From IMG/VR virus record IMGVR_UViG_3300036820_000331, positions 1 to 40,484 of that record: 40,484 bases of DNA; one strand, written 5' to 3'. Positions 1 through 40,484 of the stretch are shown one piece after another. The notes under the pieces are model-generated. The model saw only the letters and a program-made list of their open reading frames with translations, searched no databases and was not told where the DNA came from. Made by a program: the position numbers and the translations under genes. The stretch is from a virus. Positions within the stretch are counted from its first letter, which is position 1; every line of letters begins with the position of its first letter.

Positions 1-434
1 CGTATGCGCCTGGTTCCGCGACGCTGCTGGGCGTGGCCGGGACCGCGTATGCCGCGTTCTCCAGCGCCAACGTCAATACCGGGGCGTTCACGGCCCCGGC
101 GTCGGGCATCGTGGTCGTCACCGCCAGTTTCACCGCCGGCATGCTGACCGGGAGCACGGGGATCGGCGTCGCCCTGGCGGCGCACGGCACGGTCACGCCG
201 CTGGTATGCAACGCGGTCGAGTTCGCCGTGTTCGCGCTGTCGATCTACTACCCGTACACGCTGCCGTTCCTGGTGACCGGGCTGACGCCGGGCACCAGCT
301 ACAACTTTGACCTGGTCGGCGCGACCGGGTCCGGGTCGGACACGTTTAACATCCAGGCGCTCGCCCAGACGTCGGCGACGCTGACCGCTCCCACCCGCGG
401 TGCCCCGGTGATCATGACAGTGCAGGCGGTGTGA
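1..434 (+). CDS. C-terminal part of a phage tail/receptor-binding protein (5' end outside window)
   Basis: The frame is open from the window edge (codons readable from base 3) to TGA at 432-434, so only about 143 C-terminal residues are seen. The segment is rich in Thr, Ala, Gly and Ser and predicted to be mostly beta. It is clearly homologous to the last ~145 residues of the next gene: both contain SSANVNTG, then (N/A)FTAP, then (A/G)FALAAHG or VALAAHG followed by VTPL, a TPG(S/T)SYN(F/L)DL block, and a similar end. Such shared C-terminal domains are typical of phage fibres and tailspikes, where they trimerise or bind receptors. An internal GTG at 33 exists but the homology extends upstream of it. 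Exact function is not provable from this fragment. Confidence 0.7.
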   Translation, partial: YAPGSATLLGVAGTAYAAFSSANVNTGAFTAPASGIVVVTASFTAGMLTGSTGIGVALAAHGTVTPLVCNAVEFAVFALSIYYPYTLPFLVTGLTPGTSYNFDLVGATGSGSDTFNIQALAQTSATLTAPTRGAPVIMTVQAV

Positions 435-454
435 GATGGCTGTCGGCCACACCC

Positions 455-525
455 CGGCTCTCCCTGAGCCGCTAACGCACCACCCAGCAGTCCTCCAGAG
501 CGGGCCGCCCTGAGGGGAACGGCCC
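455..525 (+). terminator. Two small GC-rich hairpins after the first tail gene
   Basis: CGGCTC (455-460) pairs with GAGCCG (466-471) and GGGCCG (502-507) pairs with CGGCCC (520-525). Neither has a clear U-tract, so termination or RNA processing is only a guess. The rest of 435-696 shows no convincing gene; it ends with a purine-rich ribosome binding site for the gene at 697. Confidence 0.25.
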
Positions 526-696
526 GGCGGGCAGCCGGGTCACGAATGGAAGGAATGGCGGGCAGCGAGCGGCGGGGGCCCAGCACCACCGGCTCACCTA
601 GAGCCGCATAGCACTACCACAAGCCTTCAGGGGCGGTCGTCCCGGAAGGCAGGCACGGCAGGTTGCCGGGCCGGAGAAGGAAGGCGCTGACGCAAC

Positions 697-2391
697 GTGG
701 TCACATTCGTCGTGCCGCCGGATAACCGCAGCGTGGGCAGCGGCAACCCTCCGCAGGACGTGAACGAGCTCAGCGACATGGAGGGCCTGCTCGCCGCGAT
801 CCTCGCCGCGCAGGCAGGCTTCCCGGGTTCGACCACCGTCCCGGCAGACAACGCCACCAACGTGACCGCCCTGCAGACGCTGATCACCGGCACGTTCATG
901 GGGCCCGGCCTGCCGCCCATCGGCGGCGACGGCGACGACACCACGAACATCCAGAACCTGCTCAACCTCGCCGGGGTAGCACCCTTGCAGGTAGGCACCT
1001 TCAACTACTCGGCATCGCTGACGGTCCCGACAGCCGGCGGCCTGACCTGCCCGCTGGCTACCGAATCGTTCGGCGACCCCAGCGCCGACTACGGCGTCGG
1101 CGGCCTGGCGCTGCAGGGCGCGATCCTCAAGGCCACGGACACGTTCGCTGACGCGGACGCCGCGACCGGCACCATCATCATGACCTCGCCGGAGGGTGTG
1201 CAGGGCGGCGGCCAGCGGCTGCAGGGCATCTCCCTGGACCTGTCGAACACGCCGGACGGCAACAACCTGCACGGCATCCTCATCCAGGACAACACCGCCT
1301 GCGTGACCCTGAAGGGTGTCGTCGTCTACGGCGGCGGCGATGCGCAGCTGGGCGGCGACTGCCTGCACGCTGTGGCCGCCACATACTCCCCGCCGGACCT
1401 GCTCACCCTTGACCATTGCCATTTCGTCGGCGGCACCGGCGGCGTCACCATGAGCGGCGTCGCCGACTCCTACATCTACATGACCGAGTCGACCGGCAAC
1501 AAGAACTACGCGTGGAACATCATCAACGGGAACAACACGCGATTCGACTGCTGCAAAGGAGAGACCAGTACTGCCGGGCCGGGCTGGCTGCTGACCGCTA
1601 ACACCGGGTTCACCGGCATCGTCCACTTCTCGAATTGCACGTCACAGGGCAACTACGAGGACGGCTGGAAGTTCACCGGAGCCGGGACCGGCATTTACAG
1701 TCTGGGCAACTGCTCAGACGACGGGTCCGGCACGGACGGCGTCCACTCGGGCATGGACGTGACCAGCTTCTCCGGCACGGTCAAGGCGCCCGGGTTCATC
1801 ACCCGCGTGGCCGGCGGCAGCCCGGTCTACGGCGTGTCGATGACGGACAGCAACTCGGTGGACCTGCGGGCCGGCAACATCACCGGGGCGACGTCGCCGT
1901 ATTACAACGGCGGCGGGAACACGTCGTTTACCGGAACCGCGGCGCCTGGCGAGTTCCTGTGCACGCCCACGTCGTACACCACGACCAACACCTTCACCAC
2001 GGACAGCACCACCTACGCGGCGGTGTCGAGCGCCAATGTCAATACCGGCAACTTCACTGCCCCGCCGTCCGGTTATGTCTGGGTCGAGGCGTCGTTCGTG
2101 GTCACCGAGGCGACCGGGGCGACGGTGATCGGGTTCGCCCTCGCCGCGCACGGCGGCGTGACGCCGCTGCTCGGCGACGCGTGGCAGTGCACGCTGGCCA
2201 ATCCTTCCGTCAACGAGATTACGACCGCGAAGTTCCTGGTGCCAGTGACGCCCGGCTCCAGCTACAACCTGGACCTGCTGTTCGCGTGCACCACCAACAA
2301 CCTCACCATCAAGTCGCAGGCGTTCACTGGCGCGACCCTGACCGCCACCACCGAAGGCGGTCCGATCCTGATGACCGTCCGGGCGGTCTGA
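697..2391 (+). CDS. Phage tailspike/tail fibre protein, likely right-handed beta-helix
   Basis: This 564-residue protein has a short N-terminal segment that resembles phage baseplate or fibre anchors, then a long middle (about 95-400) rich in Gly, Asn, Thr and Ser with short repeating strands, as in pectate-lyase-like beta-helix spikes. The last ~145 residues duplicate the C-terminal domain of the preceding gene. GTG at 697 is chosen because an in-frame TGA lies at 688-690 and a GGAGAAGGAAGG run precedes it. The stop overlaps the next start (TGATG at 2389-2393). It probably contacts the host surface; whether it has enzyme activity cannot be judged from sequence alone. Confidence 0.7.
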   Translation: MVTFVVPPDNRSVGSGNPPQDVNELSDMEGLLAAILAAQAGFPGSTTVPADNATNVTALQTLITGTFMGPGLPPIGGDGDDTTNIQNLLNLAGVAPLQVGTFNYSASLTVPTAGGLTCPLATESFGDPSADYGVGGLALQGAILKATDTFADADAATGTIIMTSPEGVQGGGQRLQGISLDLSNTPDGNNLHGILIQDNTACVTLKGVVVYGGGDAQLGGDCLHAVAATYSPPDLLTLDHCHFVGGTGGVTMSGVADSYIYMTESTGNKNYAWNIINGNNTRFDCCKGETSTAGPGWLLTANTGFTGIVHFSNCTSQGNYEDGWKFTGAGTGIYSLGNCSDDGSGTDGVHSGMDVTSFSGTVKAPGFITRVAGGSPVYGVSMTDSNSVDLRAGNITGATSPYYNGGGNTSFTGTAAPGEFLCTPTSYTTTNTFTTDSTTYAAVSSANVNTGNFTAPPSGYVWVEASFVVTEATGATVIGFALAAHGGVTPLLGDAWQCTLANPSVNEITTAKFLVPVTPGSSYNLDLLFACTTNNLTIKSQAFTGATLTATTEGGPILMTVRAV

Positions 2392-5300
2392 TGAGCGTCT
2401 ACACCAGCGAGTACGAGTCCACTTACGGCGGGCCGCCGTTCCCGGAGTCCCCGCTCGATGTCGGCGTGGAACTCGACCTCGCCGGCGACTGGACCGATGT
2501 CACCACGTACGCGCTGCAGCGTGAGGGCACATCGCCGCCGATAACCATTCAGCGTGGCCGCCCGAGCGAGACCAGCCAGGCCACCCCGTCCTCGGCGACC
2601 TTCCAGCTCAACAACCGCAACGGGAACTTCTCGCCCAGAAACCCTGCCGGCGAGTACTACGGGCAGCTCGCCGTGCGCAACAACCCGCTGCGCATCTCCG
2701 TGCCGGACGCCACCACCTACCTGCGGTTCGCCGACGACAGCCAGTCCTGGTGCTCCTGCCCCGACTCCTCTGCGCTGCAGCTGACCGCAGACTTCGACCT
2801 GCGGCTCGACATGTGGCTGGACGACTGGCAGCCCTGCACCCTCGCCGGGAAGTGGGGCGGCTCGGACACGCTGTGGGCGTGGTGCCTGACCCTCAACGGC
2901 GACGGCACGGTCACCCTGACCTGGTACGACGGCACCGACGTGTGGGCCGCCCAGTCCACCGTCCCCCTGCCCTACCTCGGCCGGATCATGGTCCGCGCGA
3001 CGCTCGCCACCCTCGGCGCCGGCCTGGTGACGTTCTACACCGCCCCGGACATGGCCGGCGCGCAAACCGAACTCGGTGACGTCATCACCGTCGAGGGCGC
3101 CTCCGGAGCGCAGAACGCCGCCACCCAGGCCGTGCAAGTGGGTTATGTGGACGGGTTCCTCGGCCAGTCCTCGCCATCGGGCAGCTCCGGGTGCCTCGGC
3201 AAGGTCTACGAACTCCAGCTGTACAACTCCAGCGGCACACTCGTCGCCGGCCCCCAGTTCTACAACGCCACCGCCGGGGCCTCGAGCTTCACCGACGCCG
3301 AGGGCAACACGTGGACCGTGGAAGGTTCGGCCACCTTGTCGGCGCGGTCTTTCCGGGCGCACCTGGAATGCTCGTCCCTCCCGCAGCAGTGGGACGAGAC
3401 CGGCACCGACGTGTGGACCCCGGTCGGCGCCAGCGGCATCCTGCGGCGCCTGCAGCAGGGCAACTCGCCGATCTGGTCGGTGATGCGCCGCGGCGTCACG
3501 TCCACGATCGCCTCGGTCTGGGGCGTGCTGGCCTACTGGCCGTGCGAGGACTTCCAGGGCAGCACGTCCATCGCTTCCGGGCTGGCCAATGGCTCGCCGA
3601 TGCTGTTCTCCGGCGCCCCCGCCTTCCAGGGCACCGCCGGGTCCCTGTCCGCCGACAGCGTGTTCGCGTGCTCGGCGCAGCTCGCGCAGCCCAGCAGCTC
3701 AACGTGGTCGTTCTCCATCCCGCGGCACACCCTGCAGACCGTCGGCGACACGGTCTACTTCCTGCTTGACGTCGACTCGGGCGGCATCTCCGCGGACTGC
3801 ACCCTGCTGGCCCTGAACTACGCCAGCGGCCAGCAGATCACCATCACCTATGCGACAGCCACGGACGGGAGCCTGGGCGTGTCCGGGCCCGGGATCGGCA
3901 TCGACGGGCCCACCAACGTCAACGGCGCGGCGCTGTGGTGCTCGTTCCAGAGCAACGCCGACGGCATCACGCTGAACGTGCTGCCCGTGGGCGAGACGGT
4001 TCCCACCGCCTACACCGGGGACACCGGCATCAACCGGACCGTCCTGTCCGGCACGGTCAACCCCGGCGGGGCGAACCTGGCCGGCACCGAGGCCGGGCAC
4101 CTGTGGGCCAGCGCCGCCGGGCCGTCCATCGAGGGCTACGCGGACCTGCTGAACGCCTACAACGGCGAGACTGCCGCGGCCCGGTTCTCCCGGCTGTGCG
4201 GCGAGAACTCGATCACCGCCCGCATCTACGGCTTCCCCGACGTCTCCGCGATCATGGGCCCGCAGGAGATCGACACCCTCGGCAACGTGCTGCAAAGCGT
4301 GGAGGATGCTGACAGAGGGCAGATCTACGAGCCGGCGGAGACCCTGGGCCTGGGCTACCGCACCGTGCACTCGCTGTGCGCCCAGAGCCCGGCCATCACC
4401 CTGGACTACACCCAGGGCGTGTTCGGCGGCGACGGGTCACAGGGACTCGTGCCCACCGATGATGACCAGTTCACGCAGAACGACGTCACCCTGAGCAGGA
4501 ATAACGGCAGCAGTTACCAGTACCAGGTCACCTCCGGGCCCATGTCGATCCAGGAGCCGCCCAATGGTGCCGGGGACTACGCCACCAGCCTGACCGTCTA
4601 CGTCCAGTCGGACGCCCAGCTGCCGTACATCGCCTCCTGGATGGCGTCGGTGGGGACGTGCGATGAGGAACGCTACCCGAGCGTCCCGCTCAACCTCACC
4701 CGGCCGCAGCTCGCCAGCCTGTTCTACGCCATCCAGGACGTCCGGATCGGCGACTACGTGCAGATCCTCAGCCCGCCCTCGTGGCTGCCGCCGGGTGACA
4801 TCAGCCAGCTGGCCTACGGGGTAACGGAGCAACTCGGCGGCTACTTCTGGTCCCTGGCGTGGAACGCGGTGCCTGAGACCCCCTACGAGGTGGCGATCGC
4901 CGGAACGGACGCCAGCGACTCGGCGCACGCTGACACTGAGGGTTCCGAGCTCGCGGGCTCCTATGACGCCACGGCCACATCCCTGTCGGTGGAAACCACC
5001 GAGGGGCCCATCTGGACCACCGACGGCGGCAGCGGAGCCGGCCAGCAGTCCATCGTGCCGCTCTACTCCTACCCGCCATCGGATTTCTGGGCCGACGTCA
5101 CGGCAAACGCCCCCACGATGGCCATGATCGTCTGCAACGTCGACAACGGCCCGGGCACGGAGACCGAATCCAACTTCGCGGCCGTCTTCGAGGCCGCCGC
5201 GGCGGCGGGGATCACCTGCCTGGGCTACGTGCCCACCGGTTACGGCGCCGACACCATCGCCTCGATCGAGGCGCAGATCGACCTGTGGGAAACCTACTAC

Positions 5301-5900
5301 GGGATCGTCAGCATCAACTTTGACACGGTCAGCCCCGACGAGGCGTACCTGTCCTACTACGAGGAACTGGCCGGCTACGTCCACGGCCGCGGCGGCATCG
5401 TGGTGCTCAACCCCGGCGCGATCCCGGCCGAGGGCATGATGAGCATCGGCGCCGACGTGGTCTGCGTGTGCGAGGACAGCCAGGCCAACTTCGCCACCGA
5501 CGCCGCGGCGGCCCCGTCGTGGCTGTTTGACTACCCGGCCACCAGCATTGCCGTGACCTGCAACCAGTGCTCCACCGACGCCGAGATGGTCACCGTCGTG
5601 GGCCTGAGCCAGTCCGCGTTCAACGCGCACTACTGCTGGGTCACCGCCGACGCGATCTACGGCGCCGAGCCGTCCTACTTCGCCGATGAGGTGACCGAGC
5701 TCGGCTACGCGCCCGGCGGCGGCGGCGACTTCCCGTTCGACATCCTCATCGGCGGCGAGCAGATCACCGTGAACGACATCACCGGGGACGCCTCGCCGCA
5801 GACGTTTTCAGTAATTAGGTCGGTGAACGGTGTCTCCAAGTCCCAGGCCGAGGGCGCCGCCGTGGCCCTGTTCCATGCGCCAATCGCGGCGCTGAGCTAG
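2391..5900 (+). CDS. Large minor tail protein with LamG-like and spherulin-4-like domains
   Basis: The protein has 1169 residues from ATG at 2391, which overlaps the upstream stop by one base. The frame continues upstream inside the previous gene, but that part is a shadow reading. Residues ~1-110 resemble the N-terminus of actinophage minor tail proteins (duplex of beta strands with a QLNNRNGNFSP-type motif). Residues ~110-330 look like a LamG/concanavalin-like beta sandwich. Residues ~885-1105 match the spherulation-specific family 4 (GH135-like) pattern: VPLYSYP start, a VDNGPG turn, GYVPTGYG, a FDT segment with D978, and CED with E1028. In characterised relatives the barrel carries an Asp-Glu pair; here the second residue is Thr, so activity is uncertain. 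It probably binds or trims host surface glycans at the tail tip. Confidence 0.75.
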   Translation: MSVYTSEYESTYGGPPFPESPLDVGVELDLAGDWTDVTTYALQREGTSPPITIQRGRPSETSQATPSSATFQLNNRNGNFSPRNPAGEYYGQLAVRNNPLRISVPDATTYLRFADDSQSWCSCPDSSALQLTADFDLRLDMWLDDWQPCTLAGKWGGSDTLWAWCLTLNGDGTVTLTWYDGTDVWAAQSTVPLPYLGRIMVRATLATLGAGLVTFYTAPDMAGAQTELGDVITVEGASGAQNAATQAVQVGYVDGFLGQSSPSGSSGCLGKVYELQLYNSSGTLVAGPQFYNATAGASSFTDAEGNTWTVEGSATLSARSFRAHLECSSLPQQWDETGTDVWTPVGASGILRRLQQGNSPIWSVMRRGVTSTIASVWGVLAYWPCEDFQGSTSIASGLANGSPMLFSGAPAFQGTAGSLSADSVFACSAQLAQPSSSTWSFSIPRHTLQTVGDTVYFLLDVDSGGISADCTLLALNYASGQQITITYATATDGSLGVSGPGIGIDGPTNVNGAALWCSFQSNADGITLNVLPVGETVPTAYTGDTGINRTVLSGTVNPGGANLAGTEAGHLWASAAGPSIEGYADLLNAYNGETAAARFSRLCGENSITARIYGFPDVSAIMGPQEIDTLGNVLQSVEDADRGQIYEPAETLGLGYRTVHSLCAQSPAITLDYTQGVFGGDGSQGLVPTDDDQFTQNDVTLSRNNGSSYQYQVTSGPMSIQEPPNGAGDYATSLTVYVQSDAQLPYIASWMASVGTCDEERYPSVPLNLTRPQLASLFYAIQDVRIGDYVQILSPPSWLPPGDISQLAYGVTEQLGGYFWSLAWNAVPETPYEVAIAGTDASDSAHADTEGSELAGSYDATATSLSVETTEGPIWTTDGGSGAGQQSIVPLYSYPPSDFWADVTANAPTMAMIVCNVDNGPGTETESNFAAVFEAAAAAGITCLGYVPTGYGADTIASIEAQIDLWETYYGIVSINFDTVSPDEAYLSYYEELAGYVHGRGGIVVLNPGAIPAEGMMSIGADVVCVCEDSQANFATDAAAAPSWLFDYPATSIAVTCNQCSTDAEMVTVVGLSQSAFNAHYCWVTADAIYGAEPSYFADEVTELGYAPGGGGDFPFDILIGGEQITVNDITGDASPQTFSVIRSVNGVSKSQAEGAAVALFHAPIAALS

Positions 5901-5911
5901 GGGAGGCCACC

Positions 5912-6430
5912 ATTAGCACGCCGTTCTATGCGGGGCAAAGCATCACTGCTGCCGCGCTCGACTCGCTGGCCCCGCAGATCTCCGTGCTCGGCACCCCCCA
6001 GGTAATCGGGTCAACGTCGCCCGTCCAGGTTGGCAGCTTTGCGTTCGCCGTGGTAGAGGGCGCGACCTACACCGGCTACGCGTGGATCACCATCGACGGT
6101 GGCGTGGATGGTGGCGGCACGCCCGAGTTCCGGTGGACCGGCCCGGCCAGCCCGGACCTGCTGGCCATGGGCATCATGTCGCAGCAGGTCGCCACCGCCG
6201 ACGCTTACCAGAACGCCAACCTTGAGTCCGCCACCGGGTACAACTCGGGCTTCCTGCCCGCACCGGAACTGGCCGGGTCGTCCACGTCCTACATCTTCCA
6301 GCTGTGGATCGTCATCACGCCGTCCGCGAGCGGCACGCTCGCCCTGCTCTGCGCCAACGAGGCCGGCGGCGGCAGCCCGGAGTTCACCCTTGGGGTGTCG
6401 TACCTGAGTCTGCAGCAAGTTTTGTCGTGA
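5912..6430 (+). CDS. Small phage tail protein, probable ATT start
   Basis: The frame yields 172 residues if it starts at ATT 5912-5914. That codon sits five bases after a strong GGGGAGG site (5900-5906), and the N-terminus it gives (STPFYAGQ.ITAA.LDSLAP) resembles a recurring N-terminus of small actinophage tail or structural proteins. The first ATG/GTG/TTG alternative is GTG 5984, which lacks a ribosome binding site and would delete this N-terminus. The rest is beta-rich with Gly, Ser and Thr and no transmembrane segment. Its place after the tail tip gene and before the lysis genes fits a head-fibre or tail accessory protein. Function is inferred from context only. Confidence 0.7.
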   Translation: MSTPFYAGQSITAAALDSLAPQISVLGTPQVIGSTSPVQVGSFAFAVVEGATYTGYAWITIDGGVDGGGTPEFRWTGPASPDLLAMGIMSQQVATADAYQNANLESATGYNSGFLPAPELAGSSTSYIFQLWIVITPSASGTLALLCANEAGGGSPEFTLGVSYLSLQQVLS

Positions 6431-6498
6431 GCGGCAGCCGGGCGCTGCGCGACACCAGCCTCATCGGCGAGAAGTGACAGAAGGGGGGCGAAGGGAAC

Positions 6499-6843
6499 GT
6501 GGACGCGGGCTCGGTCACCGCAGCAACAGCACTGTCCGCCGCGGTCATCACCGGCATCGGCTGGGCGGGCCGGCACGCGTGGCGTTTCATTCGCCGCGTC
6601 GTCCACTTTCTGGACGACTACACCGGGCAGCCGGAGCACGACGGGCTGCCCGCCAAGCCCGGCCTGATGGCACGGGTGTCGACCATGGAGGATTCGCTCG
6701 CGCACGTTGTGGCGGAGACCAGCCCCAACCACGGGCGTTCCATACGCGACATCGTGCTGCGCACCGCAGCCGACGTCACCGAAATCAAGCAGGAGCAGTT
6801 CCGCGTACGAGGCGAACTCGAAAGGCTGAAGCAGCATGGCTAA
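6499..6843 (+). CDS. Small phage membrane-associated protein with C-terminal coiled coil
   Basis: This 114-residue protein starts at GTG 6499 behind AAGGGGGG. An N-terminal hydrophobic stretch (about residues 6-24) could be one membrane segment, followed by a basic patch and a charged C-terminal region (about 75-112) with heptad-like spacing. Its stop overlaps the next start by eight bases. Small proteins of this layout commonly sit between tail and lysin genes in actinophages. It could be a holin-associated or membrane-anchor protein, but no diagnostic family motif is visible. Confidence 0.6.
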   Translation: MDAGSVTAATALSAAVITGIGWAGRHAWRFIRRVVHFLDDYTGQPEHDGLPAKPGLMARVSTMEDSLAHVVAETSPNHGRSIRDIVLRTAADVTEIKQEQFRVRGELERLKQHG

Positions 6844-7183
6844 GGTCACAGGGAGGCGGGTGCAGGGCGGCCTGCTGGTGCTGGTGCTCCTCGTCGGCGG
6901 CGGGAACCTGTGGGCGACTCACGACCAGGTGGCGGCGTCGGCGGCGCAGCAGAAGCAGAACCAGGACCGGCAGGCGGCGCTGGCGCAGCAGGAACAGGCC
7001 GCCCAGCGCAAGGCCGGGCTGCTCATCGAGGAAGCGATCTGCACCGACATGGGCACCATGGCGAAGATCCCCCCGCCGGCCGGGAACCCCGCCGCGAACC
7101 CCTCAAGGTCATATGAAGACGCCGAGCACCGAGCATGGGCAGGGCTGTACTCAGGGCTGGGCTGCAAGCGAATAGGAGCCTGA
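6836..7183 (+). CDS. Small membrane protein, candidate holin or spanin-like lysis protein
   Basis: ATG at 6836 overlaps the upstream gene by eight bases. The 115-residue protein has a basic N-terminus, one hydrophobic helix (about residues 11-27), then a Gln/Ala-rich predicted coiled coil (about 32-62) and a short tail with two cysteines. A single N-terminal anchor with an external coiled coil is seen in some phage lysis accessory proteins, and the next gene downstream is lysin-like. The assignment as a holin or spanin analogue is inference from size, topology and position. Confidence 0.55.
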   Translation: MAKVTGRRVQGGLLVLVLLVGGGNLWATHDQVAASAAQQKQNQDRQAALAQQEQAAQRKAGLLIEEAICTDMGTMAKIPPPAGNPAANPSRSYEDAEHRAWAGLYSGLGCKRIGA

Positions 7184-7184
7184 C

Positions 7185-7700
7185 ATGATCCGCATGTTCG
7201 ACGCCGCCACCCCGCCCGCCAAAGCCCCCGACGGCTACCAGGTCGCAGCAGGTTACATCGGCGGCGACACGCCCCACGTGTGGTCTCGTGCCGAGTGGGA
7301 GCGGTTCGCCCACCTGCGCCGGCTGCCCATCTTCACCAGGTCCAGCCCGGCCGGGCACTCCGGGACCGCTGACGCCTTCGCCGCGCTTGCCCAGATGTAT
7401 GCGATCGGGGCACCGAGAGGGATAGCGGTCGTGTGGGATCTCGAGGCGGCCGTGGCGCCCGGCTACGTCAGCGACGTTCACGCGGTCATGGAGTGGGCGG
7501 GGATCTACCTGTGGCTCTACGGCCAGGCGTCAACCGTGTTCAAAAACCCGGCGTGCAACGGGTACTGGCCGGCGGACTGGACCGGTAAGCCCTTCATCGA
7601 TTCGCACGCCGATGTCAGAGCTACCCAGTTTGCCAGCGGGCCAGAGTTCGATTCCAGTGAGGTCAAGCTCTGGGACTACGAGTACCGGCTGTGGAAGTGA
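7185..7700 (+). CDS. Glycoside-hydrolase-like protein, probable phage lysin
   Basis: The gene encodes 171 residues from ATG 7185, behind GGAG at 7175-7178. The sequence pattern fits small TIM-barrel glycoside-hydrolase-like proteins of actinobacteria and their phages: an early FDA strand, GYIGGDTPHVW, a WDLE strand with acidic D85 and E87, and a final WDYEY strand. The acidic pair on one barrel strand resembles the arrangement in GH25-like and DUF1906-like proteins. No signal peptide is present, as expected for an endolysin that relies on a holin. The domain is shorter than typical GH25 lysozymes, so the exact family is uncertain. It is the last gene of the rightward late operon. Confidence 0.5.
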   Translation: MIRMFDAATPPAKAPDGYQVAAGYIGGDTPHVWSRAEWERFAHLRRLPIFTRSSPAGHSGTADAFAALAQMYAIGAPRGIAVVWDLEAAVAPGYVSDVHAVMEWAGIYLWLYGQASTVFKNPACNGYWPADWTGKPFIDSHADVRATQFASGPEFDSSEVKLWDYEYRLWK

Positions 7701-7707
7701 AGCCAGC

Positions 7708-7752
7708 AAGGCCCGGACGTTGATCCTGAGCGTCCTCAGGCGTCCGGGCCCT
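7708..7752 (+). terminator. Strong hairpin closing the late operon
   Basis: A perfect ten-base stem (GGCCCGGACG at 7710-7719 with CGTCCGGGCC at 7741-7750) encloses a second perfect stem (CCTGAG 7725-7730 with CTCAGG 7735-7740, loop CGTC). It begins eight bases after the lysin stop and is followed by CTT but no long U-tract. It probably terminates the rightward late transcript and may also stop leftward transcription. Confidence 0.65.
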
Positions 7753-7830
7753 TGAGGGGAATCGAACCCCCGGGCATTACGATCCCTGCACACCACTTGG
7801 GGCTTCGTGCCCCTGGGAAATCCTCGGCTC
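7753..7830 (-). other. tRNA 3'-end-like sequence (T-arm), possible attachment-site remnant
   Basis: On the minus strand, 7756-7772 reads as a textbook tRNA T-arm (GGGGG, loop TTCGATT, CCCCT). Just upstream is TCGTAATGCCC, reminiscent of a Thr(CGT) anticodon loop and its 3' stem. However, the 5' acceptor strand, D-arm and a pairing anticodon stem cannot be built, and no CCA follows. A separate hairpin GGGGC-TTCGT-GCCCC lies at 7799-7813. Many integrative elements carry only the 3' part of a tRNA gene as their attachment site, so this could be an att core or a decayed tRNA. No integrase gene is visible nearby. Confidence 0.35.
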
Positions 7831-7838
7831 AGCCTAGT

Positions 7839-8009
7839 TCACCGGCTGCGCCTCATCTGCTTGACGACACGGCGGGCCACCACCGCGTAGTAGATGGCCA
7901 CCCCCGCGGCGACGACGGCAACGCCGTCGATCAGCCAGACCGCGATTGCTATCCCGTTCACCGCGACCGCCGGCGCCTGCCACCGAGAGGCGCGCTGACG
8001 CTCGTCCAT
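7839..8009 (-). CDS. Small membrane protein, 56 residues
   Basis: ATG at 8009 to TGA at 7839-7841 gives a basic N-terminus, a hydrophobic segment spanning about residues 15-42 (GIAIAVWLIDGVAVVAAG then a short polar link) and a strongly basic tail ending MRRSR. This is a plausible single- or hairpin-spanning membrane protein. The same frame stays open upstream and encodes a C-x-C-x-H motif but no ATG, GTG or TTG, so a longer product would need an unusual start. No family is recognised. It follows the RHH operon in the same direction. Confidence 0.45.
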   Translation of the reverse strand: MDERQRASRWQAPAVAVNGIAIAVWLIDGVAVVAAGVAIYYAVVARRVVKQMRRSR

Positions 8010-8130
8010 CCCCGGCGCCCGGTCCTGGTGCCCACACCCACATAGGTGCGCCCACGCCGGGACAAGGGCGTGCTCACCCGGAAGCGGAAGGGACCTACCC
8101 TGACTGACTCACTAAGCCTCAGTGCCATCG

Positions 8131-8304
8131 TTAGCTTCCTCTCTTGGTGGTCTCATGCTCATGCCTGCGGCGCTTCTCCACGATGGCCTCGCGGACCACG
8201 GCGTTCACGTCGCTGCCCGTCTTCTCGGCGCGACGCTCTAGCCATTCCCGCTCGTCATCGGACGGGCGGATGGTGAGCGCCTTGTACTTGTGCTGGCCGG
8301 GCAT
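8131..8304 (-). CDS. Ribbon-helix-helix DNA-binding protein, 57 residues
   Basis: ATG at 8304 overlaps the upstream stop by one base (TGATG on the minus strand), implying translational coupling. The sequence has the RHH layout: an N-terminal beta strand (YKALTIRPS), helix one (DDEREWLERRAEKTG), turn, helix two (SDVNAVVREAIVEK) and a charged tail. Such proteins dimerise and bind short palindromes, and commonly repress their own promoter. Two copies of a GGTGGATGCCACC site lie exactly on the promoter of this operon (8620-8656), which are natural candidate operators. Its partner could form a toxin-antitoxin-like pair, but no toxin fold is recognised upstream. Confidence 0.75.
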   Translation of the reverse strand: MPGQHKYKALTIRPSDDEREWLERRAEKTGSDVNAVVREAIVEKRRRHEHETTKRGS

Positions 8305-8603
8305 CAGCGAGTCAGTTCGGCGTGCGCCACGACACGCAGGACATCGGCGGTCACGGCATCGCGGAGCGCCCGGATGATGCTGACGGCATCGGCGGGGTCG
8401 AACGCGACCAGGGCCATGCCATCTGGCAGCAGAGAATTGCCGGCGAGGATGTGCGCCAGCGCACCCAAGTCACCCGAATGCAGGTCACCGACCGTCATGG
8501 ACATGCCGGGCATGGTGCTGAACTTGAGCCGGTGCGTGCCGTCCTTGGCCATGTCGTCGGGCTCGAGTGTGATGCTGTGGTAGCGGCCGTCGCTCTCGCT
8601 CAT
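8304..8603 (-). CDS. Uncharacterised protein co-transcribed with RHH regulator
   Basis: The gene encodes 99 residues from ATG 8603 with a GAGGGAG site about eight bases upstream. The protein appears soluble and alpha/beta: an N-terminal polar strand region, a Met-rich middle (KFSTMPGMSMTV) and a C-terminal helical part with DPADAVSIIRALRDAVTAD. No catalytic motif is seen. It is first in a two-gene operon with the RHH gene, behind a sigma-70-like promoter carrying duplicated operators. The arrangement resembles an autoregulated pair, but function is unknown. Confidence 0.65.
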   Translation of the reverse strand: MSESDGRYHSITLEPDDMAKDGTHRLKFSTMPGMSMTVGDLHSGDLGALAHILAGNSLLPDGMALVAFDPADAVSIIRALRDAVTADVLRVVAHAELTR

Positions 8604-8619
8604 TTCATGCTCCCTCGCT

Positions 8620-8662
8620 AGGTGGATGCCACCAAGCTACAGAGGTGGATGCCACCTGTCAA
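8620..8662 (-). promoter_or_regulatory. Promoter with two palindromic operators for the RHH operon
   Basis: Read on the minus strand, TTGACA (8657-8662) and TAGCTT (8634-8639) are separated by exactly 17 bases. The imperfect palindrome AGGTGGATGCCACC occurs twice, at 8643-8656 (filling the spacer) and 8620-8633 (just downstream of the -10, over the start point), 23 bases apart, about two helical turns. This placement is what is expected for repression by a small dimeric DNA-binding protein such as the RHH product of the same operon. Confidence 0.75.
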
Positions 8663-8665
8663 GCA

Positions 8666-8920
8666 CTACCGGTCCGGTACCGCCGCAAGCGCGGAGTGGA
8701 GCTGCCCGGACGTGAGGCCGCCGGGCGGGAACGCCTGCCACATCTCCCACGCTGCGACGTGCCTCGGGAAGCCTGCGCGCAGCCGGGCGCGGTTGCCCGG
8801 GTCGGCCTTCTCGATCAGCCGCAGCAGGTCCCCGGTGAACGAGGTCACATCGCCGCCGAGGGCGAGGCACAGTTCGTGCCACGTCTTAACCGGGTGGTCG
8901 CCGGGGAGGACGCTTTTCAC
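8666..8920 (-). CDS. Uncharacterised small protein, end of the leftward transfer operon
   Basis: The gene encodes 84 residues from GTG 8920, which overlaps the upstream stop in a GTGA junction (8917-8920). The sequence is mixed helical with Leu- and Ala-rich segments (DLLRLIEKADPGNRARLRAG), no Cys motif and no membrane segment. The TAG at 8666-8668 ends just before the RHH-operon promoter. Tight coupling to the DUF2637 gene suggests a role in the same module. No family is recognised. Confidence 0.6.
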   Translation of the reverse strand: MKSVLPGDHPVKTWHELCLALGGDVTSFTGDLLRLIEKADPGNRARLRAGFPRHVAAWEMWQAFPPGGLTSGQLHSALAAVPDR

Positions 8921-10080
8921 CGGACCGCCTCCTGCGTTCCGCTGTCGCCGTACGCCTGCCGCAGAAGTTCGCCCGCGGTGTCGCGGGACATGCGGACCCG
9001 CAGCCGCGCGGCGAGCTGCAGGGCGGGCAGCCGCTTGCCGTCGTTCTCGCGCTCGTAACGCTCGATCGCTGCCTTCACCCGGTTGGCGAGAACCTTCGGG
9101 TTGATGTCCTTGGTCTCGGGCCAGTCGCTGCCTTTGGCGCTGCCCTGGCGGGTGCGGCGCGGCGTGCCGCGGCGGGTGCCGTCTGTACTGCCTTCTGCCG
9201 TGCCCTGAGCGGTGCCTCCAGCAGGTGCCGCGATGGCTGCCTTCTCGCGCCTCAGCCGTGCTGCCGCCCGCTCGGGAGCGGCAAGCGCGTCAGTGACCCA
9301 CTGCTCCGCGGGCTCGGCGATGGCCGGCCGGCCGTAGGTGGCTGCCTCGCACGCCTGGGCAACCTCGGCTGGCAGCGTGCCGTTCGTCAGATGGTGACGC
9401 AGCACCGCGGGCGCGTGCCGCTTCCACCGCCGGCCAAGGCTGGCGCGGGCCACGTCGATGGCCAGCAGCCGCGCCTCTTCCCTCGCCACGGCCACCGGGT
9501 ACGAGGTGATGTTGTGCACCACCATCCGCTTGCGCATGCCCAGCGTCCGCACCGGCTCGGCCACCCAGCGGGCCAGCGGGATGCCGTCCTGCCGCTCGGC
9601 GCGCTTGCGGCGCAGCTTGCGCCAGCGGGTCAGCTCGAGGAACGCGATCCACGCGCAGGGAGCGGACACGTGCAGGATGATCCCCAGCCAGTCACGCGCC
9701 GGCGCACCGTGGGCGTTGACATAGATGGTGAACACGCCCGCAGCCCACGCCAGCGCCCGGGGCACCAGATCGGACCGGCCGTCATCGATCGCCTTGCGGG
9801 CCTCGATGGTGAACCCGAGGAACAGGGCGTCGAACAGCAGCGGGTAGAGCAGCGGGTTGCCCGGCATGTGCTGGGCAACCGCCTCCGCCCTGATCGTCTG
9901 GAAGCTGACCGAGAAGCCGATGCCGGCGATCAGCAGCAGCAGCGGGTTCTCGGTGAACAGGCTCCATGCGGCACCCAGCCGCGCGTGCTTCGGCGTAGCC
10001 ATGCCGTCCATGGTGACCTCTCGCTCGGCGGGGGGCGGGGAACTTGCCCCGTCTGGGTGTTGCGTGGGACTGGTGTGCAT
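8917..10080 (-). CDS. DUF2637-like membrane protein of actinobacterial conjugative elements
   Basis: ATG 10080 (one-base overlap with the upstream stop) gives 387 residues; a longer frame exists but reads through the upstream gene. After ~35 polar residues come hydrophobic segments (about 45-60, 75-92, 105-122, 130-145), with the ENPLLLLIAGIGFSVSF and HAPARDWL-type features seen in DUF2637 proteins of Streptomyces plasmids and AICEs. The C-terminal half is soluble: a basic region, a Gly/Thr/Arg-rich linker (about 290-330) and a helical end with a LQLAARLRVRMSRDTAGELLRQ segment that looks like an HTH. This links a membrane domain to a possible DNA-binding end. Such proteins are often encoded beside Tra/Spd transfer genes; molecular function is not established. 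Confidence 0.6.
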   Translation of the reverse strand: MHTSPTQHPDGASSPPPAEREVTMDGMATPKHARLGAAWSLFTENPLLLLIAGIGFSVSFQTIRAEAVAQHMPGNPLLYPLLFDALFLGFTIEARKAIDDGRSDLVPRALAWAAGVFTIYVNAHGAPARDWLGIILHVSAPCAWIAFLELTRWRKLRRKRAERQDGIPLARWVAEPVRTLGMRKRMVVHNITSYPVAVAREEARLLAIDVARASLGRRWKRHAPAVLRHHLTNGTLPAEVAQACEAATYGRPAIAEPAEQWVTDALAAPERAAARLRREKAAIAAPAGGTAQGTAEGSTDGTRRGTPRRTRQGSAKGSDWPETKDINPKVLANRVKAAIERYERENDGKRLPALQLAARLRVRMSRDTAGELLRQAYGDSGTQEAVR

Positions 10081-10772
10081 CAGTGCACCATCCCGGCGAG
10101 ATGCCAGCCGAGCCACCCGAGCCCCAGCAGCAGCGACGGTGCGACCACGCAGTTCTCCCGCCAGGTGCCGGTAACGAAGGCGACCGGGCGCGGCAGGCCG
10201 TAGTGGCGCAGCGTCCAGGGCCACGCCAGCGGGCAGCCTTCCACCGTCAGCATGTCGCCGAGAATGTGCACGAGGCAGCCCAGGCCGCAGGCGAGCGGGA
10301 TCAGGATCATGTGCCAGCCGGTCACAGCTGCTGCGGAAGCGGCACCAAGGGCGGCTATGTCAGCCACGTGGCCATGAACGCGGAACGCCCGCAGTCCCGC
10401 AGCGATGGCCAGGGCCAGGAACAGGGCGAGAAGCACGAGCGCGGCGTCCAGCCACCACAGCGAGTCCCATGGATGCGCGCCGAACAGCGTGGCCAGGGCT
10501 GCGTAGCCCGTGAACACAGCTACGCCCAGCAAAGAGTGAGTGCCATGCCGGTGGCCGCCGCTGACCTTCTCCACGTACCAGGCGAAGCCCTCGGACAGAA
10601 AGCCCAGCGAACGGGCCGCGCATGAGCCCACACAGTCCAGGTCGGGCAGGACTGCGAAGCAGGCCGTGAAGCCAGTCAGCGCGAGCGCGGGAACCAGCGA
10701 CAGGTGCAGCCCGAACTCGGCCACGGCCAGCCCGGTTGCCGCTCCGCTCAGAGCATGATCGCGGCCGAGCAT
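10080..10772 (-). CDS. DUF457/YdjM-type membrane-bound metal-dependent hydrolase-like protein
   Basis: The chosen start is ATG 10772 (GGAGGG upstream), giving 230 residues beginning MLGRDHALSG; the longer reading frame overlaps other genes. The family signature is clear: an N-terminal H-x6-8-G segment, DLD after the first helices, the HRHGTHSL motif, and HILGD followed by CPLAWPW near the end, with about five membrane helices between. These His and Asp residues suggest a metal site. Members are common in phages, plasmids and host chromosomes, and their substrate is generally unknown. The stop overlaps the DUF2637 start. Confidence 0.8.
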   Translation of the reverse strand: MLGRDHALSGAATGLAVAEFGLHLSLVPALALTGFTACFAVLPDLDCVGSCAARSLGFLSEGFAWYVEKVSGGHRHGTHSLLGVAVFTGYAALATLFGAHPWDSLWWLDAALVLLALFLALAIAAGLRAFRVHGHVADIAALGAASAAAVTGWHMILIPLACGLGCLVHILGDMLTVEGCPLAWPWTLRHYGLPRPVAFVTGTWRENCVVAPSLLLGLGWLGWHLAGMVH

Positions 10773-10773
10773 G

Positions 10774-11022
10774 TCAGGATGCCCTCCACGCTGGCTCGCC
10801 GTCGCCAGCCAGACGGTCGGCGTGCTCGTCTCCGCACCAGCACTCGCCGGCGTCGTGGTTACGGGGCTCGGGGCATTCCCCCGAGCGCTGCGCAGGCGCG
10901 GGTTCAGTGCCAGGCATTCTGCCGGTGACGCGGGCCCAGGCAAGGCAGCCGAGCAGGAACAGGACGGCGGCGGCGGCCAGGCAGCCCCAGGCGGCGAACC
11001 AGGCCTCGGCGGTGGGATTCAT
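10774..11022 (-). CDS. Small membrane protein with Cys-rich tail
   Basis: ATG 11022 overlaps the upstream stop in an ATGA junction (11019-11022). The 82-residue product has one hydrophobic helix (about residues 9-29), then a polar tail containing a C-P-E...C-W-C-G-D-E-H segment that could bind a metal ion. Its stop lies one base before the DUF457 start. It belongs to the same operon as the GIY-YIG gene. No family is recognised. Confidence 0.6.
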   Translation of the reverse strand: MNPTAEAWFAAWGCLAAAAVLFLLGCLAWARVTGRMPGTEPAPAQRSGECPEPRNHDAGECWCGDEHADRLAGDGEPAWRAS

Positions 11023-11633
11023 GAGGCACGCTCCGATGGTCGCCTCTGCTGGCAGTAAACGGCGGTGGCTCTCGCCACGTCCTGGCCCGGTACCGGGCGG
11101 TAGTAGCCGCGGCCGGGGTGAACGACGGCGCCCAGCTGAACTAGGGCAGTGAGGAGTTCGTAGACCAAGGTCTTGCACAGACCCGACTCCTCCAGCAGGC
11201 GCTTGGGCGTGATTCCTGTCTCGGCAGCGTTGATAAGCGCTTGCGCGAACAGTCCGAAGCGGTCGGTCACTGGCGGCTTCGGCGCGCTAGGCCTGGGGGG
11301 TGCCAGCGGACGGCGAACCGGAAGGGGCACGGCCCGCAGCGGGGCGTTCTTGTGCGCGAGGTTGTACTTCGGCCGCTCCACGAAGATCGCGCGGCGCTCG
11401 GCCGCAAGAGCCCGGACCTCGTCGGGGAACCACTCCAGCGTGATACCCCGGACCTCCAGGAACCAGATCTTCTGGGCGTGCTCCGCCAGCCGACGCCCCA
11501 AGTTCCCGGTGGTACCGACATATAGCAGTTGCCCCCCTTCGCTGAAGCAGCGGTAGACGGCCTGCGAATCGGCATCGAACACCGGCGTCGGCGGGGGTTG
11601 CCCTGCGTTAGTCGCCGGACTCAGTGCCCTCAT
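11019..11633 (-). CDS. GIY-YIG nuclease-like protein with C-terminal winged helix
   Basis: The protein has 204 residues. Residues ~24-95 fit a GIY-YIG domain: AVYRCF (Y27), LLYVGTTGNLGRRLAEH (Y38, G40, R47), E79 as the metal ligand position, and N91 in KYNLAHK. All residues usually needed for cleavage appear present. A Pro/Arg-rich linker (~100-122) leads to a winged-helix domain (~125-192). That domain is visibly homologous to the end of the FtsK/TraB-like protein encoded upstream: TGITPKRLLEESG here against QGISPKQLKNESG there, and GRGYYRPVP against SRGLYRPMP. The two proteins may therefore bind the same DNA site. The intergenic GGACAA cluster lies directly before this gene. Confidence 0.75.
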   Translation of the reverse strand: MRALSPATNAGQPPPTPVFDADSQAVYRCFSEGGQLLYVGTTGNLGRRLAEHAQKIWFLEVRGITLEWFPDEVRALAAERRAIFVERPKYNLAHKNAPLRAVPLPVRRPLAPPRPSAPKPPVTDRFGLFAQALINAAETGITPKRLLEESGLCKTLVYELLTALVQLGAVVHPGRGYYRPVPGQDVARATAVYCQQRRPSERAS

Positions 11634-11655
11634 TCATCACTCTCCGTGATTGTTG

Positions 11656-11779
11656 GCCGAGGACAAGGCCTTGTCCTCGGCGCTATCCACGCATTGTCCC
11701 TGGATATCCCTGGACAATGCCTCTCGCGCGCCTACGTACGTACAGGCCCCCACGGGCGCCCCTGCTTGTGCATGGACAA
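11656..11779. repeat. Cluster of inverted repeats built on GGACAA/TTGTCC, candidate transfer or regulatory locus
   Basis: A perfect 26-base palindrome occupies 11656-11681 and contains GGACAA and TTGTCC. A second inverted repeat pairs GCATTGTCC (11691-11699) with GGACAATGC (11712-11720) around a GGATATCC centre. A fifth GGACAA lies at 11774-11779, and a TACGTACGTA palindrome at 11733-11742. So five copies of one hexamer occur within about 120 bases between the translocase and GIY-YIG genes. In Streptomyces plasmids the TraB translocase recognises short repeats at the clt locus. This cluster is a candidate equivalent, or an operator; terminator function is also possible. Confidence 0.6.
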
Positions 11780-11794
11780 ACGCGCGCACAATCG

Positions 11795-13948
11795 TCACCC
11801 TGCGTTAACGGTCTCGCGGGCCTCGGCGAACAGCCGCGCGGCCTCGGAGTCAATGGCGGCCATGGCCCGGCGCAGGTCAGCGTCCGGCATCGGCCGGTAC
11901 AGCCCGCGGCTGATCTGGGTGACCGCCTGCATCTTGATCAGTTCCCCGAGACGGCTGTGAACCCAGCTGTTACTGCGCCCAGACTCGTTCTTGAGCTGCT
12001 TGGGGGAGATGCCCTGGTCAGGGGCGGACTCCAGGGCGATGATGAACCGCTCGATCTCGGTGCGGATGATGCGCCCAAGATCGCTGCGAGGCTGGATGGC
12101 AGGCTCCATTACTCCCGAGTAACTAGCGGCCAGTTCCTCGTTCATCCGCGCCGCGGCCTCGGCCGGGCTGCCAAGGCCGGGCTCGGAAGCGACAGGGACC
12201 GCCGCGGCGCGGGCCTGCTCGGCGATGGCCGACACGGCGGCGTGCGCCGAAGCGGGGGACTCGGCGGCCAGGATCGCCGCGTACTGCTGGTACTGCGGCG
12301 AGATGGCGTGGAACGCCGGGTCCAGACGCGACCAGCGGCTGTCCCACCACTGCTGCCAGGTGACGCCGGGGATGGGGGAGGGGTCGCTGCCGCACCACAG
12401 CCGCAGCGGCCGCCGGTCGCCGAGCAGGCGCGCGTTCTGTGCCCCGATCTTCCTCAGCAGCGAGTGCGGCATGTGCGGGGAGCGGATCTGCTGGACCGGT
12501 GCCTTCTCGCCGTCCTGGGTGTAGCAGGTGCCCTGCTCGTCCAGCTTGGAGGCGTCCAGCCTGGCGTACTGGGAGATGCAGTACTGGCCGTGCCGCGCCT
12601 CGGCGACCCGGTAACACGTCCGCCACGGCAGGTTGCCCCGGATCTGCTCCGACCCGACCGAGGTTTCGAGGCTGCCGTGCTGGGTGTAGACCCAGGTGTA
12701 GATCTCGACGCTGTTGCCCTGGCTGGCGATCGTGCCCAGCATCGTGCGGCACTCGGGATCCCCGGCCGCATCCTCGGTGGCCGTGAGGTCGTGCGTCTCG
12801 TCGATCTTCAGGAACAGGGCCGGGGTGTCCTCGTCGGCGTAGCCGTGCTGGTCGCCCGTGTACCAGTTCTTCTGCCGGGCCGCGTTCTCGGCGACAAGCA
12901 TCCGCTCGGTCATTCGCGCTTCGTCTATGTCCGTCACCACGTAGTCAACGGCGCCGGCCTCGAGGAGCGGGCGCGCGGACCGGCCGCCCTTCAGGTCGAT
13001 CAGGATCACCCGGGCGTCCATGCAGCCGGACAGCTGGGCCACGGCCACCAGCAGGTCATTCGACTTCCCGGACTGGGTCACGCCGTTGGTGAAACGGTTG
13101 CCCTTCGCCGACTTCATGACCCACTCGCCGGTCTCGCTCACGCCGAACTCCAGCGGCTCGTGCACCGACTTCGGCGCCAGAGCCAGGTCGAACTTGACGA
13201 TCTCGGCGAGCGGGTTGCGGCGCTTGAAGTACAGGTCGAACCAGGACGGGTGACCCTTGACGGTCTCGACCCGGATCATGCCGATGTCGGCCAGCGCTTC
13301 CCGGTCGGGGTGAGTGTCGCCTGCGGTCTCGATCAGGTGCATGGCCTGGTCGAAATGCTGCTTCGAGTGCCGCCCGGGGATGCCCTTGACGCGGACCTTG
13401 GTGGTCACGCCCATCGGCCACACGTCGGAGACGTGCGAACCGCCCAGGGACCAGTTCCAGCAGTGCGACTGCCACCACTCGTCCCACCGGCCGACCAGCT
13501 TCTGCCGGCGGCGGTGCCCGCGGGGCCGCTTGTGGCGGTACCAGGCGATGCCCCAGCCCAGGAGGAACACGATGAGTGTGCCAGTGGCCCAGACGTTGAA
13601 CGGCGTGACCTTCGCGGCCAGGGCGAGCCATGCGGACAGCAGGACGGCCGAGACCACGGCGAAGACCTGCTCGGGGCGCCGGTCCCACTTGTGCGGCGCG
13701 ACGAAGGACACGGCGAGGATGGCGCAGGCACCCGCGATGATGACGTACGGCGCCCAGTGCAGCAGGTGCAGGCCGAGGCCGGCCACCCACAGCACCGGCA
13801 GCAGTACCAGGGGCGCGGTCCAGTGACGCCGGGTCCAGATCCACCGGTAGGCAGGGACCTTCGGGTCAAGGTCCCGGTCGGGCTGCCACGGCGGCCGGGT
13901 GGCCACCAGGGGCGCCGCCGGACGGGGGACAAGTTCCTTGCCTGGCAT
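11795..13948 (-). CDS. FtsK/SpoIIIE-type DNA translocase (TraB-like conjugation ATPase)
   Basis: The protein has 717 residues from ATG 13948 behind GGAGGT. Four hydrophobic segments (about 46-60, 68-84, 95-112, 120-137) anchor it in the membrane. The motor domain has Walker A at 289-296 (GVTQSGKS) and Walker B ending in D383-E384 (ALFLKIDETHDL). The last ~75 residues form a winged helix with GISPKQLKNESG and SRGLYRPMP, in the place of the FtsK gamma or TraB clt-binding domain. In actinobacteria such proteins pump double-stranded DNA between cells without a relaxase. Chromosome-segregating FtsK is much longer. The surrounding small membrane proteins, VirB2-like protein, DUF2637 protein and upstream KorSA-like regulator support conjugation over a purely phage role. 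Confidence 0.85.
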   Translation of the reverse strand: MPGKELVPRPAAPLVATRPPWQPDRDLDPKVPAYRWIWTRRHWTAPLVLLPVLWVAGLGLHLLHWAPYVIIAGACAILAVSFVAPHKWDRRPEQVFAVVSAVLLSAWLALAAKVTPFNVWATGTLIVFLLGWGIAWYRHKRPRGHRRRQKLVGRWDEWWQSHCWNWSLGGSHVSDVWPMGVTTKVRVKGIPGRHSKQHFDQAMHLIETAGDTHPDREALADIGMIRVETVKGHPSWFDLYFKRRNPLAEIVKFDLALAPKSVHEPLEFGVSETGEWVMKSAKGNRFTNGVTQSGKSNDLLVAVAQLSGCMDARVILIDLKGGRSARPLLEAGAVDYVVTDIDEARMTERMLVAENAARQKNWYTGDQHGYADEDTPALFLKIDETHDLTATEDAAGDPECRTMLGTIASQGNSVEIYTWVYTQHGSLETSVGSEQIRGNLPWRTCYRVAEARHGQYCISQYARLDASKLDEQGTCYTQDGEKAPVQQIRSPHMPHSLLRKIGAQNARLLGDRRPLRLWCGSDPSPIPGVTWQQWWDSRWSRLDPAFHAISPQYQQYAAILAAESPASAHAAVSAIAEQARAAAVPVASEPGLGSPAEAAARMNEELAASYSGVMEPAIQPRSDLGRIIRTEIERFIIALESAPDQGISPKQLKNESGRSNSWVHSRLGELIKMQAVTQISRGLYRPMPDADLRRAMAAIDSEAARLFAEARETVNAG

Positions 13949-13951
13949 AGG

Positions 13952-14347
13952 TCAGCGACCTCCGTTGCGTTCTGCGTCATCGAGTTCGTGTGACTGCGTG
14001 GCCCCGGAGACGGGGGTGAGGCGGCTGGCCCGCACCCACTGCACCAGCGCCTGCCGGTCGGGCTTGCCGTCGTCGCCGAGCGGGCGCACGGCCGCAATGT
14101 CATGCACGGTTCCGTCGCACCGGCTGACCATGAGGACCCTGCCGCGCCGGCCGCCGGCCATCACGACGCGGTCGCCCCGGATCGGCCAGCGCCGGCGAAG
14201 GTACGGCAGGCAGCGGTCCGTCATGAGCAGGTCGTACCGCCCGGCCAGCAGGTCAATGGCGGCATTGAGGACCGTCCCTGCGCCGGCGAACGCCAGGACG
14301 ACGGCAACCCAGAACAGCGGGCCGCTCAGCAGTGCAGCGCGGTCCAT
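13952..14347 (-). CDS. Membrane-anchored small protein of the transfer operon
   Basis: The gene encodes 131 residues from ATG 14347. One hydrophobic helix (about residues 8-35, broken by polar residues) is followed by a compact basic domain with beta-strand character (GDRVVMAGGRRGRVLMVSR). The stop is three bases from the translocase start, so the two are probably co-translated. It may help assemble the transfer complex at the membrane. No family is recognised. Confidence 0.6.
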   Translation of the reverse strand: MDRAALLSGPLFWVAVVLAFAGAGTVLNAAIDLLAGRYDLLMTDRCLPYLRRRWPIRGDRVVMAGGRRGRVLMVSRCDGTVHDIAAVRPLGDDGKPDRQALVQWVRASRLTPVSGATQSHELDDAERNGGR

Positions 14348-14349
14348 TG

Positions 14350-15183
14350 TCAGTGGCCCCCGCTCTCCGACAGTTCGGCGGTGTTGGGGATCTGCCTGCC
14401 GGTGCGGACGTGATCGCCAACGGAGCCGTTGATCAGCGAGTGGAGGTTGGCGTCGGACTCACTCAGCGCCTGCGCCGTGGCCCGCATGTGCGTGCCGGCC
14501 TTGGACAGCGGCTCGGTGATCTCCGGGCCGTAGTGGGCCTCAGCGAGGGTGCGGGCCAGCATCTGGGCCATGTCGGCGAACCGCAGCGCGCCTTCGTGAG
14601 CGGCCTTGATGGCGCCGTGCTTGGCGAAGATGCCGCCCGACGCTGCGCTGTTGTGAACCTGGTTGACGCCTTCAACCAGCTTCTCTGCGCTGCCTGACGA
14701 AGTGGTGCTGGCCATGGCCGTCTGCCTTCCGTTGGATTGCCCGTTCGTTGCCGGTGATGCAGGTGCAGGAGGTGCGGGGGGTTTGAGGGTCACCGCCGCC
14801 GGCGCCGGCGGCGGGGAAGTGCCGCCGGCACCCTGGGCCTTCGGGGCTGGCCACATCGCGCCGCGGAGCTTGCGCACACCCCTGCCGGTGGCCCGGGCGG
14901 CGCGGATCGTCTTGCCGGGCGGGGGAGACGTCCCGTGCTCGCGGTGGTGGCGCATCTGCTCGAGCCAGTTGGCCGCCTGGGCCTGCGCCCAGATCTTGCG
15001 GACATCATCCTTGCCGGGTTTGCGCAGGCTCCGCCGGCTGCCTCTCGGTGCGCGGTGCACTGCCCTCGGCCGGCGCGCCGCAGCCGGGGAAGGTGCACCA
15101 GCGCGGCGGACGGTCCCGATGGCGTGCAGCAGAATCGCGGCGCAGACCAGCAGGATCGCGACGTAGAAGATGTCATGTCCCAT
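14350..15183 (-). CDS. Transfer-operon protein with one membrane helix and a Pro/Ala-rich linker
   Basis: This 277-residue protein has an N-terminal hydrophobic helix (about 5-22), a very basic stretch (about 25-60), a Pro/Ala/Thr-rich linker (about 120-150) and a C-terminal helical domain (about 165-270) of SAEKLVEGVNQVHNS / FADMAQMLARTLAEAHYG character. The layout resembles structural partners of conjugation ATPases, with a cytoplasmic helical domain tethered to the membrane. Spacing to both neighbours is only 2-3 bases. Function is inferred from context. Confidence 0.6.
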   Translation of the reverse strand: MGHDIFYVAILLVCAAILLHAIGTVRRAGAPSPAAARRPRAVHRAPRGSRRSLRKPGKDDVRKIWAQAQAANWLEQMRHHREHGTSPPPGKTIRAARATGRGVRKLRGAMWPAPKAQGAGGTSPPPAPAAVTLKPPAPPAPASPATNGQSNGRQTAMASTTSSGSAEKLVEGVNQVHNSAASGGIFAKHGAIKAAHEGALRFADMAQMLARTLAEAHYGPEITEPLSKAGTHMRATAQALSESDANLHSLINGSVGDHVRTGRQIPNTAELSESGGH

Positions 15184-15186
15184 TGG

Positions 15187-15642
15187 TCAGCCTCCAAGCG
15201 CGCGGCCGATGGATTCCACGGCCTGCTGCGCGGGGTAGGTGGTGTAGCTGTAGATCGAGTGCATGAAGCCACCCGGGACCAGGGCCAGGATCAGCGGTGT
15301 CACGACCGCGATGTAGGCGGCGAACATGTCCGGGGCCCAGACCAGGCAGACGAACACCGCGGCGCACATCAGCAGCGACCCGATGACCACGGCAGACCAG
15401 CCGATGCCGCTGCTGAACCCGCCCGCGTACCCCCCGGCCCATTCCAGCCTGCCGACAACCCAGGCGCCGACCGGGGTGAGGATCAGCGCCGCGCCCGCCG
15501 AATACATCAGGACGATCAGCAGGCGCCGGATCCACGGGTGCGTCATCCCGGGCAGGTGGTGCATGTACATCGACACCACGACGCACAGGCCGATCACGAT
15601 GACCGCAGCGCCGTCGCCGAGCAGCCCGCTCAGGGTGGCCAT
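15187..15642 (-). CDS. Multi-spanning membrane protein of the transfer operon
   Basis: ATG 15642 overlaps the upstream stop in an ATGA junction and gives 151 residues; a longer frame runs through other genes. Four hydrophobic segments are visible (about 7-27, 40-60, 70-95, 98-120), with a MYMHHLPGMTH loop and a short polar end. It lies directly after the VirB2-like gene and may be a channel or VirB3-like companion. That analogy is positional only. Confidence 0.6.
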   Translation of the reverse strand: MATLSGLLGDGAAVIVIGLCVVVSMYMHHLPGMTHPWIRRLLIVLMYSAGAALILTPVGAWVVGRLEWAGGYAGGFSSGIGWSAVVIGSLLMCAAVFVCLVWAPDMFAAYIAVVTPLILALVPGGFMHSIYSYTTYPAQQAVESIGRALGG

Positions 15643-15887
15643 CAGGAATGCACCCCCAGCGCCGCGGCGATGCCGGTGGCGAGCACCTCGATGATCTGGG
15701 GCGTGTAGAACACGATCGCCACCCCTACCGCCAGGACAATGAACTCGGCGAACTTTGTGATCTCCCGGCGGAACAGGAAGACCACCGCCATGATGCCGAT
15801 GGTGCCCAGCAGCAGCGGGGCGATCAGGGCCTGCAGGTAGGTGACGAGCGGCTGCGTGGTGAAAGCGGCAGCGAGGATCACGGGCAC
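15642..15887 (-). CDS. Small two-helix membrane protein, VirB2/TrbC-like layout
   Basis: GTG 15887 lies close behind GAGGGAAG. The 81-residue protein has an N-terminal segment, then two hydrophobic helices (about 20-40 and 48-70) separated by a charged loop (RREITKFAE). This matches the size and topology of VirB2/TrbC pilin-like subunits found in actinobacterial conjugative operons, though no cleavage signal is obvious. It is the first gene of the block that includes the translocase. Similar small holin-like proteins have the same shape, so confidence is moderate. Confidence 0.55.
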   Translation of the reverse strand: MPVILAAAFTTQPLVTYLQALIAPLLLGTIGIMAVVFLFRREITKFAEFIVLAVGVAIVFYTPQIIEVLATGIAAALGVHS

Positions 15888-16014
15888 CTTCCCTCGCTTG
15901 AGGTGATGACCCCGGCCGGAGCGGTGAATGGGGCAAGGGTGCGCCAGCGCTCCGAGAGCATTGGTTTGTAGTCACACCCTGGCGCGCCCCGGCCGGGGAG
16001 GCTTGAGTAGGCGT
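15888..16014. promoter_or_regulatory. Intergenic region with inverted repeats between WhiB and the transfer block
   Basis: GCGCCAG (15941-15947) pairs with CTGGCGC (15979-15985). CCCCGGCCGG occurs at 15910-15919 and again inside a perfect 12-base palindrome at 15987-15998. These could form a terminator after the WhiB gene and contain control sites for the next block. No clear promoter hexamers stand out. Confidence 0.35.
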
Positions 16015-16428
16015 TCACGCGACCGCCTTAGGCTGGTGGTGGGCTATGTACCACTCGTGCTGGCAGGTCCTGCAGAACGGGTTGCCCCGGTTGTTCGTGC
16101 CGGTGTTGGAGTTGGTGCGCAGGTGGAGTCCCTTGCCGCAGTAACCCTCCCGCCGCACCCGGGGCGTCCGCTCTCGCTCGACCCGCTCCCGCTGCTCGGG
16201 GGACAGGCCACCCCATACACCGAAGCGCTCGCCGTGTTCCAGCGCGTACTCAAGGCATTCGGCGCGCACCGGGCACGCGGCGCAGAGGCGCTTCGCGGCG
16301 TTGGGGTTGGCGCCGGGCTCGGGAAAGAACGCCTCCGGGTCGGCGTCGGCGCAGAGCGAGCGGGCCATCCAGGAAGGGCCAAGGTTCTCAGCCAGCGACA
16401 GGAATTCTGTGATGCCAGCAGGACTCAT
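16015..16428 (-). CDS. WhiB-family regulator with extra C-terminal zinc-ribbon-like part
   Basis: The protein has 137 residues. The WhiB core is complete: C26, then C49-x2-C52-x5-C58 for the 4Fe-4S cluster, and GVWGG at 70-74. WhiB proteins bind the sigma factor and act as redox- or development-linked regulators; phage versions can shut off host genes. An unusual extension (about 95-137) contains C97, C119-x2-C122 and H124, which could bind zinc. ATG 16428 overlaps the upstream stop (ATGA). It is one of the first genes of the leftward operon, next to the presumed transfer genes. Confidence 0.9.
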   Translation of the reverse strand: MSPAGITEFLSLAENLGPSWMARSLCADADPEAFFPEPGANPNAAKRLCAACPVRAECLEYALEHGERFGVWGGLSPEQRERVERERTPRVRREGYCGKGLHLRTNSNTGTNNRGNPFCRTCQHEWYIAHHQPKAVA

Positions 16429-16865
16429 GATCCGCCTCCCAGCACATCGCCGCCGCCGTACTCATCGGCGGGCCACAGGTCCGCGGCCACCGAGGCGAGC
16501 CACTCCTCATCCCGCGCGGGCAGTTCCGCCTCGAGGGCCTCGGGGTGGCGCGCGGAGGGGAAGCCGGCGGGGTCAACCAGTTCGCGCGGGAAGGGCGGCG
16601 TGGACGCTTCGGGCTCAGGCAGGATGCCCATGGTCACCAGCGCGGCCTTCACCTGCGCGAGGTCGACTGCGGTCTCGGTGGCCAGCCAGTCCAGGGCCTT
16701 GAGTTGCCGGTCGGTGCTGCCGTGGTGCGGGCGCTTGCGAGGGCGCTTGGGCTGTACGCTTTCGGCCATCGGAGCCAACGTCCTTCCGAGTGGGTGGCGG
16801 CTTCGTGCAGCCCGGCCGGTGGTGATGACATCGGCCGGGCTTGTTTGCGCTTCGGGGGCGGTCAC
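16425..16865 (-). CDS. Uncharacterised acidic protein between RHH and WhiB
   Basis: The gene encodes 146 residues from GTG 16865, chosen because it overlaps the upstream stop in a GTGA junction; an internal ATG at 16769 with an AAGGA site is an alternative start. A basic segment KRPRKRPHHGSTDRQ is followed by helices (LKALDWLATETAVDLAQVKAAL) and an acidic Pro/Glu-rich end. The first part could contact DNA or RNA. No known family is recognised. Confidence 0.55.
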   Translation of the reverse strand: MTAPEAQTSPADVITTGRAARSRHPLGRTLAPMAESVQPKRPRKRPHHGSTDRQLKALDWLATETAVDLAQVKAALVTMGILPEPEASTPPFPRELVDPAGFPSARHPEALEAELPARDEEWLASVAADLWPADEYGGGDVLGGGS

Positions 16866-17041
16866 GCGACTGCCTCGGGGGAGCGTTCGGCAGAGTTCTC
16901 ACGCGGCAGGGGAGGCGCCTTCTCGTTCAGCCATTCGGAGACCCAGAACTTGACCGTCTGGCCGGTAAGGGCCGCGTGGACCTTGACCCTCGTGATGAGG
17001 TCCTCGTCCACTTCCACGGTCAGGTCTTTGGTCTTCGCCAC
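16862..17041 (-). CDS. Short RHH-type DNA-binding protein
   Basis: GTG 17041 with GGGAGGG about ten bases upstream gives 59 residues. The fold matches ribbon-helix-helix: strand KDLTVEVD, helix EDLITRVKVHAALTG, turn, helix TVKFWVSEWLNEK, then a short polar tail. A longer frame exists but crosses the promoter region. It is the first gene of the leftward operon and is divergent from a GntR gene, so it may control transfer functions. Confidence 0.7.
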   Translation of the reverse strand: MAKTKDLTVEVDEDLITRVKVHAALTGQTVKFWVSEWLNEKAPPLPRENSAERSPEAVA

Positions 17042-17076
17042 TGCGGCCTGCCCTCCCAGACTCCTGCCTTGCTGTG

Positions 17077-17159
17077 TTGCTGTACAAGCAGTGTCACACC
17101 ATGCAGGCATGGATGTCAAGGCACGCATTGCTGTACCGTGTTAGCAGTGCTGACACTGC
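17077..17159. promoter_or_regulatory. Divergent promoter/operator region between RHH and GntR genes
   Basis: TTGCTGTAC is directly repeated at 17077-17085 and 17128-17136. A perfect inverted repeat GCAGTG-CTGA-CACTGC lies at 17144-17159, and GCAGTGTCA (17088-17096) is inverted relative to TGACACTGC (17151-17159). On the minus strand, TTGACA at 17114-17119 is a good -35 for the leftward operon, though the matching -10 is weak. The layout suits control of both directions by the GntR protein, as KorSA does in pSAM2. Confidence 0.6.
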
Positions 17160-17172
17160 CGGAGGAGCAGGG

Positions 17173-17553
17173 GTGAACGTGATCGCCGGGCCGTCGTGGG
17201 ATGTCATCGCCAAGGACATCCGCGGCAAGATCGCCTCAGGCGAGTACCCGGCCGACGAGGCGATCCCCTCCACGACACGGCTCATGGACCACTACGGCGT
17301 CTCCAAGGGGCCAGTCCGGCAGGCAGTCGAGGCACTCAGGACCGAGGGCCTCCTGGCCGGCCGGCCCGGCAAAGCTGTCTACGTAACCGGCGCACCCGTC
17401 GCCGATGAGACGGGCGAGCTGCCCGGCTGGGCCCGCAAGATCCAGGAAGACATGGCCGGCATCAAAGCCGACATCGCCGAGCTCCAAGGGCAGCGCGGCA
17501 TGACGAGGCGGCCGGCGCGGAAGCAGGAGCGCGGCAATGAGCAGTCCGGCTAG
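17173..17553 (+). CDS. GntR-family regulator, KorSA-like
   Basis: GTG 17173, five bases after GGAGGAG, gives 126 residues; the longer frame runs through the promoter region. The N-terminal winged helix is typical of GntR: VIAKDIRGKIASGEYPADEAIPS, then LMDHYGVSKGPVRQAVEALRTEGLL and a GKAVYV wing. The short C-terminal part is helical and basic, with no effector domain. Streptomyces integrative elements use such short GntR repressors (KorSA, TraR) to silence transfer genes. Its divergence from the transfer operon fits that role. Confidence 0.8.
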   Translation: MNVIAGPSWDVIAKDIRGKIASGEYPADEAIPSTTRLMDHYGVSKGPVRQAVEALRTEGLLAGRPGKAVYVTGAPVADETGELPGWARKIQEDMAGIKADIAELQGQRGMTRRPARKQERGNEQSG

Positions 17554-18316
17554 CGCGGAAGTCATCAGCCTCACCGCCAGGTCCGCGTGGCGGCCGGACT
17601 TCCGCGGCCTGGCATCCAGCCAGCTGCGCGCCGCCCGGGAGAAACTCGGCCTTTCCCGCGGCGACTTCGCTGCACGCCTGTCCGATCTGCTGGGCTGGGA
17701 CGTCGACCCGGACCTGTTCGGCCCGTGGGAGCAGGGACGGGGGACGCCTCCCGCCGATGTGCTGCTCGCGGCCCGCACTCTCGCCGGGGACGAGGCCGCC
17801 GAGCTGTCCGGCGTCCTGCTGGCCACAGTCCCGCACGGCTTCTCCGCTCAGGCACTCGCCGGCTACTGGGTCACCTGCTACGGCTTCGAGCACGGCGGGC
17901 AGCGGCTGTATCACGCCGACGTGGCCCGGGTGACCGCGGAGTCCGAACGGTGCGTGCGGGTCAGCAACCATCCGCCGGAGCCCCGCACTGACGGCCGGGC
18001 GTTCGCGTTCCGCAACGAGATCGAGGCGCGGCTGGCTAACCGGCACCTGGTGGGGCACTGGCGCAACACCAGCGACACCCGCTACTTCGGGTCGCTGCAC
18101 CTTGCCGTGCTGCCAGGCGAGACCGTGATGGAGGGTTACTACACGGGCCTTGCGAGCGACATCTCGGTGTCGGAAGGCTTCTGGAAGTGGGTCCGCCTGG
18201 ACACCGCCGAAGTACCGCGGCTCACCTTGCACGAGCCATCTGTCCTGCATGGCCTGATCGCGGAGCGCTCGCAGGATGACGCGCCCCTGGCACTGGCTGA
18301 CATCGGAAAGGAATGA
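17537..18316 (+). CDS. XRE-family helix-turn-helix regulator with C-terminal sensor-like domain
   Basis: The protein has 259 residues and its gene overlaps the GntR gene by 17 bases. Residues ~26-85 form an HTH of the Cro/XRE type (LRAAREKLGLSRGDFAARLSDLLG, then FGPWEQGRGTPP). Residues ~100-250 form a beta-rich domain with WVTCYGFEHGGQRLYHAD and FAFRNEIEARLANRHLVGHWRN motifs. Regulators of this type, with a C-terminal domain resembling the ligand part of host XRE proteins, are widespread in actinomycetes. It may sense a signal and act with the GntR protein. Confidence 0.7.
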   Translation: MSSPASAEVISLTARSAWRPDFRGLASSQLRAAREKLGLSRGDFAARLSDLLGWDVDPDLFGPWEQGRGTPPADVLLAARTLAGDEAAELSGVLLATVPHGFSAQALAGYWVTCYGFEHGGQRLYHADVARVTAESERCVRVSNHPPEPRTDGRAFAFRNEIEARLANRHLVGHWRNTSDTRYFGSLHLAVLPGETVMEGYYTGLASDISVSEGFWKWVRLDTAEVPRLTLHEPSVLHGLIAERSQDDAPLALADIGKE

Positions 18317-18723
18317 GCAACGTGGGGCTTACCAAGCAGGATGTCCGCGACGTGCTGGCCACCTACATCCAGGCGTGGCAGGACCAGGATCCGGACCTCA
18401 TCACGACCATCTTCACCGAGGACGCGACCTACCACGAGCGTGTGCTCCGCGACCCGATCCCGGACCGGGAAGCCATTCGGGCCTACTGGCAGTCCAAGGT
18501 CGTCGGGGCACAGGCCAACATCAGGTGCACGCTGCTGAACCTCTACCTCGACGGGGACACGGCCGTCGCCGAGTGGGAAGCTGTGTTTGATGACGTCGAG
18601 GATGGTGTCCGGAAGCGGATGCGGGAGATCGCGGTGCTTACCTTCGAGGGGCACCTGGTCTCAAGTTTGCGCGAGTACTGGGCGTCTGAAGACGTTGGCG
18701 AACTGGCGGTATCGGGCGACTAG
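18313..18723 (+). CDS. SnoaL/NTF2-like fold protein
   Basis: ATG 18313 overlaps the upstream stop (ATGA). The 136 residues match the NTF2/SnoaL pattern: helix DVRDVLATYIQAWQDQDPDLI, then TIFTEDATYHERVL, helix REAIRAYWQSKVV, and beta strands ending in LTFEGHLVSSLREYWA. The cone-shaped pocket of this fold binds small ligands or catalyses isomerase or hydrolase reactions, but the substrate cannot be told here. Translational coupling suggests it acts with the XRE regulator, perhaps making or sensing its ligand. Confidence 0.75.
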   Translation: MSNVGLTKQDVRDVLATYIQAWQDQDPDLITTIFTEDATYHERVLRDPIPDREAIRAYWQSKVVGAQANIRCTLLNLYLDGDTAVAEWEAVFDDVEDGVRKRMREIAVLTFEGHLVSSLREYWASEDVGELAVSGD

Positions 18724-18773
18724 CCCGCCATGGCCTGCTGGCCAAACCGGGCGAAGCGAGTAACAATCACCTC

Positions 18774-19115
18774 GTGAGAAGGCAGCACGCCCCCTGGCTG
18801 CTTCTGGGCATCCTGATCCTGGCCTACGGTGTCGGCCGCTGGGCCGGCTTGGTCATCGCCGTGTTCGTGCTCGGCATCGGGTACTTCGTGTCGCTCTACG
18901 TGCACCCGCGGACGGCATGCCGGGCCTGCGACGGCAGCGGCCGGTTCTACGGGGCCATCTACACATGGAATTTCCGCATGTGCCACGCCTGCGGGGGCAA
19001 CGGGCGCAAGATCCGGTTCGGGGCCGCCCGGTGGGGATCGCCGAGGGTCAGGACTGAGGCTGCGGCGGTGCGCTCAGCGATCCAGTCGGCAGAGCGTGGC
19101 AGGTTCATCGAGTAG
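18774..19115 (+). CDS. Membrane protein with DnaJ-like zinc motifs
   Basis: GTG 18774 gives 113 residues. Two hydrophobic segments (about 8-24 and 25-43) are followed by CRACDGSGR and CHACGGNGRK, the C-x-x-C-x-G-x-G repeats of DnaJ-type zinc centres. The C-terminal tail is basic and helical. Proteins with this combination are frequent in actinobacterial mobile elements, without assigned function. The ribosome binding site is weak. Confidence 0.7.
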   Translation: MRRQHAPWLLLGILILAYGVGRWAGLVIAVFVLGIGYFVSLYVHPRTACRACDGSGRFYGAIYTWNFRMCHACGGNGRKIRFGAARWGSPRVRTEAAAVRSAIQSAERGRFIE

Positions 19116-19128
19116 GGGCGGCTCTGCC

Positions 19129-19227
19129 CTATCTGCGCCTCTTCCGCCACCACCACCGCACGATGGGGAGAGTGGCAACGGCGAACCCCGCCAGGAACGC
19201 CCAGCCAAACACCGCGACCGTGCCCAC
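19129..19227 (-). CDS. Possible 32-residue membrane peptide
   Basis: On the minus strand GTG 19225-19227 opens a frame ending TAG (19129-19131) whose product is one hydrophobic helix (VAVFGWAFLAGFAVATLPIV) and a WWWRKRRR tail. The hydrophobic/basic layout is more protein-like than the competing frames, but the start is weak and the peptide very short. The remainder of 19116-19454 shows no other gene. Confidence 0.3.
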   Translation of the reverse strand: MGTVAVFGWAFLAGFAVATLPIVRWWWRKRRR

Positions 19228-19454
19228 GCCCTGAGCGTGCGCCCAGGACCGGCGGCGGTCAAGCGGATCGGCCTGCGGTGCTCACGCTCCCGTCGCTGAG
19301 GTCCTGTCTTTCCCCAACTGCCACACCTGCTACGGCGCGCCTTGACAGCAGCGGGCCATGGCGGGGCATGCTGGCCAGTACGGGTCTTCCGTGTTGTAGG
19401 TAAGCGCAGCAATTCTGGCTGCCCCAGCAGGCGGCAGGCCCCGGGAGGCACACC
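19228..19454 (+). promoter_or_regulatory. Upstream region of the secreted peptide gene
   Basis: A TTGACA box lies at 19342-19347, with only a weak -10 candidate (CATGCT near 19367). A good ribosome binding site GGGAGG is at 19443-19448. No conserved RNA structure is recognised. Confidence 0.3.
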
Positions 19455-19601
19455 ATGCCCCGCATCCTTCTGGCGTTCGGCATCAGCGCCACCATCGCAG
19501 CCGGCATCGCCCCCGCCGCGCTGGCCGCGACGGCCGCGGCCCAGAGCGCCCCGGCCGCTGCCGCCGCGTCCGCCAACCCGGGCATAATGTTCCACGGATA
19601 G
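19455..19601 (+). CDS. Tiny secreted peptide precursor (48 residues)
   Basis: ATG 19455 sits six bases after GGGAGG. The product begins MPRILLAFGIS, followed by an Ala-rich hydrophobic core and an AALAAT cleavage-like region, an Ala/Pro spacer (QSAPAAAAASA) and the end NPGIMFHG. This is the layout of a signal peptide followed by a short mature peptide. The stop lies nine bases before the DUF397 gene. A signalling, pheromone or toxin-like role is possible, but no homologous family is recalled. Confidence 0.6.
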   Translation: MPRILLAFGISATIAAGIAPAALAATAAAQSAPAAAAASANPGIMFHG

Positions 19602-19610
19602 GGTGGTGCC

Positions 19611-19823
19611 GTGCACCGCTGGGTGAAGTCGAGCCGCTCCTTCTCGAACAGCAACTGCGTCGAGGTGGCGTGCGAGCCTGACGGCACAGTACTGGTCCGC
19701 GACTCCAAGAACCCTGATGGCTCGGTGCTGCGGTTCAGCCAGAGCGCCTGGGAGGCGTTCACTGAGGGCGCCAAAAAGTCGGAGCTGGACTATTGGAAGC
19801 TGCGCCTCGCCAGCTCACACTGA
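19611..19823 (+). CDS. DUF397-domain protein
   Basis: GTG 19611 gives 70 residues with the DUF397 signature: WVKSSRSFSNSNCVEVA at the start, VLVRDSKNPDGSVLRFS in the middle and W..F at the helix (SAWEAFTEG). In Streptomyces such small proteins are encoded beside XRE regulators and modulate them. Here an XRE gene lies about 1.3 kb upstream. The pairing with a secreted peptide gene is unusual. Confidence 0.9.
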   Translation: MHRWVKSSRSFSNSNCVEVACEPDGTVLVRDSKNPDGSVLRFSQSAWEAFTEGAKKSELDYWKLRLASSH

Positions 19824-20229
19824 GAGTGTTTCCTCTGGCCGAAAGGGCTGGGGGATTGGCGGTGCCAGCCGCGGCTGGCCAGAAACCACCAGAGCCGCGG
19901 CTGGCGCTGAGGGTCCTTGACACTTGCTGGCTGCAGGGCATGCTGGAAGCGGAATCCTTCACCTGGGTTTCGCGCGGCGGCCAGCCAGCCCCCAGGCAGC
20001 TGGCCGCCGCGCTAGGCTCGATGTGTGACCAGCGGCGTCGTCTCCGCAGTCCCTGGCCTGCAGGCTGTCCCTCTCGCCGCCGTCTTTGGCTCAGCCTCGC
20101 AGGTGCCCCCGGTGCCCGTGGCCGCGTTCCAGCCGGCCATCTGAACTGTCGGCACCCGCGCGTAGGCTGGGCCGCCGGGGCGCTAGCCTTCCGGCCACTG
20201 CTCCCGCGGAGTCACGTAAGTGCGCCTTC
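19824..20229. other. Intergenic region with palindromes and a long stem-loop
   Basis: A 16-base perfect palindrome lies at 19864-19879, and its AGCCGCGGCTGGC half recurs at 19893-19905. A perfect 14-base stem (19972-19985 with 19999-20012, 13-base loop) follows, without a U-tract. TTGACA at 19917-19922 could start a small RNA ending at this stem, but its -10 is poor. A short 39-codon GTG frame at 20025 has no ribosome binding site. No convincing gene is present. Confidence 0.45.
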
Positions 20230-20299
20230 GCGACATGATCCGCAGATCCCGCTAGAATGTTCGAAAGGGCCCCGGCAGTGCTGAAGACACCACCGGGGC
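20230..20299 (+). promoter_or_regulatory. Promoter and leader hairpin of the zinc-finger/HNH gene
   Basis: GCGACA (20230-20235) and TAGAAT (20253-20258) are 17 bases apart, a good vegetative promoter. The leader then forms a hairpin, GCCCCGG (20269-20275) with CCGGGGC (20293-20299), before a GAGAGG site at 20312-20317 and ATG 20324. Confidence 0.6.
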
Positions 20300-20323
20300 G
20301 CCAGACCTGCCGAGAGGTCCAGC

Positions 20324-21241
20324 ATGGCTCAGGGTACGTGCAGCGTGGAAGGCTGCGATAGGGGAACCAAGGCGCGCGGCTGGTGCGGGATGCACTACAA
20401 CCGCTGGCTAAGAAGCGGTGACCCCGGCGTGGCCGGGCGCGGGCGCAGTCTTCGGGGTCAGCGATCCACGTGCAGCGTTGAGGGCTGCGACGGCGAACAT
20501 GTAGCCTGCGGCCTCTGCGGCAAGCATTATCAGCGATTGAAGGCCGACCCCAAGCCGCCACCCAAGCCGAGGGCCAACGCTCGCGGTACGTGCCAGATCG
20601 ACGGATGCGATGAGTCGCACAGGGCCCAAGGCCGATGCGGCCGGCACTACCAGCAGTGGAAGCTTGAGCGCACGGGACTGCCCTCATGTGCGGTGGACGA
20701 CTGCACCAGCCCCGTCTACGTACGTGGCTGGTGCCTGAAGCACTACACCCGCTGGCAAAGAACCGGCGATCCGCTCCTGACAGCACGAGACTTGCGCCCG
20801 GTGCGATCCAAGGCAGTCCAGATTCCCCGGCACAACCGGGGCATGAAGAAGACCGCCGAGTACAGGATCTGGAACGGCATGAAGAGCCGGTGCCTCAACC
20901 CCAATCGCAAAGACTACCCGCGCTACGGCGGCAGGGGGGTTACTGTCTGCGAGCGGTGGCTGAGGTTTGAGAACTTCTATGCGGACATGGGCCCGCGTCC
21001 GAGTCCCAAACACTCCATTGACCGCATCGACAACGATGGGAACTATGAGCCCGGGAACTGCAAGTGGGCTACTCTCGCCGAGCAACGCAGCCACATAACC
21101 TGGCGTGTCTCACGCTTCACAGTCGAACAGGTTTCAGAGATGGCTGGGCGCAGAGCTCAAGGTGAAACCCTCCGCGCCATAGGCGAGGCCTTCGGCTGCT
21201 CGGGTGCCCACGTCTCAAGGCTGATCAAGACTGCCGCTTAG
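20324..21241 (+). CDS. HNH/AP2-type endonuclease with four tandem zinc fingers and a C-terminal HTH
   Basis: The protein has 305 residues. Four identical-spacing fingers C-x4-C-x9-C-x2-H-Y begin at C6, C50, C90 and C122. Residues ~178-258 carry a phage HNH-like block: YRIWNGMKSRC, YGGRGVTVCERW, F.NFYADMG, then SIDRIDNDGNYEPGNCKWAT. Residues ~264-302 form a resolvase-type HTH (FTVEQVSEMAGRRAQGETLRAIGEAFG...VSRLI). The combination suggests a free-standing homing-type nuclease or a site-specific DNA-binding nuclease. It has its own promoter, and its 3' end overlaps the convergent GntR gene by 17 bases, as for an inserted mobile gene. Confidence 0.8.
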   Translation: MAQGTCSVEGCDRGTKARGWCGMHYNRWLRSGDPGVAGRGRSLRGQRSTCSVEGCDGEHVACGLCGKHYQRLKADPKPPPKPRANARGTCQIDGCDESHRAQGRCGRHYQQWKLERTGLPSCAVDDCTSPVYVRGWCLKHYTRWQRTGDPLLTARDLRPVRSKAVQIPRHNRGMKKTAEYRIWNGMKSRCLNPNRKDYPRYGGRGVTVCERWLRFENFYADMGPRPSPKHSIDRIDNDGNYEPGNCKWATLAEQRSHITWRVSRFTVEQVSEMAGRRAQGETLRAIGEAFGCSGAHVSRLIKTAA

Positions 21242-21500
21242 GCTTCTCGACCGTATCGGGCCATTCATTTTTATTTCGGACATAGGTCCCCATTCCGGCA
21301 CTCACATAGGCGTATTTCTCGTCCCGCAGTTTCCGGAGCGCCTTGCGAGCCGTCAGGCGTGCGACGCCGGCGTCTTGCGTGATCCAGTCGGCTGACGGCA
21401 GCCGCGCGCCGGGTTCCAGCCGCCCGCTGGTGATCATTTCCCGCAGCTGATCCGCGATCTGCACGTACGGGGGCAGCGAGGACGCCCGGTCGACTTCCAT
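21225..21500 (-). CDS. Short GntR-type winged-helix regulator
   Basis: ATG 21500 gives 91 residues: PPYVQIADQLREMITSGRLEPGARLPS, then an HTH with LTARKALRKLRDEKYAYVSAGMGTYVR. It contains only the winged helix and a short basic tail. A longer frame upstream lacks a good start. The overlap with the convergent gene (21225-21241) means the two 3' ends are antisense to each other. Its target is unknown; the gene to the right has a divergent orientation. Confidence 0.7.
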   Translation of the reverse strand: MEVDRASSLPPYVQIADQLREMITSGRLEPGARLPSADWITQDAGVARLTARKALRKLRDEKYAYVSAGMGTYVRNKNEWPDTVEKPKRQS

Positions 21501-21682
21501 GGCTGGAGACGGTAAGCGGGCTCTGGCCGCCACGCCCCACCCAGAGCGGGCTAAGTGAGCCATGGGCCGCCACATGGGATTGCATGGCATAGTGGGACCG
21601 AACGTCAAAAGCCCGGCAGCGAGGGGAGACTTGCTGCCGGGCGAAGCCAGACATCCCTATGGTGGGGAGGGGAAGTCGGGAC

Positions 21683-22123
21683 ATGCCTGAGCATACCCGT
21701 CCATCTCTGCGCGGCCCGTCCCTTGGCGAACTCGACGGGCTGCGTGCCCGTCACTGCCGATGGCTGATCCACTGGAGCCAATTCGCCGACGGTCCCCATT
21801 ATGACGCCAAGCCGCTGGACGAGGGGCGCCCGCGCCTGGTCGTGGACACCGCCGATGAGCTGGACAGCCAGATCGCCGCGGTCGAGGACGGGACGTGGCG
21901 CCCCGCCGTGACCTCCGCCGCAGACTTCGAGCTCGCCCGCACCAGGGAGCGCCACCCGCTGTGGGCCATCACCTGCGAGGGGCTGTCGCGCTGTGTCGCG
22001 CGTGACGGCATGGGCCGGGAGGTCATCGGCCGGTCGGCGAAAGAGCTCGGCGTGCTGCTGGACGGGAAGGCGTGGGAGCCGCGCACCGGCCGCAACCCGG
22101 GCCTGCCGGAGGGTGCCGGATGA
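21683..22123 (+). CDS. Uncharacterised soluble protein
   Basis: ATG 21683 is chosen because GGGAGGGGAAG lies seven bases upstream, giving 146 residues. The N-terminal half has WLIHWSQFADGPHYDAKPLDEG followed by a helical DTADELDSQIAAV segment; the C-terminal part has a WAITCEGLSRCVARDGMG strand region and AKELGVLLDGKAWE. No catalytic pattern is recognised. A strong terminator follows immediately. Confidence 0.6.
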   Translation: MPEHTRPSLRGPSLGELDGLRARHCRWLIHWSQFADGPHYDAKPLDEGRPRLVVDTADELDSQIAAVEDGTWRPAVTSAADFELARTRERHPLWAITCEGLSRCVARDGMGREVIGRSAKELGVLLDGKAWEPRTGRNPGLPEGAG

Positions 22124-22126
22124 AGC

Positions 22127-22176
22127 GGCTCCCCGGCACCTTCTCCCCACACCCCCCGGGGTGGTGCCGGGGAGCC
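22127..22176 (+). terminator. Strong intrinsic-type hairpin
   Basis: A perfect 14-base stem pairs 22127-22140 (GGCTCCCCGGCACC) with 22163-22176. A T-run occurs at about 22192-22196. It starts four bases after the preceding stop codon. Confidence 0.7.
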
Positions 22177-22491
22177 ATCCTCCTTGGCGTGGTTTTTGTG
22201 CCATTCAGCTACTTGCCAGCGGCCTTGCGGGCGGGGATGCTGACTGGCTGAGCGGCCGCAGCGGCGTGTCAGGACTGGCCGTGCCTGGGCGGGCGCGGCG
22301 ACCCGGGCGCCGCTGCGGCCACCCTCTCCCCGCCTCAGCACTTCTGCACCGGGGTGTCCGCATATTGCAGGCCGCCGTGTGCATCCGGTAAACCCCACCG
22401 GGCCGGTGAGCGTCTATACCGTTGCCCGCCCAGGCGCAGCCTTAACATGAGGCAACAGGTGTTGCATCCCGAGGGGGGAGCGCGGTCGGCC
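22177..22491. other. Intergenic stretch without recognised features
   Basis: No convincing gene is found on either strand; the open frames here lack ribosome binding sites. TATACC at 22416-22421 could be a weak -10. A purine-rich GAGGGGGGAG (22471-22480) serves the next gene. Confidence 0.35.
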
Positions 22492-22965
22492 ATGGCGGGT
22501 ATGAGCGGCATGCTGGGACGGGCAGTGAGCGCGGCCGGATGGCTGCTGTGGGCCGGCCTGGGTGCCGGCCTGGGACTGTCTTTCGGGCTGGCGGCATTTC
22601 ACGCCGGCAGCCACACGCTGGCCGAAGACCGGTGGGCTGACAGTGTCCGCCTCGGTTCCCGGGCTCTGGTGTGTGCCTGCCTGGGGATGATGGCCCTGGC
22701 GTGGGCCGGGCGGCGGCTGGAGGCGGCGCGCAGGATGCGGGCGGCGAAGCGGGAAGCCCGGCGGGCGACCCTGCTGCGGCACAGCGACCCGGTTCAGGCA
22801 GCCGTCGATGAGAACACGCAGCGGATAGACGGGCTGCAGCGGCAGGTGAGCTTCATGGCCTCCGCCCTCGCCGATGTCCTGCACCAGGACGGCGCCCCTG
22901 CGGCCGACCTGGAGGCGACGCGGCCGATGCTGCGCCTCGTCGGCGGGAACCGCAACTCGGCCTAG
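22492..22965 (+). CDS. Two-helix membrane protein with cytoplasmic coiled tail
   Basis: ATG 22492 behind GAGGGGGGAG gives 157 residues; a longer frame and an ATG at 22447 exist. Two hydrophobic helices (about 13-33 and 52-70) are followed by a basic Arg/Ala-rich helix and a segment DENTQRIDGLQRQVSFMASALADVLHQD that looks like a coiled coil. The 3' end overlaps the convergent repressor gene by four bases. No family is recognised. Confidence 0.6.
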   Translation: MAGMSGMLGRAVSAAGWLLWAGLGAGLGLSFGLAAFHAGSHTLAEDRWADSVRLGSRALVCACLGMMALAWAGRRLEAARRMRAAKREARRATLLRHSDPVQAAVDENTQRIDGLQRQVSFMASALADVLHQDGAPAADLEATRPMLRLVGGNRNSA

Positions 22966-23375
22966 GCCCCGTTCGCTTCTCTCGCGCCGCCGTTCTCTTC
23001 GCGGCGCCGGCGCAGTATGTCAGCGGCCTCAAGGATGACCTGTTCCTCTTGCGGTGTGAAGCCGGACGCCCTTGCCGTTGGCCCCCCGGCGTCGGCACCT
23101 TCGCGGAGAATGGCGGCGGCATCGGGTCGGCCCGCGGCCTCAAGTTGCGCGGCTGTGACTGCAACTGCTGCGGCCATCCGGGCGAGCGTTCTGGCGGGTG
23201 CGTGTACCCGAGCGTAGCTGCCAGGCGAGACGTTCTGGTACCCGGTAGTGATCTGGCGCCACCGGCCGTACGAGATGCCTGCGCGCTTGCTGGCCTTGCG
23301 GATGGACAGGCCGGTGCGCTCCAGCGCGTCGGCGATGAGCTTGCCCTCGGGTGGCTGCTCGGGGCGTGTTTCCAT
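22962..23375 (-). CDS. XRE-type repressor, probable immunity regulator
   Basis: ATG 23375 gives 137 residues. The HTH is clear: KLIADALERTGLSIRKASKRAGISYGRWRQITTGYQNVSPG, a form often seen in actinophages, followed by a helical dimerisation-type region rich in Ala and a C-terminal QEEQVILEAADILRRRREE. The gene is transcribed away from the recombination operon. CACCTTCAC/CATCTTCAC sites lie over its leader, and related GTGAAGGT palindromes lie before the divergent early operon and the HTH gene at 25667. It is the obvious candidate to bind them. Confidence 0.7.
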   Translation of the reverse strand: METRPEQPPEGKLIADALERTGLSIRKASKRAGISYGRWRQITTGYQNVSPGSYARVHAPARTLARMAAAVAVTAAQLEAAGRPDAAAILREGADAGGPTARASGFTPQEEQVILEAADILRRRREENGGAREANGA

Positions 23376-23380
23376 GCAGA

Positions 23381-23483
23381 CACCTTCACGCATCTTCACA
23401 CCTCTGTCTAGCCGACTCGCGCCGCTCGCCGAACCGGATGTTAACACCTGCTACGAAGGGCCGTGAAGGTTGCACACCTTCAC
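23381..23483. promoter_or_regulatory. Operator region between repressor and early operon
   Basis: Direct repeats CACCTTCAC (23381-23389) and CATCTTCAC (23391-23399) lie just before the repressor start. A palindrome, GTGAAGGT (23463-23470) with ACCTTCAC (23476-23483), lies before the rightward operon. TTGCAC (23470-23475) and TAGCGT (23494-23499) could form the rightward promoter with an 18-base spacer overlapped by the palindrome. TGTTAACA at 23439-23446 is another small palindrome. Confidence 0.65.
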
Positions 23484-23573
23484 ACTTATGGAGTAGCGTC
23501 GCGGCGCAACGGGTTCCGCCCGGTCGAACGGACGGAACCCAGATAACCGACACCTTGGAAGGAAGGTGCAGGC

Positions 23574-24239
23574 ATGGCTAAGCCTAACTCCGCGGTCTCA
23601 GCGGAAGCCCAGGCGCCGAAGGTCATCCGGCTCCGGCGGATCGAGGACATGGTCCTCGTGACCAGGATCGAGGGCAAGACTCCTCTCATCCCGCACCGCT
23701 GGTCAGAGAAGGCCATCCGGATGATGGCCGAGAAGCAGCAGCAAGAGACCACGACCAGCGCGAAACCGCAGCGGGAGCCGAAGAACCCCGAACAGGAAGC
23801 GCACGACTCCTGTTACTGGCTGGATGTCACCGACGATGGCGGCAATACCGTCACCAAGGGTGCGATGCCAGCGACGGCTTTCAAGGCGAGCATGGTTGGA
23901 GCATGCCGGTTCTACGGCGGCATCACGATGGTGCAGGCAAAGCAGCTGTTCTACGTCGAGGGCAGCGGGGCGGATCAGCTCGTGCCGATCGACGGCGAGC
24001 CGGTCATGCGGCAGGACACTCCGCGGAACGCGACCGGCGTGGCCGACCTTCGCTACCGGATGATGTTCTACCCGTGGTCGGCGACGCTCCGCGTCCGGTA
24101 CATCCCCACGATGATCGACCCTGATTCGGTGCTCGCGCTGCTGGACGCCGGCGGCAAGGGTGGCGTCGGAGACTGGCGCCCGTCGTCGCCGAAGTCATCG
24201 ACGGGCACTTTCGGGCAGTTCTCCGTGATGGAGGGCTGA
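23574..24239 (+). CDS. Conserved phage protein of unknown function, first gene of early operon
   Basis: This 221-residue protein lies behind GGAAGGAAGG. It begins with a polar tail, then IRLRRIEDMVLVTRIEGKTPLIPHRWSEKA, a charged helix (EKQQQETT...), and a core with YWLD, AMPATAFKASMVGACRF, RYRMMFYPWSATLRVRYI and GDWRPSS...GTFGQFSV. This pattern recurs in prophage early regions near recombination genes. The alternating strand-helix arrangement suggests a nucleic-acid-binding fold, but no function is established. Confidence 0.65.
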   Translation: MAKPNSAVSAEAQAPKVIRLRRIEDMVLVTRIEGKTPLIPHRWSEKAIRMMAEKQQQETTTSAKPQREPKNPEQEAHDSCYWLDVTDDGGNTVTKGAMPATAFKASMVGACRFYGGITMVQAKQLFYVEGSGADQLVPIDGEPVMRQDTPRNATGVADLRYRMMFYPWSATLRVRYIPTMIDPDSVLALLDAGGKGGVGDWRPSSPKSSTGTFGQFSVMEG

Positions 24240-24556
24240 GCAAGGCAGTCAGGGCATGGCGCGGCGCGGCGCGGCCTGGCCGGGCGGGGCGACGCGAGGC
24301 GAGGTACGGCTGGGCAGTCTTGGCGAGGTTGGGCGGGACTGGGCAGGGCTGGACTTGGAATGGCATGGCCCGGCGGGCACGGACTGGCATGGCGAGGATA
24401 GGCATGGCCCGGCAGGTGCGGCATGGCAGGGCATGGCTCGGTTGGGACGGGCAGGGTGGGGCACGGCGCGGCGGGGCAGGCGTGGCGCGGCTCGGCCTGG
24501 GAGGGCGGGGCGTGGCGCGGTCCGGCGTGGCTGGGCGCGGCAGGCCTTACAGCGAG
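24240..24556 (+). repeat. Five-base-period GG array, upstream copy
   Basis: For about 300 bases the plus strand can be cut into five-base units in which GG recurs at a constant phase (units such as GGCAT, GGCGC, GGCTG, GGCAG), with occasional phase slips. Bases between the GG pairs vary widely. The strand is very G-rich and poor in A. The period of five is incompatible with codon structure, and the open frames through it are by-products of few stop codons. A similar array lies on the other side of the next gene. Confidence 0.7.
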
Positions 24557-24570
24557 AAAGGAGTTCTGCA

Positions 24571-25269
24571 ATGGCAACCACCAAGGTTCGCCTGACCGAC
24601 TTGGTCGAGGACTACGACCTGTATCCCCGGCACGCCGTGGACGGCAGCTATGTCGCCGAGCTTGCGAGAGCGATCACGGCTGGCGACAAGTTGCCCTCCC
24701 CGATTGTGGAGCGCAAATCCAAGCGCATCGTTGACGGCTTCCACCGCGTCCGGGCCTACCGTAAGGTTCTCGGCCGCGGCGGCGAGATCACCGTCGAGAT
24801 GCGCACCTACCCATCCGAGACCGAGCTTCTCAAGGAAGCGATTGCGCTCAACGCGACCCACGGGCGCAAGTTCGATGCGCAGGACAAGACGCGCTCAGCG
24901 CTCATGCTCGAACGCGCCGGCGTCCCTGTCACGGAGATCAAGGTCGTGCTGCACACCACGGAGGAGCGCGTCCGCGAACTGCTGGCCCGCGTCGTCATCG
25001 TCAAGCCCGAGAAGGAGAACGCCGCCCCGGAGAAGTGGCCGGCCAAGCCGGTCATCTACCCGGGCAAGGGGCAGCCGCCGCGGGAAATCACCGAGCAGCA
25101 GCATTCGGTGATGGAGTCCTCATCCGGGCACCGGACGGCGCAGACGGTCACGCAGCTAACCCGCGAGATTGAGTCCGGGCTGATCGACTTCACGGCACCG
25201 GGCGTCGCCGAGAAGCTGTGGAAGCTGCACGACTCGATCGAGGCAACGGTCCCGGCTGTCGCTGCGTGA
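24571..25269 (+). CDS. ParB/Srx-like N-terminal domain protein
   Basis: ATG 24571, seven bases after AAAGGAG, gives 232 residues; the longer open frame upstream is only the GG array. Residues ~8-105 resemble the ParB-N fold: DLYPRHAVDGSYVAELARAI, PIVERKSKRIVDGFHRVRAY with the DGFHR signature at 55-59, and an ALNATHGRKFDAQDKTRSALML segment. A helical region with ITEIKVVLHTTEERVRELLARV follows, which may be the DNA-binding part. ParB-like proteins bind or cleave DNA and may use CTP. Its position between two GG arrays suggests they could be its binding sites. Confidence 0.75.
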   Translation: MATTKVRLTDLVEDYDLYPRHAVDGSYVAELARAITAGDKLPSPIVERKSKRIVDGFHRVRAYRKVLGRGGEITVEMRTYPSETELLKEAIALNATHGRKFDAQDKTRSALMLERAGVPVTEIKVVLHTTEERVRELLARVVIVKPEKENAAPEKWPAKPVIYPGKGQPPREITEQQHSVMESSSGHRTAQTVTQLTREIESGLIDFTAPGVAEKLWKLHDSIEATVPAVAA

Positions 25270-25610
25270 CCCTCAGGGCCGGGGAATGGCCGTCGTGGTT
25301 CGGCAGGTCTGGGCCCGGCTAGGTGTGGCTCGGCAGTCAAGGTCAGGCGAGGTTCGGCTGGGCGAGGCGCGGGTTGGTGGGGCCGGGCGCGCGTAGGCGC
25401 GGCAAGGAGTGGCAGTCATGGCAAGGGTAGGCCGGGCCTGGCGTGGCTGGGTGAGGCATGACGAGGCAAGGAGCGGCACGGCAGTCGAGGTTTGGTGGGG
25501 CCGGGACAGGCTGGGTTAGGCGCGGCACGGTTCGGTATGGCTCGGCAGGCGCGACGGGGCATGGTCAGGCGCGGCTCGGCGCGGCAGGGCGGCCACGGCC
25601 AGGAACTAAC
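25270..25610 (+). repeat. Five-base-period GG array, downstream copy
   Basis: This copy has the same character as the array at 24240: GG recurs every five bases across about 330 bases, with slips (units such as GGTTC, GGCAG, GGCTC, GGCAC, GGTAT). It is again G-rich on the plus strand. It lies between the ParB-like gene and a leaderless HTH gene. No long direct repeat is shared with the first array, so the two are alike in pattern, not in exact sequence. Confidence 0.7.
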
Positions 25611-25615
25611 CAAAC

Positions 25616-25666
25616 CCTAGTGTGAAGGTGCTTGACGTTCACGCACCTTCACACTAGGATCCTTTC
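25616..25666 (+). promoter_or_regulatory. Promoter within a 16-base inverted repeat operator
   Basis: CCTAGTGTGAAGGTGC (25616-25631) is a perfect inverted repeat of 25643-25658. TTGACG (25632-25637) sits in the loop and TAGGAT (25655-25660) lies 17 bases downstream. The transcription start would fall at about 25667, the A of the ATG, so the message is probably leaderless. The GTGAAGGT core matches the operators at 23381-23483. Confidence 0.8.
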
Positions 25667-25897
25667 ATGCGCGGACCCAAGAGCCCTCTTGATCACGAGC
25701 CCGAGGCCGTTGAGTACGCCCGCCGCAAGGCCGGCCTGAGCAAGACAGATCTGGCGAAGCGGGTGGGTGTCTCACTCGCCCTCATCAGCCAGATCGAGAG
25801 CGGCGTCAGCAACGCAACGCCCGCGATGATTCTCAAGCTGGCCGAAGCGCTCAACTGCCCCGTCGTGGTTCTGGAGCGCAAGCGAGCGGTCGCATGA
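25667..25897 (+). CDS. Cro/XRE-type HTH protein, probably leaderless mRNA
   Basis: The protein has 76 residues with a textbook HTH: AVEYARRKAGLSKTDLAKRVGVS, then LALISQIESGVSNATPAMILKLAEALN and a short end. No ribosome binding site precedes ATG 25667, and the promoter -10 ends six bases upstream. The stop overlaps the next start (ATGA). It may be the Cro-like partner of the repressor encoded at 22962-23375. Confidence 0.85.
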   Translation: MRGPKSPLDHEPEAVEYARRKAGLSKTDLAKRVGVSLALISQIESGVSNATPAMILKLAEALNCPVVVLERKRAVA

Positions 25898-26106
25898 GCC
25901 CGCTCAGCCCCTCAGCCGCCCGCGACATTGCTGGCCATCTCGACGCCGCCGACCGCGAGCGACGGGCTGCCTACGCCAAGGGCGGCGCACAGGCAGTCGC
26001 CGAAATGTGCTGTGTCCCCGGCGCGGGCCCGTCTCTCGCTGAGATCACGGCAGCAGCCGAGCGGATGGCGGCACGAGACCGCCAGCGGGCCGCAGGAGCG
26101 GCCTGA
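25894..26106 (+). CDS. Small helical protein
   Basis: ATG 25894 overlaps the HTH gene stop. The 70 residues are Ala/Arg-rich helices (AARDIAGHLDAADRERRAAYAKGG and LAEITAAAERMAARDRQRA) with a CC pair between them. No family is recognised. It is co-translated with the HTH gene. Confidence 0.55.
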   Translation: MSPLSPSAARDIAGHLDAADRERRAAYAKGGAQAVAEMCCVPGAGPSLAEITAAAERMAARDRQRAAGAA

Positions 26107-26107
26107 C

Positions 26108-26145
26108 AAAAAAAACAGCGCCCGCCGCTCTGACCAGCGACGGGC
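26108..26145 (-). terminator. Leftward intrinsic terminator inside the rightward operon
   Basis: On the minus strand the stem 26145-26136 with 26129-26120 (nine of ten pairs) is followed by eight U residues (A run at 26108-26115). This is a classic terminator for leftward transcription, although no leftward gene is found nearby except the IS transposase. In the rightward direction it has no U-tract. Confidence 0.65.
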
Positions 26146-26198
26146 ACCCGGGACTAGCAAGTTCCGGGACACAGACTAGCAGAAGGGCAGCAGGTTCC

Positions 26199-26459
26199 TT
26201 GGATACCAAGACTCCCGTACCCGGCGAGATGGTCAGTGCATGGGCACTGCACGCAGGTGACCGGATAGCCGTCGCCGAGCCAGGAGACGGCACGTTCGCC
26301 GCCGTCATCACCGAGATCCGCGACACCCCGGTCCCGTTCGGCGCTGAGCACGAGCTGGACTGGGAAGCCGCTGACCACCACTGCTCCGGGTGCCTGCACT
26401 ACTCACCCGCAGATCTGGTGAACCGGCTGTGGGCCAACCGCAAGGCGGTCGCGGCATGA
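26199..26459 (+). CDS. Small uncharacterised protein, TTG start
   Basis: TTG 26199 gives 86 residues; ATG 26229 is an alternative. The sequence has GDRIAVAEPGDGTFAAVITEIRD, a beta-rich block, then HHCSGCLHYSPADLVNRLW. The two Cys and His residues could bind a metal. The next gene begins at its stop (ATGA). Confidence 0.5.
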   Translation: MDTKTPVPGEMVSAWALHAGDRIAVAEPGDGTFAAVITEIRDTPVPFGAEHELDWEAADHHCSGCLHYSPADLVNRLWANRKAVAA

Positions 26460-26767
26460 ACGCCCCGACTGCCGCCGAAGTCGCCGAGGGCCTGCACGAG
26501 ATCGCCGATGCGGTGAAGCGAACCGGCCTGGTGCCGTCCTCTAACTGGCCGCTGGTCTTCCGCGCCCCCGGCGGCGTCACAACCGCCAGCGAGGTGATGG
26601 AGGTGGCCCGCTCGCTCGGCGCCGAGCTCGGCGAGCTTCAGGACTGCCGCGAGGAGCCGGACCTGTACTGGATCCGCTTCCGCGGCCACGTCCACGGCGT
26701 CACGGTCGACGTCACCGCAGACGGCGACGCCAGCCCGGCCCTTCCCTTCGGGGAGGTGGCCAGGTGA
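26456..26767 (+). CDS. Small uncharacterised alpha/beta protein
   Basis: ATG 26456 (ATGA overlap) gives 103 residues. A helix AAEVAEGLHEIADAVKRTG is followed by strands including WIRFRGHVHGVTVDVTAD. It overlaps the next gene in a GTGA junction. No family is recognised. Confidence 0.6.
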   Translation: MNAPTAAEVAEGLHEIADAVKRTGLVPSSNWPLVFRAPGGVTTASEVMEVARSLGAELGELQDCREEPDLYWIRFRGHVHGVTVDVTADGDASPALPFGEVAR

Positions 26768-27516
26768 GCGACGCAATGGGCGGCATCGCCGAGCGCTTCG
26801 CCGGCGACACCGCTAAGCACCGGATGACCGTCCTGCACGACGACGGCCTGTACCGGCACCTGCGATTCACCGCGATGCACCTGTGCAACGACGCTGAGTG
26901 GCGGACGACGAACGGCTTCTACTGGTTCGACCTGATCACCTGGCCGGGCAACCTCACGATCAACGGGGGCTGTGGCGCCTATACGTTCTCGCGGATCACC
27001 GACATGTTCGAGTTCTTCCGCTCCATGTACGGGATCAACCCTCAGTACTGGGCCGAGAAGGTGCCTCACGAGACCCGCACTCAGTCCTACAGCGAGGACA
27101 AGTTCCGCCAGCAGGTCAAGGAGGCCGCATCGGAGGCCGAAGGCTCATGCCCCGGCGTGAGCGCGGCCATTGAGGAGCAGTTCTACGGACCTCTGGCTGA
27201 GTGGGACATCGGCTGCGAGGACGGGGCCCGGAGGGCACTGGATGAGTTCTTGTTCTACAAGGACGAGGGCGACCGGTACGCAGTCCCCTTCAAGGAGCCG
27301 GATTTCCGCTTCTGCGACACGTGGGAGTGGGATCTGTCCGACTGGGACTGGACCTTCCTCTGGTGCTGCCACGCCATCCAGTGGGGCATCGGCCAGTACG
27401 ACAAGCAGGCTGTCGCCGAGCAGTCGCCCCCGCGGACGCTGCTCAGCTGGGTCCGCGAGAAGGCGGCGGCTGACGCCGGAACGGTGCCCGTTCCCTTCGC
27501 GGCAGGTGTGCTGTGA
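26764..27516 (+). CDS. Conserved phage protein of unknown function
   Basis: GTG 26764 gives 250 residues. The segment FYWFDLITWPGNLTINGGCGAYTF, followed by DMFEFFRSM, is a pattern I associate with proteins found in many phage early operons, whose function is not established. The C-terminal half is rich in Trp, Asp and Cys (WEWDLSDWDWTFLWCCHAI). No membrane segment is certain. It is translationally coupled on both sides. Confidence 0.65.
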   Translation: MSDAMGGIAERFAGDTAKHRMTVLHDDGLYRHLRFTAMHLCNDAEWRTTNGFYWFDLITWPGNLTINGGCGAYTFSRITDMFEFFRSMYGINPQYWAEKVPHETRTQSYSEDKFRQQVKEAASEAEGSCPGVSAAIEEQFYGPLAEWDIGCEDGARRALDEFLFYKDEGDRYAVPFKEPDFRFCDTWEWDLSDWDWTFLWCCHAIQWGIGQYDKQAVAEQSPPRTLLSWVREKAAADAGTVPVPFAAGVL

Positions 27517-27728
27517 CGCGCCGCGAGGTCATAGTGCTGCGCCGTGCATGGGGACGCCTCCCGGCCGTGGCCGGCATCGGGATGCGCCGCATCCCCCCGG
27601 TGCCGTCCCCGAGGCCAAGCGCTGACGAGGCCATGGAGCGGCTGGTGCTCCCAACCGACCCGTGGGACACCGGCCAGCTTGCGGCCATCTACCCGGATGC
27701 CGGTGAGGGATGGAGGGCGGAGCGGTGA
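27513..27728 (+). CDS. Small uncharacterised protein
   Basis: GTG 27513 overlaps the upstream stop. The 71 residues start with a basic segment (MTRREVIVLRRAWGRLP), then a Pro-rich part and an acidic end (DPWDTGQLAAIYPDAGEG). No family is recognised. Confidence 0.5.
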   Translation: MTRREVIVLRRAWGRLPAVAGIGMRRIPPVPSPRPSADEAMERLVLPTDPWDTGQLAAIYPDAGEGWRAER

Positions 27729-28009
27729 TCATCACGATTCAGGTCACCGAGCAAGACATCAGCACCGGCCTCGCGGGCGACTGCGAAGAGTGCCCGATCG
27801 CGCTGGCCATCTACCGCGCCCTGTCCGACGCGGGTGTGCGTGTCGGTACTGCCGGCGTGACCCTCTACCGCGAGGGCACCAACGCCATGCTGGCGCTGCC
27901 AGAGGCTGCTACCAGGTTCATCGACGGGTTCGACCACGACGAAGCGGTTGAGCCTTTCGAGTTCGACCTGGACGTGCCCGACGAGATCGTCCCGGCAGGT
28001 GCGTCATGA
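27725..28009 (+). CDS. Small conserved phage protein
   Basis: GTG 27725 (GTGA overlap) gives 94 residues: IITIQVTEQDISTGLAGDCEECPIA with two Cys, a helix, then FIDGFDHDEAVEPFEFDLDVPDE. The acidic end and short strand-helix layout are typical of small early phage proteins. Function is unknown. Confidence 0.6.
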   Translation: MIITIQVTEQDISTGLAGDCEECPIALAIYRALSDAGVRVGTAGVTLYREGTNAMLALPEAATRFIDGFDHDEAVEPFEFDLDVPDEIVPAGAS

Positions 28010-28185
28010 GGCACCTCACCATCCTCGCCCAGTTCCAGGAAATCTCCTCCCGGACCGGCGTCCCGGTCGCTGCCCTGATGGAAGCACGGGAGCGGGCCGC
28101 GGAACTGCTGATCGATGAGGTCACGGAGCAGGTTGAGCGCGCCCGGCTGGACTGGGAGATCGCCGAGGCGGTGACCCGTGCCTAA
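28006..28185 (+). CDS. Small helical protein, 59 residues
   Basis: ATG 28006 overlaps the upstream stop and TAA is at 28183-28185. The product is almost all helix (HLTILAQFQEISSRTGVP, MEARERAAELLIDEV, EQVERARLDWEIAEAV). The chain of overlapping starts supports it as a real gene. Confidence 0.6.
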   Translation: MRHLTILAQFQEISSRTGVPVAALMEARERAAELLIDEVTEQVERARLDWEIAEAVTRA

Positions 28186-28372
28186 GCCCTACCGGAGCTA
28201 CCAGCTGCGCACACCGGAGTGGTCCTGCACGGTCTGCCCGGCTGGGGGATCAGGACACGACGCCGAAGACCAGGGCCGCGCTCACCTTGAGGCCGCTGGC
28301 CATGAGGTCCATGTGGTGTCCGTAGCCGTAGTCATCCTGCGCCCCGTCCGGGAAGCGGAGGCCGCCTTATGA
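28178..28372 (+). CDS. Small possible zinc-binding protein
   Basis: GTG 28178 overlaps the upstream gene by eight bases. The 64 residues include CTVCPAGGSGHDAEDQGRAHLEAAGHEVHV, in which C-x2-C and two His spaced like a C2H2 finger could hold zinc. The rest is a short hydrophobic strand. Confidence 0.55.
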   Translation: MPKPYRSYQLRTPEWSCTVCPAGGSGHDAEDQGRAHLEAAGHEVHVVSVAVVILRPVREAEAAL

Positions 28373-28962
28373 ACGGCCCGATCGGCTGGCCGCCCCTGCG
28401 CCACCGCCCCCGGCCACCGCGAGGCCGCCACCGCGCCCTTGAAACCGTCCCGGAGTCCGACATGCCACCCATCCCAGCCCCGCCGCAGCACAGCACCGCA
28501 CCACAGCCATCCCTGCCCCCGCCGCCAGTCCCGGCCGAGCCCGAGAAGACCGTCCAGTGCGGATGGTGCAAAGTCATGGGCCCGCTGTCGCAGATCCCCG
28601 GCAGCGGCGGGTGGTACCGGTGCGCCAAGCTCTGGGAGTGCATCCCGCGGCAGCTGGCCGGTGGCCTGCCCGCACCGCTGTCCCCGGCAGGCACGCCGCC
28701 GCTGGAGCCTCTTCCCGTCGCTGAGCCTGAACCCCCCGTAGTCCTGCCACCCGCACAAGAGGCAGCGATGGAGCGGTTCAACGAGGCCACCGACGCACAG
28801 GACGCAGCCGAAGGCAAAGACCGCAGCAAGGACGGGGTGACGCCTGAGGCAGACGCGGAGGCTCCCGCAGACACCACGGAACCCGCTCCCGTCGCTGCCG
28901 AAGACGCGGCTGAGGCTGCCGCGCCGACTGCTGAGACCCTGGACGGCGGCGAGGGCGAGTGA
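28369..28962 (+). CDS. Pro/Ala-rich protein with Cys motif, upstream of exonuclease
   Basis: ATG 28369 (ATGA) gives 197 residues. The N-terminal ~60 residues are Pro-rich; residues ~62-90 hold CGWCKVMG and GGWYRCAKLWEC, a possible zinc site; the last ~70 are acidic and Ala-rich, disordered in character. It could be a scaffold or ssDNA-linked partner of the recombination proteins, but no family is recognised. Confidence 0.55.
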   Translation: MNGPIGWPPLRHRPRPPRGRHRALETVPESDMPPIPAPPQHSTAPQPSLPPPPVPAEPEKTVQCGWCKVMGPLSQIPGSGGWYRCAKLWECIPRQLAGGLPAPLSPAGTPPLEPLPVAEPEPPVVLPPAQEAAMERFNEATDAQDAAEGKDRSKDGVTPEADAEAPADTTEPAPVAAEDAAEAAAPTAETLDGGEGE

Positions 28963-30014
28963 ACGGCGTCCTGATTCCGACCGCCAGCGAGGCCGAGTGG
29001 CAGCACGCCCGCCGCAAGGGCGTGACCGCCAGCGAAATAGCCGTGGTGATGGGCCTGTCGCCCTACGACTCGCCTTTCTCTCTGTATCACCGCAAGCTCG
29101 GCAACCTGCCTGACCAGGAAGACAGCATGGCCCTGGCCATCGGCCGCCACTTCGAGGACTTCGTCGCCGGCCGGTTTGCCGAGCAGCACGCCGAGTTCCA
29201 CGTCAGTGGCGATGGCCGCGCGCTGTACGCACACCCGTACCGGCTCTGGCAGCTGGCAACCCCGGACCGGATCGTCAACGATGTCCGCCTCGACTTCCTT
29301 AACGGCGTCGACGATGCGTTCGAGGAGTACGAGCCGTACGCAGTGCTGGAGTGCAAGACCGACGGCGGGTTCGACGGCTGGGGCGACGACGGCACCGACG
29401 AAATCCCCGTCCACTACCGCTGCCAGGTGCTGTGGCAGATGGACGTCATGGGCGTGCAGGCCGCGTTCGTGGCCTGCCTGTTCATGAACCGGCGGCAGCT
29501 GCGCGTTTACCCGATCACGCTGGACGACGCGGCGCACGCCGACCTGAAGCTGATGCGCGAGGAAGCCGAGACGTTCCTCGGCCGCCTCCGCGAGGGCACC
29601 GAGCCCGGCGTCGACTGGCGCCCGGCCACCCGCCAGGCGCTCAACCAGCTGCACCCGGAGCTTGAGGACCGCGAGGTCATCATCCCGCGGCACCTCGGCG
29701 TGGCTTACCAGGCCGCCGTGCGCCGGCACGAGCTGGCCGAGCGGCGCAAGGACGAACTGGCCAGCCGGGTGCTGGCCGAGGTCGGCGACGGCCGGTACGC
29801 GATCGAGGCGGAGACCGGCCGCAAGGTCGCCACCCGCTCGGTCAGCAAGCCCAAGCGCATCGACACGAAGAAGTTGCGCGCCGAGCACCCCGATATCGCC
29901 GCGGCGTGCACCAGGTCCCCGAAGCCCGAAGTCCGGCTGATCCCCGCGAGGCACGCAAGCACCGCCCGGGTGATCCGCCCCGCCCTGACAGCAGCATCCA
30001 AGGAGCAGTCATGA
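28959..30014 (+). CDS. YqaJ-family (lambda-exonuclease-like) viral recombinase nuclease
   Basis: GTG 28959 gives 351 residues. The domain signatures are visible: GVTASEIAVVMGLSPYDSPFSLY (21-43), E66 in HFEDF, D103 in TPDRI, E131-x-K133 in LECKT and Q156. These form the metal site of YqaJ/RecE-type 5'-3' exonucleases, which resect double-strand ends to give 3' overhangs for an annealing protein. recT lies next to it, split off only by an IS. The C-terminal ~100 residues are basic and helical. It would act in phage recombination. Confidence 0.85.
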   Translation: MNGVLIPTASEAEWQHARRKGVTASEIAVVMGLSPYDSPFSLYHRKLGNLPDQEDSMALAIGRHFEDFVAGRFAEQHAEFHVSGDGRALYAHPYRLWQLATPDRIVNDVRLDFLNGVDDAFEEYEPYAVLECKTDGGFDGWGDDGTDEIPVHYRCQVLWQMDVMGVQAAFVACLFMNRRQLRVYPITLDDAAHADLKLMREEAETFLGRLREGTEPGVDWRPATRQALNQLHPELEDREVIIPRHLGVAYQAAVRRHELAERRKDELASRVLAEVGDGRYAIEAETGRKVATRSVSKPKRIDTKKLRAEHPDIAAACTRSPKPEVRLIPARHASTARVIRPALTAASKEQS

Positions 30015-30031
30015 CACTCCCTATGTCAACC

Positions 30032-31285
30032 TCAGGCCGCGGTTTGCTTCGCTGGCTGTGCGGCGAGGGCGGCGGCGGCTCCGTGCTGGGCGGGGTCGTA
30101 GGGGACGCCGTCGAGCCAGCAGCGGTAGATGACGCGGACCCAGGCGCGGGCCAGGATGCGGGTGGCGTGTGGGTGGTCCTTGCCGGCAGCGCGGGCGTTG
30201 TCGTAGATCTGGGCGGCCCAGGGGCTGGCGTGGCGGCTGTTGTCGGCGAAGGTGGTGATGGCGACGCGGAACCGCTTGTTGCAGGCCCACCGGAAGTGGA
30301 CGGAGCGGTGCTTGCCGGATTCCTTGGTGACCGGGGTGACGCCGGCGAGGGCGGCGACGGAGTCGGGGTGCTCGTAGGCTGGTCGGCAATCGCCCCACTC
30401 GGCGAGCACCTGGGCGGCGTTGACCTGACCCGACCTTGGCAGCGACGTGAAGATCGCCCCGTCCGGGTGCTCTCCGAGGTGGGCGGCGACGGACCGGTCG
30501 AGGTTCTTCACCGACGCGTTGAGTGCCTGCAGGACGGCGACGGCGGCGAGCACGGCGTCGCGCAGGGCTTCGCTGAGCGATTCCAGGCCGGTGCCGGCCG
30601 GGGCGGCGCGCAGCCGGGCGAGCAGCTCGGCGGCGGTGCGGCGGCCGGAGTAGCCGTGCTTGAGGCAGAACGCGGCCATCCGCTTCTCGCCGAGGTGGAC
30701 GGCGGCGGCCGGGGTCGGGTAGCGGGTCAGGAACTCCAGGCTGATCGGCGACTCGACGTCGGCGAAGATGGCCCTGGCGCCGGGCCAGTGCGCGTCCAGC
30801 AGCGCCGACAGCTGATTGGTCGCCGCCACCCGCATCTCGACGATGTCGCCGCGGGTCCGCACGACGGTGCGCAGGGCCAGGGTCTGGTCGGAGTACGGCT
30901 CGGCGACCCGCAGCTGGCCGGCCCGCACCCGCAGGTAGTCGGCGATGAACGCGGCGTCGGCGGTGTCGGACTTGGCGCCCGACGGTACCTCGCCCTCGCG
31001 CCAGGTCTTGATCGCGTTCGGCTTGACCGGCACGACCGGGTGCCCTGCCTCCAGCAGCAGGTCCACCAGGCGGCCGTCCGGCCGCTCGATCGCGACCGGC
31101 ATGTCGCCGGCCGGGCCGAAGCGGGCCAGCCGGCGCAGCAGCGCGGCGATCCCGTCAGCGGAATGCTCGATGGTGAACTGGGCGGTGATCTTCCCGGCCG
31201 CATCCAGCACGCACACGGCATGGGCCTCGGCGGCCCAGTCGATCCCGGTGAAGAACAGCGCATCAGGCAGCGCAAACGCCGGCAT
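30032..31285 (-). CDS. IS110-family DEDD transposase/recombinase
   Basis: ATG 31285 with AAGGAG about five bases upstream gives 417 residues; a longer frame upstream lacks support. The N-terminal RuvC-like part has FTGIDWAAEAHAV (first Asp), an ERPDG segment and KSDTADAAFIADYLR (last acidic pair), the usual DEDD tetrad layout. The C-terminal Transposase_20-type domain has SLPRSGQVNAAQVLAEWGD and SVAALAGVTPVTKESGKHRSVHFRWACNKR, containing the Ser region that carries the nucleophile in this family. It inserts by RNA-guided strand exchange in studied relatives. Confidence 0.9.
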   Translation of the reverse strand: MPAFALPDALFFTGIDWAAEAHAVCVLDAAGKITAQFTIEHSADGIAALLRRLARFGPAGDMPVAIERPDGRLVDLLLEAGHPVVPVKPNAIKTWREGEVPSGAKSDTADAAFIADYLRVRAGQLRVAEPYSDQTLALRTVVRTRGDIVEMRVAATNQLSALLDAHWPGARAIFADVESPISLEFLTRYPTPAAAVHLGEKRMAAFCLKHGYSGRRTAAELLARLRAAPAGTGLESLSEALRDAVLAAVAVLQALNASVKNLDRSVAAHLGEHPDGAIFTSLPRSGQVNAAQVLAEWGDCRPAYEHPDSVAALAGVTPVTKESGKHRSVHFRWACNKRFRVAITTFADNSRHASPWAAQIYDNARAAGKDHPHATRILARAWVRVIYRCWLDGVPYDPAQHGAAAALAAQPAKQTAA

Positions 31286-31440
31286 GAAAGCTCCTTGCGA
31301 TGGCAGCGACGACCCGGCGAGGAGGACAGCTACCGGGTGGTCACTAACCGGCGCTCTGCGGCGCGTCTCCCTGTTGCCAGTCCGTGTCCCCGGAAGGGCC
31401 GGGGGCGGTGGTGTCATGCTGGCCGTTTTCCGGCTACCGC
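31286..31440 (-). ncRNA. Candidate bridge RNA region of the IS110 element
   Basis: The non-coding end upstream of the transposase can form a hairpin on the minus strand: GCCAG/CTGGC (31376-31380 and 31419-31423) around an inner stem CCCCGG/CCGGGG (31388-31393 and 31399-31404). The internal loop between them holds GTGTCATG (31411-31418), the exact reverse complement of CATGACAC at the left insertion flank (30010-30017). It also holds AGTCCGT (31379-31385), which matches AGACCGT on the right flank (31444-31450) at six of seven bases. This is what a target-binding loop would show. Full folding was not computed. Confidence 0.6.
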
Positions 31441-31518
31441 ACTAGACCGTCACCCCGGCCCCCGCCGAGTCCCAACAACGAGCACCGTAACGGTGCCCGC
31501 ACTAAGGATGGTGCCCTA

Positions 31519-32748
31519 GTGACCGCCCAGACCGTTTCCCAGGCCGTCGAGAAGCGCGACAGCGGGCCCGTCGCGATCATGTGGACCCGCAAGCGCCACT
31601 TCGATGCCGTGCTGCCCGGGTCGGTGGACGTTGAGGCGTTCCTCGGCACGGCCGCCGGCGCCCTGTACGCGTCGGACGTGCCGGGCAAGAAGCTCACGCT
31701 GATGGGCTGCGCGCAGGCCAACCCCGACAGTCTGATCGTCTCGCTGATGGAATGCGCGGCGCTCGGCCACATGCCCGGCACCGACGAGTACTACCTGACC
31801 CCCCGCATGGACCACGGCCGGCCGAAAGTCCTCGGCATCGAGGGCTACCGCGGCGTGATCGAGCGCATGTACCGCTCCGGCGCGGTCGCGAAGGTCGTCG
31901 TCCGCGAGGTGTGCGAGCGCGACTACTTCGACTACCGCGAGGGCGAGATGGACATCCCTGTCCACCGGTTCGCCCAGGGCACCACCGGGGCCGCGTTCTT
32001 CTCCTCCGCCCAGTCCCGCGGGCAGATGGTCGGCGGCTACTCCTACGCCCAGCTCACCAACGGCTCGTTCTCCCGTGTCGTCATCCTCACCCGCGACGAC
32101 ATCTTCGCTGCGCGCGACTCCGGCGGCTACAAGCCCGACGACAGCTTCAGCCCGTGGAACCGTCTCGATGGCGGCGCGGAGCACCCCGAGTTCACGGGCC
32201 GGAGCATGTGGTGGAAGACACTCGCCAAGCGGCTCGAGCCGTGGGTGCCGACCAGCCGCGAGTACCGGCGCGAGCAGTTGCGCGCATCGGCCGCCGCAGC
32301 CGAGCAGGCGCGCCCGCGGGCCGGGCTGGGCAGCCTTCCCGACGCCCCGGCTCTGCCCAGCGGCCACAGCGACATCGTTGAGGCAGAGATTGTGGAGCAC
32401 CCGGCCGTGGCCGCCCAGGCCGGGCAGGCGCCCGCTGAGACCTCGGCGTCGGCTACCGAGCAGGGAACCCCGGACGGCTCGCCGGCGAGCCCCGGGCCGG
32501 CTGCATCCGGTATAGCGACCGGGAGGCTGGAGCAGCTCCTCCAGGAGGTCCCGCTGGGGACTGCGGCCGACCGCGCCGAGTTCATCGCCTGGGTGACCGG
32601 GCATCCGGCCGATGAGGAACTCACCCCGGCCGATGTCAAGAAGCTGACCGCGCGGCTGGACGGCGCGCTCAAGGCGGTCAAGGGCAACGGCGAGCAGGCC
32701 GCCTCGGCGCTGTGGGAGCAGCACAAGCAGGCCACGGGCGCCAAGTGA
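31519..32748 (+). CDS. recT: RecT-family single-strand annealing protein
   Basis: GTG 31519 has AAGGA at 31504-31508 and a small GCACCG-TAA-CGGTGC hairpin (31482-31496) before it; the product is 409 residues. The core (about 1-250) shows the RecT pattern: LTLMGCAQANPDSLIVSLMECAALGHMPG, YYLTPRMDHGRPKVLGIEGYRGVIERMYRSG, VCERDYFDY and SMWWKTLAKRLEPWVP. The C-terminal ~150 residues are a disordered Ala/Pro/Glu-rich tail, then a helical end. RecT coats single strands and pairs complementary DNA after YqaJ resection. The upstream coupling with the exonuclease is now broken by the IS. Confidence 0.9.
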   Translation: MTAQTVSQAVEKRDSGPVAIMWTRKRHFDAVLPGSVDVEAFLGTAAGALYASDVPGKKLTLMGCAQANPDSLIVSLMECAALGHMPGTDEYYLTPRMDHGRPKVLGIEGYRGVIERMYRSGAVAKVVVREVCERDYFDYREGEMDIPVHRFAQGTTGAAFFSSAQSRGQMVGGYSYAQLTNGSFSRVVILTRDDIFAARDSGGYKPDDSFSPWNRLDGGAEHPEFTGRSMWWKTLAKRLEPWVPTSREYRREQLRASAAAAEQARPRAGLGSLPDAPALPSGHSDIVEAEIVEHPAVAAQAGQAPAETSASATEQGTPDGSPASPGPAASGIATGRLEQLLQEVPLGTAADRAEFIAWVTGHPADEELTPADVKKLTARLDGALKAVKGNGEQAASALWEQHKQATGAK

Positions 32749-32975
32749 CCCGGGCCCAGGTGGAAGCCGCGCTGCCCCGGCCGGCGCGCTTCGGGAACCC
32801 GAGCCGCCGGCGCCTGCTCAACGGCATCGAGGACTTCCTGTTCATCGGCGGGGACAGGCTGCCGGTGAGGATCGCCGCAGACCGGCTCGGGGTCTGCAAG
32901 CGGACGGTTGAGCGCTACCGCCGCCTGCTGCGGGAGACAGGTGCGGGAGCAGGCCCCGCAGGGAGCACGCCATGA
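32745..32975 (+). CDS. Small HTH protein
   Basis: GTG 32745 overlaps the recT stop (GTGA) and gives 76 residues. RIAADRLGVCKRTVERYRRLLRE is a convincing HTH. The N-terminal part is basic with Pro residues. It could be a transcription regulator or DNA-binding accessory. Confidence 0.65.
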   Translation: MTRAQVEAALPRPARFGNPSRRRLLNGIEDFLFIGGDRLPVRIAADRLGVCKRTVERYRRLLRETGAGAGPAGSTP

Positions 32976-33232
32976 TCCCCGTGCGCGTCCGGATGGACAC
33001 CAAGCCGGTCATCGGCCCTTCGCCCGATGTCCTCGCGTGCACGCTCGGCATGGGCCCGCAGGCCGGTGGCACCCGCTGTGGCCGCGCTCCCGCTGTGCCG
33101 ATCCGCGCGATCTGCGTGCACGAGCACATCGAGGAAGCCGTCATCTGCGGCACCCACCGCGCCCTCCCGCAGTACTGCGAGCCCTGCGCTGCCGCTGGCT
33201 GCTTCTGGTGCCGGATGAGCGTGATGGCATGA
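32972..33232 (+). CDS. Cys-rich small protein
   Basis: ATG 32972 (ATGA) gives 86 residues with several Cys and His residues: CTLG, RCGR, C..HEH, CGTHR, YCEPCAAAGCFWC. These suggest zinc binding. No family is recognised. Confidence 0.55.
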   Translation: MIPVRVRMDTKPVIGPSPDVLACTLGMGPQAGGTRCGRAPAVPIRAICVHEHIEEAVICGTHRALPQYCEPCAAAGCFWCRMSVMA

Positions 33233-33801
33233 GCCTTGACCAGCGCCAGGAGATGCGCCGCTGCGGGCACCGGTTCGGTTCCGAGCTTGACGCCCGCTGC
33301 TCCAAGCGCGGCCAGCAGCCCGGGGCTGTCATCGAGGAGTGCTGGGTACCTGGCTGCGGGGGATGGCACGTCCGCAGCGAGAAGGCGGCAACCGGGAAAC
33401 CCGCGCCGAAGGGAAGCGGCAGCGGCCCCAGTGACAAGGTGCGCGCCCTCGTCATCGCCCGCGACCTTGCCCGCTGCGTGTGCTGCGGACGGAGCGTGGC
33501 CGGCCAGCAGGCGAGCATTCAGCACCGCCGGGCCCGGGGCATGGGCGGCAGCAGCGAGGCGCACGCGTCATGCTGCTGCAACCTCGTGCTCGCGCTGGGC
33601 AGCGGAACCACCGGCTGCCATGGCCGCATGGAGTCGCGCCGGGATCCGCACGACCGCGCCAAGGGCTACGTACTCGAGCAGTGGGAGGTTCCGGCCCTTG
33701 CCCCGGTGATGGTCTTTGACCGGCCCGGCGGATCAGGCGTGAGCCAGTTCGCTACCTGCGACGGCCAGTGGAGCAGTGCCCCTGGCCAGGTGAGCGCGTG
33801 A
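33229..33801 (+). CDS. HNH endonuclease
   Basis: ATG 33229 overlaps the upstream stop and gives 190 residues; a longer frame is a shadow. The HNH core occupies ~70-140: VCCGRS, H99 in QHRRARGMGG, N118, and H131 in TTGCHGRMES. This is the phage type often associated with homing or packaging. The N-terminal part has a Cys-rich segment (CWVPGCGGWHV). It would cut DNA using a single metal ion. Confidence 0.8.
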   Translation: MSLDQRQEMRRCGHRFGSELDARCSKRGQQPGAVIEECWVPGCGGWHVRSEKAATGKPAPKGSGSGPSDKVRALVIARDLARCVCCGRSVAGQQASIQHRRARGMGGSSEAHASCCCNLVLALGSGTTGCHGRMESRRDPHDRAKGYVLEQWEVPALAPVMVFDRPGGSGVSQFATCDGQWSSAPGQVSA

Positions 33802-34052
33802 TCACCGTCGCCGCCGACCTCCTCGGCATCCTCCTGGCCCTGCTGCCGCTTGCCGCCCTGATCGCCATCGTCTGCGCCATCGTCTGCGCCTTGCAGCGGA
33901 ACTGGCCTCAGCTGCCCTCCCGGCTGCGGATAAGGCGGGTGCCCTCCCAGTTCCCTGACGGCAAGCCGCTGAGTGTTCCCGAGCGTGAGCGGTTCGCCTG
34001 GATCACCAAGGGATACAAGAGCACTGCGCGTGAGCCGGGGTGGAAGCGGTGA
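33798..34052 (+). CDS. Small single-spanning membrane protein
   Basis: GTG 33798 (GTGA) gives 84 residues. A long hydrophobic helix (about 6-33) is followed by a basic tail with a PSQFPDGKPLSVPERERFAW segment. No family is recognised. Confidence 0.55.
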   Translation: MITVAADLLGILLALLPLAALIAIVCAIVCALQRNWPQLPSRLRIRRVPSQFPDGKPLSVPERERFAWITKGYKSTAREPGWKR

Positions 34053-35413
34053 GCGCGGCCAGCTATGCGGAGCTTCTGGAGCGCCGGGCGCAGCTTGACA
34101 GCGCGTCGGGCTTTGAGCCGCTGTGGCTGCCGGACTTCCTGTTCGGGTTCCAGGCGCACCTGGACGAGTGGGCGATCCGGCAGGGCCGCGGAGCACTCCT
34201 GACGGACTGCGGTACGGGCAAGACGCCAATGGAGCTCGTGTGGGCGCAGAACGTGCACCGGCACACCGGCCGCCCGGTACTGCTGCTGGCCCCGCTCGGT
34301 GTCACCTTCCAGACCGAGACCGAGGCCGCGAAGTTCGGCGTTGAGGCTGCCACGTCACGCGACGGCGCCATTCCGGCGCCCATCACGGTGGCCAATTACG
34401 AGCGCCTGCGCCATTTCGACCGCGACGCGTTCGGCGGGGTGGTGTGCGACGAGTCCAGTTGCCTGAAAGCTTTCGACGGCAAGCGCCGGGCCGAGGTGAC
34501 CGAGTTCCTGCGCAAGATGCCGTTCCGGCTGCTGGCGACGGCCACCGCGGCGCCGAACGACTACATCGAGCTCGGCACCTCAAGCGAGGCCCTGGGCTAC
34601 CTCGGCCACGTGGACATGCTGTCGCGGTTCTTCACCTCGGACCCGCAGTGGCGGGTTCAGGGCCACGGTGCGCCCTGGCGGTTCAAGGGCCACGCGCAGG
34701 AGCCATTCTGGCGCTTCGTCGCCTCGTGGGCCCGGGGCATGCGGCGGCCCTCCGACCTCGGCTTCGATGACACGGGGTTCGATCTTCCGCCGCTGGAGTA
34801 CCGCCAGCACGTCGTGGAGCCGGACACGCCGTCCGGCGACGGCGCGCTGTTCGACGTCCCGGCCAACGGGCTGCGCGAGGAACGCGATGAGTCGCGCCGC
34901 TCGCTGGCCGCCCGGTGCGAGAAGGCGGCCGGGCTGCTCGAGGACGCCTCGCCGGGTATCGCCTGGTGCCACCTGAATGCTGAGGGTGACCTGCTGGAGA
35001 AGCTGATCCCGGGTGCCGTCCAGGTGGCGGGCTCAGACCCGGTTGAGGCGAAAGAGGAACGGCTGGCCGCGTTCGCCCGCGGCGAGATACGGGTCCTGGT
35101 CACCAAGCCGGCCGTGGCTGCGTGGGGGCTGAATTTCCAGCACTGCCACCGGATGACGTACTTCCCTGACCATTCCTTCGAGCGCCATTACCAGGCGGTC
35201 CGCCGCTGCTGGCGGTTCGGCCAGGAAAGCCCGGTGACCGTTGACATCGTGACCACTCCGGGCGGCGCCAAGGCACTGGCCAATCTGCAGCGCAAAGCCG
35301 CTCAGGCCGACCGCATGTTTGATGCGCTGACCGCACACATGCGCGACGCGCTGGCCGTGAAGCGCGCGGACTCTTACGAACTTGATGTGGAGGTCCCGCC
35401 GTGGGCAGCGTAG
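34049..35413 (+). CDS. SNF2/DEAD-like phage helicase
   Basis: GTG 34049 (GTGA) gives 454 residues. Motif I is DCGTGKTP (53-60, Lys58), motif II is CDESS (133-137, D134-E135), motif III-like is LLATATAAPND, and the C-terminal half has VLVTKPAVAAWGLNFQHCHRMTYFPDHSFERHYQAVRRCWRFGQ. The last part is the Q-R-x-x-R region of superfamily 2. It resembles phage SNF2-like helicases found beside DNA methylase genes. It probably remodels or unwinds DNA in replication or recombination. Confidence 0.85.
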   Translation: MSAASYAELLERRAQLDSASGFEPLWLPDFLFGFQAHLDEWAIRQGRGALLTDCGTGKTPMELVWAQNVHRHTGRPVLLLAPLGVTFQTETEAAKFGVEAATSRDGAIPAPITVANYERLRHFDRDAFGGVVCDESSCLKAFDGKRRAEVTEFLRKMPFRLLATATAAPNDYIELGTSSEALGYLGHVDMLSRFFTSDPQWRVQGHGAPWRFKGHAQEPFWRFVASWARGMRRPSDLGFDDTGFDLPPLEYRQHVVEPDTPSGDGALFDVPANGLREERDESRRSLAARCEKAAGLLEDASPGIAWCHLNAEGDLLEKLIPGAVQVAGSDPVEAKEERLAAFARGEIRVLVTKPAVAAWGLNFQHCHRMTYFPDHSFERHYQAVRRCWRFGQESPVTVDIVTTPGGAKALANLQRKAAQADRMFDALTAHMRDALAVKRADSYELDVEVPPWAA

Positions 35414-36426
35414 CGGACCAGCAGGTCAGCGACCGGTGGGCGGTCTACAACGGCGACGCCATGGAGGTCTTGCCGAGCCTGCCCGACGGCTCGGTTCACC
35501 TGGCGGTCTACTCCCCGCCGTTCGCCTACGGCGATGAGGGAACGGGCGGCGCCGGGCTTTACAAGTACTCGTCCAGCGAGCGCGACCTTTCGAATGCTGG
35601 CGGCCTGGCCGAGTTCCTGGAAATGTACGCCTGCTTCGTCGCCGAATTGCACCGGGTGACGATGCCGGGCCGCATCAACGCCGTTCACTGCATGGACACC
35701 CCGATGGGCAATTCCGGGGGCGATGAACTGCATGACTTCCCCGGTGACCTGATCCGCCTGCACCAGCGCCTCGGATTCGGCTATGCCGGCCGCCACATCA
35801 TCTGGAAAGAGCCTTTGGCCGTCCGCAACCGGACCATGACCAAGGACCTGACCCACCAGACGACGGTGACCGATGGCGAACTCGCGGGGGTTGCGTCGGC
35901 CGACCAGCTGCTGATTTTCCGCAAGCGCGGCCGCGGTGTCCCGGTCACCCACCCGAACGGCTTCACGGCTTACCACGGTGCCTCGCATCCACCAGCCGAC
36001 GTGCTGCGCCACCGCGGCTGGACGGGCAAGCAGACCGGGAACCTGTACTCGCACTGGGTGTGGCGCCAGTACGCCTCACCGGTCTGGGATGACATCCGGG
36101 GCAACCTCGGCCAGTGGGACAAGCGCGACGTGATGGCCGTGCTGCCATTCCGCGAGGCCCGCGACGAAGAGGACGAGAAGCACGTCCACCCGTTGCAGCT
36201 GGACGTGGCGCGGCGGGTCGTGGACATGCGGACCAACCCCGGCGAGACCGTGCTGACCCCGTTCATGGGCGTCGGCACCGAAATCTACGCGGCAGCCGAG
36301 CTCGGCCGCCGCGGGATCGGCGCCGAACTCAAGAGCTCGTACTACCGGCAGGCCCTGAAGAACCTGGCCGCAGTCGAGTCGGACCGCGCCGAGCAGCCTG
36401 ACCTGTTCTCGGAGGTGGCCGGGTGA
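35401..36426 (+). CDS. Phage N4/N6 DNA methyltransferase
   Basis: GTG 35401 (overlapping the helicase gene by 13 bases) gives 341 residues. The catalytic motif SPPF is at 38-41 and the AdoMet-binding motif FMGVGTE near 288-294, which is the beta-class permuted order. The middle has a long target-recognition region. SPPF is compatible with either N4-cytosine or N6-adenine activity. No restriction enzyme is encoded next to it, so it probably protects phage DNA. Confidence 0.85.
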   Translation: MGSVADQQVSDRWAVYNGDAMEVLPSLPDGSVHLAVYSPPFAYGDEGTGGAGLYKYSSSERDLSNAGGLAEFLEMYACFVAELHRVTMPGRINAVHCMDTPMGNSGGDELHDFPGDLIRLHQRLGFGYAGRHIIWKEPLAVRNRTMTKDLTHQTTVTDGELAGVASADQLLIFRKRGRGVPVTHPNGFTAYHGASHPPADVLRHRGWTGKQTGNLYSHWVWRQYASPVWDDIRGNLGQWDKRDVMAVLPFREARDEEDEKHVHPLQLDVARRVVDMRTNPGETVLTPFMGVGTEIYAAAELGRRGIGAELKSSYYRQALKNLAAVESDRAEQPDLFSEVAG

Positions 36427-36632
36427 GCGGCCCCGGCATCGCGGCAGCGGTCATCCTCGGCCCGGTGGGCCTGTTCCTGGCCGTAGCCATCGTGCTGCGG
36501 ATCCGGGAGCGATGCCGTCACCGGTACTCCGTCAGCGAACTGACCGGCCTGTCCCGCACGGACATCCCCGAGTGGCCGCATGTGAAGGACGGGCCCGTCG
36601 AGGGAGAGCAGGCACCCGGGGGTGAGCGGTGA
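36423..36632 (+). CDS. Small membrane protein, paralogue of the protein at 37138
   Basis: GTG 36423 (GTGA) gives 69 residues: a hydrophobic helix (about 4-26), then RYSVSELTGLSRTDIPEWPHVK. The same motif, RHSVSELTGLSRGDVPEWPYVR, occurs in the protein two genes downstream, so this is a local duplication. Function unknown. Confidence 0.65.
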   Translation: MSGPGIAAAVILGPVGLFLAVAIVLRIRERCRHRYSVSELTGLSRTDIPEWPHVKDGPVEGEQAPGGER

Positions 36633-37141
36633 CCGCATCCCCTTGGCGCTTGTCCTGGCGCGCCGATCCTGCCGTCGCGGCCCTCGCCGACCGGCACTAC
36701 TCCCGCAAGACGGCGGGGGCCACTCAGTTCACGCCTCCCGGTCGCGTCCTCGTGCTGCGCACGGTGGACCGCACTGCGGCATGGGTGACGCTCTGGTCCC
36801 TCGCCGAGTTCGCCCCGCTCCACGAGTGGGCCGGGGCGTGGATGAACACGCTGTTCCGCAAGGAGGGATCCGGGCTCGCGTCGGACATGATCCGGCACGC
36901 TGTGGCGCACACGCTGGCCCGCTGGCCCGCGGTGCCGGACCTGGGCATGGTCACCCTGATCGACGCCTCCAAGGTCCGCCACAAGCGCGACCCGGGCCGC
37001 TGCTACCTGAAGGCCGGCTTCCGCCGGGCCGGGTTCACCAAGGGCGGTCTGCATGTGCTCCAGCTGCTCCCGGCCGACATGCCCGAGCCCGAGCCTGCGC
37101 CCGGCTCCCAGGACGCCCTGTTCGCACTGGAGGCGTCGTGA
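36629..37141 (+). CDS. Mom-like GNAT-fold protein, probable DNA base modification
   Basis: GTG 36629 gives 170 residues. ADRHYSRKT, an LVLRT strand, FRKEGSGLASDMIRHAV and TLIDASKVRHKRDPGRCYLKAGFR follow the pattern of phage Mom-like acyltransferases of the GNAT fold, which in phage Mu convert adenine to a carbamoylmethyl form that resists restriction. A methylase gene lies one gene upstream. The match is from pattern memory, not from a search. Confidence 0.55.
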   Translation: MTASPWRLSWRADPAVAALADRHYSRKTAGATQFTPPGRVLVLRTVDRTAAWVTLWSLAEFAPLHEWAGAWMNTLFRKEGSGLASDMIRHAVAHTLARWPAVPDLGMVTLIDASKVRHKRDPGRCYLKAGFRRAGFTKGGLHVLQLLPADMPEPEPAPGSQDALFALEAS

Positions 37142-37419
37142 CCGTCTTCACCTGGGCCGTGCTCGCCGTCTACGCCGCCGTGGTGCTGGCCCTGGCCGTG
37201 CGCAGCCGCCGCAAGCCCCGCCGCCGGCATTCCGTCAGCGAACTGACCGGCCTGTCCCGCGGCGACGTCCCGGAGTGGCCGTATGTGCGAGTGCCCCAGA
37301 GCAGCGAAGTGGAGTGGGAGCGGGTGACCCGGGCGGTCGACGGGGAGCCGCCACCAGGACAGGACCCGCTCATCGTGCGCAAGCCCAAAGACCCGCAGCA
37401 AGGAAAAGAGAGCCGATGA
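37138..37419 (+). CDS. Small membrane protein, paralogue of the protein at 36423
   Basis: GTG 37138 (GTGA) gives 93 residues with one helix (about 4-22), then basic residues and the shared SVSELTGLSR motif. At the DNA level about 30 bases are identical between the two copies. The extra C-terminal part is polar and Pro-rich. Function unknown. Confidence 0.65.
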   Translation: MTVFTWAVLAVYAAVVLALAVRSRRKPRRRHSVSELTGLSRGDVPEWPYVRVPQSSEVEWERVTRAVDGEPPPGQDPLIVRKPKDPQQGKESR

Positions 37420-37598
37420 CCGTTCACGAGGCCCGCAAGCTCACCGGCCACCGGGTGCGCTACCAGATCGGCGCCTGGGTGCAGTTCGGCCACATCACCT
37501 GGGCTGGGCGGGGCACCGTCCTTGCCCTGCTCGACGGCGAGCCCCACCCGCGGCCCGTCTGCCCCGGAGCGCTGAGCCTGACGGGCAGCCCGCGGTGA
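37416..37598 (+). CDS. Small uncharacterised protein, 60 residues
   Basis: ATG 37416 (ATGA) starts TVHEARKLTGHRVRYQIGAWVQFGHITWAGRGTV and ends at 37598. The strand-rich core looks like a small barrel. No family is recognised. Confidence 0.55.
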   Translation: MTVHEARKLTGHRVRYQIGAWVQFGHITWAGRGTVLALLDGEPHPRPVCPGALSLTGSPR

Positions 37599-37819
37599 AC
37601 CCCACCGTCGCCGAGACGGCCATCGTCGTCCTCGGACTGGGCAACCTGTCCTGGATGGTGCTGCTGGCAGCCGGCAAGCTCAAGACCGCCGGGCCAGCCA
37701 GGAAGGGCGCGAACCTGGCTCCTGCGCCCACGGTGAAGACCAGCGGCCAGCCCCGCCAGGCCAACGGCCGGTATGCGAGCAAGACCACGCTGCACGAGGC
37801 GGGGACTGAAGCCGCATGA
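37595..37819 (+). CDS. Small membrane protein
   Basis: GTG 37595 (GTGA) gives 74 residues with a hydrophobic helix (about 7-26) and a basic polar tail. No family is recognised. Confidence 0.5.
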   Translation: MNPTVAETAIVVLGLGNLSWMVLLAAGKLKTAGPARKGANLAPAPTVKTSGQPRQANGRYASKTTLHEAGTEAA

Positions 37820-38208
37820 TCGCCCCCGTCGCCGAGCTCGCCGGCTGCGCCAGCGCCGCGGTCCTGCTGGCCTATGGCCTGTGCGACGCCGCACGCAAGC
37901 TCGCCCCCGCGGCCAGGAGACTGCCCCGCGCCGTCTCCGTCCTCGCTGAGGGTCTGGTCTGCGGCTTCGCCTGGTGGCTCGCAGGCGGCGTCCAGGGCCT
38001 GCGCCACCACCCCCGCGCCGCCCAGCACTGCACCCGCCACGCCCCCGCAGCCGTCGCCGTGGCCCGGCCCGCACCGCTGCCCGGCCCGTTCCCGCCAGTG
38101 CCCCGGCCCGCCGAAGCTGCCGAGTCCATGACGCCGCTCGGGCCCGACACCGCCGTCCAGGTCGCCCTTGTCCAGCCCTACACCGATCGGCCCGGGAGGT
38201 GGGAGTGA
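37816..38208 (+). CDS. Membrane protein with Pro-rich tail
   Basis: ATG 37816 (ATGA) gives 130 residues: two hydrophobic stretches (about 5-22 and 40-57) with a basic link, then a Pro/Ala-rich region. No family is recognised. Confidence 0.5.
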   Translation: MIAPVAELAGCASAAVLLAYGLCDAARKLAPAARRLPRAVSVLAEGLVCGFAWWLAGGVQGLRHHPRAAQHCTRHAPAAVAVARPAPLPGPFPPVPRPAEAAESMTPLGPDTAVQVALVQPYTDRPGRWE

Positions 38209-38372
38209 TGGGTGCCCTTCTGCCGTGGGCCGTGCTCGGCGCCATGTCGCTGCTGCTTCCGCTGGCCCAGTGGGCGGCGACAAGGACCGGTTACCTGCCA
38301 CCCGAAAACGAGAGCGTGCCGGTCAGTTACCCGGCTGAAGACCAGCAGCGAGAGGAGATGACGCGACCGTGA
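38205..38372 (+). CDS. Very small membrane protein
   Basis: GTG 38205 (GTGA; ATG 38208 is an alternative) gives 55 residues with one hydrophobic helix (about 4-20) and an acidic tail. No family is recognised. Confidence 0.45.
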   Translation: MMGALLPWAVLGAMSLLLPLAQWAATRTGYLPPENESVPVSYPAEDQQREEMTRP

Positions 38373-38557
38373 CCGATAAGACGCGGCGGTCATTCCGGCA
38401 ATGGCTCGGAATGTGGTCGTGGCGCATTCAGGAAAGCGCGGCGGCAAAACTCCCGCGCTGTCTGGAGCGCTTCGTGTGCCCATTCTGCCGGGCCATGGAC
38501 CGCAATATCGCACGGCAGGAAGCCGCGCTTAGGTGGATGGAGGCGTGGAATGGCTAG
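38369..38557 (+). CDS. Small Cys-containing protein
   Basis: GTG 38369 (GTGA) gives 62 residues with CLERFVCPFCRAMDRNIARQEAAL, a possible metal site inside a helical protein. No family is recognised. Confidence 0.5.
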   Translation: MTDKTRRSFRQWLGMWSWRIQESAAAKLPRCLERFVCPFCRAMDRNIARQEAALRWMEAWNG

Positions 38558-38771
38558 GAACGCCGGCGGCGACCCGGTGACCGAACCCGAGCTGACCCGC
38601 CACGCCGAGAAAGCAATCGTCCTGGGCCTCAAAGATGACATGCGGGGCTTCGACGCCCTCCGCGAGTACGTCGCCGGGATCGGGGACGGCGAGACCCTGA
38701 CGCGCCTGTTCAAGGCGTCCGAGGCCGTGGGCGACGCGATCCTGGACTTCCAGGCACGGGAGCAGTCGTGA
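38550..38771 (+). CDS. Small helical protein
   Basis: ATG 38550 overlaps the upstream gene by eight bases. The 73 residues are mostly helical (RHAEKAIVLGLKDDMRGFDALREYV). No family is recognised. Confidence 0.5.
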   Translation: MARNAGGDPVTEPELTRHAEKAIVLGLKDDMRGFDALREYVAGIGDGETLTRLFKASEAVGDAILDFQAREQS

Positions 38772-38971
38772 ACGCCGGCGACCTGGCGCACCTGTCCGGC
38801 TTCACCGTCGACGGCCCGGTACTGCTCACCTGCGACCGGTGCAGGGACGGCGGCGTCTTCGGCCCAGCCGGGCAGGACGTCCAGCTGTCCAGCCTCGCCA
38901 TCTGGGCCCGTGACCACCGCTGCCCCGGGCCGTCCGCTGAGATGCCTGCCCGGGAGCTGATGACCGCGTGA
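38768..38971 (+). CDS. Small Cys-containing protein
   Basis: GTG 38768 (GTGA) gives 67 residues with CDRCRDGG and HRCPGP, compatible with a zinc finger. No family is recognised. Confidence 0.5.
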   Translation: MNAGDLAHLSGFTVDGPVLLTCDRCRDGGVFGPAGQDVQLSSLAIWARDHRCPGPSAEMPARELMTA

Positions 38972-39156
38972 GCACCGGCGCCGTGCAGCCCTCGTGGCGG
39001 TTCATCGAGAAGGTGCCCTGCACTCAGTGCGGCGTGGCTGCCGGTGACCGGTGCCGGTCACCGGGGGGCGGTGTGACGCCCCCGCACGGCAAGCGGCGTG
39101 CTGACGCCGCAGTGGCTGGAGTGTGGGTGCCTGGCACGGAGGTGCAGCCCGGATGA
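38968..39156 (+). CDS. Small zinc-finger-like actinophage protein
   Basis: GTG 38968 (GTGA) gives 62 residues with CTQCGVAAGDRCRSP...PHGKRRADAA. This C-x2-C-G...C...PH..R pattern recurs in small actinophage proteins of unknown role. Confidence 0.6.
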   Translation: MSTGAVQPSWRFIEKVPCTQCGVAAGDRCRSPGGGVTPPHGKRRADAAVAGVWVPGTEVQPG

Positions 39157-39530
39157 CCCCCAGGACCCCCAAGCGCGCCCCTGAGGCCACCCCCGGGCCT
39201 CTTGCGGCGAAGTCCTGCCCCAGTGTGCCGCTAGCCCCCGTGGCGGCCGGGCAGGGCGACCCGGCGGCGGCGAGCGAGCACCTCGAGGCCCTCGCCGCCG
39301 CCGGGCTAGACGTCCCGGAGGGCGGTGCGGCTGGGGAAGGCCGTTCCCGCCCTCCGGGAGCCACACCAGCCCAGGGCGATGCCGAGGGCCGCAAGGCGTG
39401 GCAGGCAGCGATCAGCGCCAGGAACGCCGCTCAGCGACGGGGAAGGGCGCGCCCGCGCTACTCAGCCGACCCGTACGCCAAGGGCACCCGCGGGGCCAGG
39501 AAGCTGCCGCCGCCGAAGGACGGTGCGTGA
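39153..39530 (+). CDS. Small Ala/Gly-rich protein
   Basis: ATG 39153 (ATGA) gives 125 residues of low complexity (Pro, Ala, Gly) with a basic end (AQRRGRARPRYSADPYAKGTRGARK). It may be disordered and nucleic-acid-binding. It overlaps the methylase start. Confidence 0.5.
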   Translation: MTPRTPKRAPEATPGPLAAKSCPSVPLAPVAAGQGDPAAASEHLEALAAAGLDVPEGGAAGEGRSRPPGATPAQGDAEGRKAWQAAISARNAAQRRGRARPRYSADPYAKGTRGARKLPPPKDGA

Positions 39531-40264
39531 TGGCTCGCCTGAGGCGCCCGCGCGAGGCGGGCGGGGACCGGCCGGTGCTGTTCGACCTCTGCTGCAAGCA
39601 GGGCGGGGCAGGCATGGGCTACGACCGCGCCGGCTTCCGCGTCATCGGCGTGGACACCGAGCCGCAGCCGCGCTTCCCGTTCGAATTCGTTCAGGCCGAC
39701 GCCATGCAGGTCCTGGAATACCTCGCCGATGAGGCCGAGCCGTGGCCCGGTGCGCCCTATCCCGCGGCCATTCACGGCAGCCCGCCATGCCAGGACCACT
39801 CAGCCACGAACGTGCTGACGAGTCCCCACGGCACCGCGTGGATGCTCACGGCGATGCGCAAGCAGCTGACCAGGCTCGGCATCCCCTGGGTGCTCGAGAA
39901 CGTCCGCGGTGCACCGCTGGCACACCAGGATGACCTGTTCGGCGCCAACGGGCTCGAGCTCTGCGGCTGCATGTTCCCGGACTTGCGCGGCCAGTTGTAC
40001 GAGGCCCGCTGGTTCGAGACGTCGTTCCCGGTCCCGCAGCCACCGCACCGCCGCCACGCCTGGCCGCTGACGAAGATGGGCCGGCCGCCCAAGCCCGGCG
40101 AGTGCATGCAGGTGACCGGCCACTTCGCGGACGCGGACGAGGGGCGCCGCAGGATGGGCGCTCCCTGGATGACGCGGGATGGCCTGGCACAGGCGATCCC
40201 TCCGGCCTACGCGGCCCTCCTCGGCGCGGTTTTGCTCGAGCACATCGCGGAGCGTGCAGCATGA
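39530..40264 (+). CDS. Phage C5 cytosine DNA methyltransferase
   Basis: ATG 39530 overlaps the upstream stop by one base (TGATG) and gives 244 residues. Motif I is LFDLCCKQGGAGMGYDRAGF, motif IV is GSPPCQ with catalytic C87, and motif VI is ENVRG (123-127). The protein is shorter than bacterial Dcm-type enzymes, as is common in actinophages, and the target-recognition part is compact. It is the last gene of the rightward operon. Confidence 0.85.
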   Translation: MARLRRPREAGGDRPVLFDLCCKQGGAGMGYDRAGFRVIGVDTEPQPRFPFEFVQADAMQVLEYLADEAEPWPGAPYPAAIHGSPPCQDHSATNVLTSPHGTAWMLTAMRKQLTRLGIPWVLENVRGAPLAHQDDLFGANGLELCGCMFPDLRGQLYEARWFETSFPVPQPPHRRHAWPLTKMGRPPKPGECMQVTGHFADADEGRRRMGAPWMTRDGLAQAIPPAYAALLGAVLLEHIAERAA

Positions 40265-40265
40265 A

Positions 40266-40293
40266 CCCCCCTGTCTCACCAGTACCCGGGGGG
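40266..40293. terminator. Weak C/G hairpin between convergent genes
   Basis: CCCCCC (40266-40271) can pair with GGGGGG (40288-40293) in the 53 bases between the methylase stop and the leftward gene. No U-tract is seen. Terminator function is only likely by position. Confidence 0.3.
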
Positions 40294-40317
40294 AACGGGG
40301 AGTGGGGGATCAGGGTG

Positions 40318-40484
40318 TCAGGAGCCGTTCGGCGCCGCGCCGGGGCGCTTGCGCTTCGGCTTGGACTCAGGCGGAACCTCGGGCACGTCATCGGCCGTCC
40401 AGCGGCCAATGGTGCGCTCCACATACAGCGACTTGATCGTGCGCTCGAGTTTGGCCGGGCCAGCGCCGAGCCGGCGTGCGATGG
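40318..40484 (-). CDS. C-terminal end of a leftward gene (5' end beyond window)
   Basis: The minus strand is open from the window end to TGA (40318-40320). The readable residues begin AIARRLGAGPAKLERTIKSLYVERTIG, which looks like an HTH, and end in a basic Lys/Pro/Arg tail. About 55 residues are visible. A plus-strand frame from ATG 40261 is also open, but its product looks like a shadow. Identity is unknown. Confidence 0.5.
   Translation of the reverse strand, partial: IARRLGAGPAKLERTIKSLYVERTIGRWTADDVPEVPPESKPKRKRPGAAPNGS

Follow-up and report, generated by a model that had tools for sequence, protein, structure and literature searches.

A phage GIY-YIG endonuclease with a predicted winged helix of the type found in the neighbouring TraB-like translocase

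In the record of a phage, a gene for a GIY-YIG endonuclease lies behind a gene for a TraB-like DNA translocase, and both proteins appear to end in the same kind of DNA reader. What would a nuclease that carries the reader of a DNA pump do beside that pump? The window, which is the whole stretch of 40,484 nucleotides that was analysed, corresponds to IMG/VR virus record IMGVR_UViG_3300036820_000331. An earlier note on this DNA had proposed that the two proteins form a two-part system that cuts and pumps DNA at one site, with no relaxase. The features at the centre of the locus are the following.

11795 to 13948, minus strand: TraB-like DNA translocase, 717 amino acids (open reading frame, AlphaFold2, Foldseek)
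11879 to 12088, minus strand: C-terminal winged helix of the translocase, residues ~621-690 (model and alignment)
11634 to 11794, no strand: candidate clt, a cis-acting transfer locus (repeats, sequence only)
11019 to 11633, minus strand: GIY-YIG endonuclease with a C-terminal translocase-type winged helix, 204 amino acids (Pfam, PHROG, reader similarity)
11361 to 11558, minus strand: GIY-YIG catalytic domain (PF01541, E 1e-6, above cut-off)
11064 to 11261, minus strand: winged helix of the nuclease, residues ~125-190 (profile and BLASTP comparisons)

Both open reading frames have the coordinates first given for them, and their GC3 bias is of the coding type. The translocase can be described as a set of long N-terminal helices (residues 33-162), which look membrane-spanning, followed by an FtsK/TcpA-like motor and a C-terminal winged helix. 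Its AlphaFold2 model, built from 9 sequences, has a pLDDT of 78. The top Foldseek matches are TcpA of pCW3 (6o1w, E 1.7e-15) and FtsK motors, which gives the protein a motor fold of the FtsK/HerA type; TcpA is the best structural match of the motor, at 15% identity. The segments GVTQSGKSN and FLKIDE are presumably Walker-type motifs. Against Pfam, the translocase has no match at E 0.1, FtsK_SpoIIIE included. Its winged helix is ordered (pLDDT ~90) and consists of helices 621-640, 649-656 and 660-672 and strands 676-680 and 683-686, with helix 660-672 as the presumed recognition helix. The nuclease matches a PHROG endonuclease (1.6e-15), and Y27, Y38, R47, E79 and N91, which we take to be its catalytic residues, are all present. 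Structural prediction, proposed earlier as a check, thus supports the winged helix of the translocase, while the nuclease model, with a pLDDT of 34, was too poor for use.

Judged from their sequences, the translocase, in its last ~75 residues, and the nuclease, in residues ~125-191, carry members of one winged-helix family. The earlier note had seen this in matching strings (GISPKQLKNESG with GITPKRLLEESG, and SRGLYRPMP with GRGYYRPVP), which are present in the translocase and the nuclease, respectively, and the likeness is confirmed. The two C-termini are identical at 27 of 63 residues (43%; BLASTP E 2e-12), their local alignment scores 120 against a maximum of 49 among 5000 shuffles, and a profile-profile comparison of 9 translocase with 2 nuclease C-termini gives a probability of 98.2 and an E value of 2.7e-14. 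A profile made from translocases only, run against 4994 ORF segments of 42 loci, finds translocases, the nuclease of the window (E 1.3e-18) and that of a relative, L004 (E 2.5e-7); the next matches, an antisense ORF of L007 (E 0.0077) and a plasmid GIY-YIG protein (0.012), are marginal. Generic helix-turn-helix similarity was rejected as the whole explanation, as GntR controls and another GIY-YIG tail reach only 0-18 bits with the nuclease readers. Recent duplication within the window was rejected as well, the readers being merely 43% identical.

The genes on both sides of the pair are listed below.

8917 to 10224, minus strand: DUF2637 protein (PF10935, E 5.4e-17)
10080 to 10943, minus strand: YdjM-like membrane hydrolase (PF04307, E 1.3e-19)
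14350 to 15183, minus strand: 277-amino-acid protein of the upstream module; L004, L005 and L010 have a look-alike ahead of their translocase (by eye)
15187 to 15975, minus strand: hydrophobic protein in the same gene block as the 277-amino-acid protein (open reading frame)
16015 to 16428, minus strand: WhiB-like regulator at the module start (PF02467, E 2.3e-24)
17074 to 17553, plus strand: divergent GntR regulator (PF00392, E 2.7e-13)

The DUF2637 protein, which we take to be the Spd-like membrane protein of Streptomyces plasmids, belongs to a family present in eight of 11 records. A portal family occurs in six of the 11 and the tail-type family phrog_5313 in three, which gives a phage context. 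PF00589 is present in four of the 11 records and absent from the window record, which may be a fragment. An actinomycete ICE (AICE, with integrase, Rep and tra) was considered and set aside, given the phage tail genes and the lack of PF00589 in the window record.

The TraB/clt systems of Streptomyces (pSVH1, pIJ101, pWTY27) share with this locus an FtsK-like motor, a C-terminal winged helix, short repeats directly after the tra gene, Spd-like genes and a transfer for which a relaxase is not needed (PMC3583192, PMC4170104, PMC5133688). TraB-type transfer reportedly needs one transfer protein and clt (PMC4170104, PMC3583192). The clt of pWTY27 comprises 16 bp inside traA and a further 159 bp next to them, where TraA binds 7-bp repeats; in pSVH1, 8-bp repeats are read by helix alpha3 of the winged helix (PMC3583192). 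The resemblance to TraB that had been claimed for the translocase is found in its motor fold, its winged helix and its repeat array. Unlike the TraB/clt systems, the system of the window is phage-borne, its translocase is too distant for Pfam FtsK_SpoIIIE, arrays of its type have an alternating GC core, and it sometimes includes a GIY-YIG nuclease whose reader is related.

The repeat array lies exactly at 11634-11794, the interval that had been named as a candidate site. Five GGACAA/TTGTCC sites (at 11661, 11671, 11694, 11712 and 11774), partly palindromic, surround an alternating core at 11720-11740. Five copies of the 6-mer were reached in 0 of 300 shuffles and in 27 of 663 other windows of sequence. 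Short-repeat arrays follow the translocase stop codon in 9 of 12 elements, with a motif that differs from element to element, and the core is conserved between the repeat arms in relatives. Eight elements hold 5-6 motif copies in 250 bp, where the remainder of the locus would predict 0.00-0.23, for motifs chosen afterwards; L039 has 4 copies of GTGGAA, and the arrays are not enriched in L015, L019 and P1312. The strand polarity of the repeats about the core is mixed, and the correlation between repeat motif and recognition helix over 8 elements is weak and not significant (Mantel r 0.42, p 0.09). The repeats could instead be repressor operators or replication iterons, as they are palindromic and intergenic, ahead of the next gene. 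However, none of the window's 14 GGACAA/TTGTCC sites is near the start of the GntR gene, the array stays behind the translocase whichever gene comes next, and its GC-rich alternating core would be unlike an unwinding element. We consider operators or iterons unlikely, and treat the array as a candidate clt.

The distribution of the nuclease gene bears directly on its role. Eight close relatives were compared, namely the window, L003-L007, L010 and L039. Duplicates of one contig were dropped before the counts (L002/L005/L032, L003/L008/L031, L004/L009/L020/L038, L006/L011/L029, L007/L012/L030 and L014/L033), together with L013, which is truncated and has the same ORFs as L010, and the distant L016-L018, whose downstream gene was not read. 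The nuclease gene stands beside the translocase in two of the eight (the window and L004) and in none of four distant relatives. In L006 and L007, a YdjM look-alike is the first gene behind the array (compared by eye); in the window, the GIY-YIG gene comes first and the YdjM-like gene follows. P0002 has no close homologue in named phages, and its 14 matches among plasmid records cover part of the protein at less than 60% identity. Nine of these 14 matches (H1, H2, H6-H9, H12-H14) were inspected, and in one, H7, the annotation shows a GIY-YIG gene close to the translocase. Two scans of genome contigs, each with two short peptide patterns, found no relative. The nuclease is thus an accessory to the translocase module. 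Its usual absence also speaks against anti-phage defence by a pair of the HerA-nuclease type, to which the HerA complexes at Foldseek ranks 32-50 might point. PADLOC has no match for the translocase and only weak PDC-S14 matches for the nuclease (E 0.017), and the long N-terminal helices, the Spd-like neighbours and the arrays indicate transfer, so a defence pair seems very improbable.

Is the reader of the nuclease matched to that of its own translocase? The nucleases of the window and L004 are identical at 54 of 76 positions in the catalytic part and at 24 of 58 in the reader, and this greater divergence of the reader is expected if targets change fast. Both readers have the wing motif GxGYY, and the winged-helix sequence is intact. 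A Trp at the start of the recognition helix, conserved in 7 aligned close translocases, is missing in the nuclease, so that its target may differ from that of the translocase. The nuclease reader of the window scores 50 bits with its own translocase and 56 with that of L005, or 53.5 and 50.4, respectively, after correction for composition; the two appear tied, with an order that depends on the scoring, and at such equal closeness the window could still have one common site. In L004, the nuclease reader reaches 31 bits with its own translocase and 35 with those of L007/L014.

Phage genes occur together with a tra locus also in the plasmid-phage pZL12 and in Streptomyces phage-plasmids of ~90 kb; Zhong et al. 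(2010) name the transfer of pZL12 in their title. Their translocases differ from that of the window, with ~23-28% identity, and the phage-plasmid nuclease belongs to another GIY-YIG subfamily and another reader family. This second pairing of a GIY-YIG domain with a translocase-type reader was found in Streptomyces plasmids NBC_01259, NBC_01590 and NBC_01723, and from these family differences it seems independent of the pairing in the window. The three nucleases are of the T5orf172 type (a Pfam naming for NBC_01259 only) and are mutually 48-58% identical. Their readers are 31-59% identical to those of type-A translocases (35-102 bits), with no match to their own translocase in all three cases. 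The DNA behind the nuclease genes is likewise similar to that found downstream of type-A translocases (best 187, 135 and 63.5 bits) and scores 0 bits, three times out of three, against the DNA behind their own translocase. The DNA behind the L056 nuclease also resembles that behind a non-type-A translocase, L058 (73.4 bits). A terminase is near the translocase in L056, L058, L065 and L067-L071. The type-A reader occurs in 48 records, at a single place in each; in 40 of the 48, that place is annotated as a translocase or transfer protein (14), a GIY-YIG protein (3) or a hypothetical protein (21), or has no feature (2). Nuclease and type-A translocase may therefore share one locus by mosaic exchange, without targeting. 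The type-A records inspected were H99, H106, H117, H118, H125 and H133, plus H98, H111 and H116; a direct repeat of the AGGGACC type lies behind type-A translocases in three of six, too few to call it clt. A search for the pair in other mobile elements has thus given a second pairing in three phage-plasmids, and adjacency in only 2 of 12 relatives.

Taken together, the nuclease reader does not appear clearly matched to its own translocase: tied in the window, unmatched in L004 and in three of three phage-plasmids. With a nuclease that is also accessory, the two-part machine acting at one site is not supported. Such a machine, in which the nuclease nicks or cuts the shared array and the translocase pumps from there, would agree with the adjacency and the common reader family in the window and L004 and with the array between the genes. 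However, the nuclease is missing beside six of eight close and four of four distant relatives, and TraB systems reportedly transfer without processing (PMC3583192). We regard the proposal as quite unlikely. Somewhat less doubtful is a passive origin, in which a resident GIY-YIG gene acquired its translocase tail through chance recombination in or near the reader and the job of the nuclease is unrelated. Reader and 3' flank moved together in the phage-plasmids, and the tails of GIY-YIG proteins elsewhere (L041, S. tubercidicus) are of the GntR kind or others, but chance alone would have paired two GIY-YIG subfamilies independently with two translocase readers and left the winged helix and the GxGYY wing intact.

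The explanation that fits best, to which we give about an even chance as a whole, is that the window belongs to a temperate-type actinobacterial phage with a TraB-type conjugation module, that its translocase works like Streptomyces TraB, and that a mobile, clt-aimed GIY-YIG nuclease serves homing or rivalry. By its anatomy and by analogy with TraB, the translocase would be seated in the membrane, read the clt array behind its own stop codon with its winged helix and pump double-stranded DNA, with the Spd-like membrane proteins following. The GIY-YIG gene would be mobile, patchy and not required for the module. Since its reader belongs to the translocase-reader family, the nuclease would be aimed at clt-type DNA, and its most likely target would be the transfer locus in related phages or phage-plasmids. 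Cutting would copy the nuclease and the linked module into these elements, or exclude them. This explanation draws on the reader homology, the placement and patchiness of the gene, the intact catalytic residues, the second pairing and the reader mismatch in the phage-plasmids; an empty and occupied target pair, which the homing model needs, was not found.

Free-standing GIY-YIG homing endonucleases (I-TevI, Seg type) combine a GIY-YIG domain with a separate DNA-binding tail and are found patchily between genes. The window nuclease likewise has a GIY-YIG domain and a separate tail and is patchily present at one intergenic place; it differs in that its tail is a translocase-type reader, and homing is here a proposal. 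Winged-helix fusion endonucleases that sense N6-methyladenine have been described (PMC11037411). The earlier note knew of no described conjugation system of this form. Relaxase-free transfer of double-stranded DNA, the Streptomyces mode of TraB/clt, is already known, and what is new is the recurrent pairing of nuclease and reader. Titles and opening lines of abstracts in the open PMC literature name no GIY-YIG nuclease that shares its reader with a conjugative translocase, a weak negative, as subscription papers lie mostly outside that collection.

More tentatively, these proteins may represent a recurrent class of clt-directed endonucleases, in which the GIY-YIG nucleases of both conjugative phages and phage-plasmids would adopt a translocase reader again and again and cut the transfer loci of elements of that transfer type, excluding these elements or converting their module. 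If the proposed explanation is true, soil actinophages would travel as particles and also by TraB-like conjugation, and would compete at the transfer site. The window would then be a testable case of a nuclease aimed by the borrowed reader of a machine whose site adjoins it, and the roughly nine pairs of reader and array would be material for how TraB-type winged helices choose DNA.

The C-termini of the TraB-like translocase and of the GIY-YIG nuclease in the window are related beyond doubt. The features discussed here are:

1635-5900, plus strand, tail-type gene (PHROG 5313, phrog_5313, E 9.6e-182)
11019-11633, minus strand, GIY-YIG nuclease
11634-11794, array of short repeats, candidate cis-acting transfer locus (clt)
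11795-13948, minus strand, translocase
21279-21470, minus strand, second GntR-type domain ORF of the window
24256-25266, plus strand, ParB-like partition protein (phrog_1033, E 1.7e-9)
30032-31417, minus strand, IS110-family transposase, between RecE-like and RecT-like phage genes

The two C-terminal winged helices, hereafter the readers, align with a local score of 120 (maximum of 5000 shuffles, 49), a sequence-comparison E of 2e-12 and a profile-profile E of 2.7e-14, which bears out the kinship claimed in the earlier note. A profile made from nine translocase domains alone, searched against 4994 ORF segments, recovers both nucleases, those of the window and of the viral locus L004 (E 1.3e-18 and 2.5e-7), together with two marginal matches. 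The Trp that starts the recognition helix, common to seven close translocases, is absent from both nucleases. Against named phages and plasmids, the nuclease tail gave nothing convincing (best E 0.3-0.4).

The window is a virus record from IMG/VR, 40484 bases long. Between 8.9 and 16.4 kb it has a minus-strand block resembling a transfer module of Streptomyces and composed of WhiB, proteins of unknown family, the translocase, the GIY-YIG protein, a YdjM-like hydrolase and a DUF2637 protein. RecE-like and RecT-like recombination genes are located on the right side, and the ParB-like gene hints at a plasmid-like state as lysogen. PHROG 5313 itself carries no function name, tail-type being our reading of its product, which ends in a C-terminal Spherulin4 domain (PF12138, E 1.1e-28).

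An AlphaFold2 model of the translocase, made with nine sequences, has a pLDDT of 78 and a confident C-terminal winged helix; its nearest solved folds are the conjugation protein TcpA and FtsK motors. As no Pfam family matched, the protein is described as TraB-like in a working sense and not as a formal FtsK_SpoIIIE member. Relatives were found in viral contigs only. Translocases of L003-L007 and L010 are 35-52% identical to that of the window, and that of L039 is 46% identical to that of L004; those of L014, L015, L019 and Thermobifida phage P1312 are more distant. In eleven records (the window, nine from IMG/VR, and P1312), a portal gene is present in six and a DUF2637 gene in eight. P1312 is a complete phage genome with a protein that looks DUF2637-like by eye, yet none was found in the DUF2637 search.

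In eight elements, the 250 bases directly 3' of the translocase stop contain a short motif in 5-6 copies, and this motif varies by element: GGACAA (window), GCGAAC (L005), GGACAGT (L003), GTGGAC (L004), TGGAGGA (L010), TGGACTC (L006), TGGACA (L007) and TGAGACA (L014). L039, with four copies of GTGGAA, was left out of the enrichment test, in which the best 6-mer count was compared with 300 dinucleotide shuffles and with other windows of the same locus. The count was matched by no shuffle in the window, L003, L004, L010, L006 and L007, by 11/300 in L005 and by 2/300 in L014. It was matched by 27/663 other same-locus windows (window), 14/173 (L005), 13/162 (L004), 24/211 (L014), 0/182 (L003), 0/224 (L010), 3/289 (L006) and 3/290 (L007). 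There was no 6-mer enrichment behind the translocases of L015, L019 and P1312; in P1312 (L021, 6183-6340), GTCAC/GTGAC repeats are visible by eye after the translocase and are not significant in this test. The repeat arms of the array flank a core of alternating GC steps. According to PMC3583192, the clt of pWTY27 comprises the end of traA and 159 bp, with 7-bp repeats footprinted by TraA, and helix α3 of the winged helix of pSVH1 TraB reads 8-bp repeats. The arrays, known from sequence, have the same anatomy as the pWTY27 clt described there. A link between motif and recognition helix is no more than a suggestion (r 0.42, p 0.09).

The nuclease is an optional companion of the translocase: it lies between the array and the next gene in the window and L004 only, two of eight close relatives (with L003, L005, L006, L007, L010 and L039), and adjoins the translocase in none of the four distant ones (L014, L015, L019, P1312). 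The YdjM gene comes next after the array in L007, whereas the window has the nuclease between the two. This distribution argues against the joint machine of the earlier note, in which nuclease and translocase would cut and pump DNA at one site without a relaxase, and which we consider improbable. Nor would relaxase-free transfer be unprecedented, being already known for double-stranded DNA from PMC4170104 and PMC3583192. GIY-YIG genes occur at other places in the records of L006, L010 and L039. In the last of these, a GIY-YIG protein ending in a GntR domain (L041, 1240-2049, plus strand) adjoins two other GntR-domain ORFs, another nuclease with a reader resembling that of its neighbour.

The catalytic parts of the window and L004 nucleases are identical at 54/76 positions, the readers at only 24/58. 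The window nuclease reader scores 56 bits against the L005 translocase and 50 against its own; with composition correction the values are 50.4 and 53.5, a tie. For the L004 nuclease reader, the score is 31 bits against its own translocase; other translocases give up to 35.

A second case, independent of the first, is found in Streptomyces phage-plasmids; one Streptomyces plasmid-phage, pZL12, has reportedly been the subject of a transfer study. The nuclease of the Streptomyces sp. NBC_01259 phage-plasmid, two genes behind the translocase, belongs to the T5orf172/MUG113 branch (PF10544, E 3.1e-5). Its tail is 46-47% identical to translocase tails from other phage-plasmids, with Smith-Waterman scores of 172 and 183 where shuffles reached at most 52 and 48, and has no likeness to its own translocase (score 27, equalled by 715/3000 shuffles). 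A search with this tail matched 48 plasmid records, all Streptomyces, at one place per record; among the 40 matches listed, 14 are annotated as translocase or transfer protein and three as GIY-YIG nuclease. Chance mosaicism, which we regard as rather unlikely, would by exchange alone account for the reader occurring once per record. The nucleases with a reader of type A, one family of phage-plasmid translocase readers, are those of NBC_01259, NBC_01590 and NBC_01723; their tails score 35-102 bits against type-A translocases from six other records and give no hit to their own. Furthermore, the DNA behind the nuclease resembles that behind three or four of the six type-A translocases for two nucleases and one of six for the third, with no resemblance to the DNA behind their own translocases; one flank also matches that of the L058 phage-plasmid translocase. 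From these tail and flank matches, reader and 3' flank are those of a type-A locus, and the translocase that the element itself uses is a different one. Tandem AGGGAC(C/T) repeats follow the type-A translocase stops in phage-plasmid loci L071, L070 and L069, with an AGCGACC variant in L068; no AGGGAC pair occurs in the stretch examined 3' of the three nucleases.

In the openly available literature, most subscription literature lying outside the search, we found no report of a nuclease sharing the reader of a conjugative translocase. Judged from sequence, two branches of GIY-YIG nucleases appear to have joined two families of translocase reader, and the phage-plasmid nuclease is predicted to read what a different transfer type reads. 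For these two reasons we prefer, over both chance mosaicism and the joint machine, a reading to which we give an even chance: the nuclease may target related elements at their transfer loci, either in homing or to exclude them.

Follow-up and report, generated by a model that had tools for sequence, protein, structure and literature searches.

In pWTY27, a Streptomyces theta plasmid, deletion analysis and footprinting placed the clt in 16 bp inside the tra gene together with the 159 bp that follow it; its TGACACC repeats and inverted repeats are bound by the Tra protein, and the locus is required in cis (PMC3583192). The TraB winged helix of pSVH1 reads repeated 8-bp motifs, as cited in PMC3583192, and for pSAM2 no clt motif had been described (PMC9513070). 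Here, we analyzed a 40,484-bp stretch of DNA (the window; about 69% GC), which is classed as a virus record in IMG/VR and looks like a phage-like actinobacterial mobile element. Our results indicate that the gap between its traB gene and a GIY-YIG nuclease-like gene is very probably a clt, at which the conjugation DNA pump TraB would recognize TTGTCC (the TRS) and move the element between cells (Table 1). Since both genes run in the same direction, this region follows the 3' end of traB and precedes the 5' end of the GIY-YIG gene, and its left edge takes in the ribosome-binding region of the latter.

Table 1. Features of the putative clt and its surroundings in the window.
Feature	Position	Strand	Description
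Putative clt	11634..11794	- (traB sense)	161-bp gap directly 3' of traB
Repeat (TRS) copy 1	11774..11779	+	GGACAA; TTGTCC in traB sense; sole copy between traB and the core
Repeat (TRS) copy 2	11712..11717	+	Second dyad, right arm
Repeat (TRS) copy 3	11694..11699	-	Second dyad, left arm
Repeat (TRS) copy 4	11671..11676	-	Perfect palindrome, right arm
Repeat (TRS) copy 5	11661..11666	+	Perfect palindrome, left arm
Perfect 26-bp palindrome	11656..11681	.	GCCGAGGACAAGGCCTTGTCCTCGGC; folds as RNA hairpin
Imperfect 30-bp palindrome	11691..11720	.	9-bp arms GCATTGTCC/GGACAATGC; 13/15 bp complementary when extended to the centre
CG-alternating core	11720..11741	-	ACGTACGTAGGCGCGCGAGAGG (traB sense); conserved, matched in all eight relatives
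traB	11795..13948	-	717-aa product; hydrophobic stretches at the N-terminus, FtsK/SpoIIIE-like motor with GVTQSGKS, winged helix at the C-terminus
GIY-YIG nuclease-like gene	11019..11633	-	204 aa; TraB-type C-terminal winged helix
DUF2637 gene	8917..10224	-	Transfer module; pWTY27 also has DUF2637 genes in its transfer region
Conserved gene upstream of traB	14350..15183	-	Same-place counterpart in L002, L003, L005 and L006

The original prediction, that five copies of GGACAA/TTGTCC are arranged as inverted repeats between the two genes, was confirmed, and the perfect 26-base palindrome, the second 9-base inverted repeat and the lone copy were all found as described. The order of the hexamers is opposite in the two dyads, GGACAA..TTGTCC in the perfect palindrome and TTGTCC..GGACAA in the second. 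It had also been proposed that the idea would fail if the hexamer were equally frequent elsewhere, which is not the case: five copies fall within 119 bp (11661-11779), compared with nine in the rest of the window. The clustering is local, because the window total of 14 matches that of shuffled sequences (mean 12.7), with no window-wide enrichment. In 1000 dinucleotide shuffles of the region, the maximum hexamer count never rose as high as the local one, and as high a maximum occurred in 0.75% of the other 170-bp stretches of the window. The locus thereby holds what is expected of a clt, several copies of a 5-9 bp repeat in direct and/or inverted orientation.

Eight related elements from IMG/VR, with TraB proteins from 55% down to 26% identical, were compared with the window. 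Each of them carries a repeat cluster directly after the traB stop codon, built from a private repeat (GTTCGC, CTGTCC, GTCCAC, AGTCCA, TGTCCA, CCTCCA, TTCCAC, or GTCTCA), and in L004 the copies include tandem direct repeats. The clusters were significant against shuffles in all eight (p <= 0.021 each), but those of L065 and L009 stood out only slightly when set against other stretches of the same loci (10% and 15%, respectively). In the cross-comparison the copy-number matrix was near diagonal, each repeat being abundant in its own element alone with limited cross-talk among TCCA-type repeats; the hexamers were picked after viewing the sequences, so this matrix is an illustration and not a blind test. 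The maximum-hexamer statistic and the leave-one-out ranking of the core described below served as unbiased tests. Thus, as in clt loci, the repeat differs between elements while its location is kept. The original prediction had made conservation of the region with the gene pair a point of refutation; the hexamer is not conserved, as it differs in each relative, but the architecture after traB is, and in most relatives no GIY-YIG gene lies directly beside the locus. Co-variation of the repeat sequence with the TraB winged helix is only weakly supported by a Mantel test (r 0.22, p 0.044), in which the plasmid group accounted for most of the signal. Protein-pattern scans of genome contigs and a search of the phage collection found no relatives, and no such array was present in plasmids from Streptomyces and Kitasatospora whose FtsK-like genes are more distant (L015-L020, L055, and L195).

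The repeats flank, on both sides, an alternating CG core that was absent from the original prediction. In the window and in the related elements, this core has a conserved sequence and lies between the traB-side and the distal repeat copies; most copies before it read like TTGTCC, and most of the later ones are inverted. When a weight matrix was built from eight elements, its best match in the ninth was this site in 9 of 9 cases, ranking first of 16,798 to 80,926 positions per locus (first of 80,926 in the window). The core alone is not diagnostic, because most hits of collection scans with it fell in coding sequence or simple repeats, and none of 120 loci had a TraB-like gene; nor was it seen in several plasmid loci that carry FtsK-like genes. 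The core may deform or melt easily, or it may serve a second conserved factor as its site. A CG pattern, TACGCGCGYGCGCGCGAR, also occurs in many phage genes (IMG/VR loci L076, L082, L105, L125, and others), where it encodes YARARE; judged from the reading frame, these genes apparently code for terminase small subunits.

The product of traB matches an FtsK/SpoIIIE-like PHROG (E 1.4e-14), and no Pfam model matched it. Its hydrophobic N-terminus and its Walker A motif were read directly from the sequence, and its C-terminal winged helix comes from a structure prediction with a mean pLDDT of 89.8; a Foldseek search with this domain gave generic winged-helix matches and nothing more specific. The protein has the TraB-type make-up of putative N-terminal membrane segments, a RecA/FtsK motor that carries Walker motifs, and a winged helix at its C-terminus, and the locus adjoins the gene of such an FtsK-like TraB, as a clt should. 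The neighboring 204-aa protein contains a GIY-YIG domain (E 1e-6), and its winged helix is homologous to that of TraB according to profile comparisons (hhalign 98.5% over 69 columns; E 9e-20 with a TraB-winged-helix model). Its full structure model was unusable (pLDDT 34). In the set scanned, GIY-YIG and a TraB-type winged helix were combined only in this protein and its L004 counterpart (E 4.5e-9), both encoded directly after the repeat locus. A different GIY-YIG fusion, seemingly with a GntR-type winged helix at the C-terminus (by eye), is encoded at L070 (the record of L065, around 83347). The region had been put forward as a clt-like site shared by the two winged-helix domains. The clt-like part is well supported by the eight relatives and by the footprinted pWTY27 clt; sharing is unproven, because the recognition helix of the GIY-YIG protein (CKTLVYELL) differs from that of TraB (SNSWVHSRL). 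TraB conjugation is thought to move uncut double-stranded DNA. A GIY-YIG nuclease with a copy of the TraB DNA-reading domain might cut or nick at or near the clt, which we regard as unlikely; if true, TraB conjugation in some elements would involve DNA processing directed to the clt, and the CG core could be the substrate.

Assignment as a clt is carried by observed features, namely the position, the repeats, the conserved core, the private nature of the repeats, and the domain make-up of TraB. By analogy with known systems, we infer TraB binding, hexamer loading, and pumping: the C-terminal winged helix of TraB would read the TTGTCC copies that flank the CG-rich core, TraB multimers would load at the repeats, and the FtsK-like hexamer would then pump the element into the recipient cell. 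Each pump would select its own DNA, because each element has its own repeat.

Other explanations of the dyads were considered. Folded into RNA hairpins after traB and ahead of the GIY-YIG gene, they could limit read-through as a terminator or attenuator. The predicted RNA structure contains both hairpins (-75.9 kcal/mol, z -4.3), and actinobacterial terminators often lack a U-tract. However, no GC stem-loop with a T-tract was found in the region, and hairpin strength is not conserved (z -0.4 in L004 and -1.5 in L007), whereas the repeats and the core are. A terminator would also leave the lone copy, the core, and the tandem direct repeats of L004 unexplained, in line with the earlier view that a simple terminator does not account for the hexamer density. 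This role is therefore quite unlikely, and the hairpins could simply result from binding sites being arranged as dyads.

An operator had also been suggested, and the inverted repeats do lie just upstream of the GIY-YIG start codon, with genes for a GntR regulator (at 17074), an HTH protein (at 17537), and a WhiB protein (at 16015) nearby. This suggestion received no positive support. GGACAA is absent between 15740 and 24881, and because no copy is near the GntR, HTH, or WhiB promoters, an operator for the GntR or HTH regulator is improbable; in the relatives the genes that follow the array are unrelated, yet traB always precedes it. We consider an operator for any of these proteins, or for the GIY-YIG/winged-helix protein acting on its own promoter, very unlikely. 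Less probable still is a replication origin or partition site composed of DnaA boxes, iterons, or a centromere for the ParB-like protein encoded at 24256. The Streptomyces DnaA box is TTGTCCACA, and TTGTCC resembles its first six bases. DnaA boxes are nevertheless unlikely, because no copy in the window is followed by ACA and the relatives use unrelated repeats such as GTTCGC, CCTCCA, and TTCCAC, a change that a conserved host DnaA would not follow; the location goes with traB and has no such tie with rep or par genes. A search for a DnaA box cluster found no nonamers like TTGTCCACA, the copies reading TTGTCCATG, TTGTCCAGG, TTGTCCCTG, and TTGTCCTCG.

The wider gene content combines conjugation and phage functions. 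The product of the conserved gene upstream of traB is closest to those of L002 and L003, with a common stretch around EKLVEGVNQ (compared by eye). A large phage-type protein (1635-5900; phrog_5313, E 1e-181) with a Spherulin4 domain at its end is followed by a holin-like gene (6499-6843), and RecE- and RecT-type genes are located at 28959-32748; because of these genes, the element looks like a phage with a TraB conjugation module. Related or tail-type genes are also present in the records behind L006, L007, and L065. A transposase-like gene on the minus strand (30032-31417; phrog_2199, E 2e-68), possibly an insertion sequence, lies between the exonuclease and RecT genes, and the protein encoded at 20324-21241 has matches to several HNH endonuclease families in two distinct segments. 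No integrase was identified in the window. The results place a TraB-type conjugation module on elements with phage tail genes. The anatomy of private repeats and a shared CG core straight after traB would also permit clt prediction in uncultured actinobacterial elements, and would make TraB specificity testable via winged-helix swaps.

Like actinomycete integrative and conjugative elements (AICEs) such as pSAM2, the window has a TraB-type transfer gene with GntR-type and other small regulators nearby, but unlike them it carries phage tail, holin, and RecE/RecT-type genes and has no identified integrase. The clt/TRS regions of pSVH1, pIJ101, and pJV1 also consist of multiple short, element-specific repeats, with sequences other than those of the window, and the pIJ101 clt, unlike this one, is close to korB; a core common to several elements is not described for these three plasmids in the accessible parts of the sources (PMC3583192; PMC4170104). 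More generally, no description of a conserved clt core was found in open-licence papers, a provisional result. The pWTY27 clt resembles the locus in lying directly 3' of an FtsK-like tra gene whose product ends in a winged-helix region, in its length of about 160 bp (a 159-bp part vs the 161-bp gap), and in its repeated motif (7-bp in pWTY27) with inverted repeats. It differs in its repeat (TGACACC/GGTGTCA), in lacking a GIY-YIG neighbor, and in its proven binding and cis requirement; inspection of its sequence revealed a repeat layout like that of the window, but only CCCCTAGGCAGG between the arrays instead of a CG-alternating core. The pRL1 and Amycolatopsis NBC_01286 plasmids carry CTGACA repeats and a similar CG core (CTTAACGCGTACGCGAG and CTCTACGCGTGCGCGCGCG, respectively) after an FtsK-like gene. 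Taken together, nine related elements, including the window, have private repeats around a shared CG core at the putative clt.

Follow-up and report, generated by a model that had tools for sequence, protein, structure and literature searches.

Introduction

The Viral Interference Programmable Repeat (VIPR), first described in a 2026 preprint (PMC13142463), is a system for RNA-guided DNA recognition that may predate CRISPR. As presented in the main text of that preprint, its protein, Vipr, is an ancestral RAMP, and its guide RNAs, designated vrRNAs, bear 9-16 GGY/NN repeats and an invariable structured 3' tail. The NN pairs read double-stranded DNA with one base skipped between pairs, and once bound, the complexes repress transcription. 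Competing phages and satellites serve as natural targets, and accessory (vap) genes differ by VIPR type. The evidence that guide RNAs are processed and form an RNP, that the 1-nt skip rule holds and that transcription is repressed comes from that work, on VIPR members other than the one considered here. Class 1 CRISPR RAMPs (Csm3/Cas7) share, according to the same source, a periodic guide with skipped bases.

The DNA studied here (the window) is the complete 40,484-nucleotide IMG/VR virus record IMGVR_UViG_3300036820_000331. An initial annotation, made from the sequence alone, had pointed out two arrays with GG at a five-base period on either side of a ParB-like gene, and had suggested that they are a binding platform for the ParB-like protein, an origin or partition site, or a track for strand annealing. 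A literature keyword search on pentameric repeats returned no relevant paper. Since a Vipr homologue with a Csm3/Cas7 RAMP fold is encoded at 23574-24239, we conclude, with a probability of about 0.93, that this part of a probably actinobacterial phage constitutes a VIPR locus, with vipr, two guide-RNA arrays and a ParB-like gene between them. The locus is a new member of the kind reported in 2026, and its ParB-like accessory gene may mark a variant.

Results

GGYNN arrays in the window. The predicted excess of GG pairs at lag 5, confined to two intervals, was found: the left interval (24240-24556) held 57 such pairs and the right interval (25270-25610) 51, as compared to means of 20.4 (sd 3.7, maximum 33) and 17.8 (sd 3.6, maximum 31) in 1000 dinucleotide-preserving shuffles, while lags of 4, 6 and 7 gave 25, 17 and 4 pairs (left) and 15, 18 and 6 pairs (right). 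A sliding lag-5 GG scan of the window found no third array; the next-best place (39391-39690, near a DNA methyltransferase gene), with 12 pairs observed and 4.8 expected, is probably due to chance. The refined array limits are 24244-24547 and 25277-25602, with GG on the coding (+) strand in both. The initial annotation had described the unit as GG followed by three variable bases; GG at a five-base step was upheld, while full variability of the other three was not, as the third base is mostly a pyrimidine (C in 34 of 49 clean units on the left and in 29 of 46 on the right). The unit is thus GGY plus a variable NN. A few degenerate units (e.g., CGCGA, GACTG, GCGTA) break the GGY pattern. A simple tandem repeat was ruled out by unit diversity (25-27 different NNN per array), and the view that the arrays are not coding stood as well.

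The slips previously described as occasional do exist, and they are regular: each is a 4-base GGCA (once GGCG) unit, and together they divide the arrays into 7-15-unit blocks. In the left array (+ strand) these marks lie at 24244, 24313, 24372, 24411, 24475 and 24539 and delimit blocks g1 (24248-24312), g2 (24317-24371), g3 (24376-24410), g4 (24415-24474) and g5 (24479-24538); in the right array (+ strand) GGCA marks at 25332, 25411, 25480 and 25544 delimit g6 (25297-25331), g7 (25336-25410), g8 (25415-25479), g9 (25484-25543) and g10 (25548-25582). Three of these ten blocks, the ends of which follow from the GGCA marks and not from RNA ends, are only 7 units long, and the degenerate units fall in g1, g2, g7, g8 and g10. 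We infer that each block between GGCA marks is one guide cassette. No structured 3' tail was recognised in the window, and Rfam, hammerhead families included, gave no match.

The vipr gene. Immediately upstream of the left array, an intact open frame (23574-24239, + strand) encodes a 221-aa protein that clustering, profile searches and a structure model identify as a RAMP. The family profile matched PDB entry 36pp ("SUSP1 Vipr protein") with E=3e-39, and the single window sequence did so with E 0.0066; 70 of 71 aligned family members matched phrog_4652 (unknown function), and none of the 71 matched a meaningful Pfam family. An AlphaFold2 model of the window protein (pLDDT 92.7) retrieved Csm3/Cas7 RAMPs of CRISPR complexes by Foldseek (E 5.8e-6), and VIA-align superposed 154 residues at 3.3 A with Z 12.2. 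A single-sequence search of the viral contigs found no relatives of Vipr. Because a megablast search of phage records detected no nucleotide relatives of the window as a whole, the host is inferred only through the relatives of Vipr and RecT, which suggest that it is probably actinobacterial.

Association of arrays with vipr. A pattern scan of viral contigs found the array pattern to be common, with at least 120 stretches of ten in-phase GGs. Among the matches listed, arrays sit in intergenic gaps, and, where both neighbouring genes could be called, GG lay on the strand of both in 59 loci and opposite to both in 6, a tally made with a crude gene caller that was wrong for part of the window. 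Across 2954 units, position 3 was C in 73% and T in 19%, and positions 4 and 5 were near uniform. The 4-base slip unit was GGCA in 128 of 176 cases across array loci (CGCA in 17, GGCG in 14); the run between slips was most often 8-12 units long, with a mode of 9-11 units over 545 runs in 161 loci.

When same-strand proteins within 2.5 kb of the arrays were clustered, with the arrays masked beforehand, one dominant family (~205 aa, at a median distance of 23 bases) adjoined the arrays in 78 of 105 loci among the matches listed, and this family includes the gene at 23574-24239. Strong array loci (n=103, among the matches listed) contained vipr in 77 cases and the ParB-like gene in 2; in the remaining 26, vipr was not found within the fetched DNA, and several of these are contig edges or low-complexity stretches. 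The converse test started from 62 loci selected only through Vipr (50 contigs from bacterial genomes and 12 phage records). In 45 of them a lag-5 array lay on the same strand as vipr and no more than 1.5 kb from it; the lag-5 detector registered none in the other 17. None of the 62 had an array on the opposite strand, lags 4, 6 and 7 gave no arrays, and 391 kb of distant flank contained none. Among whole phage genomes, all 7 with vipr carried arrays, each at one place and on one strand, as compared to 0 of 8 genomes without vipr (absence judged from a tblastn list); the latter include Che8, Tweety and Fruitloop, which belong to the same genus as Quico. The defining partner of the arrays is thus the upstream gene vipr, and not primarily the ParB-like gene.

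Very long GGYNN arrays (~700-850 bases) were also seen beside vipr on two bacterial contigs and one viral contig (L130, 5226-6071; L158, 6669-7454; L024, 6310-7018). Public phage records annotate guide arrays partly as short "hypothetical proteins" (e.g., Florinda gp59, at 3032-3274 of L003), and similar small CDS lie over arrays in L177, L178, L185 and L186; translation of an array yields a spurious peptide rich in A, G, R and H.

The ParB-like gene. The array-flanked gene (24571-25269, + strand), also an intact open frame, encodes a ParB-like protein as first annotated: it matches phrog_1033, and Foldseek assigned the N-terminal half to ParB/Noc/KorB (7e-6 to ParB) from a weak model (pLDDT 67). 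Among 50,697 phage records, none contained a relative. In viral contigs, an alignment of three sequences used as the query located 21 ParB-like loci, and vipr adjoins the gene in 18 of them; two of the three loci lacking vipr end at a contig edge. The order vipr-array-ParB-array recurs in one locus (L101), and several ParB-vipr loci had no array according to the detector. The expectation that the ParB-like gene and the arrays form one unit thus held in independently found loci, and the frequency with which vipr adjoins it indicates that this gene is best seen as a linked accessory of the VIPR locus, i.e., a candidate vap gene.

Flanking elements. Upstream of vipr, a 12-mer (CACCTTCACACT; 23475-23486, + strand), which we take for a putative regulatory element, lies within an inverted repeat (GTGAAGGT-5-ACCTTCAC; 23463-23483). 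Downstream of the right array, a palindrome with 20-nt arms (25616-25658) contains two copies of CACCTTCACACT (25619-25630 and 25644-25655); it overlaps a promoter-like match (25632-25660) and precedes an HTH gene (25667-25897). Exact copies, or copies with 2 mismatches, bracket the vipr-array-ParB module (23381-23402 in addition to the three above) and are likely to be operators of a phage repressor. A RecE-like exonuclease (28959-30011) and a RecT-like annealing protein (31384-32745) are encoded 3-6 kb downstream of the arrays.

Guide targets. Within the window, the guides gave no self-match above shuffled guides, and a comparison of all guides with all fetched loci gave no skip-1 excess. 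Exact target scans of the viral contigs found no match for g4 or g8, and g8 had none at up to 3 mismatches in 395 actinomycete genomes. The single g9 match in the viral contigs (L124) was rejected, as its flanks were mismatched and the skip did not fall at the wobble base; four g7 and three g5 matches were judged to be chance because neighbouring units mostly mismatch. Two different guides, g9 and g5, met the same kind of gene, a MuB-like-looking AAA-ATPase, in partial matches (L124, 3803-3828; L212, 5203-5225; L214, 342-364) that are probably due to chance. The NN composition fitted codon positions 1-2 best (-3.992 vs -4.065 and -4.329 bits per NN). Guides that match coding DNA with the skip at the wobble base would give such a fit; its advantage over a uniform model was small.

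A candidate target emerged for the nearest named relative, mycobacteriophage Quico. At skip 1, with skipped bases falling on wobble positions, Quico cassette 2 agrees with Che8 at 10431-10460 in 19 of 20 bases; skips 0, 2 and 3 give 14, 17 and 15 bases, and the best site in Quico's own genome gives 14. In Che8 the matched gene carries the label "hypothetical"; Wachhund, Squirty and Minnie list it as tape measure, and these three have every NN position of the site unchanged, their only differences from Che8 there being at skipped bases. Tape-measure genes of the Che8 type in competing mycobacteriophages may be targets of this cassette; as one of 60 shuffled versions of the set of 29 guides with at least 9 units came within a single mismatch as well, the match is suggestive and not proof.

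Discussion

The window locus shares with the VIPR systems of SUSP1 and of P. fulva (type II), as far as the preprint's main text describes them (PMC13142463), a RAMP-fold Vipr homologue (36pp), carriage by a phage, a small accessory gene, and intergenic coding-strand GGY/NN arrays beside vipr with hypervariable NN; block lengths (7-15 units here, ~9-16 there) are also comparable. It differs from them in that its accessory gene is ParB-like and lies between two arrays, and in that its blocks follow head to tail with GGCA alone between them and no evident structured tail; ParB is absent from the main text of the preprint. Closer relatives occur in cluster F mycobacteriophages (Quico, Saal, Donkeykong, Brocalys and others), with 56% identity to the window Vipr, and in Gordonia phages, with 40-42%. 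Their Vipr homologues are annotated as "hypothetical protein", and their arrays share the GGCA marks and lie upstream of vipr in the Mycobacterium phages and downstream in the Gordonia phages; unlike the window, these phages have no ParB-like gene. Whole GGCA-delimited blocks are present or absent between near-identical cluster F phages, the arrays of which end in a constant block. Class 1 CRISPR RAMPs share the protein fold (Z ~12); their guides, however, have period 6 with exact repeats and spacers, as compared to period 5 with only GGY constant per unit in the window. CRISPR-Cas was rejected for the window, where we found no exact direct repeats with unique spacers and, in the genes examined, recognised nothing from a cas family.

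The earlier proposal that the arrays serve as a DNA binding platform or a parS-like partition site for the ParB-like protein draws on a gene with a ParB/Noc/KorB-type domain lying between both arrays, an arrangement that recurs in L101. Such a site is nevertheless very improbable: vipr occurs in 77 of the 103 strong array loci and the ParB-like gene in just 2, so that arrays as a rule do not form a ParB platform, several ParB-vipr loci have no detectable array, and the neighbours of the ParB-like gene are vipr and the HTH gene, with no ParA among the window genes examined. An origin or a track for RecT-family strand annealing, at five bases per subunit, likewise found no support. RecE-like and RecT-like genes are indeed present in the window, yet arrays lie within tens of bases of vipr and not of RecT, which is 6 kb away here, and three vipr-less phages of Quico's genus have no array; we give the annealing track almost no credence.

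If the region is a VIPR locus, it might still be decayed or silent in this virus, as some units in five blocks break GGY and no targets were found for the window guides. We consider this unlikely, since both frames and most units are intact and targets were likely missed; the locus is probably active. By analogy with the described systems, + strand transcription of the arrays would yield vrRNAs of ~7-15 GGYNN units delimited by GGCA, and Vipr subunits, presumably one per five bases, would coat each vrRNA, gripping GGY and leaving NN exposed. These exposed pairs would then read double-stranded DNA as NNx, passing over every third base and usually taking codon positions 1-2, and transcription of competing phages or prophages would be repressed by the bound complex. 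The virus thus probably uses the locus to silence genes in the viruses with which it competes. The ParB-like protein would assist on target DNA. More tentatively, the locus could represent a VIPR variant whose ParB/KorB-like protein acts, perhaps as a nucleotide-dependent DNA clamp, with the Vipr-guide complex to spread repression from the target, and whose GGCA-delimited cassettes are gained and lost whole, although we regard this as somewhat doubtful.

The locus extends VIPR to an uncultured, probably actinobacterial phage, and GGYNN arrays are probably widespread, with at least 120 stretches in viral contigs. Through its kin, VIPR reaches widely used Mycobacterium smegmatis phages, which are open to immediate tests. 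The testable additions include a GGCA mark between cassettes, the turnover of whole cassettes among near-identical phages, an accessory gene that is ParB-like, and a match to the tape-measure genes of rivals in which the skip falls at the wobble base.

What the first reader, a model, noticed from the sequence alone, without database searches (positions are those of the whole stretch)
30010..31450. IS110 leader carries two guide-like segments matching both sides of its own insertion
Seen directly: GTGTCATG (31411-31418) is the exact reverse complement of CATGACAC at the left flank (30010-30017). AGTCCGT (31379-31385) matches AGACCGT at the right flank (31444-31450) in six of seven bases. Both lie on the two sides of an internal loop in one predicted hairpin, in the non-coding end upstream of the transposase. 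Established knowledge: IS110 recombinases such as IS621 use a bridge RNA whose target-binding loop pairs with both target halves. Here both guides can be read against the target itself. The order of guides relative to transposase direction differs from my memory of IS621 and needs checking.
Basis: partly seen in the sequence, partly recalled or inferred. Interest (0 to 1): 0.82.

Follow-up and report, generated by a model that had tools for sequence, protein, structure and literature searches.

The report
Jumping gene that rebuilds start codons
This is a small RNA-guided jumping gene of the IS110 family that has landed exactly in the start codon of a phage recombination gene and carries its own replacement start signal plus a stop-free backward reading path, so the gene it interrupts can apparently still be read.

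Summary
A phage contig without the element (L095; 0 differences in 160 bp across the joined flanks) shows that the insertion is 1,508 bp (30016-31523, one TGAC shared with the target). AGACCGT (31444-31450) is therefore inside the element.

The left noncoding end does encode an IS110-type bridge RNA. In about 30 homologues at different targets the fold covaries (30 of 46 pairs with compensatory changes). All four guides covary with their partners (z about 6-9), in IS621 order LTG-RTG-LDG-RDG. Its second guide (AGTCCGT) is a donor-loop stem strand with no relation to targets.

Unexpectedly, the guides address translation starts: RBS-(A/G)TG-ACC. The element inserts antisense into the start codon, and its left end supplies a new Shine-Dalgarno and GTG. 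An antisense ORF (30011-31519) runs from the native ATG through the whole element to a stop overlapping the new start. It is kept open through the bridge-RNA region in 28 of 31 homologues, and the transposase avoids codons that would close it, while its amino-acid sequence is barely conserved. I propose a translation-preserving IS110 clade; IS900 and its hed ORF are the precedent.

The parts
30016..31523 (-). IS110-family element, 1508 bp (equally 30012-31519; TGAC at 30012-30015 and 31520-31523 is shared by target and donor)
   Evidence: Empty site in L095 identical to the joined flanks, 0/160 differences; ends conserved in homologues
30032..31285 (-). DEDD transposase/recombinase, 417 aa; D16, E67, D107, D110 and S323 invariant in 21 homologues
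   Evidence: Pfam PF01548 5.6e-35 and PF02371 1.5e-14; PDB relatives ISCro4 and IS621; invariant residues
30012..30031 (-). right end: left-donor half ATAGGGAGTGTCA plus -35-like TTGACA
   Evidence: conserved after the transposase stop in nearly all homologues
31478..31500 (-). bridge RNA 5' stem-loop
   Evidence: 9 pairs, 7 with changes on both sides
31392..31466 (-). bridge RNA target-binding stem-loop
   Evidence: 18 pairs, 98.1% of cells paired, 11 with compensatory changes, plus apical hairpin
31435..31443 (-). left target guide (LTG) AGTGCGGTA, 6/9 identical to own left target TGGGCGGTC
   Evidence: LTG-LT covariation z=7.9, only at slide 0
31413..31419 (-). right target guide (RTG) GCATGAC, pairs GTCATG of the target; its outermost base is mismatched in this copy
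   Evidence: RTG-RT covariation z=7.9
31322..31391 (-). bridge RNA donor-binding stem-loop
   Evidence: helices 4-6, 10 of 15 pairs with compensatory changes
31367..31374 (-). left donor guide (LDG) ACAGGGAG
   Evidence: LDG-LD covariation z=8.7
31339..31347 (-). right donor guide (RDG) TTAGTGACC
   Evidence: RDG-RD covariation z=6.4; e.g. TTAATGACC with GGTCATTAG in L007
31504..31521 (+). replacement translation start supplied by the element: AAGGAT...CTAGTG
   Evidence: anti-SD duplex mean -12.3 kcal/mol at this place in 31 homologues versus -4.5 elsewhere in the same region
30011..31519 (+). antisense (hed-like) ORF, 502 aa, from the native ATG through the whole element to TAG overlapping the new GTG
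   Evidence: frame open through the bridge-RNA region in 28/31 homologues; codons that would close it absent from 28 of 29 transposases
30000..30013 (+). native RBS AAGGAG and native ATG of the interrupted gene, overlapping the YqaJ stop (ATGA)
31519..32748 (+). interrupted host gene: RecT-family protein, now starting at GTG, 409 aa
   Evidence: Pfam PF03837 3.1e-20; 99% identical to intact L095 gene
28959..30014 (+). upstream gene: YqaJ-like exonuclease
   Evidence: Pfam PF09588 2e-20

Best explanation
The feature is an IS110-group insertion element on the minus strand. Its leader encodes a bridge RNA with a 5' stem-loop, a target-binding loop (LTG 31435-31443, RTG 31413-31419) and a donor-binding loop (LDG 31367-31374, RDG 31339-31347). 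The target loop is programmed for translation starts of the form RBS-(A/G)TG-ACC, read on the antisense strand. Shown by sequence: insertion at that point without loss of target bases, structure and guide covariation, target class, a rebuilt start (SD-like sequence plus GTG overlapping a stop), and an antisense reading frame kept open through bridge RNA and transposase. Inferred: ribosomes that start at the native ATG translate through the element in antisense, stop at TAG and restart at the overlapping GTG. The interrupted gene stays translated and transcriptional polarity is avoided, so insertions into expressed genes are tolerated. The antisense product need not be a functional protein.
For: Empty site with 0/160 differences. 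Consensus fold: 96.1% of cells paired, 30/46 pairs with compensatory change, 0/500 shuffles, slid controls about 40-53% paired. Guide covariation z 7.9, 7.9, 8.7 and 6.4; for LTG and RTG lost on sliding. Outward ORFs of 100 aa or more from the rebuilt start in 28/35 loci; SD-like motif before the native start in 34/47 versus 21% background. Rebuilt start has strong anti-SD pairing. Antisense frame open in 28/31 leader regions, against 5/31 or fewer for the other five frames. Leader lengths of 215-293 are all 2 mod 3 except two copies in one MAG. TCA 0 and CTA 0 in 28 transposases versus 5.2% and 2.0% in host genes, p about 2e-6 each; TTA is absent from both sets, while other NNA codons are used normally. 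Low conservation of antisense residues: fourfold third-base identity 0.54 versus 0.47 random; no third-position excess of variation in the leader.
Against: No expression data. This copy's own LTG matches its target in only 6 of 9 positions and its RTG has one mismatch. A few homologues have a broken antisense frame; at least one (L009) has an intact transposase. The core dinucleotide (GT, TC or CA within GTCA) is not resolved. Fourfold-site identity is slightly above random, so weak protein-level selection on the antisense ORF is not excluded. Homologues share ancestry, so permutation and Fisher values overstate independence.
Confidence: 0.8

Rival explanations
1. The antisense ORF encodes a functional protein (as proposed for IS900 hed): the element targets translation starts in order to get its own second gene expressed, and preservation of the host gene is incidental.
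For: IS900 has an antisense ORF spanning the whole element without its own RBS or start, and targets translation initiation signals (PMC8141618, citing Doran et al. 1997). The frame is kept open here.
Against: Antisense residues are hardly conserved beyond what the transposase imposes and there is no third-position excess in the leader. No Pfam match. The element also supplies an RBS and a start codon overlapping the ORF's stop, which a gene-expression-only model does not need.
Confidence: 0.2
2. Ordinary IS110 with a bridge RNA. Start-codon targeting is an accident of one ancestral guide, and the open antisense frame is a by-product of high GC and codon bias.
For: High-GC codon-aligned antisense frames are often open; the members are related.
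Against: Host genes in the same loci use TCA and CTA, the transposases do not. Frame kept across indels in noncoding sequence. The sister group with ATGAGC targets shows the same stop/start overlap and RBS. RBS conserved at the left end.
Confidence: 0.12
3. One reading: guides CATGACAC and AGTCCGT on the two sides of one loop, matching both flanks of a 30018-31443 insertion.
For: CATGAC is a true guide.
Against: Empty site; AGTCCGT does not covary with targets and lies in the donor-loop stem.
Confidence: 0.01

Closest known systems
IS621 (IS110 group, bridge RNA; Durrant et al. 2024 PMC11208160; structure PMC11208158)
   Same: DEDD plus serine recombinase, long left end with bridge RNA, 5' stem-loop plus target and donor loops, guide order LTG-RTG-LDG-RDG, LTG of about 9 nt
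   Different: Recombinase only distantly related (phmmer 8.3e-08 over the C-terminal part); target is a start codon; left end carries RBS and start; antisense ORF preserved
IS900 of Mycobacterium avium subsp. paratuberculosis (PMC8141618; Doran et al. 1997, title only seen)
   Same: IS110 family, targets translation initiation signals, antisense hed ORF spanning the whole element without its own RBS or start
   Different: IS900 target motif is CATGNNNNNNTCTCCTT; here the junction is inside the start codon, (A/G)TGACC. Whether IS900 rebuilds the gene's RBS and start was not checked; the IS900 sequence was not found in the held genomes
seekRNA of IS1111/IS110 elements (PMC11187229)
   Same: RNA from the noncoding region sets the target
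   Different: No start-codon targeting or antisense-ORF feature found in that text

Membership tests
IS110 family | DEDD_Tnp_IS110 plus Transposase_20 domains | tested here: met
   both above the curated cut-off
IS110 family | DEDD residues and catalytic serine | tested here: met
   D16, E67, D107, D110 and S323 invariant; spacing and ESG motif as in IS621/ISCro4 (residue roles from PMC11208158)
IS110 group with bridge RNA (IS621-like) | long left end, short right end | tested here: met
   238 nt versus about 20 nt
IS110 group with bridge RNA (IS621-like) | conserved RNA fold with 5' stem-loop, target loop and donor loop | tested here: met
IS110 group with bridge RNA (IS621-like) | guides covary with target and donor in order LTG, RTG, LDG, RDG | tested here: met
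IS110 group with bridge RNA (IS621-like) | RNA transcribed from RE-LE junction promoter in the circle and bound by the recombinase | not testable with these tools
   only a -35-like TTGACA is conserved in the right end
IS900-like (hed) elements | antisense ORF across the whole element lacking its own start | tested here: met
IS900-like (hed) elements | target CATGN6TCTCCTT with insertion between start codon and RBS | tested here: not met
   junction is within the start codon, target GGTCATG; motif from PMC8141618; insertion point of IS900 from my memory
IS1111 group | bridge RNA in the right end, subterminal inverted repeats | tested here: not met
   RNA is in the left end; right end only about 20 nt; subterminal repeats not searched for

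The most novel reading that the evidence does not exclude
A clade of IS110 elements (Actinobacteria, with relatives in Proteobacteria) has evolved RNA-guided insertion into start codons together with layered coding: bridge RNA on one strand, and on the other strand a sequence-indifferent open frame that ferries ribosomes across the element and hands them to a rebuilt RBS/start. These would be mobile elements adapted not to silence the gene they hit.
Probability: 0.6. Interest if true: 0.78.

Novelty: new variant of a known kind. Interest (0 to 1): 0.64.

Why it matters
It gives a concrete, testable answer to how an insertion element can repeatedly hit the most sensitive point of a gene, its start codon, without killing it. 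It also suggests that the old IS900 hed ORF may be a ribosome path rather than a gene. For bridge-RNA biology it is a natural guide set whose targets are defined by function (translation starts), and a leader in which guide RNA and antisense reading frame constrain each other. For tool builders it suggests insertions that keep downstream expression.

Tried and rejected
Sense-frame extension of the transposase as the reason for the mod-3 leader lengths: rejected, the sense frame is open in only 5/31. A functional antisense protein: not supported. Rfam: no match in the window. Search for IS900 by a primer sequence recalled from memory in 248 genomes of the genus: no match, so no direct sequence comparison. 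A 35%-identity element with many copies in one Mycobacterium genome (L108-L114) was looked at for the same ends and does not show them. My first RTG permutation was off by one base and was corrected.

Full report
Observation. The four strings are present at the stated coordinates. The window is a 40,484-bp virus record. The transposase (30032-31285, minus) has both IS110 Pfam domains, and its only PDB relatives by sequence are ISCro4 and IS621. Homologues from 52 genome and 2 viral loci let me place the ends. A direct test settled it. A scan for the predicted empty site found L066/L095, a phage contig whose RecT is 99% identical to the window's, and the joined flanks equal L095 in 160 of 160 bases. 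The insertion is 1,508 bp with TGAC shared by target and donor. AGACCGT (31444-31450) is inside the element.

Bridge RNA. The leader alignment folds into a 5' stem-loop, a target-binding stem-loop and a donor-binding stem-loop. On that structure 96.1% of cells pair, 30 of 46 pairs have compensatory changes, none of 500 shuffles reaches this on any measure, and sliding the partner by one base drops pairing to about 52%. Guides were extracted by column and compared with each element's own flanks or ends: LTG with left target 3.23/5 versus 1.95 permuted (z 7.9), RTG with right target 2.82/3 versus 1.74 (z 7.9), LDG with left donor 6.55/7 versus 4.90 (z 8.7), RDG with right donor 5.97/6 versus 5.44 (z 6.4). 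One sequence per distinct leader gives z 7.3, 6.9, 7.3 and 6.1. For LTG and RTG, where slid registers were tested, none reproduces the signal. Examples: L007 has right target GTCACAG with RTG CTGTGAC, and left end GGTCATTA with RDG TAATGACC; L032 has GTCACGGG with CCCGTGAC. Order is LTG, RTG, LDG, RDG, as in IS621 (order in IS621 from my reading of PMC11208160 and memory of its sequence; strand pairing rules). This copy's own LTG is only a 6/9 match, so the window alone would not have proved the case; the family does.

What is targeted. In the empty site the junction lies in AAGGAG-CAGTC-ATG-ACC, the RBS and start codon of a RecT gene (Pfam PF03837) whose start overlaps the stop of a YqaJ exonuclease. 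In 28 of 35 homologous loci an ORF of at least 100 aa runs outward from the left-end (G/A)TGACC. SD-like motifs lie before the native start at the right end in 34 of 47 versus 21% background. In this reading the element is antisense to the gene it interrupts.

Rebuilt start and antisense frame. The left end supplies a start codon (GTG, once ATG) and an SD-like sequence (mean anti-SD energy -12.3 versus -4.5 kcal/mol elsewhere). In the window the gene now starts at 31519. From the native ATG (30011) an antisense ORF crosses the whole element and ends in TAG overlapping that GTG. It is not explained by chance. In the leader this one frame is open in 28 of 31 distinct sequences, while each of the other five is open in at most 5. 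Leader lengths are congruent mod 3 except in two copies of one MAG. In 28 of 29 transposases TCA, CTA and TTA (which read as antisense stops) number zero, whereas interrupted host genes use TCA in 5.2% of TCN-serines and CTA in 2.0% of CTN-leucines, and other NNA codons are used about equally (Fisher p about 2e-6 each). TTA is absent from the host genes too, so it carries no weight. The antisense amino acids are not much conserved: fourfold third bases are identical at 0.54 versus 0.47 random at 50-66% transposase identity, and leader variation is not concentrated at antisense third positions. The simplest reading is that an open path for ribosomes is selected, not a protein. That ribosomes actually pass and restart is inference.

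Spread. A sister group at about 43-50% transposase identity (Streptomyces, Embleya, Variovorax plasmids) shows the same design with ATGAGC targets: RBS, TAATG or TTATGA stop/start overlap, and no antisense stops. L101 at 36% does not.

Known or new. RNA guidance is known (PMC11208160, PMC11187229). An antisense ORF and targeting of translation signals are known for IS900 (PMC8141618). I found no report, in the open-access library searched, of start-codon-directed bridge guides, of the rebuilt RBS/start overlapping the antisense stop, or of codon-level evidence that the antisense frame is preserved. Subscription papers, including the 1997 IS900 paper, could not be read, so priority is uncertain.

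Limits. Everything is comparative sequence evidence; expression, recombination and coupling were not measured. Core position within GTCA is unresolved. Related sequences inflate the permutation and Fisher statistics.

Noticed in passing
L098, L100, L102, L104, L106: Sister IS110 group targets ATGAGC instead of ATGACC and rebuilds the start with AAGGATGGTCCTCTAATGAGC (or TTATGAGC with GGAGG in Variovorax).
   Followed up: partly
L100, L102, L104, L106 upstream flanks: The outward ORFs in four sister-group loci are all 214-217 aa although annotated differently; possibly related genes or recurrent targets.
   Followed up: no
window 28959-32748: YqaJ exonuclease and RecT pair, natively overlapping by ATGA; the element sits between them and keeps both overlaps (ATGA and TAGTG).
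   Followed up: yes
window 30024-30029 (minus strand): TTGACA in the right end is conserved and could be a -35 box across the circle's junction; no clear -10 was seen in the left end.
   Followed up: no
L009 right end: 14-bp tandem duplication GGTTGACATAGGGA in the right end, together with GCGACC in place of GTGACC and a broken antisense frame: probably a decaying copy.
   Followed up: no
G001 (L108-L114): A different IS110 element (35% identity to this one) is present in about 17 copies in one Mycobacterium genome; its ends differ.
   Followed up: partly
L105: A 33%-identity Rhodococcus IS110 also has no antisense stops in its transposase and an antisense frame open 354 nt upstream; may be another start-targeting branch or an IS900-like element.
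   Followed up: no
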